Below, piece by piece: positions 1 through 64,000 of a DNA stretch of 64,000 nt. How positions within the stretch are numbered: position 1 is the first letter of the stretch; every line of letters begins with the position of its first letter. Position numbers and translations under genes: made by a program. Source of the DNA: Thermobifida alba (GTDB lineage: Bacteria; Actinomycetota; Actinomycetes; Streptosporangiales; Streptosporangiaceae). The DNA lies in the NCBI RefSeq assembly GCF_023208015.1, contig NZ_CP051627.1:620001-684000 (forward strand). The letters run 5' to 3'. Below the pieces are notes generated by a model. It was not told the origin of the DNA. It made no database searches and saw only the letters and a program-made list of their open reading frames with translations.

Positions 1-498
1 GCGCAGGTCACCCTGGGGCTGCTCACGCTGACCGGTGCGGGCGACGGCGAGCCGGTGGCGGAGTACCACCGGGAGGCGCTGGAGTCGAGCAGGCGGCGGG
101 GGGAGCGGTGGCACCGCTCCTATCTGCTGTACACGTTCGGGCTGTACCTCCGGCGGCGGGGGGAGACGGCCGCGGCGGTCGAGGCGCTCCTGGAGGGCCT
201 GGAGATCAACGCGGAGTTCGACGACCGGCTCGGCGGCGAGATGGTGGTCGACGCACTCGCCTGGACGTTGGCGGAGCGGGGGGAGGCGGTGCTCGCGGCG
301 CGCCTGCTGGGGGCGGCCCGGACGCTGCTGCGCGGAGCGGTCCCCCGCCTCCTCGGTTTTCCCTACCTGCTGCGGCAGCAGGAGCGCTGTGTGGCGAGGC
401 TCCGCGCGGACCTGGGGGAGCGGGGGCTGGAGCGCGCGCTCGACGAGGGCGCCGGTCTGGAGTTGGGGGAGGTCGTGCGGCTGCTCCGGCGGCCCTGA
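1..498 (+). CDS. C-terminal part of a TPR/LuxR-type transcriptional regulator (5' truncated by window)
   Basis: The reading frame is open from base 1, so the gene begins outside the window and about 165 residues are visible. The segment is alpha-helical and TPR-like, with repeated Ala/Leu/Arg/Glu patterns and helix pairs such as YLLYTFGLYLRRRGE. It ends in a tail rich in Glu, Leu and Arg. This resembles the C-terminal TPR region of large actinobacterial AfsR/LuxR-type ATPase regulators, in which the TPR part senses or binds partners. The DNA-binding and NTPase domains lie upstream and cannot be seen, so the family assignment is an inference from the tail alone. Confidence 0.5.
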   Translation, partial: AQVTLGLLTLTGAGDGEPVAEYHREALESSRRRGERWHRSYLLYTFGLYLRRRGETAAAVEALLEGLEINAEFDDRLGGEMVVDALAWTLAERGEAVLAARLLGAARTLLRGAVPRLLGFPYLLRQQERCVARLRADLGERGLERALDEGAGLELGEVVRLLRRP

Positions 499-546
499 CC
501 CCGTCAGGCGCGGGCGGGGCGCCGACGGGGCCCGCGGTCCGGCCGG

Positions 547-850
547 TCACCGGGCCGGGCCCTCCGGAGGGGTGAGGATCCTGGTCGGCAGTGCGGACAG
601 GTGCGCGCGCTCCTCGGCAAAGAGCGCCTCCGGGAGGCCGGCCCCGGCGGCGGCAGGCGGTCGACGAGCCGCCGTCCGTCCGCGGTGAGCCGCACGTCCA
701 CCTCGCGGCGGTCGTGCGCGGAGACGGCCCGGGTGAGCAGGCCGTCGCGTTCCGGTCGGGCCGGCCGTTCGGCCGTCGCCGCTGCCGAGGGGACCGTCTC
801 GCGGGTGAGCCGGCTGGGACGCGGTCCGCGGTCGGCGCGGCGGTCGGCCT
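547..850 (-). pseudogene. Decayed MarR-family regulator
   Basis: Reading the minus strand, the frame through about 850-660 gives a MarR winged-helix wing and following helix ([20 protein letters not shown], then [13 protein letters not shown]). The coding then jumps frame inside a GC-only run near 640 to [20 protein letters not shown], which ends at 547. Together the two pieces make a normal MarR C-terminus. The recognition-helix region upstream is only loosely recognisable and no N-terminus or start is visible. The gene is therefore frameshifted and 5' degraded. A single sequencing error could explain the frameshift but not the missing N-terminus. Confidence 0.6.
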
Positions 851-1560
851 GCCCCGGACCGCGCAGGCGGTGCTGTGGGAGGCCGCTGCGGCGGCGGGCG
901 CGGTCGCGGGGTGCCGGTGTGGGCGATGGCCGGTCGGCTGGGGCACCGCACCGTGCAGCGCGCGACCGGCACCCCGCTCGGCGCGGCCCCGGCCCTGTGC
1001 GGCCTGGACCTCACCCCCCGGCGGGGAGCGTCGCGGCGGTGGTGCTCTGCCGGGTCGCGGCGGACCCGGTCATCATGGCCAGCTCCGCGTTCGCGGTCGT
1101 GTTCGCCACCCCGCTGGCCCCGGCGGTCCCCCGCTGGCCGAACCGGAGAGGCCGCGCAGGCCGTTGCGGGGCGGGGGCGGCGACCCGGCTCGGCGCGCTT
1201 GGCCGGGGCGGCGTCAGCACCGTGGCGGCCGGCCGCGGGGCCGCTGCGCGACTGCGTGCGGCACTGGAGGGGCCGGGCCGCGGAGGCGGAACTGCGCCGT
1301 GTCCGCGCCGGGGCCCCGGGCGCTGCCCCCGGCCCGCGCCCGGCTCTCCCGGGCCGTGCTCTCCCCGCGGGAGACCTCCTCGGTCGCCGGCGGCGAGCCG
1401 TGGACCGGCGGGACTTCTCCACCGAGCAGGCCACGGCCGCCGAGCAGGCCGCCCGCCGGCTGCTCGCGGCCACCGCGGTCGCCCGCTGACGCGGTGGCGG
1501 GGCCGGGACCCGCGCGGAGTGTCCCCGGCGCCGCCTAGAGTGGACAGGGTCGGGGAGGCT
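851..1560. other. About 700-base stretch without a convincing gene
   Basis: All frames across this stretch have the Arg/Pro/Gly/Ala composition expected of out-of-frame GC-rich DNA, and no family is recognisable. Short patches such as [20 protein letters not shown] near 1330-1400 on the plus strand hint at a decayed coding region. It lies next to the broken MarR gene and may be the remains of its partner gene. A TAGAGT -10-like hexamer at 1536-1541 may belong to the uvrB promoter, but no matching -35 is seen. Confidence 0.4.
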
Positions 1561-1581
1561 TTCGACACGCCAGGGGGACGC

Positions 1582-3684
<2,103 letters not shown>

Positions 3685-3772
3685 CCGGCCGCCGCGAACT
3701 TTTCCGCCGTCGGGAGGATCTCATGGAGGAAGCGGCCGGTGTGCCGTGCGGAGAGGGAGACGAGGAGGCGGG

Positions 3773-4264
3773 ATGCGGAGCCGGATTCCGGTGGTGGCCG
3801 GTGCGGTGGTGCTCGTCGCGGCCGTGGGAACAGGCTGTGCGGGCGGCATCGACCTGCGTGACGAGAACGGTGCGGGGATCTCGATCGACGGGGACGGCGA
3901 CATCTCGGTGGGGGACGGCAGCACCGAGGTCGAGATCTCCGGGGACGGGACCCCGGGGTCCTCGGACGGGGGCGCCCTGGTCACCGACGAACTGATCAAC
4001 GTCGCCACGGACGGGGGGACGGTGACCCAGGACTGCGGCGGACGCAGCGCGAACGTGGTGGCCAGCGGGGCCACGGTCACGCTCAACGGCTCCTGTGCCC
4101 TGGTCACCATCGCCGGAAGCGGCAACCAGGTGAGTGTGGGGTCGGCCACGGAGGTGAGCCTGCTGGGGTCCGACAACACCGTCCACTACGCTTCGGGGGA
4201 TCCGGTCGTCACCGATCTGGGGAGCGGAAACGTCGTTGAGGAAGGCGGTGACGCCGTACCGTGA
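3773..4264 (+). CDS. Putative secreted lipoprotein with DUF3060 domain
   Basis: The 163-residue product starts with a basic N-terminus and a hydrophobic stretch that reaches a Cys at residue 22 (VAAVGTGCAGG). This fits a lipoprotein signal, although the -3 position is not ideal. The mature part is rich in Gly, Asp, Ser and Val and forms short beta-strand repeats with regularly spaced Asn/Gly turns. This matches the DUF3060 family of actinobacterial surface proteins, whose function is unknown. GAGGAGG at 3762-3768 supports the start. It lies 88 bases after uvrB on the same strand but is probably a separate function. Confidence 0.75.
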   Translation: MRSRIPVVAGAVVLVAAVGTGCAGGIDLRDENGAGISIDGDGDISVGDGSTEVEISGDGTPGSSDGGALVTDELINVATDGGTVTQDCGGRSANVVASGATVTLNGSCALVTIAGSGNQVSVGSATEVSLLGSDNTVHYASGDPVVTDLGSGNVVEEGGDAVP

Positions 4265-4553
4265 CCGTCCCTGGTGTCAGCCACTGCCAGGCCGGTTTCT
4301 GAAGATTCTTTGATTTTGGTTACGGTTGAGAAGGTCTGTCGCCGAACGGGTGGACCGCGGGAGATTGTCTGACGACAATTTCAGAACAAAGGCGAGAACT
4401 TCTGGCGTTTTACCTGTATTCCGCGGTCTGAGGCGATACCGTACGCTTCGGTAGTCGATGTACGACTTTAAGTGATCGACAAGGGTTCTAGCGGCGGGGC
4501 GCTAGCGACCCCCGGTGCGTACGCGCGAGCGTGCCACCGCCAGGGAGGGATGA

Positions 4554-7406
<2,853 letters not shown>

Positions 7407-7407
<1 letters not shown>

Positions 7408-8030
7408 TGGGCGGCCACGGCGGGATCGCCGACACCCCCGACTCCTGGCCGGTGGAGCGTTCCGAGACGCGCTACCGCAGCCGCATCGTCGGCATGGTCA
7501 CCGACTGGGTGCGCATGCCCGGGCTGGACGGGGAGGAGACCGTCGCCCGTGACCGCTTCGTCCATCCCGGAGCGGTCGCGGCGCTGGCCCTGGACGAGGA
7601 CGGGCGGGTGCTGCTGCTGCGCCAGTACCGGCACGCGGTGCGGCACCGGCTGTGGGAGCTGCCCGCGGGCGTCCGCGACGTCGAGGGCGAGCCCCCGGTG
7701 CGCACGGCGCAACGCGAACTGCTGGAGGAGGCCGGCTACCGGGCCGACACCTGGCACGAGCTCGCCGACTTCTTCCCCTCGGCGGGGTTCTCCACCGAGC
7801 GCATCCACGTCTTCCTCGCCCGTGACCTCGTCCGGGTCCCCGAAGAGGAGGTGGACTTCGTCCGCATCCACGAGGAGGCCGACATGCCCGTCGAGTGGCT
7901 GCCGTTGGACGAGGCGGTGGCCGCGGTCCTGGCGGGGCGGCTGCACAACGCCGCCACCGTGATCGGGATCCTCGCCGCGCACGCCGCGTCCCGGGACGGT
8001 TTCGCGTCCCTTCGCCCCGCGCTCGGCTGA
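7407..8030 (+). CDS. Nudix hydrolase, ADP-ribose pyrophosphatase type
   Basis: The 207-residue protein carries a Nudix box spread over [20 protein letters not shown] and the following EAGY, so it should hydrolyse ADP-ribose or a similar nucleoside diphosphate derivative using divalent metal. The box has six rather than five residues between the first Gly and the first Glu, a spacing I recall from other actinobacterial ADP-ribose pyrophosphatases. The preceding LPAG and the following [10 protein letters not shown] loop also fit this subfamily. The ATG overlaps the pyrG stop (TGATG). A perfect 18-bp hairpin follows, so pyrG and this gene form a two-gene transcript. Confidence 0.87.
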
Positions 8031-8034
8031 TCCT

Positions 8035-8080
8035 GACGGCGGCGGGCACCGCGACCACAGGTGCGGTGCCCGCCGCCGTC
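8035..8080 (+). terminator. Perfect 18-bp hairpin terminator after the Nudix gene
   Basis: Arms at 8035-8052 and 8063-8080 are exact reverse complements with a 10-base loop. The hairpin begins 5 bases after the Nudix stop and separates it from xerD. No T-run follows, which is common for high-GC actinobacterial terminators. Confidence 0.75.
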
Positions 8081-8110
8081 GGAACCAACGCAGTGGAGGG
8101 AGGCAGCAGG

Positions 8111-9076
8111 ATGCCGGAACGGGCGCCCCGACTGCGTTCGGCGGTGCGTGGATACCTGGACCACCTGACGGTGGAGCGCGGCCTGGCCGCCAACACCCTG
8201 CTGTCCTACCGCCGGGACCTCCGCCGCTACCTGGACTTCCTGGTCGAACGCGGGATCGACGACCTCGACGAGGTGCGTTCCGAGGACATCGCCTGCTTCG
8301 TCCGCACCCTCCGCGAGGGCGGCCCCGGGCACCGGCCGCTGTGTGCGAACTCCGCCGGACGGGCCGTCGTCGCGGTCCGCGGCCTGCACCGGTTCGCGCT
8401 GCGGGAGGGGATGACCGCGCACGACCCCGCCCACCAGGTACGGCCGCCGACCCCGCCGCGGAGACTGCCCAAGGCCATCCCCCTGGAGCAGGTGGAGGCG
8501 CTGATCGCCGCGGCCGACACCGAGGAGGGCCCCCGGGCGCTGCGCGACCGCGCCCTGCTGGAGCTGCTGTACGGCACGGGGGCACGCATCTCCGAGGTGG
8601 TCGGACTGGACGTGGACGACGTCACCCGGCTGCGTTCCGGCCCGCACTCCGGAACCGAGGTCGGCGTGGTGCGGTTCCGGGGCAAGGGCGGCAGGGAGCG
8701 GGTGGTGCCCGTCGGCAGGTACGCGCGCGCCGCCCTGGACACCTACCTGGTGCGCGCCCGTCCCGGACTGGCCGCCGCCGGGCGGGGCACGCCCGCGCTG
8801 TTCCTCAACGCGCGCGGCGGCAGGCTCACCCGCCAGGGCGCCTGGGCGGTGCTGCGCGCGGCGGCCGAACGGGCCGGGCTCAGCGACGTGTCCCCGCACA
8901 CCCTGCGGCACTCCTTCGCCACCCACCTCATCGACGGGGGCGCGGACGTGCGGGTCGTCCAGGAGCTTTTAGGGCACGCGTCCGTCACCACCACGCAGGT
9001 CTACACCCTCGTCACCGTGGACCGGCTGCGGGAGGTGTACGCTGCGGCACACCCCCGGGCGCGAGTGTCGCGTTGA
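8111..9076 (+). CDS. xerD: Site-specific tyrosine recombinase XerD
   Basis: XerD acts with XerC at dif to resolve chromosome dimers. The 321-residue protein has the SAM-like N-terminal core-binding domain ([20 protein letters not shown]). All catalytic residues of the family are present: Arg159 (TGARISE), Lys192 (GKGGRER), His263 and Arg266 (HTLRH), His289 (LLGHAS) and the nucleophile Tyr298 (TTQVYT). The ATG at 8111 follows GAGGGAGGC. Leu287 is encoded by TTA (8969-8971), a codon that is very rare in such DNA. The position just before parA/scpAB is the standard actinobacterial arrangement and favours XerD over a phage integrase. Confidence 0.93.
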
Positions 9077-9101
9077 TTCACCGCACCCGACGGCCTAGAG
9101 T
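9073..9101 (+). promoter_or_regulatory. Probable sigma-70-type promoter of the parA operon
   Basis: TTGATT at 9073-9078 and TAGAGT at 9096-9101 are separated by exactly 17 bases. They lie about 100 bases before the GTG start of parA, with the -35 hexamer overlapping the end of xerD. Confidence 0.55.
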
Positions 9102-9202
9102 CGCCGCACGACGGTGCAACACTTGTCGACAAATTGAGTTTTTCCAACGGCCTGTCAACCGGTTCGTGGGAAGCGGTGTGGTCCGTAGGGAGGTCCTGGG
9201 TT

Positions 9203-10162
9203 GTGAGCTGGTCCGGATACGACGACGTGGACGCGCGGGCGTCCGCAGACACTGCGGCGGCCGAGCCGGCGAACAGCCCCTGGGCGCAGACGCACAGCAC
9301 GGGGGCGATGTTGGGCGGCATGAAACGGCCGAAACCAGAATTTCCGGAACCGGCCCCGCTCGACCACCACGGCCCCGCGCGGGTGGTGGCGCTGTGCAAC
9401 CAGAAGGGCGGGGTCGGCAAGACCACCACCACCATCAACCTGGGCGCGGCCCTCGCCGAGTACGGGCGCCGGGTCCTGCTCGTGGACTTCGACCCCCAGG
9501 GCGCGCTCTCGGTGGGGCTGGGCCGGCGCGACCCGCGCGAACTGGATCTGACCATCTACAACCTGCTCATGCAGCGCGACGTCACCATCGACAAGGTGCT
9601 GCTCAAGACCGAGGTCGAGGGGCTGGACCTGATCCCCAGCAACATCGACCTGTCGGCCGCCGAGGTGCAGCTGGTGGGTGAGGTCGCCCGCGAGCAGATG
9701 CTCAGCCGAGCCCTGGCGCCGGTGCTGGACGACTACGACGTGGTGCTCATCGACTGCCAGCCGTCGCTGGGCCTGCTCACCGTCAACGCGCTCACCGCCG
9801 CGCACGGCGTCATCGTGCCGCTGGAGTGCGAGTTCTTCGCGCTGCGCGGGGTGGCCCTGCTCATGGACACCATCCAGAAGGTCCAGGAACGCCTCAACGA
9901 CCGCCTGGTCATCGACGGGTTCCTCGGCACCATGTACGACCCGAGGACCCTGCACGCGCGCGAGGTGCTGGCCACCATCGTCGAGGGGTTCGGCGACAAG
10001 GTGTTCCACACCGTGATCAACCGGACCGTCCGGTTTCCCGACGCCACCGTCGCCGGTGAGCCGATCACCCGCTTCGACTCCTCGTCGGCGGGCGCCCGCG
10101 CCTACCGGGACCTGGCCAAGGAGGTGCTCGCCCGGTGGCCTCTCGGCGTTCGCGACGCGTGA
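9203..10162 (+). CDS. ParA-family chromosome partitioning ATPase
   Basis: The 319-residue protein carries the deviant Walker A motif KGGVGKTTTT in the context VVALCNQKGG, Walker A' (LLVDFDPQG) and Walker B (VVLIDCQPSL). It is a ParA/Soj-type ATPase that forms dynamic gradients on the nucleoid. It is the ParA linked to scpA/scpB rather than the oriC-linked copy, and the two should not be confused. The GTG at 9203 follows AGGGAGG and gives a poorly conserved 60-residue N-terminal extension rich in Asp and Ala. An ATG at 9308 is an alternative start. The operon continues through scpA, scpB and rluB. Confidence 0.9.
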   Translation: MSWSGYDDVDARASADTAAAEPANSPWAQTHSTGAMLGGMKRPKPEFPEPAPLDHHGPARVVALCNQKGGVGKTTTTINLGAALAEYGRRVLLVDFDPQGALSVGLGRRDPRELDLTIYNLLMQRDVTIDKVLLKTEVEGLDLIPSNIDLSAAEVQLVGEVAREQMLSRALAPVLDDYDVVLIDCQPSLGLLTVNALTAAHGVIVPLECEFFALRGVALLMDTIQKVQERLNDRLVIDGFLGTMYDPRTLHAREVLATIVEGFGDKVFHTVINRTVRFPDATVAGEPITRFDSSSAGARAYRDLAKEVLARWPLGVRDA

Positions 10163-10524
10163 CGCTGCCCGGCGCGGACGAACTGTTCTTCCGCTCCACC
10201 GCACCCCGCGGCGAAGCGTCCCGGACCCCCGCGGAGGCGGCGGACGCGGACGCCGAGCCGCCGCAGCGGGACCGGACCCCGGCCGTCCGGCGGCGGATCG
10301 TGCCGCAGCCCAGCGGACGGCAGCGCCACGACGAGAAGATCACCGTCTACATCTCCGCGGCGGAACTGCTCGCCCTGGAACAGACCAGGCTGGCCCTGCG
10401 CGCCGACTACGGACTGACCGCCGACCGCGGCCGGATCGTGCGGGAGGCCGTCGCGGTGCTGCTCGCCGACTTCGAGGAGTACGGCGAGGCCAGCATGCTG
10501 GTGCAGCGGCTCAGCGAGACCTGA
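10135..10524 (+). CDS. Small conserved protein between parA and scpA
   Basis: This 129-residue product overlaps the end of parA. AAGGAGGT at 10118-10125 is an ideal ribosome site for the GTG at 10135. A second in-frame GTG at 10159 would give the classical 4-base overlap with the parA stop. The N-terminal half is Pro/Arg/Ala-rich and probably disordered. The C-terminal half (KITVYISAAELLALEQ to the end) has a strand-helix-helix pattern like ribbon-helix-helix DNA-binding proteins. From memory, similar genes occur at this position in other actinobacteria. A role as a DNA-binding partner of this ParA is an inference only. Confidence 0.75.
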   Translation: MASRRSRRVTLPGADELFFRSTAPRGEASRTPAEAADADAEPPQRDRTPAVRRRIVPQPSGRQRHDEKITVYISAAELLALEQTRLALRADYGLTADRGRIVREAVAVLLADFEEYGEASMLVQRLSET

Positions 10525-10579
10525 CCCGTCCGGTGGCCATGATCCGACGAACGACGCCGGGGCGTGCCCCGGGGCGCCC

Positions 10580-11404
10580 ATGACGGCCCAGGACGCCCCC
10601 GAGGGGGGGTTCCTGGTCCGCCTCGACAACTTCGAGGGGCCCTTCGACCTGCTGCTCGCGCTGATCGCCAAGCACAAACTGGACATCACCGAGGTGGCGC
10701 TGTCGAAGGTCACCGACGAGTTCATCGCGCACATCAAGGCCTACGGGGACTCCTGGGACCTGGACCTGGCGAGCAACTTCCTGCTGGTGGCGGCCACCCT
10801 GCTGGACCTGAAGGCGGCGCGGCTGCTGCCCCGCGGGGAGGTGGAGGACGAGGCCGACCTGGCGCTGCTGGAGGCACGCGACCTGCTTTTCGCCCGGCTG
10901 CTGCAGTACCGGGCCTACAAGGAGGTCGCGGCGCTGTTCGCGGAGCGGATCGCCGCGCAGGGCCGCTGCTTCGCACGGGCCGTGCCGCCGGAGCCGCGCT
11001 TCGCCGCGCTGCGCCCCGACGTGTTCCTCCGGCTCGGCCCGCAGGAGTTCGCGGCGCTGGCCGCCCGTACCCTCACCCCGCGCGAGCCGCCCAGTGTCCC
11101 GGTCACCCACATCCACCAGCCCAAGACCTCCGTGGCCGAGCAGGCGGTGCTGGTCGTGGCGGCGCTGCGCGAACACGGCTCCCTCACCTTCGCCGAACTG
11201 ACCCGCGAGTGCACCGGTACCTTTGAGGTGGTGGCGCGGTTCCTGGCGCTGCTGGAGCTGTACCGGGCCGCCAACGTCAGTTTCGACCAGCCCGAACCCC
11301 TGGGAGAGCTGCGGGTCACCTGGACCGGCAGCGGCCGGGGCGAGGTCACGGTGGCCGACGACTACGGCCAGACCAGGGATCGCGACGACGGGGGGACACA
11401 GTGA
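10580..11404 (+). CDS. scpA: Segregation and condensation protein A
   Basis: ScpA is the kleisin that bridges the SMC heads and binds ScpB in the condensin complex. The 274-residue protein opens with the characteristic FLVRLDNFEGPFDLLLALI and continues with DITEVALSKVTDEFI and LLVAATLLDLKAARLLP. The C-terminal winged-helix part lies around SVAEQAVLVVAALREHGSLT. The ATG at 10580 is preceded by only a weak ribosome site. The stop overlaps the scpB start by 4 bases (GTGA), so the two are translationally coupled. Confidence 0.95.
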   Translation: MTAQDAPEGGFLVRLDNFEGPFDLLLALIAKHKLDITEVALSKVTDEFIAHIKAYGDSWDLDLASNFLLVAATLLDLKAARLLPRGEVEDEADLALLEARDLLFARLLQYRAYKEVAALFAERIAAQGRCFARAVPPEPRFAALRPDVFLRLGPQEFAALAARTLTPREPPSVPVTHIHQPKTSVAEQAVLVVAALREHGSLTFAELTRECTGTFEVVARFLALLELYRAANVSFDQPEPLGELRVTWTGSGRGEVTVADDYGQTRDRDDGGTQ

Positions 11405-11982
11405 GCCACACCGCGCCCGACACCGGACCGGCGGTGCTGCGCCGCAACCTGGAGGCGGTGCTGATGGTCGTCGACCAGCCGGTCACCGCCTACGACCTGG
11501 CGCGCGCCTTCGGCTCCGACGTCGACACCGTCACCCGCCTGCTGCGCGAGACCGCCCGCGAGTACACCGAGCAGGGGCGCGGTTTCGACCTGCGGGAGGT
11601 CGCCGAGGGGTGGCGCTTCTACACCCGTCCCGAGTGCGCCGAGGCCGTCGAGCACTTCCTGCGCGACGGCCACGAGGTGCGGCTCACCCAGGCGGCGCTG
11701 GAGACGCTGGCGGTGGTCGCCTACCGCCAGCCCGTCTCCCGGGGCCGGGTCTCGGCGGTACGCGGGGTGAACTGCGACGGAGTTATGCGTACCCTCGTAC
11801 TGCGGGGGCTGATCGAAGAAGCCGGCCAGGACCCGGAGTCGGGGGCGGTGCTGTACCGCACCACCAGCTACTTCCTGGAGCGGCTGGGGCTGCGCAGCCT
11901 GGACGAACTTCCCGACCTCGCCCCCTTCCTACCCGACGACATCGAAGGTCTCGACGACACCGGTGAACAAGCCACACGATGA
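11401..11982 (+). CDS. scpB: Segregation and condensation protein B
   Basis: ScpB forms a dimer of tandem winged helices that binds ScpA. The 193-residue product shows the family pattern NLEAVLMVVDQPVTAYDLA, the RLTQAALETLAVVAYRQPVS helix, and the second winged helix ending in LYRTTSYFLERLGL. The GTG start overlaps the scpA stop. The C-terminus overlaps the following rluB gene by 20 bases. scpA, scpB and rluB are therefore read as one tightly packed transcript. Confidence 0.95.
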   Translation: MSHTAPDTGPAVLRRNLEAVLMVVDQPVTAYDLARAFGSDVDTVTRLLRETAREYTEQGRGFDLREVAEGWRFYTRPECAEAVEHFLRDGHEVRLTQAALETLAVVAYRQPVSRGRVSAVRGVNCDGVMRTLVLRGLIEEAGQDPESGAVLYRTTSYFLERLGLRSLDELPDLAPFLPDDIEGLDDTGEQATR

Positions 11983-13228
11983 TGACACCCGTCGCCACGG
12001 CGGCGACGGCGGGCCGCGCGGTGGGCGCGGCCGTTCCACCCCGCGCGGTGGGCGCGGCGACCACGACCAGTCCGGCCGCCGCGGCGGCCGGGACCACCGC
12101 GGCGACCGCGGCGGGCGTGACGACCGGCGGGACGGGGGGTCCCGCGAGCGGGACCGCCGTTCGCGCACCGAGCGGCCCGGACGCGACCCCCGTGCCCGCG
12201 GCGAGCGGCGCGGTGGCCGCGAGCGGGACGACCGGGCCGAACGCTTCGACCGGGCGTCCGGGGGGAGCGGACGCGGCTTCCGCGACCGGGACGAGCGGGA
12301 CCGCCGCGACGACCGGCGGGACGGCCGACCGCGTGCCGAGCGGCCCGGACGCGACCGCCGTCCGGGGCGGCCCCGCACCGGACACGGCTCCGAACGGGAG
12401 CTGTCGGCCCAGGCCAGGGCCCGGCTCAGGGTGCTGCGCGCCGAGTACGACCCCCGTGACGACGACCCCGTCGACGAGGAGCGCGACACCTACGCCGACG
12501 TCCCCGGCGGCATCCGGCTGCAGAAGGCCCTCGCCCAGGCGGGGGTGGCCAGCCGCCGCGCCAGCGAGGAACTGATCGCCGCCGGACGGGTCACCGTCGA
12601 CGGCCAGGTCGTGCGGCGCTTCGGCGCCCGCGTCGACCCGGAGAAGTCCGAGATCCGCGTCGACGGCATGCGGGTGGTCACCGCCCCGGACCTGCGCTAC
12701 TACGCCCTGAACAAGCCGCGCGGCGTGGTCAGCACCATGTTCGACCCGCAGGGACGGCCCACGATCGCCGACTACGCGGGCCAGAGCGACGAACGGCTGT
12801 TCCATGTCGGCCGGCTCGACACCGAGACCGAGGGCCTCATCCTGCTCACCAACGACGGCGAGCTGGCCAACCGGCTCACCCATCCCCGCTACAAGGTGGT
12901 CAAGACCTACATCGCGAAGGTGCCGGGGCCGGTGCCGCGCGAGGTCGTCCGACGCATCCGCAGGGGGGTGGAGCTGGACGACGGGTTCGTGGCGGTCGAC
13001 TCCTTCCGGGTGGTCGACAACATCGAGCCGAAGGCGCTGGTGGAGATCCGGTTGCACGAGGGGCGCAAGCACATCGTGCGCCGCCTCATGGAGGCGGTGG
13101 GCTACCCCGTGTCGGACCTCGCCCGCACGCAGATCGGGCCGGTCGGACTCAACAACCTCAAGACCGGCACGGTGAGGGCGTTGACCTCGAAGGAGGTCAG
13201 TGAGCTCTACACTGCCGCAGGGATGTAG
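11963..13228 (+). CDS. rluB: 23S rRNA pseudouridine synthase RluB/RsuA family with a long charged N-terminal tail
   Basis: The C-terminal 270 residues form a standard RsuA/RluB enzyme. An S4 RNA-binding domain (IRLQKALAQAGVASRRAS) is followed by the synthase domain with the catalytic Asp in GRLDTETEGL and the LHEGRKHIVRRL motif. It would isomerise a uridine in 23S rRNA. The first 140 residues are an Arg/Gly/Asp-rich low-complexity tail with RGG-like and RDRRD-like repeats, probably disordered and RNA-binding. This tail is part of the same open frame from the GTG at 11963. An internal start near 12400 would remove it, but the charge pattern is clearly selected at the protein level. Confidence 0.92.
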   Translation: MNKPHDDDTRRHGGDGGPRGGRGRSTPRGGRGDHDQSGRRGGRDHRGDRGGRDDRRDGGSRERDRRSRTERPGRDPRARGERRGGRERDDRAERFDRASGGSGRGFRDRDERDRRDDRRDGRPRAERPGRDRRPGRPRTGHGSERELSAQARARLRVLRAEYDPRDDDPVDEERDTYADVPGGIRLQKALAQAGVASRRASEELIAAGRVTVDGQVVRRFGARVDPEKSEIRVDGMRVVTAPDLRYYALNKPRGVVSTMFDPQGRPTIADYAGQSDERLFHVGRLDTETEGLILLTNDGELANRLTHPRYKVVKTYIAKVPGPVPREVVRRIRRGVELDDGFVAVDSFRVVDNIEPKALVEIRLHEGRKHIVRRLMEAVGYPVSDLARTQIGPVGLNNLKTGTVRALTSKEVSELYTAAGM

Positions 13229-13253
13229 CCCAGGATTCGGGAGGACGAGAACA

Positions 13254-13616
13254 GTGGCGGTACGAGCGATCCGCGGCGCGGTCCAGGTCGACGCCAACGA
13301 GCGTGACCTCGTGTTGGAGGCGACCGAGGAGCTGGTCGCGGAGGTCATGCGCCGGAACGAACTGGGCACCGACGACTTCATCAGTGTGCTGTTCACCGCG
13401 ACCCAGGACCTCAACGCGGAGTTCCCGGCCCTGGCCGCACGCAAACTCGGGTTCACCGACGTCCCCCTGATGTGCTCGACCGAGATCGCGGTGCCGCACG
13501 CGCTGCCCCGGGTGGTGCGTCTCATGGCGCACGTCGAGACCGACCGTCCCCGCTCGGAGCTGCACCACGTCTACCTGCGGGGCGCCCAGGTCCTGCGGTT
13601 GGACATCGCGCAGTAG
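13254..13616 (+). CDS. aroH: Monofunctional chorismate mutase, AroH class
   Basis: The enzyme converts chorismate to prephenate for phenylalanine and tyrosine synthesis. The 120-residue size and sequence (VRAIRGAVQVDANE, FISVLFTATQDLNAEFPA, VPLMCSTEIAVP and the C-terminal YLRGAQVLR) match the pseudo-alpha/beta-barrel AroH class, not the helical AroQ class. The conserved Arg, Glu and Cys residues of the active site are in place. The GTG at 13254 follows GAGGACGAG. A hairpin lies between this gene and tyrA, which catalyses a following step. Confidence 0.93.
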   Translation: MAVRAIRGAVQVDANERDLVLEATEELVAEVMRRNELGTDDFISVLFTATQDLNAEFPALAARKLGFTDVPLMCSTEIAVPHALPRVVRLMAHVETDRPRSELHHVYLRGAQVLRLDIAQ

Positions 13617-13618
13617 CC

Positions 13619-13643
13619 GGCGGCGGGGGCGGACCCCGCCGCC
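13619..13643 (+). terminator. Perfect 10-bp GC hairpin after aroH
   Basis: Arms at 13619-13628 and 13634-13643 pair exactly around a 5-base loop directly after the aroH stop. Without a T-run it may only attenuate read-through into tyrA. Confidence 0.55.
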
Positions 13644-13709
13644 GCGGACCGCCCCGGCCCGGGCGGGAACCCGGTGCGGACGGCCGGAAACGGGAGACGA
13701 GGAGGGGAC

Positions 13710-14777
13710 ATGGTCGAGAGCGCGGTCGTGGTCGGGACCGGGCTGATCGGGACGTCGATCGCGTTGGCGCTGCACCAGCGCGGCGTCGACGTGGCGCTGA
13801 GCGACCGTGATCCGGCGGCCCTGCGGCTGGCCTGCGACCTGGGCGCCGGACGCCCCCTCGCCCAGGAGCAGACCGAACCCGCCGACGTCGCCGTGGTCGC
13901 GGTGCCGCCGGGCGCGGTGCCCGCGGTGCTGCGCGACGCCCAGCGGCGCGGTCTCGCCCGCGTCTACACCGATGTGGCCAGCGTCAAGTCCTCCGTGGTC
14001 CGCCGGGTCGCGGAACTCGGCTGCGACCTGACCAGCTACGTGCCGGGCCACCCCATGGGCGGACGCGAACGCCAGGGGCCCGGCGCGGCCCGCGCCGACC
14101 TGTTCCTGGGACGGTCCTGGGCCCTGTGCCCCGCCGCCGGGACCGATCCCGCCGCGGTCAAGACCGTCACCCTGCTCGCCGAGCTGTGCGGGGCCGACCC
14201 GCTGGTGGTCGACGAGGCCGCGCACGACCGGGCGGTGGCGCTGGTCTCCCACGCCCCCCACGCGGTCTCGGCCGCGGTGGCCGCGAGCCTGCTTGACGGC
14301 GACGCCACCGCGCTCGCCCTGGCCGGCCAGGGGGTGCGCGACATGACCCGCATCGCCGGAGGGGACGTGGGCCTGTGGCGGGAGATCCTCGGCCACAACG
14401 CCGGGCCCGTGGCCGCCGTGCTGGAGCGGGTCGCCGCGGACCTGGCCGCCGCGGCCGCCGCACTGCGGTCCGGCGACCCGGGGGTGGTCGAGGACCTGCT
14501 GGAGCGCGGCCGTGCCGGACACGCCCGGGTCCCCGGCAAGCGCGGAGCCGGACCCACCCCCGACGACGCGGTGCTGTCGGTGGTGATCCCCGACGAGCCC
14601 GGCGCGCTGGGGCGGCTGTTCGCGGCGGCGGCCGAGGCGGGGGTCAACGTCGAGGACGTGCGGATCGACCACTCCCCGGGGCTGCCGTTGGGCGTGGCGC
14701 AGCTGTCGGTGGTGCCCGAGGCGCGGGACCGTCTGGCGCGCGCCCTGACGGAGGGCGGCTGGTCGGTGCACCGCTGA
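13710..14777 (+). CDS. tyrA: Prephenate dehydrogenase with C-terminal ACT domain
   Basis: TyrA oxidatively decarboxylates prephenate to 4-hydroxyphenylpyruvate on the route to tyrosine. The 355-residue product begins with a Rossmann fold (VVGTGLIGTSIALAL). It contains the substrate motif YVPGHPMGGRERQGP and ends with an ACT-type domain (LSVVIPDEPGALGRLFAAAA), which usually gives feedback control by tyrosine. GAGGAGGGG just upstream fixes the ATG at 13710. Its place right after aroH joins two adjacent steps of the same branch. Confidence 0.93.
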   Translation: MVESAVVVGTGLIGTSIALALHQRGVDVALSDRDPAALRLACDLGAGRPLAQEQTEPADVAVVAVPPGAVPAVLRDAQRRGLARVYTDVASVKSSVVRRVAELGCDLTSYVPGHPMGGRERQGPGAARADLFLGRSWALCPAAGTDPAAVKTVTLLAELCGADPLVVDEAAHDRAVALVSHAPHAVSAAVAASLLDGDATALALAGQGVRDMTRIAGGDVGLWREILGHNAGPVAAVLERVAADLAAAAAALRSGDPGVVEDLLERGRAGHARVPGKRGAGPTPDDAVLSVVIPDEPGALGRLFAAAAEAGVNVEDVRIDHSPGLPLGVAQLSVVPEARDRLARALTEGGWSVHR

Positions 14778-14869
14778 GGCGTCGGCCGGTCCCGGCCGTC
14801 CCCCGACGATGGCGGAGGCGGGCCGGACGGCCTGTAGTCTGAACCGGAAAAGACGACAAGGCGGACGTT

Positions 14870-15589
14870 GTGCAGGGAGCGGCAGACGTGAGCGGGCAGG
14901 GGCGCGGCGAGGGGTTCGTCATCGCCATCGACGGCCCTTCGGGGTCGGGAAAGTCCAGCACGGCCAAGGGCGTGGCCCGGGCGCGTGACCTCAGGTACCT
15001 CGACACCGGCGCGATGTACCGCGCCATGACCTGGTGGATGCTGACCAACGGGATCGACGTCGCCGACGCCTCGGCCGTCGCCGACGCGGCCGCCCGCCCG
15101 GTCATCACCATGGGCACCGACCCGGACGCGCCCACCGTCCACGTCGACGGGGTGGACGTGGCCCGGCAGATCCGCACCGACGAGGTCACCGCCAACGTCA
15201 GCGCGGTCAGCGCCGTGCCCCGGGTGCGGGAGCTGCTCGTGGCCCGCCAGCGGGAGATCATCGCCGAGGCGTGCGCCACCGCCCCCGGCATCGTCGTCGA
15301 GGGCCGCGACATCACCACCGTGGTCGCGCCCGACGCGCCGGTGAAGCTGTTCCTGACCGCCAGCGCCGAGGCCCGCGCGCAGCGGCGCAGCAGGGAGGTG
15401 CGGTCCGACGACGTCGCGGCCACCCGGGAGGCCCTGGTCCGACGCGACCGGCTCGACTCCACCCGCGCGGTGTCCCCCCTGACGCAGACCCCCGACGCCA
15501 CCGAACTGGACACCACCGGCCTGTCCCTGGACGAGGTCATCGCGCTGGTGGTCAAACTCGCCGACGAGGCGCGGGCGTCGGCCGCCTGA
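14870..15589 (+). CDS. cmk: Cytidylate kinase
   Basis: Cmk phosphorylates CMP and dCMP. The 239-residue product has the P-loop GPSGSGKSSTAKGVA, the CMP-binding stretch YLDTGAMYRAMTWW, the EGRDITTVVAPDA motif, and the lid helix RAQRRSREVR. The start is uncertain. The GTG at 14870 has AAGGCGG 5 bases upstream, while a second in-frame GTG at 14888 has AGGGAGC. The choice changes only six residues. A 10-bp hairpin follows the gene. Confidence 0.94.
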   Translation: MQGAADVSGQGRGEGFVIAIDGPSGSGKSSTAKGVARARDLRYLDTGAMYRAMTWWMLTNGIDVADASAVADAAARPVITMGTDPDAPTVHVDGVDVARQIRTDEVTANVSAVSAVPRVRELLVARQREIIAEACATAPGIVVEGRDITTVVAPDAPVKLFLTASAEARAQRRSREVRSDDVAATREALVRRDRLDSTRAVSPLTQTPDATELDTTGLSLDEVIALVVKLADEARASAA

Positions 15590-15593
15590 TTCC

Positions 15594-15616
15594 CCGCGGC
15601 CCCGCCGGGGCCGCGG
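15594..15616 (+). terminator. Perfect 10-bp hairpin between cmk and der
   Basis: Arms at 15594-15603 and 15607-15616 are exact complements with a 3-base loop, starting 4 bases after the cmk stop. Confidence 0.55.
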
Positions 15617-15703
15617 CACCCGTGCCGGGACCGGCGCGGAGAACACGGTCCTCACGGCACGCATCCTGGGCGCGTGGGGACACTGCTACCGGGAGTATGT
15701 GTG

Positions 15704-17107
15704 ATGAGTGACATCGTCGACGAGCGCGCCGCAGCGGCCACCAGCGACGAGACGACACGGGTCAAACCCGTGGTGGCCGTGGTGGGACGCCCCAACGTGG
15801 GCAAGTCGTCCCTGGTCAACAGGATCATCGGACGCCGCGAGGCGGTCGTGGAGGACGTCCCCGGGGTCACCCGTGACCGGGTGGCCTACGACGCCGTCTG
15901 GCAGGGCCGCGAGTTCACCCTCGTCGACACCGGCGGATGGGAGACCAGCGCCAGCGGGCTGGCGGCGATGGTGGCCCGCCAGGCCGAGTACGCCGCCGAG
16001 ACCGCCGACGTGATCCTGTTCGTGGTGGACGCCACCGTCGGCATCACCGACGCCGACGAGGCGGTCACCCGTGTCCTGCGCGCCACCAGGCGGCCCGTGG
16101 TGCTGGCCGCGAACAAGGTCGACGGGCCGATGGGCGAGGCCGACGCGCTGGAGCTGTGGAACCTGGGCGTGGGCGAGCCGTACCCGGTCAGCGCGCTGCA
16201 CGGCCGCGGCACCGGGGACCTGCTCGACGCGGTGCTGGCGGCCATGCCCGAGGAGGCGCCCCGCGAGTCCGAGCCCGGGCCGGGCGGACCGCGCCGCATC
16301 GCCCTGGTGGGGCGGCCCAACGTCGGCAAGTCCAGCCTGCTCAACAAGCTCGCCGGGGAGGAGCGGGTGGTCGTGGACTCGGTGGCGGGCACCACCCGCG
16401 ACGCCGTCGACGAGCTCGTCGAACTGGGCGGCAGGACCTGGAAGTTCATCGACACCGCCGGTATCCGGCGCCGGTTCCGCGCGTTGCAGGGCGCCGACTA
16501 CTACGCCACGATGCGCACCACCACGGCGCTGGAGCGCGCCGAGGTCGCCGTGGTGCTGCTGGACGTCAGCGAACCGCTGGCCGACCAGGACGTGCGGATC
16601 GTCGAGCAGGTCGTCGAGGCCGGCCGGGCGCTGGTGCTGGCGTTCAACAAGTGGGACCTGCTGGACGAGGAGCGCCGCTACTACCTGGAGAAGGAGATCG
16701 ACCGGCAGCTGTCGCGGGTCAGCTGGGCGCCGCGCGTCAACATCTCCGCCAGGACCGGGCGGCACGTCGAGCGCCTGGTTCCGGCCATCGAGCAGGGACT
16801 GGCCAGCTGGGACACCCGCATTCCCACGGGACGCCTCAACACCTGGTTCAAGGAGCTGGTCGCGGCGACCCCGCCGCCCGCGCGCGGCGGCAGGCAGCCC
16901 AAGATCCTGTTCGCCACCCAGGCCGACACCCGGCCGCCGCACATCGTGCTGTTCACCACCGGCTTCCTGGAGGACAGCTACCGCCGGTTCATCGAGCGGC
17001 GCCTGCGCGAGGACTTCGGGTTCGAGGGCACGCCCATCAAGGTGAGCATGCGCATCCGCGAGAAGAAGGGCGGAAAGGTCCAGAAGGTGCACGGCAGGCG
17101 GAGCTAG
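15704..17107 (+). CDS. der: Ribosome-assembly GTPase Der (EngA)
   Basis: Der has two tandem GTPase domains and matures the 50S subunit. Both G1 motifs are identical in core ([10 protein letters not shown], near residues 29 and 209). Each domain has its DTGG/DTAG switch and NKxD motif (NKVD and NKWD). The C-terminal KH-like domain runs from about residue 370 to the basic end [14 protein letters not shown]. The ATG at 15704 follows GGGAG with 8-base spacing and gives 467 residues. It closes the conserved tyrA-cmk-der string. Confidence 0.95.
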
Positions 17108-17117
17108 ACCCGCGGGG

Positions 17118-17148
17118 CCGCGGTTCCGGGATCACACCGGGACCGCGG
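17118..17148. terminator. Bidirectional hairpin between der and the DoxX gene
   Basis: Arms at 17118-17129 and 17137-17148 pair over 12 bases with one mismatch and a 7-base loop. It lies between the convergent genes and overlaps the last codons of the DoxX gene. Confidence 0.6.
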
Positions 17149-17578
17149 CGGCCAGGGCCGCGCCGACGAACACCGCCTGCAGCGCCGTGCGCTGCGGCAG
17201 CGGGGTGACGGGGCGTCCGGCCAGGGTGAGGCCGCGGCGGGCGGCGGAGACGTTCGCGGGGAACAGGGCGAGCAGCAGCAGCGCCAGGGCGACCGCGGCG
17301 TAGGGGGCGACCGGGGGGAGCAGCAGGGCCGCGGCGCCCGCGAACTCCAGGACGCCGGTGACGGTGACCAGCAGGGCGGGGCGGGGGAGGGCGGGCGGGA
17401 CCATCGCGACGAGGTCGTCGCGCCGGGGCCGGGTGAAGTGCGCGGAGCCGGTGACGGCGAACATCAGCGCGAGTCCGCCGCGCAGTGCCGCCTGCCAGTG
17501 GTCGAGTGCGTCGACACCGGCGAGGCCGAGCAGGCGCAGCGCGGCGAAACCGCCGAGCAGGACGATGAGCGGAACCAC
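17132..17578 (-). CDS. DoxX-family integral membrane protein
   Basis: The 148-residue product has four predicted membrane segments, including LIVLLGGFAALRLLGLA and VTVTGVLEFAGAAALLLPP, and the DoxX landmark GSAHFTRPRRDDLVAMVPP. DoxX-like proteins are small membrane proteins often linked to redox or stress defence, and their reaction is generally unknown. The GTG at 17578 has an AGGGGG site upstream. It is divergent from a TetR gene, with an operator-like palindrome between them, so it is probably that regulator's target. Confidence 0.8.
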   Translation of the reverse strand: MVPLIVLLGGFAALRLLGLAGVDALDHWQAALRGGLALMFAVTGSAHFTRPRRDDLVAMVPPALPRPALLVTVTGVLEFAGAAALLLPPVAPYAAVALALLLLALFPANVSAARRGLTLAGRPVTPLPQRTALQAVFVGAALAAAVPV

Positions 17579-17600
17579 GGGAACCCCCTGATCTGGACAG

Positions 17601-17637
17601 TGACAAGATTCCACCCCGTCCGCAAGGAACTTGTCAA
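17601..17637. promoter_or_regulatory. TetR operator candidate overlapping the doxX promoter
   Basis: TGACAAG (17601-17607) and CTTGTCA (17630-17636) form a perfect 7-bp inverted repeat, extended inward by TTCC/GGAA with a one-base bulge. On the minus strand TTGACA (17632-17637) and TGGAAT (17608-17613), with an 18-base spacer, form a promoter for the DoxX gene inside this repeat. A repressor bound here would block it. Confidence 0.6.
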
Positions 17638-17683
17638 TGGCAAGATTGGGGTCGGGGGCGGCACCCGCCGCGAGTGAGAGGAC

Positions 17684-18241
17684 GTGAGGACGATCGGCGC
17701 CCGCAGCTACCACCACGGCGACCTGAGACGGGCCCTGCTGGACGAGGCGGTCGCCGCGATCGCCGAGTCGGGGCCGTCCGGATGGAGCCTGCGTGAACTG
17801 GCCCGCCGCGCGGGAGTCTCCCACGCCGCGCCCGCCCACCACTTCGGCGACAGGGCGGGACTGCTCACGGCGGTCGCCGCCGAGGGCTTCGACCTGCTCG
17901 CCGAGGCGCTGGCCGGCGCGGGCGGGGACCTGCTCGACATGGGAGTGGCCTACGTGCGCTTCGCCGACACCCACCGGGCCCACTTCGAGGTGATGTTCCG
18001 CCCCCGGCTGTACCGGGCCGACGACCCGAAGGTGCGCGCCGCCCGGGCCCGTACCCACGACGTCCTGCACGGCGGGGTCCGGCGGGCGGTGGACGGGGAG
18101 AGCGACACCGCCGCACGGGCCGCCTGGTCGATCGTGCACGGCTTCGCCGAACTGTGGCTCAACGGCGCCCTGCCCGCCGCCCCGGGCGACGACCCGGGGG
18201 AGGCCGCCCGTCCCGTCATCCGGCTGCTGTTCGACCGGTGA
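17684..18241 (+). CDS. TetR/AcrR-family transcriptional regulator
   Basis: The 185-residue protein has a typical N-terminal TetR helix-turn-helix (SLRELARRAGVSHAAPAHHF) and a helical ligand-binding C-terminus containing AAWSIVHGFAELWLNG. From memory this is the TetR C-terminal WHG-type domain. It is probably the repressor of the divergent DoxX membrane protein and of itself through the palindrome at 17601-17636. The GTG at 17684 follows GAGAGGACG. The ligand cannot be inferred. Confidence 0.85.
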   Translation: MRTIGARSYHHGDLRRALLDEAVAAIAESGPSGWSLRELARRAGVSHAAPAHHFGDRAGLLTAVAAEGFDLLAEALAGAGGDLLDMGVAYVRFADTHRAHFEVMFRPRLYRADDPKVRAARARTHDVLHGGVRRAVDGESDTAARAAWSIVHGFAELWLNGALPAAPGDDPGEAARPVIRLLFDR

Positions 18242-18578
18242 GCCCCCGGGGCACGGGACGCGCCGCGGTCACGCCCCGCCCGGACCCGGAGCAGACGCTC
18301 CCCGGCCCCGCGGGCCCCGAGCCCGCCCGGGAGGCTCCGGACGCGGTCCGCAGTCCGACCGTCGGGCGGCCTGCACGGCAGGCGGTACCTTGGCGGGTAC
18401 GGAGGCGCCTCACGGACACCGTCCCCGGCCTTCGCGCACCGGAAAGCCCGTGACCGCGGTCGGAGTCCGGGGAGGGGCGCCGGGGCCCGGCGGGTCCGTG
18501 GACGCCACGACGGACGCGCGGAGCAGGACCCGGCGCCGGTGCGGGCGCGCCCGGACGGGAAGCCGTGAGGAGGAGCCG

Positions 18579-19082
18579 ATGGAGCGGATTCTGGTCAGCG
18601 CCTGCCTGATGGGGCGGGCGGTGCGTTTCGACGGACGGGCCAAACCCACCGACCACGAGATCTTCCTGCGCTGGCGGGAGGAGGGCCGGCTCATCCCGTT
18701 CTGCCCCGAGGTCGTCGGCGGCCTGCCGGTCCCCCGACCGCCCGCCGAGATCGAGGGCGGCCGGGGAGCGCGCGCCGTCCTGGAGGGCCGGGCGCGCATC
18801 CGCACCCCCGAGGGCCGCGACGTCACCGCGTTCTTCCTCGCCGGGGCCCGGGCGGCCCTGCACGCCGCCCGGGAGCAGGGGGTGCGGCTGGCCGTGCTGA
18901 AGGAGAACAGCCCCTCCTGCGGGGTCCACCGGGTCTTCGACGGGTCCTTCACCGGCACCAGGGCCCCGGGCGCGGGACTGACCACCCTGCTGCTGCGCGA
19001 CCACGGCATCGACGTCTTCAGCGAGGACGAGCTCCCCGAGGCCCAGGCCCGCCTGACCGAACTGGAGGCGGAGACGGCCTGA
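18579..19082 (+). CDS. DUF523 family protein
   Basis: The 167-residue product matches the DUF523 family. Conserved cysteines lie in SACLMG, FCPEVVGGLPVPRPP and KENSPSCG, and the end carries DHGIDVFSEDEL. The Cys pattern and family members suggest a metal- or sulfur-related role, but the function is unknown. GAGGAGGAG just upstream fixes the ATG. It stands alone between the TetR gene and the P450 cluster. The preceding 330 bases hold no recognisable gene. Confidence 0.82.
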   Translation: MERILVSACLMGRAVRFDGRAKPTDHEIFLRWREEGRLIPFCPEVVGGLPVPRPPAEIEGGRGARAVLEGRARIRTPEGRDVTAFFLAGARAALHAAREQGVRLAVLKENSPSCGVHRVFDGSFTGTRAPGAGLTTLLLRDHGIDVFSEDELPEAQARLTELEAETA

Positions 19083-19180
19083 CCGCCCGGCCGCCGGGGA
19101 AGCAGGCGTCCCGGCCGCGTCGACGGAGGCGGGCCGCACGTGCCGCCCGCCCCGCCGTCCCCGAGAGGGAGCGGAAGGCT

Positions 19181-19213
19181 TTGAAATTCGACTTACTAGT
19201 AAGTTAGTATAGT
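19181..19213 (+). promoter_or_regulatory. Promoter with perfect 14-bp operator palindrome upstream of the P450 gene
   Basis: ACTTACTAGTAAGT at 19191-19204 is a perfect palindrome. It lies between TTGAAA (19181-19186) and TAGTAT (19205-19210), hexamers 18 bases apart. A repressor bound in the spacer would block the promoter. A related imperfect palindrome occurs at 26743-26758 in the same cluster. Confidence 0.6.
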
Positions 19214-19359
19214 GGCGGGACGCCCGACAGGGTCCCAAAGCCCGGGGCCGGCCGGGGTCTGGAGACCAAGAAGGCCGACCGGTGCCGTCTGCGTGCGGAA
19301 GCGCCCGCGCGGGCGGCGTGGGTGTCGACCGGATTCGTGTGGTGGAAAGGACGACCGTC

Positions 19360-20607
19360 ATGGCCGCTGGTGCCCAGATCATCGACGACCTCCTGAGGCC
19401 CGATGTCAATGCCGACCCGCACCAGGCGCTCGCCCGTCTGCGTGAGCTGGACTCGATCCACTGGAGCGAGCCCCACCGCGCCTGGCTGGCCACCCGCTAC
19501 AACGACATCTCGGAGGCCTACCGGAACCGTGCGCTGTCGTCCGACCGGGTCCGCCCGCTGCTCGCCATGAACAAGGACGAGAACGAGCAGTCGACCGCGA
19601 CGACCCGCGTACGGGAACTGCTGAGCCAGTGGATGGTGGTCAGCGATCCGCCGCAGCACACGCGGCTGCGCCGCCTCGCCGCGGGCGCCTTCAAGCAGCA
19701 GCGGATCGTGGACATGAACCAGCGGATCCAGCAGCTCGTCGACGACCTGCTCGACCGGTTCATCGCCGGGGGGCACACCGACCTCATCGAACACCTCGCC
19801 TACCCGCTGCCCGCGATCGTGATCGCGGAGATGCTCGGCGCTCCCCAGGAGGACCGTGACCGCTTCCGGCACTGGTCCGACGAACTGGCGCTGGTGGCCT
19901 TCGGGGCCGGGGGAGACGCCAGGGAGGAGCGGCACGAGCGGGCGCTGCGCGGGATGGAGGAGATGGTCTCGTTCTTCCGCGAGCTCATCGAACTCCGCCG
20001 CCGGGAACCGGGGGACGACATGCTCACCGCGATGATGGCCGGCGACGGGAGCGGCGACGAGCTCACCGAGGACGAACTCGTCGCCATGTGCGCCCTGCTG
20101 CTCTTCGCCGGCCACGAGACGACCACGAACTCGATCGCCAACGGGATCGTGGCCCTGCTCCAGCACCCCGACCAGCTGGCCCTGCTGCGGGAGGAGCCGG
20201 ATCTCATCTCCTCCGCGGTGGAGGAGCTCCTCCGCTTCGACGGCCCGATCAAGGTGATCAACCGCTGGGTGACGCAGGACACCGAGCTGGCCGGTCAGCA
20301 GATCCGGGCCGGAGAGCGCGTCTACCTGGTGCTGTCCGCGGCCAACCGGGACCCCGCGAAGTTCACCGACCCGGACGCCCTGGACCTGCGGCGCAGCCCC
20401 AACCCGCACATCGCCTTCGGCAAGGGGATCCACGCCTGCCTGGGGGCGCAGCTCGCACGCCTGGAGACCAGAATCGCCATCGGCAGCGTCGTGCGGCGGC
20501 TGCCGGGACTGCGCCTGGCAGGAGAACTCTCCTACAAGGAGAGCCTCGCCGCCCGCGCCCTCCACAGGCTTCCCGTCGCCCACGACGCACTGCCCACCCA
20601 CCGGTGA
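19360..20607 (+). CDS. Cytochrome P450
   Basis: The 415-residue soluble bacterial P450 should hydroxylate a hydrophobic substrate using electrons from the ferredoxin encoded next. Visible landmarks are the I-helix oxygen-binding motif AGHETT (about residues 250-255), the K-helix ExxR (EELLR) and the heme loop FGKGIHACLG with the axial ligand Cys360. The N-terminus lacks a membrane anchor. The ATG at 19360 follows GGAAAGGA; a frame open upstream to 19282 lacks such a site. The preceding palindromic promoter and the downstream ligases suggest inducible catabolism. The substrate is unknown. Confidence 0.93.
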   Translation: MAAGAQIIDDLLRPDVNADPHQALARLRELDSIHWSEPHRAWLATRYNDISEAYRNRALSSDRVRPLLAMNKDENEQSTATTRVRELLSQWMVVSDPPQHTRLRRLAAGAFKQQRIVDMNQRIQQLVDDLLDRFIAGGHTDLIEHLAYPLPAIVIAEMLGAPQEDRDRFRHWSDELALVAFGAGGDAREERHERALRGMEEMVSFFRELIELRRREPGDDMLTAMMAGDGSGDELTEDELVAMCALLLFAGHETTTNSIANGIVALLQHPDQLALLREEPDLISSAVEELLRFDGPIKVINRWVTQDTELAGQQIRAGERVYLVLSAANRDPAKFTDPDALDLRRSPNPHIAFGKGIHACLGAQLARLETRIAIGSVVRRLPGLRLAGELSYKESLAARALHRLPVAHDALPTHR

Positions 20608-20629
20608 CGACCGCCCGCAGGAGACGAAC

Positions 20630-20827
20630 GTGAAGATCATCGCAGACAGCAGCCGGTGCGAAGGCCACGCCCAGTGCAACATCGCCGATCCGGACCTGTT
20701 CCCGCTGAACGAGGACGGCTACACCGCGCTCACCGACGCGGGGATGCAGGTCCCGCCGGACGAGGAGCGGCAGGCGCAGCAGGGGGTGTCGGCCTGCCCC
20801 GTGGCGGCGCTGCGCCTGATCGACTGA
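20630..20827 (+). CDS. [3Fe-4S] ferredoxin, P450 redox partner
   Basis: The 65-residue protein has the CYP-type ferredoxin pattern: Cys10-x2-His13-x2-Cys16 (CEGHAQC) and Cys56 followed by Pro (SACPVAAL). His in the fourth-ligand position predicts a [3Fe-4S] rather than a [4Fe-4S] cluster. It starts 22 bases after the P450 stop with a CAGGAG ribosome site, so it is co-transcribed and almost certainly feeds electrons to that P450. No ferredoxin reductase gene is seen nearby. Confidence 0.93.
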   Translation: MKIIADSSRCEGHAQCNIADPDLFPLNEDGYTALTDAGMQVPPDEERQAQQGVSACPVAALRLID

Positions 20828-20864
20828 CCCGTCCCGGCCCGGCGGCGCTCCTCCGGGGCAGGCC

Positions 20865-20894
20865 CGGTGCGGCCGGATCCCTCCGGCCGCACCG
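20865..20894 (+). terminator. Perfect 13-bp hairpin after the ferredoxin gene
   Basis: Arms at 20865-20877 and 20882-20894 are exact complements with a 4-base loop. The hairpin lies 37 bases after the ferredoxin stop and probably ends or weakens the P450 transcript. Confidence 0.65.
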
Positions 20895-21014
20895 GCGGTC
20901 CCCGGGGACCGTGCCGTGTCCCGCTCCGGGACCGGCGAACGCGCGCAGAGCGGAGGCGGCGCACGGGCCGGAAGGGCAAGGGTGACCACGGAAACGGAAA
21001 GAGGACGAGGACAG

Positions 21015-21947
21015 GTGACACAAGAGGCACTCCCCGGTGTGCCGGCACCGCTGCGAGAGGCCCTGGCAGCGGCCCCGGTCCCGCAGGTGACCACGGTGGC
21101 GGGATGCGACATCTCGTGGTTCTCCTGGGGGGACGCCACCCGGCAGCCCGTGGTGTTCGTCCACGGCGGGGCCGCGCACAGCTGGTGGTGGAGTTTCACC
21201 GCGCCGCTGCTCAGCGACCGCTACCACGTGGTCGCACTCGACCTGTCCGGGCACGGTGACAGCGGTCACCGTGCCCACTACTCTTTCGCGGGGTGGGTGG
21301 AGGAGGTCGCCGCGGTGGTCGAGCGGCTTCCCGGCGGGCTCCCGCCCATCGTGGTGGGGCATTCGATGGGCGGGATGGTGGCCACGCTCTTCGCCCTCGA
21401 ACACGGAAGCCGAATGGCGGGGCTCATCAGCATCGACTCGCCGCTGTCGAAGGCGGACGCGGCCAACTTCACCAAGGACAACGGGGTCCTGGCGCAGACG
21501 AGGAGCTACTCCAGCAGGGACGAGGCCGTGGCCAGGTTCCGCCTGCTGCCGCCCCAGGACGTCGTCGCCGACGAGCTCCTCGCCCACGTCGCCCGGCACA
21601 GCGTGGCGTCCACCGGCGACGGCCGCTGGTCGTGGAAGTTCGACGCGAAGGTCTTCCTGGAGCATCCGGAGGACCGCCTCAAGGACCTGCTGGGCGTGCT
21701 CGACTCCCTCGTCTGCCCCCTGGGCGTCATCGCGGCGGAGAAGTCCGACGTGGTCCCCGAGTCCGACCGGGAACGGATCGCGGACATGGCGCGCACGGCG
21801 CCGGCCGAGCGCCCTGTCGTGTACTGGCCGATCGACGGGGGGCACCACCTCATGTTCGACCGCCCGCTCGAACTGGTCGCGGCGATCCGCGACACCATCG
21901 AGGAGTGGCGGAGCCGCCGGAAGACGGCAGAGGAGGCAGGATCGTGA
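21015..21947 (+). CDS. Alpha/beta-fold hydrolase
   Basis: The 310-residue product is a classical alpha/beta hydrolase. An oxyanion-hole HGG motif (VFVHGGAAHSWWW) precedes the nucleophile elbow GHSMGG with Ser117. The C-terminal catalytic His lies in DGGHHLMFDRP. It would hydrolyse an ester, lactone or C-C bond in the pathway of this cluster. Start choice: the GTG at 21015 has GGACGAGG upstream, and another GTG at 20982 would add 11 residues. The stop overlaps the following SDR gene by 4 bases, so the two are coupled. Confidence 0.85.
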   Translation: MTQEALPGVPAPLREALAAAPVPQVTTVAGCDISWFSWGDATRQPVVFVHGGAAHSWWWSFTAPLLSDRYHVVALDLSGHGDSGHRAHYSFAGWVEEVAAVVERLPGGLPPIVVGHSMGGMVATLFALEHGSRMAGLISIDSPLSKADAANFTKDNGVLAQTRSYSSRDEAVARFRLLPPQDVVADELLAHVARHSVASTGDGRWSWKFDAKVFLEHPEDRLKDLLGVLDSLVCPLGVIAAEKSDVVPESDRERIADMARTAPAERPVVYWPIDGGHHLMFDRPLELVAAIRDTIEEWRSRRKTAEEAGS

Positions 21948-22723
21948 CGGAGCGCACGTGTGTGGTCACCGGAGCCGCGTCCGGGATCGGCGCCGCGGTG
22001 GCCGAGAGCTTCCGGGCGAGCGGACACACCGTCATCGGCGTGGACGTGGCCGGAGGCGACGTCCACGCGGACCTGTCCCGGCCCGACGGGCGTCGCTTCG
22101 CCGTCGAGCAGCTCACGCGGCGGGCGGCCGCCGTGGACGTGGTGGTGGCCTGTGCGGGACTGGCGCGGCCCGAGCCGGTGACCCTCAGCGTCAACTACTT
22201 CGGCGTGGTCGACCTGCTGGCGGGGCTGCTGCCGCTGCTGCGGCGCGGCCGGTCGCCCCGGGTCGTGGTGGTGTCGTCGGTGGCCGCGGTGCACCGGACA
22301 CTGGACTCCCTCGTCCAGGCCTGCCTGGACCACGACGAGGAGGCGGCGCTGGACCTGGGGCGGCGGGCGGTGGAGGCGGGCAAGGGCATCGGCATCTACG
22401 CCGCGTCCAAGCAGGCCCTGGCGCGCTGGGTGCGGCGGACGGCGTCCACCGAGGCGTGGGCCGGACACGGGATCGCGTTGAACGCGGTGGGGCCGGGGGT
22501 GGTGCTGACCCCGATGATCGCCGCGGAGTGGGCCAGCCCGGCCGGGCGGGAGGCCCTGAGCAGGCAGGTTCCGATGCCGTTGACCCGGGGGCCGATCGAC
22601 GTGGGCCAGATCGTGCGGACCGTGCGGTTCCTCGCGGACCCGGACAACACCGCCGTCACCGGGCAGACGGTGTATGTCGACGGCGGTGCCGACGCACAAC
22701 TCCGGGGGGACCGGCAGTGGTGA
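21944..22723 (+). CDS. Short-chain dehydrogenase/reductase
   Basis: The 259-residue SDR binds NAD(P) through TGAASGIGAAVAESF and has the YAASK catalytic Tyr-Lys pair. It ends with the usual VTGQTVYVDGGAD. The central region between strand 4 and the catalytic Tyr is shorter than in most classical SDRs and resembles 3-alpha-hydroxysteroid dehydrogenase-like members. It probably oxidises a secondary alcohol made by the P450. The GTG overlaps the hydrolase stop (GTGA). A 12-bp hairpin follows. Confidence 0.88.
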   Translation: MTERTCVVTGAASGIGAAVAESFRASGHTVIGVDVAGGDVHADLSRPDGRRFAVEQLTRRAAAVDVVVACAGLARPEPVTLSVNYFGVVDLLAGLLPLLRRGRSPRVVVVSSVAAVHRTLDSLVQACLDHDEEAALDLGRRAVEAGKGIGIYAASKQALARWVRRTASTEAWAGHGIALNAVGPGVVLTPMIAAEWASPAGREALSRQVPMPLTRGPIDVGQIVRTVRFLADPDNTAVTGQTVYVDGGADAQLRGDRQW

Positions 22724-22775
22724 CCGGGGGCCGGGGCACGGTCGGGTAGCGGATGCCCGCGACGGTTTGGCCGTC

Positions 22776-22811
22776 CTCCTCCCGGGGCTCCGACGGCCTC
22801 CCCGGGAGGAG
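22776..22811 (+). terminator. 12-bp hairpin after the SDR gene
   Basis: Arms at 22776-22787 and 22800-22811 pair perfectly around a 12-base loop, about 50 bases after the SDR stop. Confidence 0.6.
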
Positions 22812-23102
22812 CGGCACGCAGGACCGGTCCGTTTCCGGGGCCCGCGCACCGGGAGGCCGGTGCGCTCCGCACCGTCGCGGTCACTCTCCCGGGGGGAGTT
22901 TCAGCCGCATGACCTGACAGAACAGGGTTTCTGTCGCGCTGTGGGCCGGAGGGTCGCCAACACTGGCGGGTCTGTCCGGTGTGATGTAGCTTATAGTCCC
23001 CCGTCAAACAAACGGCCGTCAGATAAAGGCCGGTGCCGCTGACTGTGGGCAGCGCGGGGCTTCGGCCTGTGGAGCGATGTCAGGAAGGAAGCGTGGTCAG
23101 AG

Positions 23103-24839
23103 GTGAGCGAGCTGCAGTCCTTGTCGGGCTCTGGATGGGTCCGTGCGGAGACCGTTGGAGACCTGCTCGACAGCCGGGCGGAGGCGCTCGGCTCTGAGCC
23201 GGCCCTGGTCTTCCCGGAGGAGCGCGCGACCTACCAGGAGCTGGCGGCCCGAGCCGACGCTCTGGCGAGAAGCATGCTCGCGATGGGGGTGGACCGGGGC
23301 GACCGGGTGGGAATCCTCATGCCGGCCTGTACCGAGCTGGCCGCACTGCTGTTCGCGGCGGCGAAGATCGGAGCCGTCGCGGTTCCGGTCAACGCCCGGT
23401 TCAAGCCGGTCGAGCTGGAGCACATCGTCAAGCACTCCGGGATGAAGGTGCTGTTCACCGCGGAGACGCCGGTGAACTCGCCGCTGGAGCTGCTGGTCCG
23501 CACCTTCCTGGAACTGGCGGACGTCACGGGCGGAGCGGTGGAGCTGCCCACACTGCCGGAACTGCGGCGCGTGGTGGTGAGCGAGGGCGCACAGGTCCCG
23601 GGGTACGCGATCGGCGTGGCCGAGGCGATCGAGATGGGCGGTGCGATCAGCGCCGAGCAGGTCCGCGCCCGGCAGAGCTCCGTCCGCCTGCGGGACACGA
23701 TGATGCTGGTCTACACCTCGGGGACCACCGCGGCCCCCAAGGGCGCGATGCTGAGCCACGAGGCGGTGAGCCGCCTGACCACGGGGATCGTCGAGCGGCT
23801 CGAACTGACCCGGCAGGACAACGTCTGGACCGCCATCCCGCTCTTCCACGGCGGCGGTATCAGCTTCCTGATCAGCACGCTCAGCGCCGGCGCGACCTTC
23901 GTCCACCCGGGACTGTTCGACCCCGCCACCACGCTCCCGCTCCTCATCGACAACCGGGTGACCGTGGCGCTCGCCGCCTTCGAGACGATCTGGCTGCCGG
24001 TGCTCTCGCGCTACAACCCGCAGGAGCACGACCTGACGAGCATCCGGGCGGTGATGGTCGTCGGAGTGGAGGAGCGGCTCCGCCAGATGGCGGAGGCCCT
24101 GCCGTGGGCGACGCAGGTCTCGTGCGTCGCGATGACGGAGTCCTGCGCCTTCCTGTCGCTGCACCGGCTGGACGACCCCTTCGAGGTCCGGGTCACCACC
24201 GGCGGCCACCCCATGCCCGGCATGGAGGTCCGCGTGGTCGACCCCGAGACCGGGGAGGACCTGCCGCCCGGCGCGGAGGGGGAGCTCCTCTTCCGGGGAC
24301 CGAACGCCTTCGACGGCTACTTCCGCGATCCGGAGCTGACCCGGGAGGTCTTCGACGAGGAGGGCTGGTTCCACTCCGGTGACGTGGTCCGCCGGGACGA
24401 GGACGGCCGGATCACCTTCGTCAGCCGGTTGAAGGACATGCTGAAGGTCGGCGGGGAGAACGTTTCGGCCGCGGAGGTGGAGGGGCTGCTCATCACCCAC
24501 CCCGCGGTGAAGCTGGCCCAGGTGGTCGCGGCCCCGGACGACTACTACGTGGAGGTCCCCGCCGCCTTCATCGAACTCAAGCCCGGCCAGGAAGCGACCG
24601 AGGAGGAGCTGATCCACTTCTGCCTGGGCAAGATCGCCACCTACCGGGTGCCGCGGTACGTACGGTTCGTCACCGAGTGGCCGATGTCCGGCACGAAGAT
24701 CAAGAAGGTCGACCTGCGCGCGCGGATCGCCGAGGAGCTGAAGGCCAAGGGCATCACCAGAGCACCGCGGCTCGACAGCAGGGCGGGGATGGTCGCCGAC
24801 ACCGGTGGTGCGGGGGAGCCGCAGCCCGCTGCGGGCTGA
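23103..24839 (+). CDS. Acyl-CoA ligase (AMP-forming), first copy
   Basis: The 578-residue adenylate-forming enzyme would activate a carboxylic acid to its CoA thioester. The P-loop YTSGTTAAPKGAMLSHEA starts near residue 204. The adenine-binding and hinge regions (GYFRDPELTREVFDEEGWFH) are present, as is the C-terminal catalytic Lys in MSGTKIKK, near residue 532. It is closely similar along its whole length to the ligase at 26962, so the two arose by duplication. The GTG at 23103 has GGAAGGAA upstream. A TATAGT hexamer at 22992-22997 could be its -10, without a clear -35. Confidence 0.9.
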   Translation: MSELQSLSGSGWVRAETVGDLLDSRAEALGSEPALVFPEERATYQELAARADALARSMLAMGVDRGDRVGILMPACTELAALLFAAAKIGAVAVPVNARFKPVELEHIVKHSGMKVLFTAETPVNSPLELLVRTFLELADVTGGAVELPTLPELRRVVVSEGAQVPGYAIGVAEAIEMGGAISAEQVRARQSSVRLRDTMMLVYTSGTTAAPKGAMLSHEAVSRLTTGIVERLELTRQDNVWTAIPLFHGGGISFLISTLSAGATFVHPGLFDPATTLPLLIDNRVTVALAAFETIWLPVLSRYNPQEHDLTSIRAVMVVGVEERLRQMAEALPWATQVSCVAMTESCAFLSLHRLDDPFEVRVTTGGHPMPGMEVRVVDPETGEDLPPGAEGELLFRGPNAFDGYFRDPELTREVFDEEGWFHSGDVVRRDEDGRITFVSRLKDMLKVGGENVSAAEVEGLLITHPAVKLAQVVAAPDDYYVEVPAAFIELKPGQEATEEELIHFCLGKIATYRVPRYVRFVTEWPMSGTKIKKVDLRARIAEELKAKGITRAPRLDSRAGMVADTGGAGEPQPAAG

Positions 24840-24858
24840 CGCCGTCCCCGTGGCACAC

Positions 24859-24902
24859 GGACGCCTGGCTCCGCCGGACGAGGACGGTCGGGCCAGGCGT
24901 CC
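24859..24902 (+). terminator. 11-bp hairpin after the first ligase gene
   Basis: Arms at 24859-24869 and 24892-24902 are exact complements with a 22-base loop, followed by GCCTTT. Confidence 0.55.
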
Positions 24903-24907
24903 GCCTT

Positions 24908-25359
24908 TGTGGCCGGACGCACGCGCCCGCGCACAGGTGCGGACGTGAGCGGTGCCGGGGCGCGGGGCCGCCGGCCGAGGACGCCGGTGGCGGCAGCGGT
25001 GCCGTCGCAGGTGGCTCTGCTCCGGTGCCGACGTGCGCGCGCCCGCGAGGGGCGGTGCCCTCATCGGCGCCTGCGGGCACCGGGGAGCGGAGTCCGGATT
25101 CTTGAGGGCGGGCGCGTCGGAGGGCCAGGCCGGGGCGGCCACGGTGGGCGCGGTTGGTCGGCCCACGCCGGTGCCGCCCACCGGAGAGGCCCGCTCCCGG
25201 GGTGCCGTCGACCGGACGTCCCCGCGTCGCGGGGCCGGGGAGCCCGTGACCGGGAGGGGAGCGCCGCCGTGCCCCGGTGCGGCCCGCCGGTCCCCGGCTG
25301 TCGACGGCGTCTCGGTTCCGCGCCGCCCGGGGCCGACCGGGCGGCGCGGAACCGGAAGG
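24908..25359. other. 450-base intergenic stretch, no gene seen
   Basis: It lies between the convergent ligase and acyl-CoA dehydrogenase genes. All six frames show only Arg/Pro/Gly/Ala-rich shadow translation and no repeat, RNA or conserved motif is evident. Confidence 0.5.
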
Positions 25360-26523
25360 TCAGAACGAGCGCGGCAGCCCCACGCTCTCGGCGATGGAGT
25401 TGCGGGCCATCTCGCTTGAGATGGGGCCGATGCGCAGCAGGCGGCTGTCCCGCCAGTACCGCTGGGCGTCCGTCTCCGCCGCGTAGCCCATGCCGCCCAG
25501 GATCTGGATACCGAGGTCGGCGGCGCGGTTGGCGTACTCGGAGGCGACGACCTTCGCCATGTTGGCCTCCAGACCGCAGGGCTTGCCCTGGCTCTGCAGC
25601 CAGGCGGCGTTGAACACCATCAGCTCGGCCTGCTTCTGCCACATCACCATGTCGGCGATGTAGTGCTGGAGCGACTGGAACTGGCCGATCTTCCGGCCGA
25701 ACGCGGTCCGAGTGTCCATGTGGGCGAGGGACTCTTCGAGGACGCCGTCGATGATGCCGGTGCACAGCGCCGCCAGGAGGATCCGCTCGTTGTTCAGGGT
25801 TCCGAGCAGCGTGTACCAGCCCCGGCCGACCTCTCCCAGGACCAGGTCGTCGGGGACGAAGACGTCGTCGAGGAACACCCCGCACGAGCCGACGGCCCGC
25901 ATGCCCAGTTTGGGGATCTGGCGGGTCTCCACACCGGGGGAGTCCGCGGGGACCAGGAACAGGGTCTTGCCCTGGGTCCTCTTGGGCGCCTCCTCGTCCG
26001 AGATGGCGAGGAGGAGCAGGTAGTCGGCGACGTGTGCGGCGGTGGACCACATCTTCTGCCCGGTGATGCGCCAGCCGCCGTCCACCTTCCTCGCCTTCGT
26101 GCGCATCCCGCCGAGGAGGTCGGTGCCGCCCGACGGTTCGGTGACCGCGATCGAGAAGCGCAGTCTGCCCTGGGCCAGTTCCGGGAGGAACCGCTCCTTC
26201 TGCTCCTCGGAGCCGTACAGGCCGACGGACTTGGCGCCGGCGAACGACGAGATCGCCCAGACCCAGGTGAGGCCGGCGAGTGACCTGGCGAGCTCCCGCG
26301 CGGTGATCGCCTGGACGACGATGTCGCCCCCGGATCCTCCGTAGCGTTCGTCGATGCCGATGCCGTGCAGTCCCGCGGCGCTCATCTTGTCCCAGAGTTC
26401 GAACGGGTAGGCGAACTCTTCCTTCTCCAGGTCCCGGGCCACGTTCTTGGGACAGTTCTTCTCGACCCAGTCGCGGACGACCTTCCGAAACTCCTGCTGT
26501 TCCGCAGTGAACGAGAAATCCAC
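25360..26523 (-). CDS. Acyl-CoA dehydrogenase
   Basis: The 387-residue flavoprotein should introduce a 2,3-double bond into an acyl-CoA made by the neighbouring ligases. The FAD/substrate motifs AVTEPSGGTD and ITGQKMWSTAA are clear. The usual C-terminal catalytic Glu of the YEGT type is replaced by RIGPISSEM. Instead, Glu246 in LNNERILLAA lies where isovaleryl-type and long-chain-type enzymes carry their base, so the enzyme is probably active. The start ATG at 26523 has GGAAGAG upstream. It faces the second ligase gene across a 440-base regulatory region. Confidence 0.92.
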   Translation of the reverse strand: MDFSFTAEQQEFRKVVRDWVEKNCPKNVARDLEKEEFAYPFELWDKMSAAGLHGIGIDERYGGSGGDIVVQAITARELARSLAGLTWVWAISSFAGAKSVGLYGSEEQKERFLPELAQGRLRFSIAVTEPSGGTDLLGGMRTKARKVDGGWRITGQKMWSTAAHVADYLLLLAISDEEAPKRTQGKTLFLVPADSPGVETRQIPKLGMRAVGSCGVFLDDVFVPDDLVLGEVGRGWYTLLGTLNNERILLAALCTGIIDGVLEESLAHMDTRTAFGRKIGQFQSLQHYIADMVMWQKQAELMVFNAAWLQSQGKPCGLEANMAKVVASEYANRAADLGIQILGGMGYAAETDAQRYWRDSRLLRIGPISSEMARNSIAESVGLPRSF

Positions 26524-26742
26524 GGCTCTTCCTTACGAGGTGGGATCTTTGAGAGGGGGAGGGCTCGGACGGCTGCCGGCTCGCCGGACCGGAGGGGCCT
26601 CCGGGGCCGGACGGTGTCGAGGGCGGGTGGTGGCGCGGCGACGCCGGCAGGTCGGGGAAGCGGCGGGAGCGCCGTGCCGCCGCGGCGGTGAACGCGACCG
26701 CCGCACGGGGGCGGAAGCCGAACCTCCGGTGCCACCAAAGTT

Positions 26743-26758
26743 GACTTACCAGTTAGTC
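26743..26758. promoter_or_regulatory. Operator-like palindrome between the divergent dehydrogenase and ligase genes
   Basis: GACTTACCAGTTAGTC is an imperfect palindrome (arms GACTTAC/GTTAGTC, one mismatch). It resembles the perfect ACTTACTAGTAAGT site before the P450 gene and lies on the dehydrogenase side of the region, about 220 bases from that start. Confidence 0.5.
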
Positions 26759-26864
26759 GATTTCCAGCCCCCCGGCGGTGCGTGGCGGGCGCGGCCCGGA
26801 GGGGTGGCCGGTCGGGCCCGGCGGGGGTGCGGGACTCCGCGTCCGGAGCGGGTGCCGATTAATC

Positions 26865-26908
26865 AACCAACCGTATGGTTGACAGTACGGTTGCCGTGTG
26901 GCTAACGT
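26865..26908 (+). promoter_or_regulatory. Promoter and TetR operator candidate of the second ligase gene
   Basis: AACCAACCGTATGGTTGAC (26865-26883) contains the perfect inverted repeat CAACC-GTAT-GGTTG, and a further half-site GTACGGTTG follows at 26885-26893. TTGACA (26879-26884) and TAACGT (26903-26908), 18 bases apart, form a promoter overlapped by the repeat. The site matches 15 of 19 positions at 30723-30741, in front of the cluster's TetR gene. Confidence 0.6.
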
Positions 26909-26961
26909 CACTGCAGCTGGTCTTGCGCTGGGACTTACTCGTCCTTTAAAGGGGAGCGGTT

Positions 26962-28671
26962 GTGGTGGTAAAGGCTGCGCAACGCAGATGGATCGCCGTT
27001 ACCAGCTTGGGAGACCTGTTGGACGCACGGGCAGCGGAGCACCCGGACCGCGAAGCCCTCGTGTTCCCCGACAGGCGGATGACCTACGCGGAGCTCGCCG
27101 AACGCGCCGACTGGTTCGCGCGCGGCTTCGTCGGCCTCGGCGTCGGCGCCGGCGACCGGGTGGGGATCCTCCTGCCCGACTGCGCCGACATCATCGCGGC
27201 CATCTTCGGCGCGGCCAAGGTCGGCGTCATCCCCGTCCCGGTCAACGGGAGGTTCAAGGAGTACGAGCTCTCCCACCTGCTCAACCACTCCGGTATGAGC
27301 GTGCTGGTCACCAGGCCCCCGCAGCCCGGCGGGACCGACTTCCCCGAACTCGTCGACGCGGTGCTGCCGGGACTGGCAGAGGCCCGTCCGGAGCGGCTGG
27401 ACCTGGCCGACGCCCCCGACCTGCGGCAGGTCCTGCTGCTCGGCAGCGAGGAACGCCCCGGCTACCTCCCGGAGGCGAGCTTCGACGCGGTGGCCCGGGC
27501 CGCCTCCGCAGACGAGGTGACCAGAAGGGCGCAGCGGGTCAAGACCCGCGACACGGCCATCATCATCTACACCTCCGGGACCACCGCGGCGCCCAAGGGA
27601 GCGATGCTGAGCCACGAGGCGTTGTGCCGCTTCGCGGACACCCTGGCGAACGACCGCTTCCGGCTCACCCCCGACGACCGGGTGTGGGTGCCGCTCCCCC
27701 TGTTCCACATCGGCGGCATCGCCTTCTCGGTCATGACCATCCACGCCAGGAGCGTGTACGTGCATTCCGGGTTCTACCGGCCCGACACCGCTCTCCAGCA
27801 GTTGCAGGAGGAGCGGTGCACCCTTGCGCTCCCCTGCTTCGAGACGATCTGGAAGCCGGTCCTCGACCGGCCGGACTTCGCCGAGTACGACCTGTCCGCG
27901 CTCCGGACCGTGCTGGTGACCGGGGTGGCCGAACGGCTGCGGGCGATGCAGGAGCAGCTGCCGCACGTGGTCCAGGTGTCGACGTTCGGCGCCACGGAGG
28001 CGTGCTCCGTTCTCTCGGTGAGCTCGGTCGACGACTCCCTTGAGGAACGGGTGACCACCGGCGGCCAGGTCCTGCCCGGCATGGAGTGCCGGGTGGTCGA
28101 CCCCGAGACCGGAAAGGACGTCCCGCCCAACACCCTGGGCGAACTGATCTACCGCGGTCCGAACTGCTTCCACGGCTACTTCCGCGATCCGGAGCTGACC
28201 CGGAAGGTCTTCGACGAGGACGGCTGGTTCCACAGCGGCGACCTGGGCACGATCGACCCGGACGGCCGGGTGACCTTCGTCAGCCGGGTGAAGGACATGC
28301 TGAAAGTCGGGGGCGAGAACGTCGCGGCCGCCGAGGCCGAGGGCTATCTGATGCGCCACCCCGCTGTGGACTTCGCCCAGGTGGTCGCCGCACCGGACGC
28401 CTACTACACCGAGGTCCCCGCGGCGTTCATCCAGTGCAAGCCGGGGATGACCGTCACCGAGGAGGAGCTCATCGACTTCTGCCTGGGGAAGATCGCCACG
28501 TACCGCGTCCCGCGGTACGTCCGCTTCGTCGACGAGTGGCCCATGTCGGGGACCAAGATCAAGAAGTACGTGCTGCGCGAGCAGATCACCCAGGAACTCC
28601 GTGAGAAGGGCATCACCGAGGCGCCGCGGCTCAGGTACCAGGCCAAGGCAGCGGCGGGCGAGGCGTCGTAG
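26962..28671 (+). CDS. Acyl-CoA ligase (AMP-forming), second copy
   Basis: This 569-residue enzyme is a paralogue of the ligase at 23103. The same motifs occur at matching places: IIYTSGTTAAPKGAMLSHEA, GYFRDPELTRKVFDEDGWFH, and the catalytic Lys in MSGTKIKKYVL. Differences are concentrated in the central acid-binding region (for example CFETIW with a different surrounding, and ATEAC), so the two copies may accept different acids of one pathway. The GTG at 26962 has AGGGGAGC upstream; a second GTG follows at 26965. A strong 13-bp hairpin follows the gene. Confidence 0.9.
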   Translation: MVVKAAQRRWIAVTSLGDLLDARAAEHPDREALVFPDRRMTYAELAERADWFARGFVGLGVGAGDRVGILLPDCADIIAAIFGAAKVGVIPVPVNGRFKEYELSHLLNHSGMSVLVTRPPQPGGTDFPELVDAVLPGLAEARPERLDLADAPDLRQVLLLGSEERPGYLPEASFDAVARAASADEVTRRAQRVKTRDTAIIIYTSGTTAAPKGAMLSHEALCRFADTLANDRFRLTPDDRVWVPLPLFHIGGIAFSVMTIHARSVYVHSGFYRPDTALQQLQEERCTLALPCFETIWKPVLDRPDFAEYDLSALRTVLVTGVAERLRAMQEQLPHVVQVSTFGATEACSVLSVSSVDDSLEERVTTGGQVLPGMECRVVDPETGKDVPPNTLGELIYRGPNCFHGYFRDPELTRKVFDEDGWFHSGDLGTIDPDGRVTFVSRVKDMLKVGGENVAAAEAEGYLMRHPAVDFAQVVAAPDAYYTEVPAAFIQCKPGMTVTEEELIDFCLGKIATYRVPRYVRFVDEWPMSGTKIKKYVLREQITQELREKGITEAPRLRYQAKAAAGEAS

Positions 28672-28764
28672 GGACCGCCGCCCCGGCGAGCCGGGGCCCG
28701 GGGCGGGAACGGTCCCCCGCACCCCCGGGCAGCGGGACCGCCGCACCCGTGCGGCATCGAGCAG

Positions 28765-28793
28765 GCTCCCCGCGCCGTATCGGCGCGGGGAGC
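28765..28793. terminator. Perfect 13-bp bidirectional hairpin
   Basis: Arms at 28765-28777 and 28781-28793 are exact complements with a TAT loop. It lies between the convergent second ligase and metallo-hydrolase genes and can serve both. Confidence 0.75.
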
Positions 28794-28856
28794 CTCGTCG
28801 TGTCCGCAGCGAACGGAGAGACGGCGGCGAGACGGGCGGCGGGGCGCCCGTGTCCG

Positions 28857-29909
28857 TCACCGGGTGCGGTAGCGCCGCACTCCGTCCACCTCTTCGCCGG
28901 TCAGCACCCCCTGGAGTTCGAGCAGGTCCAGGTGGGCCTTGGTCTCCAACACCGCCAGCATCCGGTTGAACGGGTCCAGCTCCGCCAGGGTGCGCTCCCT
29001 GCGCGTCCAGGTCAGGCCGGCGGCGACGGAGGCCGCACTGTCCCGCCCCCGCGCCACCTGGGCGGCCGTCGCGGCGAGGCGGGCGTCGTGGTGGGCCAGG
29101 AGTTCGTCGACGCGGGCGTGGACGCTGGGAGAGACCGGACCGTGGGCGGGCAGCATGCGGGCGTCCGGCAGCGCACGGAGACGACGCAGCGAGTCGAGGA
29201 AGTCCCGCAGCGGTTGGGCGACCGGCGCGGCCTCGAAACCGATGGAGGGGGTGATGTGCGGCAGCACGTGGTCGCCGGTGAACATCACAGCCCCGCGCGG
29301 ATCGTGGAAGACCAGGTGGCCGCGGGTGTGGCCGGGAGTCGTCACGGCGGTCAGGGAGCGTTGCCCCGCGGGGACGACGGCGCCGTCGAGCAGCCAGTGG
29401 TCGGGCTCCTCCCAGATCTCCTGGGGCATGCCGCCCGTGCCGTCCACCGTCCGCAGCTGCGCCACGAGGTCCCGGGCGCCGCAGCGGACCAGTACGTCCA
29501 GCTGCGCTTCGAGGCCGTGCACCATCTTTCGCACCGCGGACAGCGAGTCGCGCTCGCCGGCGCCCAACTCCACGGTCGCGCCGAAGAGCCGCCGCAGTTC
29601 GACGGCCAAGGTGAAGTGGTCCCGGTGCAGGTGGGTCACGAGGATCCGGCGTACGTCGGAGAGGCCGCGGCCCAGGGCGGCCAGGGCGGCGGCGAGCCCT
29701 TCGAGGGCCCCGCTGCCGATCTGGCCGGAGTCCACGAGCATCGTGCCGCCGGTGCTGTCCAGATCAACGGCGTACACGTTGACGGCTTTCAACGCGTCTC
29801 CGGGAAGAGGAAGGGGAATCCTGTGGATTCCCGGAGCCACGGTGTAGACCCCCGGCTCGCTCCAGGGCCGCTCGGGGTCCTCCGCACGGAGCGGCAGCAG
29901 TTCGGCCAC
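28857..29909 (-). CDS. Metallo-beta-lactamase-fold hydrolase
   Basis: The 350-residue protein has the zinc signature HxHxDH (THLHRDH), the downstream His in TTPGHTRGHLVFH, Asp in FTGDHVLP and a further His (AHGP). It is a glyoxalase II-like hydrolase, perhaps acting on a thioester or lactone intermediate. The C-terminal helical domain resembles that of actinobacterial acyl-pathway family members. The GTG at 29909 was chosen because GGGAGGG lies 6 bases upstream; a GTG at 29945 with GGAG is an alternative adding 12 residues. It reads in the same direction as the dehydrogenase and TetR genes. Confidence 0.85.
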   Translation of the reverse strand: MAELLPLRAEDPERPWSEPGVYTVAPGIHRIPLPLPGDALKAVNVYAVDLDSTGGTMLVDSGQIGSGALEGLAAALAALGRGLSDVRRILVTHLHRDHFTLAVELRRLFGATVELGAGERDSLSAVRKMVHGLEAQLDVLVRCGARDLVAQLRTVDGTGGMPQEIWEEPDHWLLDGAVVPAGQRSLTAVTTPGHTRGHLVFHDPRGAVMFTGDHVLPHITPSIGFEAAPVAQPLRDFLDSLRRLRALPDARMLPAHGPVSPSVHARVDELLAHHDARLAATAAQVARGRDSAASVAAGLTWTRRERTLAELDPFNRMLAVLETKAHLDLLELQGVLTGEEVDGVRRYRTR

Positions 29910-30015
29910 GTGTGTCCCTCCCGTCACGTGTCTGTCGTCGGTCACGCTCGCTCCGTCCGTCGGCCGGTGTCGCGGCCCCGCCGCTGTCGGAGGCGAGAAA
30001 CCCGGGACCCGCGCG

Positions 30016-30669
30016 TCAGCGGGTGCAGGAGGCCAGGCCGGCCTCCGAGGCGATGCCCCGGATCGCCGTCTCCGCCAGGTGCGACGCGATCTGCTGGGCG
30101 GAGAACTCGCCGTCGGGGCGGTACCAGCGGTAGACCCAGTTCGCCGAGCCCAGGATCGAGAGGGCGGCGAGCTTGGGGTCGACGTCCTCGCGGACCTCGC
30201 CGGCGGCTTTCGCCTCTTCGATCAGTGAGCGGAACACCCCCTGGTAGGAGTGCTTGTCGCCCAGGACCTGCCGGCGCCTGTCCTCGGGCAGGGCGGAGAG
30301 CTCGTGCAGGAAGACCGCGGTGGGGACCAGGTTGTGGCAGGTGTGCTCCACGTGCCCCCGGATCACCCGGTGCAGGCGCTCCAACGGGGAGGGCGACGGC
30401 CCCTGGGCGAGCGCGGTGACCACGGCCAGCCCCTTCTGGTGCACCTCGTTGACCACCTCGAAGAGGAGGTCCTCCTTGGACTGGATGTAGTAGTACAGGC
30501 TGCCTTTCAGCATGCCGATCCGGTTGGCGATCTCCTGCAGCGAAGCGGCCTCATAGCCCCTCTCGTAGAAGACCTGGGTGGCTGTTTCGATCAGTTCGGC
30601 CCAGCGCTCTTTCCGCGGCTTGCGCTCCGCCGCCGAGCGGCGTCCTGCCAGCCCTGTCGGGTTCGCCAT
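30016..30669 (-). CDS. TetR-family regulator of the CoA-ligase cluster
   Basis: The 217-residue repressor has the TetR helix-turn-helix (SLQEIANRIGMLKGSLYYYI) and the SKEDLLFEVV helix. The C-terminal domain contains LGSANWVYRWYRPDG, which from memory is typical of KstR2-like regulators of acyl-CoA catabolism that respond to CoA thioesters. It probably represses the second ligase gene and itself, because the same 19-bp motif is found before both. Its ligand would then be a CoA ester made by the ligase. The ATG at 30669 follows GGGGGAAAC. Confidence 0.88.
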   Translation of the reverse strand: MANPTGLAGRRSAAERKPRKERWAELIETATQVFYERGYEAASLQEIANRIGMLKGSLYYYIQSKEDLLFEVVNEVHQKGLAVVTALAQGPSPSPLERLHRVIRGHVEHTCHNLVPTAVFLHELSALPEDRRRQVLGDKHSYQGVFRSLIEEAKAAGEVREDVDPKLAALSILGSANWVYRWYRPDGEFSAQQIASHLAETAIRGIASEAGLASCTR

Positions 30670-30722
30670 CGTTTCCCCCGTGACCGTGGTGAGCGCGATC
30701 GCACTCCCCGTGACACTAATGA

Positions 30723-30741
30723 AACCTACCGTTTGTTAGAC
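30723..30741 (-). promoter_or_regulatory. Autoregulatory operator candidate of the TetR gene
   Basis: AACCTACCGTTTGTTAGAC lies about 55 bases before the TetR start and matches the operator at 26865-26883 at 15 of 19 positions. This places the repressor and the ligase gene in one regulon. Confidence 0.55.
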
Positions 30742-31079
30742 AACTCATCCTGGCGCGGCCGCCGGGTTTCCGCAACACGCCGGACCGCCGACCCGCCGGT
30801 GGGCACGTCCCCGAAGAAGCTTATGCCTGCACGGGCGGAGCGGGGCGACCGGACCGGTCGGCGGTCCGGGAGACGGGCCCGCAGCGCCCGCCGCCCCTGG
30901 CCGCCGACACGCGCGGCGCTGACGACGGTCCGTCTCCGGACGGTGGGCGACGGGTGCGTAGAGTCCCAGACGGAGGCGCCGGAGCGGCCGGTGGTGCCGT
31001 CGGCGCCGCCCACGCCGCGACGGCCCGAATCGGCGTCTCCCTTCCCGTTCCCCACCAGCCGAGACCGGAGGAGCCCCCC
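30742..31079. other. 340-base stretch without a gene
   Basis: It lies between the divergent TetR and inositol-phosphatase genes. No coding potential, repeat or RNA is evident. The last 20 bases hold the ribosome site of the next gene. Confidence 0.45.
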
Positions 31080-31898
31080 ATGCCACTGTCCGACGCCAAG
31101 GCGCTGCTGCCCGTCGCCCAGGAGGCCGTCGACGCGGCCGTCGAGTACGTGGTGACCCATCCCGTCACCGGAATCCGCGACAAGGGCGGCCGGCAGATCG
31201 TCACCGACACCGACGAGGCCGTGGAACGCATCGTCCGCGACCGCCTCACCCGACAGACCCCCGACCTGGGTTTCCTCGGGGAGGAGACCGGGGCCACCGG
31301 CGGCCGCGACACCTACTGGGTGCTCGACCCCGTCGACGGCACCACCAACTTCTCCCACGGGCTGCCCCTCAACGCGGTCTCGCTCGGCCTGGTGCACGGG
31401 GACCAGCCGGTGCTCGGGGTGATCGCGCTGCCGTTCCTGGGCGGCCGCTACTGGGCCGCCGACGGCCACGGCGCCTACCGGGACGACACCCGGCTGCGCG
31501 TGTCCGAGACCACCGACCTGTCCGAGGCGCTGGTCGCGCTCAGCAACTACGGCGGAGGCGGGGACGCCCCCGTGCGCGACCTGATCTCCGCGGAGCTGGA
31601 CCGCACACTGTCCGTCCGCACCCAGGGGCTGCGCCGCCTGGGCGCCACGGCCGTGGACCTCGCCTTCCTCGCCGCGGGGGCCCTGGACGCCAGCATCACC
31701 CTGGGCAACTGCACCTGGGACACCGCCGCCGGAGCCGTGATCGCCCGTGAGGCGGGCGCGGCCGTCGTCGACAGTGACGGCAGTCCGCACACCACGCGGT
31801 CCCGGTGCACGATCGCGGTCACTCCCGGGCTGCGCGACGCCGTGCTGTCCCTGCTCGACATCACCCGCCAGACCCCGTACTGGCCTGCCGGGGACTGA
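31080..31898 (+). CDS. Inositol monophosphatase-family phosphatase
   Basis: The 272-residue Mg2+-dependent phosphatase shows the three family motifs: the GEET metal-binding Glu pair, DPVDGTTNF (Asp83 and Asp86) and NCTWDTAAG (Asp214). Substrates could be inositol phosphate, histidinol phosphate or another sugar phosphate; the sequence does not decide. GGAGGAG at 31066-31072 supports the ATG at 31080. It stands alone and is followed by a long imperfect hairpin. Confidence 0.88.
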   Translation: MPLSDAKALLPVAQEAVDAAVEYVVTHPVTGIRDKGGRQIVTDTDEAVERIVRDRLTRQTPDLGFLGEETGATGGRDTYWVLDPVDGTTNFSHGLPLNAVSLGLVHGDQPVLGVIALPFLGGRYWAADGHGAYRDDTRLRVSETTDLSEALVALSNYGGGGDAPVRDLISAELDRTLSVRTQGLRRLGATAVDLAFLAAGALDASITLGNCTWDTAAGAVIAREAGAAVVDSDGSPHTTRSRCTIAVTPGLRDAVLSLLDITRQTPYWPAGD

Positions 31899-31912
31899 CC
31901 GGCTCCCGGGGC

Positions 31913-31962
31913 GGAACGCCGGGCGCCCCGGCTCCGCAGGGGAGGGGAGTCCGGGGCGTTCC
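31913..31962 (+). terminator. Candidate terminator hairpin after the phosphatase gene
   Basis: GGAACGCC (31913-31920) pairs with GGCGTTCC (31955-31962), with further internal CCCCGG/CCGGGG pairing in the 34-base loop. It lies 15 bases after the stop codon. Confidence 0.45.
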
Positions 31963-32050
31963 CGTCCCGGGGCGCGGGGGAGCGGTACCGCCTCGGCGAC
32001 GGCCCCTGTCCGTCACACCGCACTGCGCACGGCGTGGTTCAGAAATTCTT

Positions 32051-32204
32051 CGAAAGTTTCGGAGGTCCCGGTGCGGTGTGGATGACCTGTGAAAGGGCGG
32101 GGGAGAGGTGGGATGGGGTGCGAGGTCTGATGTCCTCGGAAGGGCTCTCGAGGTGAGAATTTTTCCGAAAGGTTCCGGAAACTATTGACAACTCCTCAGA
32201 GTTG
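32051..32204 (+). promoter_or_regulatory. Regulatory region of the xylanase gene
   Basis: CGAAA-G-TTTCG at 32051-32061 is a perfect inverted repeat. A degenerate copy (CGAAAGGTTCCG) is at 32166-32177. CAACTC-CTCA-GAGTTG at 32189-32204 overlaps TTGACA (32185-32190), a likely -35 hexamer. CGAAA-type boxes are, from memory, known upstream of Streptomyces xylanase genes, so these may be repressor sites. No 14-bp CelR-type TGGGAGCGCTCCCA was found. The leader from 32205 to 32398 holds no gene. Confidence 0.5.
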
Positions 32205-32415
32205 GGCGAACACTGTCGGTGTCGACAGATCTTGCCCACTGTCGATCCAGGCCAGCCGCCGCGTCCTGGCCCCGGTCGTCGACCTCGTGCAGTCGGCCGA
32301 TCCCGCCGCGTCGCACGACGCCGACGTGCGGCCGCCACCCCCGGTCGCCGACAGCCCCGCCGGGCCGTGCCGCGCTGCCTGGTCCCTCCATCCCTCACAA
32401 GGAGGAAAGACTCAC

Positions 32416-33411
32416 ATGATCGACGCCCCCGCCCGCCCGAGAAGCCGCAGACGCGGCCGCACCGGGCGACTCATCGGCCGAGCCTTCGCCGCGGCGCTGG
32501 TCGCGGCGGTGACGATGCTGCCCGGTACCGCCAACGCGGCCGTGACCTCCAACCAGACCGGCAACCACGGCGGCTACTTCTACTCCTTCTGGACGGACGC
32601 CCCCGGAACGGTCTCCATGGAGCTGGGCTCCGGCGGCAACTACAGCACCTCGTGGCGGAACACCGGAAACTTCGTCGCCGGCAAGGGATGGAGCACCGGT
32701 GGACGCAGGACGGTGAGCTACTCGGCCAGCTTCAACCCGTCCGGCAACGCCTACCTGACCCTCTACGGCTGGACCCGGAACCCGCTCGTGGAGTACTACA
32801 TCGTCGAGAGCTGGGGCACCTACCGGCCCACCGGAACCTACATGGGCACGGTGACCACCGACGGTGGAACGTACGACATCTACAAGACGACGCGGTACAA
32901 CGCCCCCTCCATCGAGGGCACCCGGACCTTCGACCAGTACTGGAGCGTCCGGCAGCAGAAGCGGACGAGCGGAACCATCACCGCCGGCAACCACTTCGAC
33001 GCCTGGGCCCGCCACGGTATGCACCTGGGCAGCCACGACTACATGATCATGGCGACCGAGGGCTACCAGAGCAGCGGAAGCTCCAACGTGACCCTGGGCT
33101 CCTCCAACGGCGGCGACCCCGGCAACCCGGGCAACCCGGGTGGGGGCGGCTGCACCGCGACGCTGTCCGCGGGACAGCAGTGGGGCGACCGCTACAACCT
33201 CAACGTCTCGGTCAGCGGCTCCAACAACTGGACCGTGACGGTGAACGTGCCCGCCCCGGCGAAGGTCATGGCCACGTGGAACATCACCGCCAACTACCCC
33301 GACGCCCAGACGCTGGTGGCCCGCCCCAACGGCAACGGCAACAACTGGGGCATGACGATCCAGCACAACGGCAACTGGACCTGGCCGTCGGTCTCCTGCA
33401 GCGCGAACTGA
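32416..33411 (+). CDS. Secreted endo-1,4-beta-xylanase, GH11 with C-terminal CBM2
   Basis: The enzyme cleaves xylan outside the cell. Its 331 residues comprise a signal peptide with an Arg-rich start and cleavage after Ala41 (PGTANA), and a GH11 beta-jelly-roll domain with nucleophile Glu126 ([10 protein letters not shown]) and acid/base Glu215 ([10 protein letters not shown]). A Gly-Pro-Asn linker (GNPGNPGGG) follows, then a family 2 carbohydrate-binding module closed by Cys246 and Cys328. From memory the catalytic domain is nearly the same as T. fusca xylanase A. AAGGAGGA at 32399-32406 is an ideal ribosome site. A strong terminator follows. Confidence 0.97.
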
Positions 33412-33438
33412 CCCTCTGAGGGCCCAGACACCGCGCAC

Positions 33439-33469
33439 GTGGCGCGGCGGCGGTGAGCCGCCGCGCCAC
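33439..33469 (+). terminator. Perfect 13-bp hairpin terminating the xylanase transcript
   Basis: Arms at 33439-33451 and 33457-33469 are exact complements with a 5-base loop, starting 27 bases after the xylanase stop. Confidence 0.75.
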
Positions 33470-33630
33470 TCCGCTGTCCGGCCGGACAGCGGCCGCCGGG
33501 CCGACGGCGTCACCGCCAGCCCTGGTCTCCCTAAAAACCCGCTGACCGCTGAGTGTCCCTCCTCCACCCGCTCTCCCGCGGAACCTACGCTGCAAGTCCG
33601 TCATCTCCGGAAACGCGTGGAGGAGTGGAA

Positions 33631-34221
33631 ATGCCGAAGACGATGATCCCCGGCTACACCTACGGCAGCGACACCCTGCCCCGGTCGCCGATCGGGCTGG
33701 AGGAGCTGGACCGGCTCAAGGCCACCGTGATGTTCACCAGCGCCGACGAGGAGGCGCTGCGCATGGCCGGAGACGTCCTCGAAGACCAGGTCGGGCAGGT
33801 GCTCGACGTGTGGTACGGCTTCGTGGCCGACCACCCCCACCTGCTGGCCTACTTCTCCACCCCCGACGGCAAGCCGGTCCAGGAGTACCTGGACCGGGTG
33901 CGGTCGCGGTTCGGCCAGTGGATCCTCGACACCTGCCGCCGCCCCTACGACCAGTCCTGGCTGGACTACCAGGAAGAGATCGCCCTGCGCCACACCCACG
34001 AGAAGAAGAACACCGCCGACGGCGCCGGAGCGGTGGACAACATCCCGCTGCGCTACGTCATCGCCTTCATCTACCCGATCACCGCCACCGTGCGGCCCTT
34101 CCTGGCCGCCAAGGGCCACAGCGCCGAGCAGGTGGAGGCCATGCACCAGGCGTGGTTCAAGGCGGTGGCCCTGCAGGCGGCACTGTGGGCGCACCCGTAC
34201 GTCCGCGACGGCGACTGGTGA
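33631..34221 (+). CDS. Protoglobin-domain heme protein
   Basis: The 196-residue single-domain protein matches protoglobins, which bind heme and small gases such as O2, CO or NO. The N-terminal extension MIPGYTYGSDTLPRSPIGLE is typical of the family, and the proximal-His region reads EEIALRHTHEKKN. No sensor output domain is attached. GTGGAGGAG at 33617-33625 fixes the ATG at 33631. It lies alone between the xylanase terminator and the left end of the mobile island. Its role, oxygen sensing or storage or reactions with nitric oxide, is an inference from the family. Confidence 0.87.
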   Translation: MPKTMIPGYTYGSDTLPRSPIGLEELDRLKATVMFTSADEEALRMAGDVLEDQVGQVLDVWYGFVADHPHLLAYFSTPDGKPVQEYLDRVRSRFGQWILDTCRRPYDQSWLDYQEEIALRHTHEKKNTADGAGAVDNIPLRYVIAFIYPITATVRPFLAAKGHSAEQVEAMHQAWFKAVALQAALWAHPYVRDGDW

Positions 34222-34409
34222 CCGCGGTCGACGCCGGTCCCCGCCCGGGCCGTCCCAGGGCGCGCCGGCCGTTCCCGACGCTTCAACGGGGGGACGGCGA
34301 CCGGCAGCGGAGCGGGTGCCCACGGGACCTGACCGGGGTGGCGCCGCCGGTGTCCATATGCACTGGAGGTGCACCGCAGCCGGGACCGATCTTCCCCAGG
34401 AAACGACCA

Positions 34410-34437
34410 ACGGGCGTTCACCTGGGTGAACGCCCGT
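34410..34437. terminator. Displaced terminator of the ancestral tRNA-Pro gene
   Basis: Arms at 34410-34422 and 34425-34437 pair perfectly over 13 bases around a 2-base turn. It sits directly beside the tRNA fragment at 34443, where the terminator of a minus-strand tRNA would be expected. It can also end protoglobin transcription. Confidence 0.65.
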
Positions 34438-34442
34438 CTCCT

Positions 34443-34485
34443 GTCGGGACGGCGGGATTTGGACCCACGACCCCTTGACCCCCAG
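34443..34485 (-). repeat. Left attachment repeat (3' tRNA-Pro fragment)
   Basis: Identical to 47172-47214 except for one G/A difference in the T-loop. It covers the tRNA from the anticodon loop to the 3' end and is not part of a complete tRNA. It marks the far end of the island. Confidence 0.85.
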
Positions 34486-34661
34486 GCGTTCAGACGGCTT
34501 CCGTGAGACCGATTTCCGCGTGATTCTGGGCCTAAGATCATGCAGAGCACGTCACGACATGCACGGTTCCCATGATTCTGGTCCCCCTCACCATCGTCTG
34601 CGCTGGCATCCTTTCGGGCTTCGTGCTCCTGGACTCGGACGTAGCCGAGTAGCACGAGGCT

Positions 34662-35633
34662 CATTGAGGTTTTCTCAACGGATCAGTGGAGCGGGGGCGA
34701 GGCGGTGAGGGCGCCCTCTGACTCTAGGCAGCCGTGAAGTCCCTGGTAGGACGGTTCTCGGCACAAGACTGCGTCTACTGAAGCAGAGGCTTCCGTTGGT
34801 TCCCTATTCTGCCATGCTCGATGTTCCCCGCCCTGTGGTCACCTACTTGGCTCGCCTGCTGGCCGCCTACCGCCGCACCATCAGCACCCCACGCCGCTCG
34901 CGTGCACTTACCCCGTTCCGTCAAGCGGTGATGGTCCTGCGCTGGTTCCGTGACGGCAGCCGTGCCGATGCCCTGGCCCGCGACCATGCCGTCAGCCTGG
35001 CCACCGCCTATCGTTACGTACACGAAGGCATCGACGTACTCGCCGCCCAAGCCCCTGAGTTGCAGCAGGTGCTGTGCGAACTGCGTGACCGGGACGAGTC
35101 TCTGGCCATCCTCGAAGGCAAGGTCTTCGCTACTACCCGGTGCGCCCAGCCAGGTGAGCGCGGTACCGATGTGTGGTACTCGGCGCACAAGCACCACCAC
35201 GGCCCCAACATCCAGTTCTTTGCCGATGCCGCAGGCAGCCCGCTGTGCGTCTTCGATGCCGAACCCGGATCGGTCTCGGAGCTGGGTGCCGCGCATCCAC
35301 GCCCTGCCGCTGCTGCGCCACGCCGCGGCCCGCGAGGGCCTGATGGTGCTGGCTGATGGCGGCTACGACGGCGCCGGTGTCGGCATCCACACCCCGGTCC
35401 GCGCCTCTCGAAGGGTGTCGTATGCGCGCATGCACATCGACAACCTGGCCTACAACCGGCTGCTGCGCGGCCTGCGCGCGGTGGGCGAACGCGCCATGGC
35501 CGTACCGGTCGGACGGTGCACAACTCTGCGCCGCATCAGCCTCAGCCCCTCCGCTGTTGGCCGTATCGTCCAGGCTGCCCTGGTCCTCCACCGCTACGAA
35601 CACTCGATCCGTTGAGAAAAGAAAACCTCAATG
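34662..35633 (+). mobile_element. IS5-family insertion sequence (defective)
   Basis: Inverted ends CATTGAGGTTTTC (from 34662) and GAAAACCTCAATG (to 35633) continue inward to TCAACGGATC/GATCCGTTGA, with a 4-base TTTT difference between the two ends. They enclose a single broken transposase. The flanking CT on both sides may be a 2-base target duplication. Its right end cuts into a relaxase gene fragment. Confidence 0.75.
34796..35615 (+). pseudogene. IS5-family DDE transposase, frameshifted
   Basis: The N-terminal part, from 34796 to about 35285, has the HTH region (SRADALARDHAVSLATAYRY) and the DDE-domain start (GTDVWYSAHKHHHGPNIQFF). The frame then shifts by one near 35285, and the C-terminal part continues to 35615 in the second frame (VLADGGYDGAGVGIHTPV, NLAYNRLLRGLRAVGERAMA). 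Catalytic Asp residues lie in both parts, so the transposase is inactive unless programmed frameshifting joins them. No obvious slippery heptamer is seen. The ORF is the only gene of the IS. Confidence 0.8.
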
Positions 35634-36332
35634 CTGGCACCAGCCGACTTGATGGGTGATCGTGCCAATGAGCAGGTCTGCCTCGCGGATCAGGCAGGCC
35701 GTTTCCTGCACGCGCAGGATCGACACAGGGCGTCGCCCCGAACGGATCTTTGAACAGTTGGCCGTACCGGCTGGTGGAGAGGCAGGCGTGTGCGGCGAGT
35801 TCGGAAAATGAACAGCGGCGTGCTTCGTCGGTGTAACGTCCCTTACGCTGCCGCCTTGTTGTTCGGTGGTGTGGATTGCCGTTGCGAGCATGTTCGTCTT
35901 GCCCGCGCCTGTCGCGTCCTCCACGATTAGCAGCGGATCATGCGAGGCGACCGCTGCGGAGGTGTCGAACTGACCTACGTCGAGGCGCTGCCCGAGCACG
36001 GCCGCGTGTTCGCGCATGTCGGGGTGCTCCGGCTCCCGTTCGGGGATATGGGCGGTGATGAGTGCGCGCAGTTCTGTCTCGACCTGCACTACCCGCAAGT
36101 TCGTCAGGTTCGCGACATGCTCCGGCGCAGGCGAAGTCGGGCGGGGAATCGAGAAACAGTCCTCAAGCGCCAAGGTGTTTGCCACTGCGATCTGTTCGCG
36201 CAACTCCTGAGGGGCGCCGCGGACGCCTGCCTCAGTGCTGATGCGGGTGGCGGGTTCTTGGACGGTGCGAGTCCACGCCGACTCACCAGCAGCGCACCGA
36301 TCCAACGCCTTTGATGCGATCCGCTGCACCAA
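35628..36332 (-). pseudogene. Fragment of a MobF-type conjugative relaxase/helicase
   Basis: The minus-strand frame of 234 codons contains a Walker A motif in a RecD/TraI-like setting (LLIVEDATGAGKTNMLATAI), followed by VTPTKHAAV. Upstream lies a helical stretch resembling the linker between relaxase and helicase domains. Such proteins nick and unwind transferred DNA. The N-terminal relaxase domain with its Tyr and three-His motif is missing, and the C-terminus is cut by the IS end at 35633. It is therefore a remnant and shows that the island once encoded conjugation functions. Confidence 0.5.
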
Positions 36333-36519
36333 GAGTCATCCGTCGATGCCGGCGCACGCGCTGGCCTGCACGTCAGTAGTTCGGGGTCGTAGCCGGCTCG
36401 CACAACTCTGTGACCGATGCGGATTTTCTCCCGCAAGGTCGCCGATTTCTTCGCGGGCCGCTGATACGTCCTGAGCCGGAGGACGACTACCGGCCCATCG
36501 TCTCACCCTGAAGACGACG

Positions 36520-37110
36520 ATGAAGATGGCTGTACTCGGAGCCGCGGGCATAGTCGGTCGCGAGGCCGTGACCGAGGCGCTGGCGTGAGGGAACCAGATC
36601 ACCGCGGTCTCGCGACCACGGCATCCACGACCGGCCCGAGGTTCGACGCATCGACGTCGGAGTAGACGACGTCGGCCCCACACTGACCGGTGCCGACGCC
36701 GCGGTTTTGGGGCTCCGCCCCGCCGCTGGGCAGGAGGATCAGCTCACCGGGCTCACCATGGCAGTGCTGGAAGCCGCCGTGGCGACGGGCACCTGGGTGC
36801 TCGTCGTCGGCGGCTCAGGCCCTTTCACCTCGCCCTGCAATGACCGACGGCGCGTAGTCGACGAGAGCAGCCTCGTCCCCGACTAATGGCAACCGATCGC
36901 CCGTGTCAACATCGCCCAGTTGGGTGTCTGCGGTGACCATCGCGCCCGGGGCTGGACCTATTTGAGCCCACCGGCTGTCCTCGAGTCCGTCGACCGCAGC
37001 GGGCGGTACTGGTGCGGTTCCACCGTGCTGCTCACCGACGATCGTGGCCAGTCCTGCCTCTCCGCCGCAGACTGTCGTTGACGAGATTGAGAACCCGTCG
37101 GCTGAGCGCC
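36520..37110 (+). pseudogene. Broken NAD(P)H-binding (NmrA-like) protein
   Basis: The frame starts with a Rossmann motif (MKMAVLGAAGIVGREAVTEA) and meets a TGA stop at 36586-36588. Coding sense resumes in another frame (DVGPTLTGADAAVLGLRPA, VLEAAVATGTWVLVVGGSGP, ARGWTYLSPPAVLE) with a further stop near 36884, and shifts again near 37075 (VVDEIENPSAERPQRS). Joined together these give one NAD(P)-dependent epimerase-like protein of about 200 residues. At least two stops and two frameshifts make it a clear pseudogene. Confidence 0.75.
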
Positions 37111-37171
37111 CTCAACGGTCGTATCGACCTGAGGTCCTGGGCTGTCGGTATCGATCCCTGGCACCGCGTGG

Positions 37172-37666
37172 TCACTCGGCGTCCGGGCACACCAGGAACA
37201 CGGGAAAGTCCCCAGCGATCCGGGCGAACGACTCCAGTGGCTCGCTCCGGTCGACCCCCAGATGCGGACGGGCTCCGGGAGCCACATCGAGATAGCTCTG
37301 CAGGATCGGTGCTCGCTCGTCGACCGGTACCTCGCGCAAGCGAACCTGCCGGCGCTGCCGATGGCGCACGAGGACTGCCCGTCCGTGCGCCGCTCGGACA
37401 TTGCGCACCCAGTCGGCCGTCTCACCGAGCATCGACACCAGGTAGTCGTCGCCGCTGACCTCGGCCACCGCCACAGCGACGGCGATCGTCCGCCCGGTAC
37501 GACGCCCGGCAACGATCAACGTTGCGCTGGCACGGTCCGTCAGCACTCCTCGTGCATGGTGGCGAGCCGCGACTCGGTTCAGTGCGCGGGCGATCGATGA
37601 CGGGCGTCCACCTGGATACAGGCGGCGCGCGATCGCATGGTGGACCGTTCTCAGGATACGGTTCAT
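37172..37666 (-). CDS. Nitroreductase/quinone reductase family (F420-type split-barrel) protein
   Basis: The 164-residue protein resembles deazaflavin-dependent nitroreductases: LIVAGRRTGRTIAVAVAVAE, then DDYLVSMLGETADWVRNVRA, and RHRQRRQVRLREVPV. Members use F420H2 or related flavins to reduce quinones or nitro compounds. The ATG at 37666 overlaps the stop of the upstream membrane-protein gene by 4 bases (ATGA), and that gene in turn overlaps the MFS gene. The three form one coupled cargo operon. Codon use is less GC-biased than in the core genes. Confidence 0.72.
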   Translation of the reverse strand: MNRILRTVHHAIARRLYPGGRPSSIARALNRVAARHHARGVLTDRASATLIVAGRRTGRTIAVAVAVAEVSGDDYLVSMLGETADWVRNVRAAHGRAVLVRHRQRRQVRLREVPVDERAPILQSYLDVAPGARPHLGVDRSEPLESFARIAGDFPVFLVCPDAE

Positions 37667-38112
37667 CGAGACGGCGACGCGGCGCGGCGGATGCGCCAGG
37701 TAGAACCGGTGACCACGATGCCGACCACGCATGGTGCCAGCCACGCCCATCCCATGACGGGTACGAGCCCTACCTCGCCGGAGGTGTCCGGCGTGGTGAT
37801 CAGAACTACGGCGACGATGAGCGCCACGGCGAGCAACGCCGTCGCTGAGAACGGCGCCCATCGGTGTGGCTGACGCAGTGTCACGAGGGTCCAGATCCAG
37901 CCGATCACACCGAGGCCTGCCACGGTGGCGAGTGCCACCTGCCAGGTGTTCACGGCAGCGCCGACCTCAGCATCGGTGTAATCGGGGTATCCGTGCTGGA
38001 TGTGATCGGCCAACAGATCCGGCGTCATGAAGGGCCACAGACCCAGCGCCAGGGTGAGGACGAGACCAAGCACAGTCAGGACCCGGGTAGCTCGGAGGGC
38101 AGGCATCGTCAT
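37663..38112 (-). CDS. Small integral membrane protein of the MFS operon
   Basis: The 149-residue protein has four predicted membrane helices (ATRVLTVLGLVLTLALGLW, VALATVAGLGVIGWIWTLV, SATALLAVALIVAVVLI, GWAWLAPCVVGIVVTG) separated by short polar loops. The family is not recognised. The start overlaps the MFS stop by 4 bases and the stop overlaps the nitroreductase start by 4 bases. It is therefore translated together with both and probably serves the same detoxification or export function. Confidence 0.7.
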   Translation of the reverse strand: MTMPALRATRVLTVLGLVLTLALGLWPFMTPDLLADHIQHGYPDYTDAEVGAAVNTWQVALATVAGLGVIGWIWTLVTLRQPHRWAPFSATALLAVALIVAVVLITTPDTSGEVGLVPVMGWAWLAPCVVGIVVTGSTWRIRRAASPSR

Positions 38113-39518
38113 GAGAGAACGCTCCTTTCGGGAGTGGAGGTTGATGATCGTGGTACGACGGTGGCGGTGAACACGGCAGCGATGAGGAGAAGGCCGGCGG
38201 CCAGAGCGAGTCCGAGGGAGTATCCGCTGGCCAGTGCCGAGGCCGAGGTGGAACCGTTGATCCGTGCCAGCGAGGCGGTTCCGAGGACGGCGAGCCCTAA
38301 CGAGGCGCCGATCTGCCTCGAGGCATTCAGCAACGCTGAGGCAGCACCGCTCTGGCTGGCAGGGACGCCGATCGTGGCTGTCGAGACCACGGGTCCCAGA
38401 CACAGACCGAAACCGACGCTAGCCACTAGGGAGGGCCCCAGGACATCAGCGGCGAACGTGCCGTTGGCGTCGATCAAGGAGAACCAGGCAAACCCGGCAG
38501 CAGACACGATGGCGCCACCGATCAGCAGTGTGCGCGCCGGGAGCCGGTACCCGAGCTTGATGGCGAGGACCGAACCTGCCACCACGCCGAGGGCGAACGG
38601 GAGAAACTCCACTCCTGCCCGTGCTGCCCCGTGCCCGAGGACCTCCTGGAGGTAGAGGGTCATGAAGTAGAAGGCTGAGGCCATCGCACCGCCGATCATC
38701 AGGTTGGCCAGGTTCGCCCCGGCCACCGATCGGTTCGTCAGGACCTCCAGGCGCACGATCGGCTCTCGGCTGGTGGTCTGCTCCACCCGCACGAACAGCA
38801 CCAGGAGCACCACAGCGGCACCGAGGCACCCCAGGGTGGCCAGTGAGGCCCAGCCGACCACCTCCGTACGCACCACGGCGAACACGGTCAGGGCCATCCC
38901 TGCCGTGACCAGCACGGCGCCGAGCACGTCCGCGCGACCACCCGAGTGCGTGCCGTCATCCTCCATGCCCTTCCAGGCCAAAAGCATGGTGAGCAGGGCC
39001 ATCGGCACATTGACCCACATCACCCACTGCCACCCCGCGTACTCGGTCAGCAGTCCGCCGACGAGAACACCCGCAGCACCACCAGCGGCGTTGGTGGCGC
39101 TCCACACTCCGAAAGCACGGACTCGCGCCTTCCCGCTCGGGAATGTCGAGGTGAGCAGCGCCAGCGCCGCTGGTGCGAGCATGGCGGCGCCGATGCCTTG
39201 GGCAGCGCGGGCCGCCACGAGGTGCGCTGGTGTGGCCGCGAACCCGCCGAGCAGCGAGGCGGCCGCGAAGAGGGTCAGTCCGATCAGAAGCAACCGGCGT
39301 CGGCCGTACCGGTCAGCCAGTCGACCGCCGAGCAGCAGGAGTCCACCGAAGGCCAACGCATACGCGTGGATCACCCAGGACAGTGCGGCCGGGCCAAACT
39401 GCAGGGCCGCCTGGATTCTCGGCAGCCCGACATTCATCACTGACAGGTCCAGCGACACCAGGAACTGTGCTAGAGCCACGGTGGTGAGGATCGCTGCCGT
39501 AGATGATTTATGGAACAT
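38109..39518 (-). CDS. MFS drug-resistance transporter, DHA2 (14-TM) type
   Basis: The 469-residue membrane protein has the DHA2 pattern: FLVSLDLSVMNVGLPRIQAAL in the first helix, motif A GGRLADRYGRRR, motif C-like region LLTEYAGWQWVMWVNVP, and about 14 hydrophobic segments. It would export toxic organic compounds by proton antiport. It heads a three-gene operon and is divergent from a TetR gene only 50 bases away, which presumably represses it. The lower G+C content points to acquisition with the island. Confidence 0.88.
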   Translation of the reverse strand: MFHKSSTAAILTTVALAQFLVSLDLSVMNVGLPRIQAALQFGPAALSWVIHAYALAFGGLLLLGGRLADRYGRRRLLLIGLTLFAAASLLGGFAATPAHLVAARAAQGIGAAMLAPAALALLTSTFPSGKARVRAFGVWSATNAAGGAAGVLVGGLLTEYAGWQWVMWVNVPMALLTMLLAWKGMEDDGTHSGGRADVLGAVLVTAGMALTVFAVVRTEVVGWASLATLGCLGAAVVLLVLFVRVEQTTSREPIVRLEVLTNRSVAGANLANLMIGGAMASAFYFMTLYLQEVLGHGAARAGVEFLPFALGVVAGSVLAIKLGYRLPARTLLIGGAIVSAAGFAWFSLIDANGTFAADVLGPSLVASVGFGLCLGPVVSTATIGVPASQSGAASALLNASRQIGASLGLAVLGTASLARINGSTSASALASGYSLGLALAAGLLLIAAVFTATVVPRSSTSTPERSVLS

Positions 39519-39568
39519 GTTCCTAAAGTAGCACAGCGGTGTCGAGACAGGCGAAGTAGAATGAACTT

Positions 39569-40279
39569 ATGGTCTCGTCGCGCACCAGCAGTGGTAGGAC
39601 CGGTCGGCCACCGGTGACCTCCCGCGGGCAGATCCTCGCCGCTGCGCGTCGGCTCATCGAAGCCGACGGATGGCAGCGTCTGACCATGCGCCGGCTCGCT
39701 GCAGAGCTCGGAATCGGAGCCACGACCCTCTATCACCATGTGCGCGACCGAGAGGAACTGCTGGTGCTTCTGGTCGGGCAGGCGATCGAGCAGATCGAGC
39801 GGCCTGACCTACCCGCCGACCCTCGGGCCAGGATCGTGACGGTGATGCACCGTTCCCGCGACGTGTTGGCATCGATGCCCTGGGCTGCAGAGGTGCTGAC
39901 CGTGGACGGCTTCATGGGACGCCTCGGGGACAACTCGATCTGGATGGTCGAAGTGGTCCTCAACGCGGCGATCGAGGCAGGCTGCAGCAAGGAGCGCGCC
40001 GTCGAGGTGTTTCGGCACTTGTGGTTCTACACGGTCGGAGAGATCCTCGTGCGGGCGCGGTCTGCCGTTGCGCCGATCGACCGGACCAAGCTGCTCCGGG
40101 AGGGGGAAACCCGCTTCACCAGCCGCGATGCCCAAGCGCTACCGACCATCGCAGCCATCGGCGATGCCTGGCCTGAGATCGCCCGGCGTGACACGTATGC
40201 CGAGGGAATCTCAGCGTTCCTCGACGGGCTGCTAGGCAGCAGCGCTTCCGCTCCGACCTCATCCACCCCATCGCAGTGA
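39569..40279 (+). CDS. TetR-family repressor of the MFS operon
   Basis: The 236-residue regulator has an N-terminal helix-turn-helix (LTMRRLAAELGIGATTLYHH). Its larger C-terminal helical domain resembles that of tetracycline-repressor-type TetR proteins. Its GTG/ATG region lies 50 bases from the divergent MFS gene, the classical repressor/exporter arrangement. No long palindrome is obvious in the 50-base gap, only short AAGTAG repeats. Like the MFS gene it has lower G+C than the core genome. Confidence 0.85.
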   Translation: MVSSRTSSGRTGRPPVTSRGQILAAARRLIEADGWQRLTMRRLAAELGIGATTLYHHVRDREELLVLLVGQAIEQIERPDLPADPRARIVTVMHRSRDVLASMPWAAEVLTVDGFMGRLGDNSIWMVEVVLNAAIEAGCSKERAVEVFRHLWFYTVGEILVRARSAVAPIDRTKLLREGETRFTSRDAQALPTIAAIGDAWPEIARRDTYAEGISAFLDGLLGSSASAPTSSTPSQ

Positions 40280-40423
40280 CGACCGCACCGGGCGTGCCCG
40301 TTCACGCGGGCACGAATCTTAACGGTGCTGATGGGAGTAGCTGAGTGCATTCGGCAGAACAGAGGTTGAGTTGCAGACTGCCAGAGGCCGGGGAGAAGTG
40401 GGGTAGGAACTAGAGTCCGGGTC

Positions 40424-40888
40424 ATGCTCCTCCGTGCTTATAGCGAGTCAGATGCCAGGGAAACGCTCGATGTCTTTACACGGGCCGTGCAGGTCACGGC
40501 GCGTCGCGATTACTCTCAGCGCCAGGTCGATGCCTGGGCTGGCCCTGACCGAAACCTAGCGCATTGGCATGATGCGCGAGCAAGCACAAGCACGCAGGTC
40601 GCCGTGATTGACGGGCGGCTCGTGGGGTTTATCGGCGTATCGCCGAGCGGGTACATCGGCATGCTCTTCGTTGATCCATCCCATCAGAGGCAGGGGGTGG
40701 CTTCTGCGCTCTTGAGGTGGGCGAGAGAACACGCACGGATGGCCGGTGCTGGAGAACTCTCCACCCATGCCAGCATTACGGCACGGCCATTTTTTGAATC
40801 CCACGGGTTCGCGGTAGACAACGTGCGCACGCCTACCGTGCGAGGTGTCGCATTTCGGAACTATCAAATGTCGATACAACTCGACTGA
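40424..40888 (+). CDS. GNAT-family acetyltransferase
   Basis: The 154-residue enzyme is a compact GNAT protein. Its acetyl-CoA loop is DPSHQRQGVASALLRWAREH (near residues 85-104), and the C-terminal part has FFESHGFAVDN. From memory the N-terminal pattern with RDYSQRQVDAWAG is shared with YafP-like acetyltransferases. The acceptor is unknown; resistance or toxin-like roles are possible. The gene stands alone, with clearly lower G+C than its chromosomal neighbours outside the island. Confidence 0.82.
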   Translation: MLLRAYSESDARETLDVFTRAVQVTARRDYSQRQVDAWAGPDRNLAHWHDARASTSTQVAVIDGRLVGFIGVSPSGYIGMLFVDPSHQRQGVASALLRWAREHARMAGAGELSTHASITARPFFESHGFAVDNVRTPTVRGVAFRNYQMSIQLD

Positions 40889-41102
40889 CGCGGCAGCACG
40901 GGGAACGGACTCGGAAACGCCAAACGGGAACCCACAACATTGTTTCAGTGCCGCGTGTTCCCGTAAGACGACTTGGGTGGAAGCAATGGAGCGTTGTGGG
41001 AACAGGCGACCACGAGTCGAGAAGCTAGTTTCCGCGTGAAATCAAGGCCTCCACGGTGCCGCCGAGTTTACGGGGAGTGCTGATGATCCGCTGATCGGTG
41101 CG

Positions 41103-41264
41103 GTGGCGGAACCAAGTAGACGACCTCGAACACGGTTCACGGACAAGGAAGTGGACGCTGTACGAACAACCCGCGAGCAAGGAATCAGCGTGAAGGAAGT
41201 TGCGCGTCAGTTCGGAGTTCATCGGAGCACAGTGTGGGCAAGGACCAGGCCATCGTTTTCATGA
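41103..41264 (+). pseudogene. C-terminal HTH remnant of a serine recombinase-like protein
   Basis: A 53-codon frame contains RFTDKEVDAVRTTREQGISV followed by KEVARQFGVHRSTVWARTRP. This is the Hin-type helix-turn-helix typical of the C-terminus of resolvases and invertases. The catalytic N-terminal domain is absent, so it is a remnant or an independent small HTH protein. It adds to the mobile-DNA debris in this part of the island. Confidence 0.5.
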
Positions 41265-41351
41265 CGACAGCCTCTCACCCGATGGTCTTGTCATACTGTG
41301 TGCGCGGAGAAAGGCATCGACGCCGTCGTCGATGATCGAGCGGAGGTCGTC

Positions 41352-41421
41352 CGCGTCCATGGTCCGTGTCGTTCCGAGAAGCATGGTGCGGTTGCTCGGA
41401 ACGACACGAACCATGGACGCG
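41352..41421. repeat. 27-bp inverted repeat with 16-base loop
   Basis: Arms 41352-41378 and 41395-41421 are reverse complements at 26 of 27 positions. No T-run follows and no intact gene is nearby. On the minus strand a frame through it reads ADDLRSIIDDGVDAFLRAHS, like a TetR C-terminus, so it may be a rearranged gene fragment. Confidence 0.7.
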
Positions 41422-41658
41422 AACTGTTGCGCGGACAGTTTCGGGTTCGCAACCTGGAACAAGGAACGCTGATGGAGTGATGCGAGACAGCGCTCGATGG
41501 ACTTCAGCACGCGAACGAAAGCGCAACCGCCCTCTTTGAAATGCCAAAATCCTCGTCAAAGCGGGGATCTTGCTGTGAACCAGAGGGGACCACGAAAAAC
41601 CACCCTCGGACATGACGAAGCCCCGATGAGAAACCTACTCTCGCCAGGGTTTCCATTT

Positions 41659-41700
41659 TCGGGCTGACAGGATTTGAACCTGCGACCCCCTGTCTCCAGG
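41659..41700 (-). other. tRNA 3'-half-like fragment, possible third attachment site
   Basis: On the minus strand an intact T-arm (GCAGG-TTCAAAT-CCTGT) is followed by CAGCCCGA, an acceptor-like 3' end, while no D-arm or matching anticodon stem precedes it. The fragment is similar to, but clearly different from, the 43-bp attachment repeat. It lies where the low-G+C cargo half meets the ICE-like half. Confidence 0.5.
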
Positions 41701-42040
41701 TTGGCGCTCCCAATGCCGCTACCTGCGGAAACACCAAATTCGAGAGGATTTGGGTGCTTCTGGCTCCCTCCGTCTCCTCCTGCTGAGCGTGCGCTGGGAC
41801 CGCTGAGGACAGGGCCGGTACAAGTAGAAGCCTGCGCCGCGCCACCGCCGCGGCCGCTGAGGTGAACGGCGCCCGAACCTCAGTGCGCCAGCCTCGCCTG
41901 CGTCCCCGACAACGTGAGCCCACCTGCTGCTTAGATCCTCTTCCACCCGCGTGCGGTGGCCCCGGCATCCGACCGCTGCCTTCGGGCGGGTTCCGGGGGA
42001 CCGCACGCATCCACACGACTCTCGAGAAGGAGACACCTGT

Positions 42041-42798
42041 GATCACCGTGACCACCACCAAGCACCTGAACGGTCTGCGTAAGCAGATCGACGCCCTGCA
42101 GCAGCGGGCCGAAGGCCTGCGTCAGGACGCGGAAGGCACAGCCACCGAGGCCCATCAGCTCCGTGCCCAGCTCGACCAGGCCGTCGAGGAACTGAAGGAG
42201 GCCCGCGCCCACCAGTGCCCCACCGGTAGCTCGAAGATCACCACCTGGGAGCCGAAGCACCCCCACCACCCGCGGCTGCCTGCCTCCAACTGGAGCAACT
42301 CCCCCGGGGCACCCAGCAGCGGTACACCTGGGAGACGTTCAGCGAGGACGCCCCCGACCCGCTGACGCTGCTCGACCGCGAACTGCTGGACCGTGAGGGC
42401 CGGGAGGTAGCCGAGCTGGTCTACGACGAATACCAGGCGGCCTACCGGATGTGGGCTATGTGCCGCACCGTCACCACCCTGAAGGAGCTCATCCGCGACG
42501 CGGCTCCCGCCTGGGAGAAATACCAGGAGGCACGCGCTGCGATGGACGCGGCGTGGGAGAAGGTGCGATCCCTGGCCAACGGCGTGAACGGCTGGGAGGC
42601 AGGCGTCCGTCACCGCTCTGATCGACAGGTACACCCCGCTGCGGGCCGCGGCCCAGGCATGGGACAACCCGGGCCTACGAGATCGCCAAGACCATGTGGG
42701 AGCACGGCGAGGCCGTCCGTGAGGCCGCCGCCGAAACGGTCCGTGAGGGCCGCCGGGATGTGCCACCGGAGGTGGAACGCTGGTTCCATCCCCTGTGA
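42041..42798 (+). pseudogene. Coiled-coil island protein, multiply frameshifted
   Basis: From the GTG at 42041 the first frame gives a coiled coil (LNGLRKQIDALQQRAEGLRQ). Coding sense then shifts near 42285 (TWETFSEDAPDPLTLLDREL, then AAYRMWAMCRTVTTLKELIR), near 42605 (ALIDRYTPLRAAAQAWDNP) and near 42673 (AYEIAKTMWEHGEAVREAAA, ending VERWFHPL). Joined together these give about 250 residues of largely helical protein. The family is not recognised. Three single-base shifts in one gene make it a pseudogene. Confidence 0.6.
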
Positions 42799-42905
42799 CA
42801 GGCGGGTGACAGGTGGTGCGACACAGGGGTGTTTGTCACGCCCGCTGTTACCCCGTGTCACGCCCGCGACCTGCAAGAATGAACGTCACAAAGTGTGACA
42901 GGGCA
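42795..42905. repeat. Iteron-like array of TGTCAC/GTGACA repeats
   Basis: TGTGACAGG (42795), GGTGACAGG (42806), TTGTCACGCCCGC (42834), GTGTCACGCCCGC (42856) and a close inverted pair GTCACAAAGTGTGAC (42885-42899) lie within 110 bases. They are in both orientations, between a pseudogene and a small gene. Such arrays serve as replication origins or repressor sites. Confidence 0.5.
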
Positions 42906-43049
42906 GCCTGTTTTCCTCGCTGCGGGGCGGGCCATCCGTCCTTCTAGACGGTGTTATCCACAGGCGTGACCGCGTTCCCTGCTGGCTGCTGCTGCACACT
43001 ACGACAATCAGCCTGCCCTCCCCTTGCCGAACACTCCTGGAGTCCTGCT

Positions 43050-43271
43050 GTGCCTGAGACTGCTCACCCGCTGCTCGCCGCGCCCCTGCGGTACCGGTGG
43101 ATGCTGCTGGGCGCGAGAGCGAACGCAGTGATCCGCCGCACCTGTAGCGGATGGGAAGTCGTGCAATCCCATGCGGTCCGGGACGGTGACGAGGTCGTGT
43201 GCACCTACACCGATCTGCTGGACGCGGGGAGGGCATGTTCACGGTGGAGCTGGCTGGTTGAAAGCCCCTGA
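43050..43271 (+). CDS. Small hypothetical island protein (73 aa)
   Basis: The GTG at 43050 has GGAG 8 bases upstream. The product reads as a compact soluble protein (RYRWMLLGARANAVIRRTC, then GDEVVCTYTDLLDAGRACSR). The family is not recognised. It precedes the XRE regulator by about 60 bases on the same strand and may be co-transcribed with it. The frame is open upstream to 42951, but that part looks non-coding. Confidence 0.5.
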   Translation: MPETAHPLLAAPLRYRWMLLGARANAVIRRTCSGWEVVQSHAVRDGDEVVCTYTDLLDAGRACSRWSWLVESP

Positions 43272-43333
43272 CAGACCTACAGCCCCGCCCTATCCTGACG
43301 GTGGGACACGCACAGGACAGGAACGGGGCTCAA

Positions 43334-44558
43334 GTGAAGGATACGACTATCGGTACCGAAATTCGCAAGCTGCGCCAGCGGCGCGGCTGGACGCAGGAGG
43401 AACTCGCCGCACGCGCCGACCTCTCCCGGGAAGTCGTCGCCAAGATCGAGCTCGGCGGAACAGCGCGCATGGAGACCTACCACGCGATCGCCCGCGCCTT
43501 GGGCGTGCGCACCCTGATGTTCGTCTCCCCCCCAAGACCCCGAGCCGGTCGCGGACCCTCACCGCGACACGGCCCTAGCGCAGATCCGCGCCGTCATCAA
43601 CCCGCCCGTCTCCATCGATGGCGGCCTGATCTTCCCCGCCGTGGAGGACGCCGAACCGAACCTGGACATCCTCAGCAGCGCCGCCGACGCCCTGGCCGGG
43701 CACTACGCCCGAGGCACCTACAACGAGCTGGCGTCGCTGCTACCCGCCGTGGTGCAGTCGGCCCACCAGCACGTCCAGGCCCTGGACGGACACGAGAGGC
43801 GGCGGGCCCACCGGCTGCGCGCCGACATCCTCGTCTCCGCGGGCCGGTGGCTGATCCAGGTGCGCGAGCACGACCTGGCGCTGATGGCGTTGCGGGACGC
43901 GCTCACCGACGCGCTGACCGCAGACGACCCGGTGTTCGCCGCGGCCGTGGTGCCCGTGCAGAGCTGGGCACTGCTGCGCCAGGCGCGCTTCGACGAGGTC
44001 GAGAAGCTGTGCGAGCGCACCGCGGACAAGGTGGAGCCCACCAAACTGTCCAAGGCCACCCCTGACGAGCTCGGCGCATGGGGCCACCTGCTGCTGTGGG
44101 CGTCCGCGGCAGCCGCCCGCAACAACCGGCCTGAGGAGGCCGCGGACTACCTACGGGCAGCGGCGGCGGCCGCGGCCCGCCTGGGCCGCGAGACCGAGGT
44201 GACGGGCCGCAGGCCGTTCGGGCCGCTGACCGTGGCGATGAAGGAGGTGGAGAACATCCTCATTTCCGGGCGCCCGGACCGGGCTCTCCAGCTCGCCGAA
44301 CAGCTGCCACAAGACGTGGGGTTGACCTACTCGCTCGCTGTCCACCGCCACCGCATCGACGTGGCCAAGTCTCAGGTGCTGCTCGGGGACGCCGAGGCCG
44401 CCACCGGAACCCTCGCCGAGCTGCGTTCCACCGTGCCGGGGTGGCTGCGCCACCAGCAGTCAGCGCGTGAGGTCGCAGAGGATATCCTCGCCGCGCGCAC
44501 CCGCATGCCCTCGGCCGAGCAGCGGGACCTCGCCGATTTCCTCGGTGTGCCTGCCTGA
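43334..44558 (+). pseudogene. XRE-family HTH/TPR regulator, frameshifted at a C7 tract
   Basis: The N-terminal frame from the GTG at 43334 has an XRE helix-turn-helix (GWTQEELAARADLSREVVAK). At the seven-C run 43527-43533 the coding sense moves to the next frame (QDPEPVADPHRDTALAQIR) and continues as a TPR-like helical domain to 44558 (ERRRAHRLRADILVSAGRWL, ending RDLADFLGVPA). Joined, it is a typical actinobacterial XRE-TPR regulator of about 410 residues. The break at a homopolymer could be decay, a sequencing error or reversible phase variation. A downstream start at 43641 could still give the TPR part alone. Confidence 0.75.
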
Positions 44559-44673
44559 CCTGCGGGTTGGTACGTCGCGCACACACTGGGAGCGCACCTG
44601 TCTCGAACGGGTGCGCTCCGTCACTGTTACCCCTGGTGAGCGGTGTGTAACGTCCACTCCAGTGGAGGTGGAC

Positions 44674-44793
44674 ATGAGCAGACGAGACCGACAAGAGGAA
44701 CGGGACCTGCTGCACGGCCCCTGGCCGGACGAGCCCCCCGAACTGCCCTCAGACCACGGTGCCCAGGACGCGGGGGAGGAGAACTCCCAGTGA
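44674..44793 (+). CDS. Very small acidic protein (39 aa), first gene of the overlapping island operon
   Basis: The ATG at 44674 follows GTGGAGGTG, a strong ribosome site. The short product is highly charged (MSRRDRQEERDLLHGPWPDE, ending in Glu/Asp-rich residues). Its stop overlaps the next start by 4 bases (GTGA). Translation coupling and the ribosome site support a real gene in spite of its size. Function unknown. Confidence 0.6.
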   Translation: MSRRDRQEERDLLHGPWPDEPPELPSDHGAQDAGEENSQ

Positions 44794-44972
44794 CCCTCTG
44801 CCCGCGTAACTGCACCGAATGGGTGGCCTGGCAGGCCATCCAGCACTTGTCCCGGGAGAAGCGGCTCGACGCCGAGCTGGCCTTCCTGCTCCGCTGGGGC
44901 GTCACCCACCGGTGCCTGCCCCAGGCCGTCCCGGCCCACCTGGCCGCACTGCCCGCGGGGGTGGCCCGGTGA
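44790..44972 (+). CDS. Small Cys-containing protein (60 aa)
   Basis: The GTG at 44790 overlaps the preceding stop. The product has Cys4, Cys8 and Cys42 (LCPRNCTEW and HRCLPQ) and a helical centre (WQAIQHLSREKRLDAELAFL). Its stop overlaps the start of the ATPase-like gene by 4 bases. The family is not recognised. The arrangement small protein plus ATPase plus XRE regulator recalls WhiJ-type actinobacterial loci, which is an analogy only. Confidence 0.6.
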   Translation: MTLCPRNCTEWVAWQAIQHLSREKRLDAELAFLLRWGVTHRCLPQAVPAHLAALPAGVAR

Positions 44973-45445
44973 CCACGACACTGCCCCGCCGCACCACCAA
45001 CCCGCATGACCGGGCCCCGATGGTGCTCGACACGACCGTGGACGGCCGCTCGGTGACCCTGCCCGGCCTGCCCGAGCAGGCCACGGAGGTGCGCAGCCGC
45101 CTGGCGGTACTCACCGCAGCCCTCCCGGTCGGCCTCCGCGACAGCATCCAATTGCTGGCCAGCGAGCTGTTCAACAACGCGATCCGCCACACCGCCTCCG
45201 GCCTGCCCGGAGGCGAGGTCACCGTGACCCTGGTGATGCTGCCCGACCGGGTGCAGGTCCGCGTCATCGACGACGGCCAACCCGAGGGAGAACTGCGATT
45301 CCCCGTCCCGCGGCCGCCGGACGTCGACAGCGAGGGCGGGTTCGGGCTGTTCTTTGTCCACACCACCGCCACCCAGTGGGGGACGGCATGGCACGCTGAC
45401 GGCCGCACCAGCGTGTGGTTCGAACTGTCCCGAAGCAGGAGGTGA
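44969..45445 (+). CDS. ATP-binding protein of the anti-sigma (RsbW-like HATPase) family
   Basis: The 158-residue protein is a GHKL-fold single-domain ATPase. The N-box Asn residues lie in ASELFNNAIRHTASG, the G1 box in VIDDGQPEGE and the G2 box in EGGFGLFFV. Such proteins act as anti-sigma-like switch kinases or as partners of XRE regulators in actinobacteria. The GTG at 44969 overlaps the previous stop (GTGA). The next small gene starts within 6 bases of its stop. Confidence 0.85.
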   Translation: MTTTLPRRTTNPHDRAPMVLDTTVDGRSVTLPGLPEQATEVRSRLAVLTAALPVGLRDSIQLLASELFNNAIRHTASGLPGGEVTVTLVMLPDRVQVRVIDDGQPEGELRFPVPRPPDVDSEGGFGLFFVHTTATQWGTAWHADGRTSVWFELSRSRR

Positions 45446-45447
45446 CC

Positions 45448-45672
45448 GTGGACGACAAGGTCACCTTGCGGGGCGGCCCGCTGGACGGGGCCGTACTCGG
45501 TCGCGCCGAACTGGACCGGCTGGTGCGGAAGGCTGGCTTTCCGGACTGCTCCGTGATCCGGTTCGCCACCCCGGACGGGCGCAACGGCGTCTACCAACTG
45601 GTGGACGGACAGTGGGTCCACGTCCCCGACCGCGGTCTGCCGCCCGGGTTCACACGTCCAGGTCCTCTCTGA
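45448..45672 (+). CDS. Small hypothetical protein (74 aa), last gene of the operon
   Basis: AGGAGG at 45437-45442, inside the end of the ATPase gene, supports the GTG at 45448; a GTG at 45442 overlapping the stop is an alternative. The product contains VTLRGGPLDGAVLGRAELDR and a beta-rich centre (RNGVYQLVDGQWVHV), which looks folded. The family is not recognised. Its 3' end overlaps the convergent GntR gene by 23 bases. Confidence 0.6.
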   Translation: MDDKVTLRGGPLDGAVLGRAELDRLVRKAGFPDCSVIRFATPDGRNGVYQLVDGQWVHVPDRGLPPGFTRPGPL

Positions 45673-45931
45673 CGTAGGAGCCGCGACCGTGCACCGTGCG
45701 CACCAGGCCCTTCTCCACGAGGAGCTTCACGGCCTTGCGGACCGTGGAGCGGGCCACCCCGAATTCGCCGATCACCTGGTTCTCCGACGGAATCACCCGG
45801 CCCCGCTTGTAGCGGCCAGCCACGATCCGCGCAGTAAGGATCGCGGCGAGCTGGTACCACACCGGGTCTGCGGCCTCCGGATCGAGTTCGGTGTCGGGGC
45901 CGTAGCGGTCGTTGGGAACGGTCCAGTCCAT
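45650..45931 (-). CDS. Small GntR-family repressor (KorSA-like)
   Basis: The 93-residue protein is a GntR winged helix with almost no effector domain. YQLAAILTARIVAGRYKRGR precedes the HTH (VIGEFGVARSTVRKAVKLLV) and the wing (VHGRGSYVRED). Short GntR proteins of this kind repress transfer and excision genes in pSAM2-like elements. It is divergent from the HTH/excisionase-like gene, with a GTTAAC palindrome between them, so it probably controls excision and itself. Confidence 0.82.
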   Translation of the reverse strand: MDWTVPNDRYGPDTELDPEAADPVWYQLAAILTARIVAGRYKRGRVIPSENQVIGEFGVARSTVRKAVKLLVEKGLVRTVHGRGSYVREDLDV

Positions 45932-45983
45932 GACGCGACCCTAGATAACCGCAGGCCAGCGCTCTCAAACAGATACCAGCGCA

Positions 45984-45999
45984 GTTAACTCGGGTTAAC
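45984..45999. promoter_or_regulatory. GntR operator candidate GTTAAC-TCGG-GTTAAC
   Basis: Two identical self-complementary GTTAAC hexamers, 4 bases apart, lie between the divergent GntR and HTH genes. TACGCT at 46016-46021 may be the -10 of the HTH gene, which would then be nearly leaderless (ATG 46029). Confidence 0.65.
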
Positions 46000-46028
46000 C
46001 GCGTTCACGTGCGGCTACGCTACCCCTC

Positions 46029-46401
46029 ATGGAGACGGAGCAGACAACCACCGATGACGACGTCATCAGCGCCCGCAAGGCCGCGGGCATGCTGGGGATC
46101 ACCGTTCAGCAGCTCCAGGAGTGGCGCCCCTACTTCCCCCACGAGCTTCGACCTGACGGGAAGTTCGTCTACCGCAGGTCGTCGATCAAGGAGTTCATGC
46201 AGCTGCGCGACTGGGACCGGAACAATCCGGAAAAACCGGATCCGGACCGGCCGCTGGGCTGGTGGCCCTACGCCTACGACGAGACGGTCGACCTCAGCGT
46301 GGCCGTGGCCGAAGCTCTCGCCTACCCGGGACGGATCCACATCAACGTGCCCACCCCCGACATCATCGTGGTCTACTTCGGGCAGCGCAGTCTGGTGCTG
46401 A
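46029..46401 (+). pseudogene. Excisionase-like HTH protein, frame lost near 46400
   Basis: The product starts with a MerR/excisionase-type helix-turn-helix (ISARKAAGMLGITVQQLQEW) and a wing with KFVYRRSSIKEFMQL. It continues with a folded-looking segment to IIVVYFGQRSLVLS. Near 46400 coding sense moves to the next frame (EHNRTSVDLLHHQLRSLPDK), which leads into the integrase remnant. Beyond 46401 the original frame is Pro/Arg-rich shadow. It may be an intact xis whose end is lost, or the front of a xis-int fusion. Confidence 0.6.
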
Positions 46402-47146
46402 GCCCTCGAACACAACCGCACCAGCGTCGACCTGCTGCACCACCAGCTCCGCTCCCTCCCCGACAAACCGGCCACCACCCGCATCTGCCGCTGCGTGAAG
46501 TTCCTCGACGACCCCGAATACGTCGCCCAGTACGGCCACCCCGTCGGCGTGCACCTGTTCCGCGGCCGCCCCGGCCGAGGAGCAGGCAGAGCCGCGCCCC
46601 ACTACCGCCGCAACGGTTTCAGCCAGTGGGTCTGGAAGCCAGCCGCCGAGGGCCAGATCCTCCGGAAGGGCTCCACTCCGCAGCACCCCGTCCCGCTGAA
46701 ACGCGCCGGATGGACCGGTAACCCCATCACCGGCACCAAGAACGCCGCAGAGCGATCTGAGCTGAGCTGGCTGCCGATCCGCCCCAGGGCTGACCGCGCA
46801 CGGACTACGCCACTCCCACAAGACCCTGATGGAGGAGGCCCGCATTCACCGCGCCCTCCAGGACGAGCGCCTCGGCCACACCGACGGCACCGTGCAGAGC
46901 GCCTACACCCACGTGACCCCCGCCATGCGTGAGGAGCTGATCACGCTCCTGGAGCGGCACTGGGAGGAGTCCCTGAAGACCCGCGCCCGAATGTGGCCTT
47001 CATCGCAGCTGCCGATTCTCGACCGTCTCCTTGACCCTTACCGGGGTTTTCGGTCGACCTATATCCCGATCCAGCTGTCCGCCCGGGCAGTTTTTTCCCA
47101 CTCTTTTCCCAAAACGGCTTCAGGGGCCCGCCACCTCGTTGGGTGA
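46402..47146 (+). pseudogene. Tyrosine integrase, C-terminal part, frameshifted
   Basis: The frame from about 46402 carries YRRNGFSQWVWKPAAEGQIL and SELSWLPIRP. It shifts near 46790 into GLTAHGLRHSHKTLMEEARI, then DERLGHTDGTVQSAYTHVTP. The second frame holds the catalytic HGLRH, LGH and the nucleophile Tyr (SAYTHVT) of an actinomycete-element integrase. The N-terminal arm-binding domain and first catalytic Arg are not visible. The gene ends 26 bases before the attachment site, the usual place for int, so it once mediated integration into tRNA-Pro but is now broken. Confidence 0.78.
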
Positions 47147-47157
47147 CAGGCCCCTGA
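47120..47157. terminator. Hairpin downstream of tRNA-Pro, supplied by the island
   Basis: TCAGGGGCC (47120-47128) pairs exactly with GGCCCCTGA (47149-47157). It lies 15 bases beyond the tRNA 3' end and replaces the terminator displaced to 34410. It also overlaps the end of the integrase remnant. Confidence 0.55.
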
Positions 47158-47171
47158 CCTGCTGTTTCTCG

Positions 47172-47214
47172 GTCGGGACGGCGGGATTTGAACCCACGAC
47201 CCCTTGACCCCCAG
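47172..47214 (-). repeat. Right attachment repeat inside tRNA-Pro
   Basis: This is the 43-bp partner of 34443-34485. It covers the tRNA 3' half from the anticodon loop through the discriminator base plus one further base, so integration leaves the tRNA functional. Confidence 0.85.
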
Positions 47215-47246
47215 TCAAGTGCGCTGCCAAACTGCGCTACGTCCCG
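47173..47246 (-). tRNA. tRNA-Pro (anticodon GGG)
   Basis: On the minus strand CGGGACG pairs with CGTCCCG in the acceptor stem. The anticodon stem CTTGA/TCAAG encloses loop CTGGGGG, giving anticodon GGG. The T-arm is GTGGG-TTCAAAT-CCCGC and the discriminator base is A. The CCA end is not encoded. It is the insertion target of the island. Confidence 0.95.
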
Positions 47247-47494
47247 GTGTCGGCCGCTTTCGCCTGCCAACGCGTTCAACTGTAGCGCATCGCGCGGCAT
47301 GGTCGTGACAGCTTTTCGCGCGCCTCCAGGGAGAGCCGGGCTTCCGGTACGGACCCACCGGGACGAGCCCGCTGCCGGGAACCGCCCGAGGACGAACCGG
47401 GACGCACGACCACCCAGGTCGCCGACCGGTGCCGTGCGGTCGACGGCGTCGGAGACGGTCGAGCGTTCCCGACGGCGGCTCCGCAGACAACCCG

Positions 47495-48220
47495 TCAACG
47501 GGCCGCCACGTACTCCTCGGCCTCGCGCACGAGCTGGGCGAGCCGCCGGTGGTGGGCCCCCGGCCAGTACACCTGGTCGCAGTCGGCGCAGCGCAGGAAG
47601 GTGCCGTAGGTGGCGCGGGTGCCCTCCGGGAGTTCCGCGGCAACCTCGTCCTTGGCGACCCGGGACAGCAGCCCGTTGCACGCCAGGCAGCGGGTCCACG
47701 GCCGCAGCGGAGGGGCGAACCGGTCCAGTACCTCCCGCCACTGGTGGTCGGGCCGGTCGGCGCGGACGTGCCCGCCCGCGCGCAGGTTCCTGCGGTGCAG
47801 CAGGCCGCGGTCGCGGGTCAGCAGCACCCGCTGTTCGGCGTTGGCCTGCTCGACCAGTTCCGGGTCGTCGCGGTCGGTGTGGTAGGCCGTGTCCACGCCC
47901 AGCAGCCGCAGCCGCCGGGCCAGGGTGCCCAGGTGGACGTCGAGCAGGAACCGCACCGGGGAGAACGGCAGCGGCTGCGGCCACCGCACGGCGGCGACGT
48001 CGACGACGGCGCCGTGGCGGGGCCGGTGGGAGGGGGCGACGGTGCGGCCGTCCACGCTGAGGAGACCGACCTCGGTCAGCGGCACCCCCAGCGACTCCAC
48101 CACGTGGCCCAGGGAGGAGGAGCCGTCGTGGTCGACCCGCACCTGGGCCCCGCGGTTGCGTGGCGCGAGAAAGAACCGCAGATCGGGGGAGAAACGCAGA
48201 ACCAGGGCCGCTTCGTCCAT
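47495..48220 (-). CDS. Mut7-C RNase domain protein with N-terminal ubiquitin-like domain
   Basis: The 241-residue protein has an N-terminal beta-grasp (ThiS/MoaD-like) half (HVVESLGVPLTEVGLLSVDG) and a C-terminal Mut7-C PIN-like nuclease domain. The latter has FLLDVHLGTLARRLRLLGVD, an acidic centre (YHTDRDDPELV) and a zinc ribbon (RCLACNGLL and FLRCADCDQVYW). Proteins with this pairing occur widely in bacteria; an RNA-processing role is predicted, not shown. The ATG at 48220 was chosen at the start of the beta-grasp domain. It lies outside the island. Confidence 0.85.
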   Translation of the reverse strand: MDEAALVLRFSPDLRFFLAPRNRGAQVRVDHDGSSSLGHVVESLGVPLTEVGLLSVDGRTVAPSHRPRHGAVVDVAAVRWPQPLPFSPVRFLLDVHLGTLARRLRLLGVDTAYHTDRDDPELVEQANAEQRVLLTRDRGLLHRRNLRAGGHVRADRPDHQWREVLDRFAPPLRPWTRCLACNGLLSRVAKDEVAAELPEGTRATYGTFLRCADCDQVYWPGAHHRRLAQLVREAEEYVAAR

Positions 48221-48284
48221 GGACCCAGCATGCCACGCGGGCCGCTGCCGGGCGGGAGAGCGCGGACAGGACGGACCCCGGCCG

Positions 48285-49466
48285 TCAGGCGGAGTGGACC
48301 CCGCGCAGCGGACGGAAAAACGCCTGGAGGTCGTCGAGGAACAGCTCCGGCTCCTCCAACGCGGCGAAGTGGCCGCCCCGGCCCTCGACATCGGTCCAGC
48401 GCACGATCGTGTTCGACCGCTCGGCGAAGCGGCGTATCCCGATGTCGTGCGCGAACTGGACGGCCCCGGTCGGCACACCCGAATTCCGGGAGGTCGCCTC
48501 CGGCTCCTCGCGCTGGGCGTAGCCCACGTACGCGGCGGCCCCCGCGCAGGCGGTGAACCAGTACAGGGAGGCGTTGCCGAGCACGAAATCCCAGCCGAGG
48601 ACCTCCTCGGGCAGCGCGTCGAGCGGGTGGGTCCAGGCGCGCAGCTTGTCGACGATCCACGCGAGCTGGGCGACCGGACTGTCGGCGGCCATCACGCCGA
48701 TGAGGCCGGGGCGGGTGGACTGCACGGCGATGTAACCGAACCCCGAGCGCATGAACTCGCCGATACGGCGCATCCGGTCCTGCTCCAGCGGGGTGAGGGA
48801 GGCCAGGGCCTCCTCGTCCATCTCGCCGGCGAAGTCGCCCAGCGCGCCGTTGACGTGCACCCCGATCACCCGGTCGGCGGCGAGCCGGCCGACCTGCGGG
48901 GCGATCGCGGCACCGAGGTCGCCGCCCTGGACGGCGAAACGCCGGTAACCGAGCCGGTCCATGAGAGTGATCCAGGCCGAGGCGATCCGCGTGAAGGTCC
49001 AGCCGGTGCCGTGCAGGGGCGTGGAGAACACGAACCCGGGCAGCGAGGGGATCACCACGTCGAAGGCGTCCGCGGCGGTGCCGCCGTGGGCCTCGGGGTC
49101 GGTCAACGGACCGATCAGGTCGACGAACTCCAGGAACGAACCCGGCCAGCCGTGGGTCAGCAGCAGGGGGAGCGCGCCGGGAACGGCGGAGCGGACGTGG
49201 ACGAAGTGGATGGTCTGCCCGTCGATGTCGGTGGTGTGGTGCGGCAGGCGGTTCAGCCGGGCCTCGAAGGCGCGCCAGTCGAACCCCTCCCACGCCTCGA
49301 CCAGGCGGCGCAGGTACGCCACGGGGACACCGGTGTCCCAGTCGTCGCCCGGCAGCGGCTGCGGGAACCGGGCCGACCGCAGCCGGGAGCGCAGGTCGGC
49401 CAGGGACTCCTCGGGGATCTCGATGCGGAAGGGCGAGACGGTCGGACTGCTGTGCGAAGTGGCCAT
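48285..49466 (-). CDS. Epoxide hydrolase (microsomal-type, EHN domain)
   Basis: The 393-residue enzyme has the N-terminal EHN segment (FRIEIPEESLADLRSRLRSA) followed by an alpha/beta-hydrolase core. HGWPGS at 105-110 forms the oxyanion side, the nucleophile Asp183 is in QGGDLGA, and the base His366 is in GRGGHFAALEEP. It would open epoxides to diols through an enzyme ester. The ATG at 49466 begins the EHN domain; upstream sequence in frame is shadow. It is not obviously operonic with its neighbours. Confidence 0.9.
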   Translation of the reverse strand: MATSHSSPTVSPFRIEIPEESLADLRSRLRSARFPQPLPGDDWDTGVPVAYLRRLVEAWEGFDWRAFEARLNRLPHHTTDIDGQTIHFVHVRSAVPGALPLLLTHGWPGSFLEFVDLIGPLTDPEAHGGTAADAFDVVIPSLPGFVFSTPLHGTGWTFTRIASAWITLMDRLGYRRFAVQGGDLGAAIAPQVGRLAADRVIGVHVNGALGDFAGEMDEEALASLTPLEQDRMRRIGEFMRSGFGYIAVQSTRPGLIGVMAADSPVAQLAWIVDKLRAWTHPLDALPEEVLGWDFVLGNASLYWFTACAGAAAYVGYAQREEPEATSRNSGVPTGAVQFAHDIGIRRFAERSNTIVRWTDVEGRGGHFAALEEPELFLDDLQAFFRPLRGVHSA

Positions 49467-49746
49467 GCCCCCGCTTTTCCAGGGGTGGCGGCGGTGTCCC
49501 GCCGGCAATCGCCGGAGGTTACGGAAGTTTGGCGACCACCCCGCCACTGCCGGCCGCGCTGTGGCGGGGCGTGCGGCACCGGGCGGGAGCTGCCCGGGAC
49601 GGAGCCGGGGGAGGAGATCCGGGCGTGACGGTCGGCCCGTGGGGCCCGCGGGGAGCGGCCGCCCCCGGTGGGCGCCGGACACCCTCTTCCGGTCTTTCGG
49701 CGCCGGTGTGCTCCCCGCACCGGACGGCCGGGCGGACAGCCCGGCC

Positions 49747-50676
49747 TCAGCCCTGCTCCGCCAGGCCGGCGGGACCGCCGTTGAGCCGGACGACGTCGGC
49801 CGCCGCACGGGCGAACGCCGCCACGCGGGCGGTCGCCCCCTGGGCGCGCCACACCAGCGCCACCTCGGTGGGCGGCGCGTCGGGCAGGGGAACGTAGACG
49901 ATGTCGGGACGGCCGTAATAGCGGGCCACGGACGCGGCCACCGGAGAGATTCCGTGCCCGGCGGCGATGTGCGCCAGCAGTTCCTGGAAGGTGGCCACGG
50001 CCGGGCCGCGTTCCACGGGAACCCCGCTGGGCGTGGTCGGCGGGACGTGGAAGTCCCACCAGTAGGCGGGAGCCGGTGAGGCCACGGCGAAGACCCGGTC
50101 GCGGGCCAGGTCCTCCAGGCTGGCCTGCTCCCGTCGGGCGAAGGGGTGGGAGGCGCCCACCGCGAGCACGCGGGGCTCGCGGACCACGACCGGGCCGACC
50201 ACCAGGTCCGGCTCCTCCACCGGCAGCCGGGTGAAGACGAGGTCGACCTCTCCGCGGCGCAGCGGCCCGAGCGGATCGGCGAAGTGCGTCTCCACCATCA
50301 GCACCTCGCATCCGGGATGGCGGTCGTGGAAGGCGGACAGGATCCGCGGGGTCAACTCGTTGGCCGCCGAACCGAGGAAGCCGACGCGCAGCACGCCCTC
50401 GACGCCGCGCGCGGCGTCGCGCGCCCGGCGCACCACCTCGTGCAGTCGGCTGTGGACGGGCACCAGCTCCTCGTGGAGCTGCCCGCCCAGCGGGGTCAGT
50501 TCGACACGCCGACTGGAGCGGACGAACAGCGCCGCGCCGATACGGCGCTCCAGGGCCCGCACGAGCTGGCTGATACGGGGCTGGGAAATCCGCAGCCGCT
50601 CGGCGGCCCGCCCGAAATGCGCCTCCTCGGCGACGGCGAGAAACGCCTCGATCTCACGCAGGTCCAGCACCGCCAC
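49747..50676 (-). CDS. LysR-family transcriptional regulator
   Basis: The 309-residue LTTR has an N-terminal winged HTH (LAVAEEAHFGRAAERLRISQ followed by PRISQLVRALE) and a periplasmic-binding-like effector domain with GLFRRGEV-like and VAVSPAPAYWW-like segments. It diverges from an MFS exporter 128 bases away and probably activates it on binding an inducer. No clear T-N11-A palindrome was picked out by eye in the gap. Confidence 0.9.
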   Translation of the reverse strand: MAVLDLREIEAFLAVAEEAHFGRAAERLRISQPRISQLVRALERRIGAALFVRSSRRVELTPLGGQLHEELVPVHSRLHEVVRRARDAARGVEGVLRVGFLGSAANELTPRILSAFHDRHPGCEVLMVETHFADPLGPLRRGEVDLVFTRLPVEEPDLVVGPVVVREPRVLAVGASHPFARREQASLEDLARDRVFAVASPAPAYWWDFHVPPTTPSGVPVERGPAVATFQELLAHIAAGHGISPVAASVARYYGRPDIVYVPLPDAPPTEVALVWRAQGATARVAAFARAAADVVRLNGGPAGLAEQG

Positions 50677-50804
50677 CCCGATGATGAGCGGGACTTCTCG
50701 CTGCTTTCACGATCCGCCATTGTTCCACACCGAAAGGGCCGACACCGTGGAGAAGGCCCTGCGGCCATTCTTGTGAGGTCTTTTCCACGAAAGGACGCAT
50801 TCCT

Positions 50805-52277
50805 GTGGCTGAAGCAGCCTCTTTTCCCGCGGCCGATTCCGCCGCGGCCGTCCGGTCGGGGGGAACAGGGCGGCCCGCCCGCCGGCGGTGGCTCCTGCTC
50901 GCCGTCATGGCCGCCACGTTCGTCGCGATCATGGACTCGTTCATCGTCAACGTCGCCCTGCCGTCGATCCGCGCCGACCTGGACGCCAGTTACGCCCAGA
51001 CCGAACTCGCCGTCGCCGGATACGTCCTCGTGTACGGGCTGCTGCTGGTCACGGGAGGACGCCTGGGCGACCTGTTCGGCTACCGGGGCGTGTTCCTGGC
51101 GGGGCTGGCGCTGTTCACCGCGGCCTCGCTGGCGTGCGGACTGGCGCCCACCCCGGAGTTCCTCGTCGCCGCCCGCGTCGTGCAGGCCGCCGGCGCGGCC
51201 CTGTTCTACCCGCAGGTGCTGTCGGTGCTGCAGACCGCGTTCACCGGAAGCGCCCGCACCCGCGCCTTCTCGGTCTTCGGCGCCACCATCGGCCTGGCCT
51301 CCGTCGCCGGTCAGCTCGTCGGCGGGGCACTGGTCAGCGCGGACCTGTTCGGCCTGTCCTGGCGGCCGATCTTCCTGATCAACATCCCCGTCGGCGTGGC
51401 CACGCTCCTCCTCGCCGCCGCGGTCCTGCCCGCCGCGCGCGCGGCCGCGCGTCCCGGCCTCGACCTGTGCGGCGTCGCGCTGCTCAGCGCCGCGCTGCTG
51501 CTGGTGTCCGTTCCCCTGGTGCAGGGGCAGGCAGCGGGGTGGCCGCTGTGGGCCTGGGGCATGCTGCTCCTGGCCGTCCCGGGGTTCGTCTCCTTCGCCG
51601 TCTGGGAGCGCCGACTGGCCGGGGCCGGCGGTCTCCCCCTGCTGCCCCCGTCGCTGTTCCGGCTGCCGGGTTTCACCGCGGGAACCGTCCTCGCGCTGGT
51701 GTTCTTCGCGGGAAACGCCGGACTGTTCTTCGTGCTGACCCTGCACCTGCAGGGCGGCATGGGGTACTCGCCGCTGGCCGCGGGGCTGACCTTCACCCCG
51801 CTCGCGGTGGCTTTCGTCGCCGCCTCGCTGCTGGCGCCCAGGATCCAGGAACGCGTCGGCCCGCGGGTGCTGGTCCTCGGCTACGCCGTCAACGCCGCGG
51901 GAACCCTGATGCTGCTGGGATGCGCGCTGGCCTTCGACGCCGGCCTCAGCGGCTGGATCATGGCACCGGCGCTGGCGGCCGTCGGCTTCGGCGAAGGGCT
52001 CGGGGTGAGTCCGCTGTTCGGCGCGGTCCTCGCCCACGTGCCGCGGTCCGACGCCGGAGCGGCCTCCGGCGTGGTGGAGACCACGACGCAGATCGGCATG
52101 TCCTTCGGCGTCACCGTGCTGGGCCTGGTCTTCGCGGTCGGCCTGGAAGCCGGCGCGGGACCGGCCGCCTCCGCCACCGCCTTCACCGCCGCGCTCGTCG
52201 GCAACCTGGTCCTCGCCGCCGCCGCGCTCGCGCTCGCCCCCGCCGTGCTCCGCGGCCGACGGGCGGCCACCGGGTGA
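50805..52277 (+). CDS. MFS transporter, DHA2 family
   Basis: The 490-residue protein has 14 likely membrane segments, beginning with VMAATFVAIMDSFIVNVALP, and motif A GGRLGDLFGYRGVF. It would export drugs or metabolites by proton antiport. The GTG at 50805 follows GAAAGGACG. It is divergent from a LysR regulator. The sequence is much more GC-rich than the island's MFS gene and is only distantly similar, so the two are not recent copies. Confidence 0.9.
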   Translation: MAEAASFPAADSAAAVRSGGTGRPARRRWLLLAVMAATFVAIMDSFIVNVALPSIRADLDASYAQTELAVAGYVLVYGLLLVTGGRLGDLFGYRGVFLAGLALFTAASLACGLAPTPEFLVAARVVQAAGAALFYPQVLSVLQTAFTGSARTRAFSVFGATIGLASVAGQLVGGALVSADLFGLSWRPIFLINIPVGVATLLLAAAVLPAARAAARPGLDLCGVALLSAALLLVSVPLVQGQAAGWPLWAWGMLLLAVPGFVSFAVWERRLAGAGGLPLLPPSLFRLPGFTAGTVLALVFFAGNAGLFFVLTLHLQGGMGYSPLAAGLTFTPLAVAFVAASLLAPRIQERVGPRVLVLGYAVNAAGTLMLLGCALAFDAGLSGWIMAPALAAVGFGEGLGVSPLFGAVLAHVPRSDAGAASGVVETTTQIGMSFGVTVLGLVFAVGLEAGAGPAASATAFTAALVGNLVLAAAALALAPAVLRGRRAATG

Positions 52278-52292
52278 CCGGGGTGCGGCCCC

Positions 52293-52685
52293 CTACCCCG
52301 GGAACGGTTCGGGGCCGCGGGGCCGTCGGCGGGCCGTCCAGCCGCCGTCAGCCGCCGGGCTCTCGACCGGTCCGGGGGGAAGGGAGGAGGAGAAGCACAC
52401 GAGTCCGGCCAGTCCGGAAAGGAGCGCGGTGAGGCCCCACCGCCACTCCTCCGTCCAGGCCCACGCGCACAGCATCGCCACAGTCGAGGCCATGAACAGC
52501 ATGGACGCCCACCAGCAGGGCCCCTGGGGGCGCGGTTCGGGGGTCTCGGACCGGTTGAGGAGGGCCGCCGCCCGGTCCGCGTCGGCCTGGGTGACGGGGT
52601 TGCCGTCCGACCGCACCACGGTCAGCATCGTCGGCCGGCCCTCGAACGCGGGGTGGACGGTCACCTGCCAGAGCAGTGGGTCCAT
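52293..52685 (-). CDS. Hypothetical membrane protein (two TM)
   Basis: The 130-residue product has a soluble N-terminal half (LLWQVTVHPAFEGRPTMLTV) and two hydrophobic segments (WASMLFMASTVAMLCAWAW and GLTALLSGLAGLVCFSSSL). It ends with a basic Pro-rich tail. The ATG at 52685 has GGGAGA upstream; an ATG at 52697 is an alternative. No family is recognised. It is convergent with the MFS gene. Confidence 0.6.
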   Translation of the reverse strand: MDPLLWQVTVHPAFEGRPTMLTVVRSDGNPVTQADADRAAALLNRSETPEPRPQGPCWWASMLFMASTVAMLCAWAWTEEWRWGLTALLSGLAGLVCFSSSLPPGPVESPAADGGWTARRRPRGPEPFPG

Positions 52686-52697
52686 GACGTCTCCCAT

Positions 52698-53012
52698 GAG
52701 GGTGTTGCGGGTGTGCCCCCGTCGACCGGTCACCGGGGCGGCGAGGAGTGCGGTCCTCCCGCCACCGGAACCAGTCAACACGTCTAGTGGTGTATTCCCT
52801 ACTCTCAGTACATATAACCTCTCCGGAGGGTGTGGCGCATCCGTATTCGTGCCCCGGTGCTCTTGTCTTCGGTGTCATCGGGGCCGTCGGGGACGGTCCG
52901 GGAGACAGGTCCGCCGAAGTTTTTCCCGGACCGGTGTCGATCGGGGCGGTGCCCGTTCGACGCAGGGGGTAGAGGGACACGGACAGCGGTTCCCCCGACA
53001 CCGGGAGAGACG
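52698..53012. other. Intergenic region upstream of the YCII gene
   Basis: About 315 bases with no gene. It contains an A+T-rich island with TATAAC at 52813-52818 that could be a -10 element, but no convincing -35 at the right distance on either strand. Confidence 0.4.
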
Positions 53013-53435
53013 ATGAAGTACATGCTCATCATGCGCGCCACCGACGAGGCCGTGCAGGCGTCCAAGGAGCGGGACTTCGAAGAGGTCATCAACGAGATGG
53101 GCGCCTACAACGAGGCGATGGTCAAGGCGGGCGTGCTGCTGGCCGGGGAGGGCCTGGCCGACGCGGCCGAGGGGGCCGTCGTCGACTTCGACGCCGAGGA
53201 GCCCCTGGTCACCGACGGGCCCTACGGCGAGACCCACGAGCTGTTCAACGGCTTCTGGATCATCCAGGCTGCCAGCCGGGAGGAGGCCGTGGAGTGGGCG
53301 AAGCGCGCCCCGCTGGGCCCCGGCACCAAGCTGGAGGTGCGGCGGGTCAACGAGATGGAGGACTTCGCCGACTACGCCGACAACGAGTACATCAAGAAGG
53401 AAGCCGGGTGGCGCCAGGAACTCAGCCCCCGGTGA
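53013..53435 (+). CDS. YCII-domain (DGPF) protein
   Basis: The 140-residue protein starts MKYMLIMRATDEAVQAS and contains the YCII-related signature VTDGPYGETHELFNGFWII. From memory such proteins are often encoded beside ECF sigma factors, but none is seen here. The reaction is unknown; the dimeric ferredoxin-like fold may have a His-Asp active site. The ATG follows GGGAGAGA. The C-terminal 30 residues (DYADNEYIKKEAGW) extend beyond the core domain. Confidence 0.82.
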   Translation: MKYMLIMRATDEAVQASKERDFEEVINEMGAYNEAMVKAGVLLAGEGLADAAEGAVVDFDAEEPLVTDGPYGETHELFNGFWIIQAASREEAVEWAKRAPLGPGTKLEVRRVNEMEDFADYADNEYIKKEAGWRQELSPR

Positions 53436-53721
53436 CCGGGACGGCGGTCTCCGGACAACCGACGTCGGCCACGGACCCGGGCCCGGTCACCTCCTGAACC
53501 ACCCCGCAGCCCGTGGTCGGCGGCGGGCCGCGGACCGCCGGTCGGACCACTCGGTGGCCTCCCGGGGGTTTCCGTGCTGCGGTGGAGGGCCACCGAGCCC
53601 GAAGGAGAACAGAGGAGGCCGGGGACACACCCGCGGTCGGGAAGAGGCCGACACCGGGCCCGCGGCGGTCGGCACGGGAAGGAGCACCGCAGGCGCCGAC
53701 ACGGCGCGGCTGGAAGGGGCG

Positions 53722-54000
53722 GTGAGTGAGGAGCGCCCACCGGAGCAGCGTGACGCCCACGAGACCAGGGTCGGTGTCTACGCCACCCGCACCCAGGTGG
53801 AGCAGGTGGTGGAACGTATCGCGCTGCTGCTGCGCCCCGATCCCGAGCACCGGGGGCCCTGCAGGGTCCCCTGGGGGATCTCCGGCTTCGACGGGGACAC
53901 TCTGATCGACGGACACGACGACCCCATGACCCTCCGGGAGTTCTACTCCGAACTGGTCGAGCAGTACCGGGTGGAGCGGAACGAGGGGCGCGCTGACGGC
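53722..54000 (+). pseudogene. Possible small gene or remnant ahead of the AlkZ-like gene
   Basis: From a GTG at 53722 about 90 codons read like a real soluble protein: TRTQVEQVVERIALLLRPDP, then PWGISGFDGDTLIDGHDDPM and REFYSELVEQYRVERNEGRA. After about 54000 the same frame turns into Arg/Pro-rich shadow and stays open into the next gene. So a stop appears to have been lost or the end is frameshifted. No family is recognised. Confidence 0.4.
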
Positions 54001-54417
54001 CTGTACGGGCTCCTCCGCCCCGGTCCGGCGCCGGTCGCCCGCCACCGGAACCGGTCCGGGGTGCCGGCGCCGAGGAGCTTCCGGAGTCCCCGGGAGCCTC
54101 CGTGCTGCCCGGTGGGGCCCGCCCCCAGGCTGATCGAGCCTCGACGTCTCCTGCGTCCTGACCGGCCGACCCCGTCCGGACGCGCACGCCGGGCCCCCGC
54201 GTCACACGCACGGGCCGACACCGCGGCCGAGAGCCCGTCGGCCGCCCCTCCCGCCACGGCCCCACCGCCGTCCCCACGGCGCGGGTCCCCTCCGGAGGGC
54301 CGGACGGGCCGGGCCCGTCCGGCCGGGCACGGCTCCCCCGGAGTGTCAGAGCGCGGTTGTAGGGTGAGCCGCCCACAGAACACGCGAACCCCGATCCCGT
54401 CCAAGGGGGATGACGAC

Positions 54418-55530
54418 GTGAAGGTCACCCGGGACCAGGTCCTCGCCTGGCGGTTGCGGAGGCAGTTCGTCGACCCGCGCGGCGACGCGGCGGCCGCCGA
54501 GGTCATCGGCCGGCTGTGCGGCGTACAGGCGCAGGTCGCCTCCGCCGCGGAGACAGCCGTGGGGGCCAGGCAGCGCACCCCCGCGACAGCGGGGATCGGG
54601 CGGGGGCTCGCCGACGGCTCGCTGCTGCGGATCTGGGCGATGCGCGGCACCCTGCACCTGCTCCGCTCCGCCGAAGCCCCCGCCTACCTGTCGCTGATCG
54701 CCGCGGCGCGCACCTGGACCAAGCCCGTGTGGCAGCGGCACTTCGGCGCGACACCGCAGGACGTGGCCGCACTCGCCGACGCGGTCACCGAGATCCTGGA
54801 CGGCCGCGCGCTCACCCGGGAGGAGCTGGTCGCCGAACTCCTCGCCGACCGCAGGTTCCACGGCATGGCGGAACAGCTGCGGTCCGGGTGGGGAGCGCTG
54901 CTCAAACCGCTGGCGTGGCAGGGGGTGCTGTGCCACGCGCCGGGCCAGGGCAGCAGGACCGTCTTCGCCCGGCCCGCCGACCTGGTCCCCCACTGGAGGG
55001 GACTGCCCGAACCGGACGCGGCCGCGCCGGTCGTGATCGCCGCCTACCTGGGCGCCCACGGCCCGGCGACCCCGGAGGCGTTCGACGCGTGGCTGACCCG
55101 CAACAGCCTGCGCAAGACGCTCCTGCGCCGATGGTTCGAGGACATGGGGGAGCACCTGACCCGGGTCGAGGCGGACGGCCGGTCCGCCTACCTGCTGGCC
55201 GAGCACGCCGACGAACTGGCCGACGGCACACCGAGCCGGTCGGTGCGCCTGCTCGGCGCGTTCGACCAGTACGTCCTCGGCCCCGGCACCAAGGACACCT
55301 GGATCCTGCCCGCCGAACACCGGAGCAGGGTGAGCCGGCGAGCCGGGTGGATCTCCCCGGTCGTCGTCGTGGGCGGCCGCATCCGCGGGGTCTGGGAACT
55401 CGCCGACGACGAGGTGGTCGTCTCGCTGTTCCCCGGCGCCGAACCGCCGCCGGAAGAGGAGCTGGCGGCCGAGGCCGCGCACCTCGCTCGGATCAGCGGG
55501 CGCGACGGACTGCGCGTCAGGACGGCCTAG
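54418..55530 (+). CDS. AlkZ-like winged-helix DNA glycosylase (HTH_42 family)
   Basis: The 370-residue protein belongs to the winged-helix family of AlkZ/YcaQ, DNA glycosylases that remove bulky or cross-linking N-alkyl adducts. The catalytic QxQ motif is Gln37 and Gln39 (CGVQAQVASAAETAV). Further landmarks are WAMRGTLHLL and GAFDQYVLGPGTKD. In antibiotic producers such genes protect against self-made genotoxins, but no biosynthetic cluster is seen here. AAGGGGGA at 54403-54410 supports the GTG at 54418; the frame is open far upstream, but that part is unlikely to be the same protein. Confidence 0.82.
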   Translation: MKVTRDQVLAWRLRRQFVDPRGDAAAAEVIGRLCGVQAQVASAAETAVGARQRTPATAGIGRGLADGSLLRIWAMRGTLHLLRSAEAPAYLSLIAAARTWTKPVWQRHFGATPQDVAALADAVTEILDGRALTREELVAELLADRRFHGMAEQLRSGWGALLKPLAWQGVLCHAPGQGSRTVFARPADLVPHWRGLPEPDAAAPVVIAAYLGAHGPATPEAFDAWLTRNSLRKTLLRRWFEDMGEHLTRVEADGRSAYLLAEHADELADGTPSRSVRLLGAFDQYVLGPGTKDTWILPAEHRSRVSRRAGWISPVVVVGGRIRGVWELADDEVVVSLFPGAEPPPEEELAAEAAHLARISGRDGLRVRTA

Positions 55531-55577
55531 CCCCGACCGCCGGCGGCCGGGCCGGCGACGCCGCGCGTCGGCGCGGA

Positions 55578-55604
55578 GCGTCCGGGACGAGGCGCTCCGG
55601 ACGC
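55578..55604 (+). terminator. 8-bp hairpin after the AlkZ-like gene
   Basis: GCGTCCGG (55578-55585) and CCGGACGC (55597-55604) pair perfectly around an 11-base loop. Confidence 0.45.
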
Positions 55605-55624
55605 GGACGGCCTCTTCCGGGAAA

Positions 55625-55643
55625 CCTGACAGGAGATGTCAGG
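55625..55643 (+). promoter_or_regulatory. Operator-like repeat CCTGACA-N5-TGTCAGG
   Basis: A perfect 7-bp inverted repeat lies 59 bases before the SDR start at 55703. The regulator is unknown and no regulator gene adjoins. Confidence 0.5.
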
Positions 55644-55702
55644 GACCGGAGGCAGTATCGCGGGCGACCGTACGGAACGGGCACCCGGAAAGGGGACGCG
55701 GC

Positions 55703-56629
55703 ATGGACGCAGACAGGACACCGGCGCTTCGGGGGAAGGTCGCCCTGGTGGCGGGGGCCACCCGGGGCGCGGGCCGGGGGATCGCGGTGGAACTCGGCGC
55801 GGCCGGGGCCACCGTCTACGTGACCGGGCGCAGCACCCGCGCACGACGCTCGGAGTACAACCGGCCCGAGACCATCGAGGACACCGCGGACCTGGTCACC
55901 GCCGCGGGCGGCCGGGGCATCGCGGTGCCCACCGACCACCTGGTGTCCGACCAGGTCCGCGCCCTGGTGCGGCGCATCGACGAGGAGCAGGGGCGGCTCG
56001 ACGTCCTGGTCAACGACATCTGGGGCGGCGAACTGCTCTTCGAGTGGGACGCTCCCGTGTGGGAGCACAACCTGGACAACGGGCTGCGGATGCTGCGGCT
56101 GGGCGTGGACACCCACGCCATCACCAGCCACCACGCCCTGCCGCTGCTGCTGCGCCGCCCCGGCGGACTGGTGGTGGAGGTGACCGACGGCACCGCCGAG
56201 TACAACGGCGCCCACTACCGCAGCTCGTTCTTCTACGACCTGGTCAAGACGGCCGTGCTGCGCATGGCCTTCGCCCTGTCCCGCGAGGTGGGGCCGCGCG
56301 GCGCCACCTCGGTGGCGCTCACCCCCGGGTGGCTGCGCTCCGAGCTCATGCTGGACATCTACGGGGTCACCGAGGAGAACTGGCGGGACGCGCTGGAGCG
56401 GGAACCGCACTTCTGCATCTCCGAGACCCCGCGCTACGTCGGACGCGCGGTCGCCGCCCTGGCCGCCGACCCCGACGTCGCCCGCTGGAACGGGGCCTCC
56501 CTGTCCAGCGGGCAGCTCGCGCAGGTCTACGGCTTCACCGACCTGGACGGCAGCCGCCCCGACTCCTGGCGCTACCTCGTCGAGGTCCAGGACGCCGGGA
56601 AACCCGCCGACCCGACCGGATACCGCTGA
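55703..56629 (+). CDS. Short-chain dehydrogenase/reductase family protein
   Basis: The 308-residue protein has an NADP-binding GATRGAGRGIAVE motif. An unusual strand-4 motif NDIWGG replaces the common NNAG, and the catalytic pair appears as FFYDLVKTAV (Tyr-x3-Lys). The C-terminal 50 residues, ending in DSWRYLVEVQDAG, are longer than in most SDRs. From memory this long SDR group with NDIWGG is widespread in actinobacteria; its substrate is unknown. GGAAAGGGG upstream supports the ATG. Confidence 0.87.
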   Translation: MDADRTPALRGKVALVAGATRGAGRGIAVELGAAGATVYVTGRSTRARRSEYNRPETIEDTADLVTAAGGRGIAVPTDHLVSDQVRALVRRIDEEQGRLDVLVNDIWGGELLFEWDAPVWEHNLDNGLRMLRLGVDTHAITSHHALPLLLRRPGGLVVEVTDGTAEYNGAHYRSSFFYDLVKTAVLRMAFALSREVGPRGATSVALTPGWLRSELMLDIYGVTEENWRDALEREPHFCISETPRYVGRAVAALAADPDVARWNGASLSSGQLAQVYGFTDLDGSRPDSWRYLVEVQDAGKPADPTGYR

Positions 56630-56749
56630 GGAACCGGTCCCGGCCGGCCCCCGCACCCCATGCCCGGTTGCCCCCTTTTTGTCCTTTCTGTGAGGTGGGT
56701 GGTGGCGCGCCTTGCCGACCGATGACCGAGGGTGGGCTGTCATGGAGAC

Positions 56750-57724
56750 ATGCGCTACACCCTTCTGGGCAGGACAGGTCTGGAGGTCTCCCGGATCGCC
56801 TTCGGGACCGGGCAGTTCGGTACGGACCGGGGGGTCTTCGACGAACGCGACGCGGTGCGCGCCGTCCACCGCGCCCGCGAACTCGGCGTGAACCTCTTCG
56901 ACACCGCGCAGGTCTACGGCGCCGGATACGCGGAGCGGGTGCTGGGCGCGGCGCTGCGCGACGAACTCCGCCGCGACCGGGACGGCCTGGTGATCGCCGC
57001 CAAGGGCGGGCTCACCGCCAACCCCGGCCGCCCGCGCGACTCCCGGCCCACCTGGCTGCGCCAGGACGCCGAGGGCGCCCTGCGCGCCCTCGGCGTCGAC
57101 CACCTCGACCTCTACCAGGTGCACTGGCCCGACCCGGCGACCCCGGCCGAGGCGGTCGCCGAGGTCCTGCAGGAGCTGGTCGACGAGGGCAAGGTCCGCT
57201 ACGTCGGCGTGGCCGACTACGGCGCCGAGGAGCTGGCCGCCCTCGACGCGGTCCGTCCGGTCGACACCGCGCAGTCGCCGTACCACCTGTTCCGCCGCGG
57301 CATCGAGGAGGAGCTCCTGCCCTACGCCCGCGAACACGGCATCGGGACGCTGGTCCACAGCCCGCTGGCCGGCGGGCTGCTCACCGGCCGCCTCACCGCG
57401 GACACCGTGTTCGCGCCCGGCGACTGGCGGGCGCACTCCCCGGCGTTCCACGGTGAGGCGCTGCGCCGCAACCTCGCGCTCGTCGACCGGTTGGCGGACC
57501 TGGCGGGCGCCGGCGGCCTCACGGTCGGCCAACTGGCGATCGCGTGGGTGCTGGCGCAGCCCGGCGTGCACGCGGCGGTCGTGGGGGTGCACAGCCTCCA
57601 CACCATCGACCGCTGCCTCGCCGCGGCGGAGGCCCGCCTCAGCGCCGAGGACCTCGCCGCGGTCGACCGGATCGCCGCCGACGCGGTGCCGGTCGGGGGC
57701 GCCACCCCCGAGACCGTCGCCTGA
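56750..57724 (+). CDS. Aldo/keto reductase
   Basis: The 324-residue TIM-barrel oxidoreductase has the complete catalytic tetrad Asp51, Tyr56 (DTAQVYGAGYAE), Lys85 (IAAKGG) and His125 (YQVHWPD). It would reduce a carbonyl compound with NADPH. No good ribosome site lies before the ATG at 56750, and an upstream in-frame ATG exists at 56732. A leaderless transcript is possible. It follows the SDR gene by 120 bases on the same strand. Confidence 0.9.
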   Translation: MRYTLLGRTGLEVSRIAFGTGQFGTDRGVFDERDAVRAVHRARELGVNLFDTAQVYGAGYAERVLGAALRDELRRDRDGLVIAAKGGLTANPGRPRDSRPTWLRQDAEGALRALGVDHLDLYQVHWPDPATPAEAVAEVLQELVDEGKVRYVGVADYGAEELAALDAVRPVDTAQSPYHLFRRGIEEELLPYAREHGIGTLVHSPLAGGLLTGRLTADTVFAPGDWRAHSPAFHGEALRRNLALVDRLADLAGAGGLTVGQLAIAWVLAQPGVHAAVVGVHSLHTIDRCLAAAEARLSAEDLAAVDRIAADAVPVGGATPETVA

Positions 57725-57804
57725 CCTCCTCGCGGAGCAGGCGCCGGGGAACCGCCCCGGCGGACGTCCCCCGGCCGTGAGCCCGGCAGCGGAGGCCCGG
57801 ACGG

Positions 57805-60339
57805 TCAGGACCGCCGCGCCGCGTGCAGGGGACGGGAGCGCAGCGCCACGGCGGCGGGGACCGTGCTCGCGGCCAGGCCGACCGCCGTGACGACGGTCAC
57901 CACCGCCGCGTACTGGTCCGCAGCCACCGCGAGCACGACGGTCCCCCCGGTCAGGGCGGCGCTCATGGCGGCGAGCCCCAGGAACGCCACGCCGCTGCCC
58001 ACCAGGAGCGCGGTGAGGCAGACTAGCAGCGCCTCGGCCGCGACCACGCCGACGACCTGCCGGGGGGAGGCGCCCACGAGACGCAGCAGCGCGAACCGGC
58101 GGCCGCGCCCCCTGACGGAGACGAGGAGGGAGTGGACCGCGCTGATCCCGGCGTAGCCCGCGACCAGCGCCACCATCAGGTGCAGGATCCAGTCGTCCTC
58201 CGCACCGAGCTGTCCCTGCTGGTGCAGGTACGCGGCGCGGTCGGTGACCAGCGTCGCGGGGCCGGCGTCGAGCGCCCGCTCCAGGGCGCGCAGGGTCTGT
58301 GCCGGGTCGGCGTCGGAGGCGAAGGCGACGTAGACGGCGCCGGCCATGCTGTCCAGCATGCGCGGAGCAAGCGACTCCCGGGGGAGCAGCACCCTGGGGA
58401 AGTCGAGTCCCGCCCGGTAGACGACCGCGACCCGCGCCTCCAGGCGGACCCCGTCGGGGCCCAGCAGGGTCGCGGTGTCGCCGACCGCCCACCCGTGCTC
58501 CCGGGCGACGTCCGCGTGCAGGGCGACCGTGCCCGCGCCGAAGTCCTCCCAGGAGCCCTCCACCGGGCCGAGCCGGTAGACGTGCGGCACCGCCGCCGGG
58601 TCCACGAGGTAGGTGGACAGGGAGGGGCCGGGGCCGCCCGGGCCGACCGCGGCGGTGGCCGTCTGCCGGAACCCTCCCGCGGCGGCGACCCCGGGAACCC
58701 GTTCGGCGGTCCGCACGACCCGGTCGGGCAGACCGACCCCGGTCGCCCCGGAGACCACCGCCTGGGCCGCGATCCGTTCCCCGTGGATGTGGAGCAGGGC
58801 ACGGTCCGTGGTGGGCCCCTGGAACAGCAGCAGAACCGCCACCGCGGTCGTGACCAGCAGCGGGACGAGCGTCCCGGCCGCGCGCCGCGGATCCGCCCGC
58901 AGGTCCCGCAGCACCAGGAGCGCCACCGGCCCGCGCCCGCCCGCCCGGAGGAGGAGCGGCAGCGCTCCCCGCACCAGCAGCGGGGCGAGCAGCACGGCGC
59001 CGAGCACGAGCACGGCCGCCCCGAAGAGCGCCGCGACGACCGCGCCCTGGGTGCCGGCTGCGACCACGGCGGCCGCCAGCAGACCGGCTCCCGCGCACGC
59101 CGCCCCCACGCCCGCGGCCGTCCGGAGACGGGGAAGCGGAGCGGGGTCGATCTCGGCCGCGCGCAGCGCCTCCACCGGAGGGGTGCGGCCCGCGGTCCGC
59201 GCCGGACGCCAGGAGGCGACGAGGGGGACCGCCACGGACACGGCCGCGCCGGCGGCCAGCGACGGCCAGCCGACGACCGGTTCGAACCCGTGGGGGAGCA
59301 CCCCCCGGTGGTCGAAGAGCCGGACCAGCCCCTCGACGAGCAGCACCCCGACCCCGCAGGCGAGCGGGACCGCGAGGCCTCCCAGCACGAGCGCCTCGCC
59401 GAGCACGAGGCGGCGGATCCGGCCCGGAGTCGCCCCCGCCAGGCGCAGCAGCGCGAACTCCCGGAGGCGGTCCCGCACCGTCAACGCCGCCAGGCTCGCC
59501 ACCATGACCGCCGCGACCGCCAGCGCCAGTCCGGCCATCGTGCCCAGGAAACGGCCCATGCCCAGGGTCAGCTCCCGTTCCGTGCGGTCCAGGAGGAGCG
59601 CGTCGGAACGGGCCGCGCCGGTGAGGACCCGGGTCTGCGGCGCGGCCTCGCGGACGGCCTCGGCGACCGTGAGCGGGTCGGTGCCGGGGGAGGGCCAGAC
59701 CAGGGCGGCCACCGGATCCCCGCCGAGCCTCTCGGCCGTGCCGGGCGGGAAGAACACCGACCGCTCCGCGGTCCGGCTCGCGACCGTCCCGCTGACCCGC
59801 GCCTGCACCACCCCCTCGGGGGTCAGCACCCGTGCCCGGTCCCCCACGGCCAGACCGGCCTCGGCCGCGGTCCGTTCGTCGACCGCGACCTCCCCGGGAT
59901 GCCGGGGGCCGCGCCCGGTGACCGGTGCGGCCGGTTCGGCGTCGGCCAGGGCCCAGGAGTGGCCCCAGGAGCGGTCCGCCATGCCTCCGAGCGGGCGGCC
60001 GTCCGCGAGCACGTAGGCGGGGAAGGGGGCCTCGGTCTCGACGCGGCCGACCCCGGGCAGGGCCGCGATCTCCGCCACGGTCGCGGGGGGCAGCCGGACC
60101 GGCTCCCCCGAGGGGGTGGCGGCGAGCGCGGTGCCTTCCGCGGGCACCCGTCCCGTCACCACGACGGGGGCCGCCGCCAACCGCCAGGACGCGGTCCCGC
60201 CCGCGGCGGACAGACGGTCCGCGGAGTCCTGCAACGCGAACGCGGCGGTGGTCAACCCGCCGCCCAGCGCCACCGCCAGCAGGGACAGCAGCAGGACACG
60301 CATCCGTGCCGCGACACTGCGGACGACCAGCGTGATCAC
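57805..60339 (-). CDS. FtsX-like ABC transporter permease
   Basis: The 844-residue membrane protein has two FtsX-type permease domains. An N-terminal helix (VLLLSLLAVALGGGLTTAAF) is followed by a large extracellular segment, a helix group around residues 265-450, a second extracellular segment and a final helix group ending near the C-terminus. Such permeases export peptides, lipids or antibiotics, or transmit mechanical force. The GTG start overlaps the ATPase stop by 4 bases, so both halves of the transporter are made together. Confidence 0.9.
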   Translation of the reverse strand: MITLVVRSVAARMRVLLLSLLAVALGGGLTTAAFALQDSADRLSAAGGTASWRLAAAPVVVTGRVPAEGTALAATPSGEPVRLPPATVAEIAALPGVGRVETEAPFPAYVLADGRPLGGMADRSWGHSWALADAEPAAPVTGRGPRHPGEVAVDERTAAEAGLAVGDRARVLTPEGVVQARVSGTVASRTAERSVFFPPGTAERLGGDPVAALVWPSPGTDPLTVAEAVREAAPQTRVLTGAARSDALLLDRTERELTLGMGRFLGTMAGLALAVAAVMVASLAALTVRDRLREFALLRLAGATPGRIRRLVLGEALVLGGLAVPLACGVGVLLVEGLVRLFDHRGVLPHGFEPVVGWPSLAAGAAVSVAVPLVASWRPARTAGRTPPVEALRAAEIDPAPLPRLRTAAGVGAACAGAGLLAAAVVAAGTQGAVVAALFGAAVLVLGAVLLAPLLVRGALPLLLRAGGRGPVALLVLRDLRADPRRAAGTLVPLLVTTAVAVLLLFQGPTTDRALLHIHGERIAAQAVVSGATGVGLPDRVVRTAERVPGVAAAGGFRQTATAAVGPGGPGPSLSTYLVDPAAVPHVYRLGPVEGSWEDFGAGTVALHADVAREHGWAVGDTATLLGPDGVRLEARVAVVYRAGLDFPRVLLPRESLAPRMLDSMAGAVYVAFASDADPAQTLRALERALDAGPATLVTDRAAYLHQQGQLGAEDDWILHLMVALVAGYAGISAVHSLLVSVRGRGRRFALLRLVGASPRQVVGVVAAEALLVCLTALLVGSGVAFLGLAAMSAALTGGTVVLAVAADQYAAVVTVVTAVGLAASTVPAAVALRSRPLHAARRS

Positions 60340-61121
60340 GGCTGCTCCAACTGCCGGAGCCGCTCCAGGACGGCGGCGGGGGCGGGGGAGGCGAGCTCGC
60401 CGGCGAGCCGCCCGTCACGCAGGAACAGCACCCGGTCGGCGTACCCGGCCGCCACCGGGTCGTGCGTGACCATGACGACGCTCTGCCCGTGGCGGGTCAC
60501 CGCCTGGCGCAGGGCGTCCAGCACCCGCTCCCCGGACCGGGAGTCGAGGTTGCCGGTGGGTTCGTCGGCGAGGACCACCGCCGGCCGGTGGACCAGGGCG
60601 CGGGCGACCGCGACCCGCTGCTGCTGGCCGCCCGAGAGCTCGGACGGCCGGTGCCGCACCCGCTCGACCAGCCCCAGGGAGGCGATGAGCTCGTCCCGCC
60701 ACGAGGGGTCCACGGGACGGCCGGACAGGCGCTGGCCGATGGTGATGTTCTCCGCCACGGTCAGGGTGGGCAGCAGGTTGAACGACTGGAACACGAACCC
60801 GAGCAGCTCCGAGCGCAGCCGGGTCAGCTCCCGTTCGGACAGCCGGGTGATGTCGCGGCCCGCCACGACGACCTCCCCCGAGTCGGGGCGCTCCAGCCCC
60901 GCCAGGCAGTGCAGCAGGGTGCTCTTGCCGGAACCGGACGGCCCCATGACCGCGGTGAGGGCGCCCCGTTCGAAGGACGCGGTCACTCCGTCCAGGGCGC
61001 GGACGGCGGCGGGGCCCTTCCCGTGGGTCTTGGTCAGAGCGACCGTCCACACCGGCGTGGACCTGTCGCGGCGTGCCCGGTCCGGCCGGTCGCGGCCGGC
61101 TCCGGTCGTGGTCCGCTCCAT
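60336..61121 (-). CDS. ABC transporter ATP-binding protein (LolD/MacB type)
   Basis: The 261-residue ATPase has Walker A GPSGSGKST, the Q-loop in FVFQSFNLLP, the signature LSGGQQQR, Walker B VVLADEPTGNLD and the H-loop THD. It is of the LolD/MacB class that pairs with FtsX-like permeases. The ATG at 61121 follows GGAG with good spacing; the frame is open upstream to 61205. It diverges from the two-component system genes across a 30-bp palindrome. Confidence 0.92.
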   Translation of the reverse strand: MERTTTGAGRDRPDRARRDRSTPVWTVALTKTHGKGPAAVRALDGVTASFERGALTAVMGPSGSGKSTLLHCLAGLERPDSGEVVVAGRDITRLSERELTRLRSELLGFVFQSFNLLPTLTVAENITIGQRLSGRPVDPSWRDELIASLGLVERVRHRPSELSGGQQQRVAVARALVHRPAVVLADEPTGNLDSRSGERVLDALRQAVTRHGQSVVMVTHDPVAAGYADRVLFLRDGRLAGELASPAPAAVLERLRQLEQP

Positions 61122-61255
61122 GCGCTGCTCCGTCTTCCTCAGCTGGTGAAACAGGGGGAACGCGGCCGTGCTGCGCGCCGCACGACGACCGCGCCGCCCA
61201 GTCAAGCGGGACGGAGCGGCCCCGTCACTGGCGGTGGTGGGAGGAACCGGGTCGA

Positions 61256-61285
61256 AGAAGTTCGACCGTCGACGGTCGAACTTCT
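61256..61285. promoter_or_regulatory. Perfect 30-bp palindrome between the ABC and two-component operons
   Basis: Positions 61256-61270 and 61271-61285 are exact reverse complements centred on GTCGAC, with outer halves AGAAGTTCGACC and GGTCGAACTTCT. It lies 135 bases before the ABC start and 33 bases before the kinase start. It is a likely binding site for the response regulator encoded downstream. Confidence 0.7.
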
Positions 61286-61317
61286 CCTCCTGTGCCGCCT
61301 ACCGGCCCCGTGCTTGA

Positions 61318-62703
61318 ATGCGGTCGGAGAGCAGCGGGACGCCGGAAGCGGCGGAGGACGAACGGGGAGGGCGGGTGCGTGGGCCTGCCGCGACGGGCGC
61401 GCAAGACAGCGGGACGGGGACGCCCGACCGACCCCGTCCCACGGCGGGGCGGGAGCGCCGCACGGCGGACGCGACCTTCTGGCAGGCCGCCGCGCGGGCG
61501 CCGCTGGGGGTGCTGGCCACCTCGTGGCCGTGGCGCGGCCTGCTCTACCTGGTGACGTCCCTCCCCCTGGCCGTGCTCTGGCTGTCGCTGTGCTGGCCGC
61601 TGCTGGCGGTCGCGGGGATACCCCTGGGCGCGGTGGAGCGGCGCAGGCTGCGGCTGCTGGAACGGCGGCCCGCGGACACCCCCCACGAGCCGGCGGGCTC
61701 TGGGGGGCCGTTCGGCTGGGCGAGGCTGCGGCTGCGGGAGGCGGCGACGTGGCTGGAGCTCTCCTACGGCCTGCTGCTGACGGTGTTCGGCCTGGTCGAG
61801 TGGGTGGCCGCGGTCGTCGCGGCGGGGATTCCGCTCACGCTCCTGGCCGCGCCCGTCCTGCGGGCCGCCGGCCTCGTGCCGGCGGGCGACCTGGCCGGAC
61901 TCGCCGGGGGGCGGCTGCTCCCGGGCCTCGGCGACGCCGGCAGCGTACTCCTCGGACTGCTCGCGCTGCCGGTGGCCGCCTACCTCGTGACGGTGCTGGC
62001 GGCGGGGCACGCGAGGGTGGCGCGGCTGCTGCTCACCGCCGACCGCGGGGAGGAGCTCGACCGGAGGCTCGGCGAGGTGATCCGGTCGCGCGCCCGGATC
62101 GTGGACGCCTTCACCGCCGAGCGGCGCAGCATCGAACGGAACCTGCACGACGGCGCCCAGCAGCGCCTCACCGCCCTCGTCATGCGGTTGGGCATGGCGC
62201 TGGCCCGGTTCGACGACGATCCGGAAGCGGCCCGCACCCTGGTCGAGCGGGCGCACCGGGAGGCGCAGGAGACCCTGGAGGAGCTGCGCGACCTCGTCCG
62301 CGGCATCCATCCCGCGGCCCTGACCGAACGGGGGCTCGCCGCGGCCGTGGAGGAACTGGCCGACTCCTGCCCGGTGGAGGTGGCCGTCGACGCCGACACG
62401 GTCGGACGGCTGCCCGAGCCGGTGGAGTCCACCGCCTACTTCTGCGTCGCCGAGCTCGTCGCCAACGCGGTCCGGCACGCACGGGCCGACCGGGTACGGC
62501 TGTGCCTGCGCGTCACCGGGACGAGGAGGAGGCTCCTGGTGATCACCGTGACCGACGACGGTGTGGGCGGCGCCGATCCCCGGCGGGGAACAGGGCTGAC
62601 GGGACTGGCGGACCGGGTGGCGGTCCACGGCGGCACGGTCGTGCTGCACAGCCCCCGAGGAGGCCCCACGACGGTGGAGGTGAGGATTCCGTGCGTGTCG
62701 TGA
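61318..62703 (+). CDS. DesK-type sensor histidine kinase
   Basis: The 461-residue kinase has a hydrophilic N-terminus and membrane segments around residues 70-100 and 150-240 (LLYLVTSLPLAVLWLSLCWP and LLALPVAAYLVTVLAAG). HisKA_3 follows, with phospho-acceptor His277 (RNLHDGAQQRL), then a GHKL ATPase domain (ELVANAVRHARA, VTDDGVGGADP, GTGLTGLADR). It probably senses envelope stress through its membrane part. It overlaps the response-regulator gene by 13 bases. Confidence 0.92.
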   Translation: MRSESSGTPEAAEDERGGRVRGPAATGAQDSGTGTPDRPRPTAGRERRTADATFWQAAARAPLGVLATSWPWRGLLYLVTSLPLAVLWLSLCWPLLAVAGIPLGAVERRRLRLLERRPADTPHEPAGSGGPFGWARLRLREAATWLELSYGLLLTVFGLVEWVAAVVAAGIPLTLLAAPVLRAAGLVPAGDLAGLAGGRLLPGLGDAGSVLLGLLALPVAAYLVTVLAAGHARVARLLLTADRGEELDRRLGEVIRSRARIVDAFTAERRSIERNLHDGAQQRLTALVMRLGMALARFDDDPEAARTLVERAHREAQETLEELRDLVRGIHPAALTERGLAAAVEELADSCPVEVAVDADTVGRLPEPVESTAYFCVAELVANAVRHARADRVRLCLRVTGTRRRLLVITVTDDGVGGADPRRGTGLTGLADRVAVHGGTVVLHSPRGGPTTVEVRIPCVS

Positions 62704-63335
62704 TCGCCGAGGACTCGGCCCTGCTGCGCGAGGGCCTGGCGCAGCTGGTCGCCCTGGGGGGCCACGAGGTCGTGGCGACGGTCGGCGACGCTCCGGGACT
62801 GCTGGCGGCCGTGGCCGAGCACGAGCCGGACGTCGTGGTCACCGACGTGCGCATGCCGCCGGGCCACGAGGACGACGGGCTGCGTGCGGCGGTGCGGCTG
62901 ACCCGGACCCATCCCGGGGTGGCCATCCTGGTCCTGTCCCAGTACGTCATGCGGGCGACCGCCGCGGAACTGCTGGAGAGCGCCACGGCGGGGGTCGGCT
63001 ACCTGCTCAAGGACCGGGTCGGCGACGTCGCCGAGTTCCTCCGCACCCTGGAACGGGTGGCCGCCGGGGGGACGGCGGTCGACCGTGAGGTGGTGCGGCG
63101 GCTGCTGGGCCGCCACCGCAACCGGTCGGCGCTGGACCGGCTGAGTCCGCGGGAACGGGAGGTGCTGGGCCTGATGGCGCAGGGCCGCTCCAACGCGGCC
63201 ATCGCCAGGGCGCTGGTGATCACCGAGGCCGCGGTGGCCAAGCACGTCAGCGGGATCTTCGCCAAGCTCGGACTGCCGGTGGCGCCGGAGGACAACCGCC
63301 GCGTCCTGGCGGTGCTCACCTACCTGGGCGCCTGA
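62691..63335 (+). CDS. NarL/LuxR-type response regulator
   Basis: The 214-residue regulator has a receiver domain with phospho-acceptor Asp52 (VVVTDVRMP), the acidic pair in IAEDSALLREG and Lys in LLKDRVGD. A C-terminal LuxR HTH follows (LSPREREVLGLMAQGRSNAA). GGAGGTGAGG before the GTG at 62691 supports the start inside the kinase gene. As partner of the DesK-type kinase it most likely binds the palindrome at 61256-61285 and controls the divergent ABC exporter. Confidence 0.93.
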   Translation: MRVVIAEDSALLREGLAQLVALGGHEVVATVGDAPGLLAAVAEHEPDVVVTDVRMPPGHEDDGLRAAVRLTRTHPGVAILVLSQYVMRATAAELLESATAGVGYLLKDRVGDVAEFLRTLERVAAGGTAVDREVVRRLLGRHRNRSALDRLSPREREVLGLMAQGRSNAAIARALVITEAAVAKHVSGIFAKLGLPVAPEDNRRVLAVLTYLGA

Positions 63336-63494
63336 GCGGGGCGGCGGTCGAAGCGGGGAACACCGGCACGTCGAGCGCACGCCCCGAGCCCAAGGCCCTG
63401 TCGGTGCCGGTCCGGTGGAAACGGCGGGGAGGCGGTGCGCCGCCGCGGCGCACGCGACGGGGACGGCCGAGCCCCGGGACCGGGTGCGGGCTCC

Positions 63495-63950
63495 TCACCC
63501 CCGTCCGCGGCCGGCCCGGTCGAGGCGCAGCGGCGGGGGCGCGGCCTCCCGGATCCTGCACAGGAGGGCCCGCAGCTCCCCGGAGCAGCCCTCCCACGCG
63601 GCGGCCCGCCGGTCCGGGTCGGTGAGGAGGTCGGTCAGGCTGACGGGGACCGCGGCGGGACCTCTGCGGGCCTCCCGCTGGGAACGGATCTGGAGGAACA
63701 GCAGCAGCGCTCCCGGCAGCACCGAGACGGTCGCGACGACCGAACCGAGCACCGGCCACCCGGTGTCGACGCCGTCGGCCAGGAGGAACGACCACGCCCA
63801 CAGCGCGGTGACCGCCGCGCAGAACACGACGAACCACATCCGGGACAGCAGAAGCCACACGGCGGCGAAGCACCGGCCGGGAACCGTCGTCCGGGACCGG
63901 GAGGCTGCTGGGGTGCGCGGTGGCCCGACCGCGTTTTCCGTGTCGTCCAT
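63495..63950 (-). CDS. Hypothetical membrane protein (two TM)
   Basis: The 151-residue product has two hydrophobic segments (MWFVVFCAAVTALWAWSFLL and VLGSVVATVSVLPGALLLFL) between a polar N-terminus and an Arg-rich C-terminal half (DPDRRAAAWEGCSGELRALL). The family is not recognised. It converges with the response-regulator gene. The stretch from 63336 to 63494 holds no gene. Confidence 0.6.
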   Translation of the reverse strand: MDDTENAVGPPRTPAASRSRTTVPGRCFAAVWLLLSRMWFVVFCAAVTALWAWSFLLADGVDTGWPVLGSVVATVSVLPGALLLFLQIRSQREARRGPAAVPVSLTDLLTDPDRRAAAWEGCSGELRALLCRIREAAPPPLRLDRAGRGRG

Positions 63951-64000
63951 GCCCGGCGACTAGCCTGCCCGCCGCGCCGTCAAACACTCCGAGTGACAGG

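Follow-up and report, generated by a model that had tools for sequence, protein, structure and literature searches.

Genes and palindromes in the window

The window, the whole 64-kb stretch of DNA analyzed here, carries a catabolic gene cluster in which a cytochrome P450 gene opens a presumed operon, and an acyl-CoA dehydrogenase gene and an acyl-CoA ligase gene diverge from an intergenic region. The features considered below are as follows (window coordinates unless stated otherwise).

19181..19210, + strand: promoter-like TTGAAA-18-TAGTAT, the sole promoter-like site in 19100–19400 (shuffle mean 0.0)
19191..19208, + strand: candidate TetR2-type operator ACTTACTAGTAAGTTAGT, 18-bp frame; best window place of the held-out matrix, with an overlapping frame at 19187
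19360..20607, + strand: cytochrome P450 (PF00067, E 1.5e-31); the presumed operon begins with this gene
20630..20827, + strand: ferredoxin (PF13459)
21015..21947, + strand: alpha/beta hydrolase (PF12697)
21944..22723, + strand: short-chain dehydrogenase, overlapping the hydrolase stop codon (PF13561/PF00106)
23103..24839, + strand: acyl-CoA ligase 1 (PF00501), 56% identical to ligase 2
25360..26523, - strand: acyl-CoA dehydrogenase (Pfam), 54% identical to a cluster-2 dehydrogenase
26744..26761, + strand: second candidate TetR2-type operator ACTTACCAGTTAGTCGAT; ranked second in the window by the held-out matrix
26865..26883, + strand: presumed TetR1-type operator AACCAACCGTATGGTTGAC, in the same intergenic region as the 26744 site and of the other operator type
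26962..28671, + strand: acyl-CoA ligase 2 (PF00501), 44% identical to the cluster-2 ligase
28857..29945, - strand: metallo-beta-lactamase-fold protein (PF00753), downstream of TetR1
30016..30669, - strand: TetR1, the window's own TetR-family regulator (PF00440, PF17932), 37% identical to TetR2
30723..30741, + strand: presumed TetR1-type operator AACCTACCGTTTGTTAGAC, before TetR1
Genome 3378416–3379036, - strand: TetR2, a TetR-family protein in cluster 2, ~2.73 Mb from the window, behind one candidate site

Both palindromes reported in an initial annotation were confirmed: ACTTACTAGTAAGT at 19191–19204, ~160 bp upstream of the P450 start codon (19360), and the related GACTTACCAGTTAGTC at 26743–26758, flanked by the divergently oriented genes for acyl-CoA dehydrogenase (start 26523, ~230 bp away) and acyl-CoA ligase (start 26962, ~210 bp away). 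As that annotation had also stated, they are of a different type from AACCAACCGTATGGTTGAC (26865) and AACCTACCGTTTGTTAGAC (30723), which form the other operator pair. With up to three mismatches allowed, ACTTACTAGTAAGT has exactly two places in the window against a shuffle mean of 0.08, and two or more places occurred in one of 100 shuffles. Both palindromes are real and more frequent than chance predicts.

The site before the P450 operon occupies the whole -35/-10 spacer of the promoter-like sequence and extends into the -10 hexamer, a position that suggests repression. No consensus promoter was recognized around the 26744 site. A weak TetR1-like site (three mismatches) lies at 23003–23020, upstream of acyl-CoA ligase 1. 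At E <= 1e-120 the acyl-CoA dehydrogenase of the window had matches in only one of 60 genomes, its own, leaving no footprint of the window cluster to compare.

Related sites in the genome and the motif frame

The home genome (4.90 Mb, one contig) was searched with the ACTTACTAGTAAGT pattern at up to three mismatches, using the reversed pattern as a control. The motif, which the initial annotation had suggested searching for genome-wide, is not common: 15 places were found compared with eight for the control. Two of these are the window sites, one precedes a thioesterase-like gene, five lie in what we call cluster 2, and seven have no assigned role. The five in cluster 2, out of 13 outside the window, are grouped within 25.4 kb (3.375–3.401 Mb) and precede genes of a second cluster for acyl-CoA catabolism (P = 1e-8 for an interval picked after inspection, ~1e-4 after a simple correction).

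Across 14 anchored sites (two in the window and 12 others), positions T4, A5, C6, Y7, R12 and T14 never vary, and 13 of the sites have G13. These positions become symmetric when the frame is taken as 18 bp around a 4-bp spacer (19191–19208, axis between 19199 and 19200). Judging from this pattern, the functional frame is probably the 18-bp ACTTACY-N4-RGTNAGT, with DarR-like spacing, rather than the 14-bp palindrome; the latter is perfect and present as first described, at 19191–19204, and is probably a sub-register of the longer frame. A matrix trained on 13 sites outside the window (the anchored set lacks the thioesterase site of the sister genome G003, which was added here) was scanned over the 64 kb, and its top two places were 19187/19191 and 26744. 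The top score was reached by none of 60 and none of 300 column-shuffled matrices; the 26744 score was reached somewhere in the window by six of 300.

Cluster 2 contains nine candidate sites, all non-coding and 14–138 bp from the nearest gene start; five of them, those from the palindrome search, also went into the matrix by which the rest were found, so that no more than these five are independent of it. One site (3379911–3379928) lies just before the ECH-TetR2 gene pair. Of the ten places scoring at least 9, nine fall outside coding sequence, whereas 20% of the region is non-coding (P 5e-6), and eight places score at least 10 compared with two to four in local shuffles. Excluded from the nine were 3391268 (score 9.0, coding) and 3385462 (7.0); 3396412, scoring only 9.7, was retained because it has just one mismatch to the 18-bp pattern. 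The genes of cluster 2 encode MFS and ABC transporters, a flavoenzyme, a hydratase, beta-oxidation enzymes, a carboxylase and a thiolase. A listed NCBIfam match reached the cut-off in three of 19 scanned proteins (short-chain dehydrogenase, biotin carboxylase and thiolase), and the subunit with carboxyltransferase function most resembles propionyl/methylmalonyl-CoA enzymes. Cluster 2 also has a TetR1-type site, ACCAACCGTTTGATCCAC at 3387490, just upstream of the thiolase gene that has a TetR2-type site. It shows one mismatch to the strict TetR1-type pattern, and its exact match in the genome search is non-independent, because the pattern had been loosened beforehand.

The core TTACYN4RGTNA occurs at 24 distinct places in the home genome (counted from the list), six of them in cluster 2, one at 19191 and one at the thioesterase-like gene, and misses 26744, 3376370, 3380010 and 3387369. 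Its forward/reverse counts were 17/16 (control 2/3) in G000, 8/8 (4/4) in G001, 11/4 (3/5) in G002 and 10/16 (2/5) in G003. This short core alone is weak evidence, since it exceeds the reversed control in all four genomes, including those without cluster 2. An exact search for ACTNACYNNTNAGT gave one match in G003 and none in G001 or G002.

TetR2 and its conservation

TetR2 has the N-terminal TetR_N helix-turn-helix (PF00440, 66.7 bits, cut-off 24) and a C-terminal ligand/dimer domain also found in TetR1 (PF17932, 108 bits, cut-off 26.4). It is present in all four Thermobifida genomes at 82–89% identity, with residues 42–73, including the recognition helix, unchanged. The motif core before the thioesterase-like gene is likewise kept in all four. 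In the three sister genomes (G001–G003) the TetR2 gene stands without the catabolic cluster; upstream of it lies the decayed end of a hydratase gene, and its surroundings there yielded no strong site. TetR1 was not found in these three genomes.

In a contig profile search of 138 relatives with the TetR2 alignment, the best 80 loci included T. fusca and T. cellulosilytica at 82–84% identity, and the remaining 78 were at 42% or below. The footprint is thus narrow: TetR2 orthologs turned up in just four genomes, all of one genus. The TetR loci of other genera (L024–L039) showed no ACTTAC-type palindrome; other palindromes were seen there, ATACCGACTGGTCGGTAA in L029 and a relative of it in L034.

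A PDB search identified TetR2 as an ortholog of 3dcf (386 bits, full length), a TetR-family chain from T. fusca. The T. fusca gene product is 84% identical to TetR2 and, compared by eye, one residue off the 3dcf chain; no catabolic cluster lies beside its gene. Among the literature matches listed, none reported an operator or ligand of this protein, and "3DCF" there referred to peptides.

Which regulator reads the motif

The initial annotation had suggested a second regulator encoded outside the window. This is supported, and comparative sequence evidence points to TetR2: it is the most likely candidate because all four genomes keep it with an unchanged recognition helix and TetR1 was not found in three of them. 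The motif shared by both clusters, its placement, its conservation and its co-occurrence with TetR2 can be read from the sequences directly, and we consider it likely that the palindromes are operators of TetR2, which as a repressor from cluster 2 would co-control the window genes and its own cluster. Further support comes from the grouping of outside matches in the TetR2 cluster, the non-coding placement of the sites there, the ranking of both window sites by the held-out matrix, the place of the 19191 site in a promoter spacer and the N4 spacing as in DarR. Counting against it are the narrow footprint of TetR2, the lack of a strong site around its gene in the sister genomes, the proline that it has where DarR has Gly45, the excess of the short core also in genomes without cluster 2, and the 26744 site, which has no recognizable promoter, lies over 200 bp from either start codon and has a score that six of 300 column-shuffled matrices reach.

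Cross-binding is conceivable, as TetR1 and a further regulator, TetR3 (3227576–3228121), share the domains of TetR2 and the presumed operators share a layout. TetR1 in particular, with 37% identity, the same Pfam domains and operators having the 4-bp spacer and ACY core in common, might bind both motif types, the second being a variant of its own operator. As far as the sequences tell, this is unlikely: the sister genomes keep the motif core before the thioesterase-like gene although TetR1 was not found in them, nine candidate TetR2-type sites surround the TetR2 gene, and the recognition helices differ (FTKPAIYYYF in TetR2, MLKGSLYYYI in TetR1). Recognition of the motif by yet another conserved regulator, for example TetR3 or a protein outside the TetR family, is hardly probable. 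All four genomes encode TetR3 (90–92% identity), and the layout of its presumed operator, ACATACCGGCCAGTATGT, matches; however, position 3 is A in that site and T (12) or C (2) in the 14 anchored sites, and the 16 kb scanned around TetR3 contained no group of TetR2-type sites. The other TetR gene of cluster 2 (3402098–3402778) was rejected: it is divergent to a transporter gene, a pair also present in G002, and in both genomes their intergenic region has different repeats (GGACA...TGTCC).

That the palindromes are chance or non-regulatory repeats would agree with the seven of 15 genome matches without an assigned role, a number near the eight of the control, and with a 26744 score not far above chance. 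Grouping at the second catabolic cluster, non-coding placement there, the conserved core at the orthologous thioesterase promoter and recovery of both window sites as the top two of the held-out matrix make this explanation extremely improbable.

Under regulation by TetR2, the motif ACTTACY-N4-RGTNAGT would be read by a dimer. Bound before the P450 gene, this dimer would sit over the -35/-10 spacer and keep RNA polymerase out; between the dehydrogenase and ligase genes it would work alongside TetR1. We infer that both clusters serve one substrate and that the inducer is an intermediate of the pathway, with an acyl-CoA thioester as the likeliest candidate. It would release TetR2 and so turn on the P450, ferredoxin, hydrolase, dehydrogenase and ligase genes of the window together with the genes of cluster 2. 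More tentatively, and with rather less confidence than doubt, TetR1 and TetR2 may be cross-wired sister repressors with sites in each other's cluster, so that two related sensors gate one split pathway; the three sister species would then have lost the pathway, leaving TetR2 as an orphan that controls mainly the thioesterase-like gene.

The structure of a near-identical T. fusca counterpart of TetR2 has been solved (3dcf), and the present results propose an operator and a regulon for this TetR-family protein, along with a likely role. They would unite two distant clusters of uncharacterized enzymes in one testable pathway, and the sister species may present a natural case of a repressor outliving its regulon.

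Comparison with known systems

After 3dcf, the next PDB matches to TetR2 were DarR proteins, at only ~80 bits. DarR, a TetR-family regulator of mycobacteria and Rhodococcus, has the operator ATACT-N4-AGTAT; in this protein a lysine reads the C of TAC and a Gly45 to Val change abolished binding (PMC10636190). The two motifs have a TAC(T)-N4-(A)GTA core (TACY-N4-RGT in the motif here) and the N4 spacing in common, and the flanks differ (ACTTAC here, ATAC in DarR). The Lys44-Gly45 pair of DarR aligns with Lys55-Pro56 of TetR2, so that the lysine is kept and the glycine is replaced by proline. The candidate targets here are acyl-CoA catabolism genes, unlike those of DarR. The mycobacterial TetR-family protein BkaR is an autoregulated repressor of an accD1-bkdC operon with a few further targets elsewhere; it binds GTTA(N)T-N4-A(N)TAAC, a palindrome of 16 bp centred on 4 bp (PMC3920632). 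This 4-bp centre is common to both systems, and the half-site differs from that of ACTTACY-N4-RGTNAGT.

KstR2, also of the TetR family, was among the PDB matches of TetR2 as well as of TetR1; for TetR2, NCBIfam gave KstR, not KstR2, at 26 bits (cut-off 280). KstR2 regulates cholesterol ring catabolism through several operators over acyl-CoA catabolism genes and has an acyl-CoA inducer. Its operator, AnCAAGnnCTTGnT, differs from the TetR2-type motif in sequence and spacing. The TetR2 regulon proposed here is new, and the kind of regulon it represents is already known.

Candidate operators in the window and in the genome

A pattern search of the window (genome positions 620001-684000; 71.8% G+C) located both palindromes exactly where the initial annotation had placed them. 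Downstream of the first (19191), genes for a P450, a ferredoxin, an alpha/beta hydrolase and a short-chain dehydrogenase follow in a row, and the second (26744) lies between divergent acyl-CoA dehydrogenase and acyl-CoA ligase genes; the rest of the cluster encodes a further ligase, a protein with a metallo-beta-lactamase fold and a TetR-family regulator (TetR1). The other operator type (TetR1-type) occurs upstream of ligase 2 and upstream of TetR1.

Further features observed in the window
23003-23020, minus strand: weak TetR1-like site, 3 mismatches, ~90 bp upstream of acyl-CoA ligase 1
17684-18241: further TetR-like gene (by eye), separated by CTTGTCA/TGACAAG repeats from a small divergent reading frame (region 17590-18241)
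34443-34485 and 47172-47214: copies of a 43-bp direct repeat (98%)
47171-47246: tRNA-Pro(ggg), containing the second repeat copy
46829-47146: integrase-like ORF (by eye) in lower-G+C DNA enclosed by the repeats
34443-47246: probably an integrated element

Searching the genome (4,903,256 bp, single contig) with the window palindrome alone, at up to 3 mismatches, returned 15 places versus 8 for the reversed control. Of the 15, two lie in the window, five at 3375386-3400789 and one at 550545, and seven have no assigned role. The group of five falls in a second acyl-CoA catabolic cluster (cluster 2), most of whose gene names are hits under curated cut-offs. It encodes an enoyl-CoA hydratase, a FadJ-like protein, acyl-CoA dehydrogenases, a biotin carboxylase, a carboxyltransferase, a thiolase and an acyl-CoA ligase, together with an aromatic-acid-type MFS transporter, a branched-chain-type ABC transporter, a short-chain dehydrogenase, a BaiCD/FadH-like flavoenzyme and a luciferase-like oxidoreductase.

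A weight-matrix scan and an 18-bp pattern brought the cluster 2 candidates to nine, all outside called genes and 14-138 bp from the nearest gene start (two starts were set by hand); judged by its right half, 3380010 is the weakest. An additional candidate, TACTCACGAGTA, lies immediately upstream of the biotin carboxylase gene. When all places scoring at least 9 were counted, coding DNA included, 9 of 10 lay in non-coding DNA, which makes up 20% of the region (P 5e-6), although this DNA is more A+T-rich, which alone favours such a motif. Shuffles keeping local composition gave 2-4 places scoring at least 10, compared with 8 in the real sequence.

Held-out test and operator frame

A matrix built from 13 non-window sites and scanned over the 64-kb window ranked 19187/19191 first (24.4 and 23.3 bits) and 26744 second (19.6 bits), the next place scoring 15.0. 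Because column-shuffled matrices never reached 24.4 bits (0/60 and 0/300 in two runs), whereas 6 of 300 reached 19.6 bits somewhere in the window, the 19191 site is firmly predicted and the 26744 site is probable.

In an alignment of 14 sites, each anchored on its better half, T4, A5, C6, Y7, R12 and T14 are present in all sites and G13 in 13, with positions 8-11 variable. The predicted operator consensus is ACTTACY-N4-RGTNAGT in an 18-bp frame. Mean mirror matches were 4.4 of 7 on the 18-bp axis versus 3.5 on a 14-bp axis; most sites had been gathered with a 14-bp matrix, yet the 18-bp axis scores higher. Sites at a thioesterase-like gene, picked by orthology (TACT-CGCG-AGTA and TACC-CACG-AGTA), also favour the 18-bp frame. 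The spacer at 19191 is AGTA, so two 18-bp frames (19187 and 19191) overlap with a 4-bp shift, which accounts for the perfect 14-mer there. A third TetR protein (TetR3, genome 3227576-3228121; PF17932, same domains as TetR1 and the TetR2 described below) has its own palindrome, ACATACCGGCCAGTATGT (genome 3228252-3228269), also with a 4-bp spacer, which suggests an operator layout common to this TetR subfamily.

The probable regulator

The initial annotation had proposed that a second regulator encoded outside the window may control the cluster as well, and comparison of genomes supports this. Besides the motif group, cluster 2 contains TetR2 (3378416-3379036, minus strand), which lies behind the enoyl-CoA hydratase gene, with a candidate site upstream of the pair, and gives a full-length match to PDB 3dcf (386 bits). 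TetR2 has orthologs of 82-89% identity in all three other Thermobifida genomes searched (G001, G002 and G003), the best match among 56 other relatives searched being 36%, and residues 42-73, recognition helix included, are identical in all four. The core TACY-N4-AGTAACAT is likewise kept in all four at the promoter of the thioesterase-like gene (genome 550624-551286; function assigned by eye; orthologs 83-86% identical), with different outer bases in G001 and G002.

TetR1 could hardly maintain this site in the other three genomes, since it was not found there at E <= 1e-12, the matches there being TetR2 (37-39%) and TetR3 orthologs (30-32%). TetR3 is conserved too, but its presumed operator differs from TetR2-type sites at position 3. 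On this comparative evidence we regard the operator family as real and a distant second regulator, putatively TetR2, as supported.

Promoters and possible cross-talk

The sole promoter-like sequence in 19100-19400 is TTGAAA-18-TAGTAT. As the 19191 operator fills its spacer, TetR2 would repress the P450 operon by steric block. No consensus promoter was found at the 26744 site. From the target genes and from related regulators, we infer that the inducer may be an acyl-CoA.

The cluster 2 thiolase gene carries a TetR2-type site (3387369) and a TetR1-type site (3387490), the latter adjoining its ribosome-binding site. Together with 26744 and 26866 in the window, these sites would place two promoters under double control, the TetR1 type being defined by three sites and a pattern in part fitted to them.

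History in sister genomes

Cluster 2 was not found within 27-50 kb around TetR2 in G001, G002 or G003. A genome-wide search, confined to the cluster 2 flavoenzyme and the window acyl-CoA dehydrogenase, gave only matches of at most 40% identity for the former and none for the latter at E 1e-120, the level at which its cluster 2 paralog is found in T. alba. Upstream of intact TetR2, all three retain a remnant of the hydratase 3' end.

Hydratase remnants upstream of TetR2
G002 (L045): 159 bp, 82%, E 1e-41
G001 (L050/L051): 96 bp, 77%, E 4e-15
G003 (L048): 66 bp, 73%, E 2e-5

The likely scenario is an ancestral hydratase-TetR2 arrangement, loss of the catabolic genes and retention of the repressor. 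Near TetR2 in G001 (T. cellulosilytica, ~298474-303128), repeated CSPRTWGWS-like open frames, seen by eye, suggest a CRISPR array.

Comparison with known systems

Among the matches listed, no literature report of the motif or regulon was found, and the motif strings themselves gave no papers; '3DCF' where it occurs in PMC8874777 has a different meaning from the PDB entry. The regulon appears to be new but of a well-known kind. In PMC10636190, DarR is described as occupying overlapping palindromes in a dimer-of-dimers arrangement, and we speculate that the overlapping 19187/19191 frames might be bound in a similar way.
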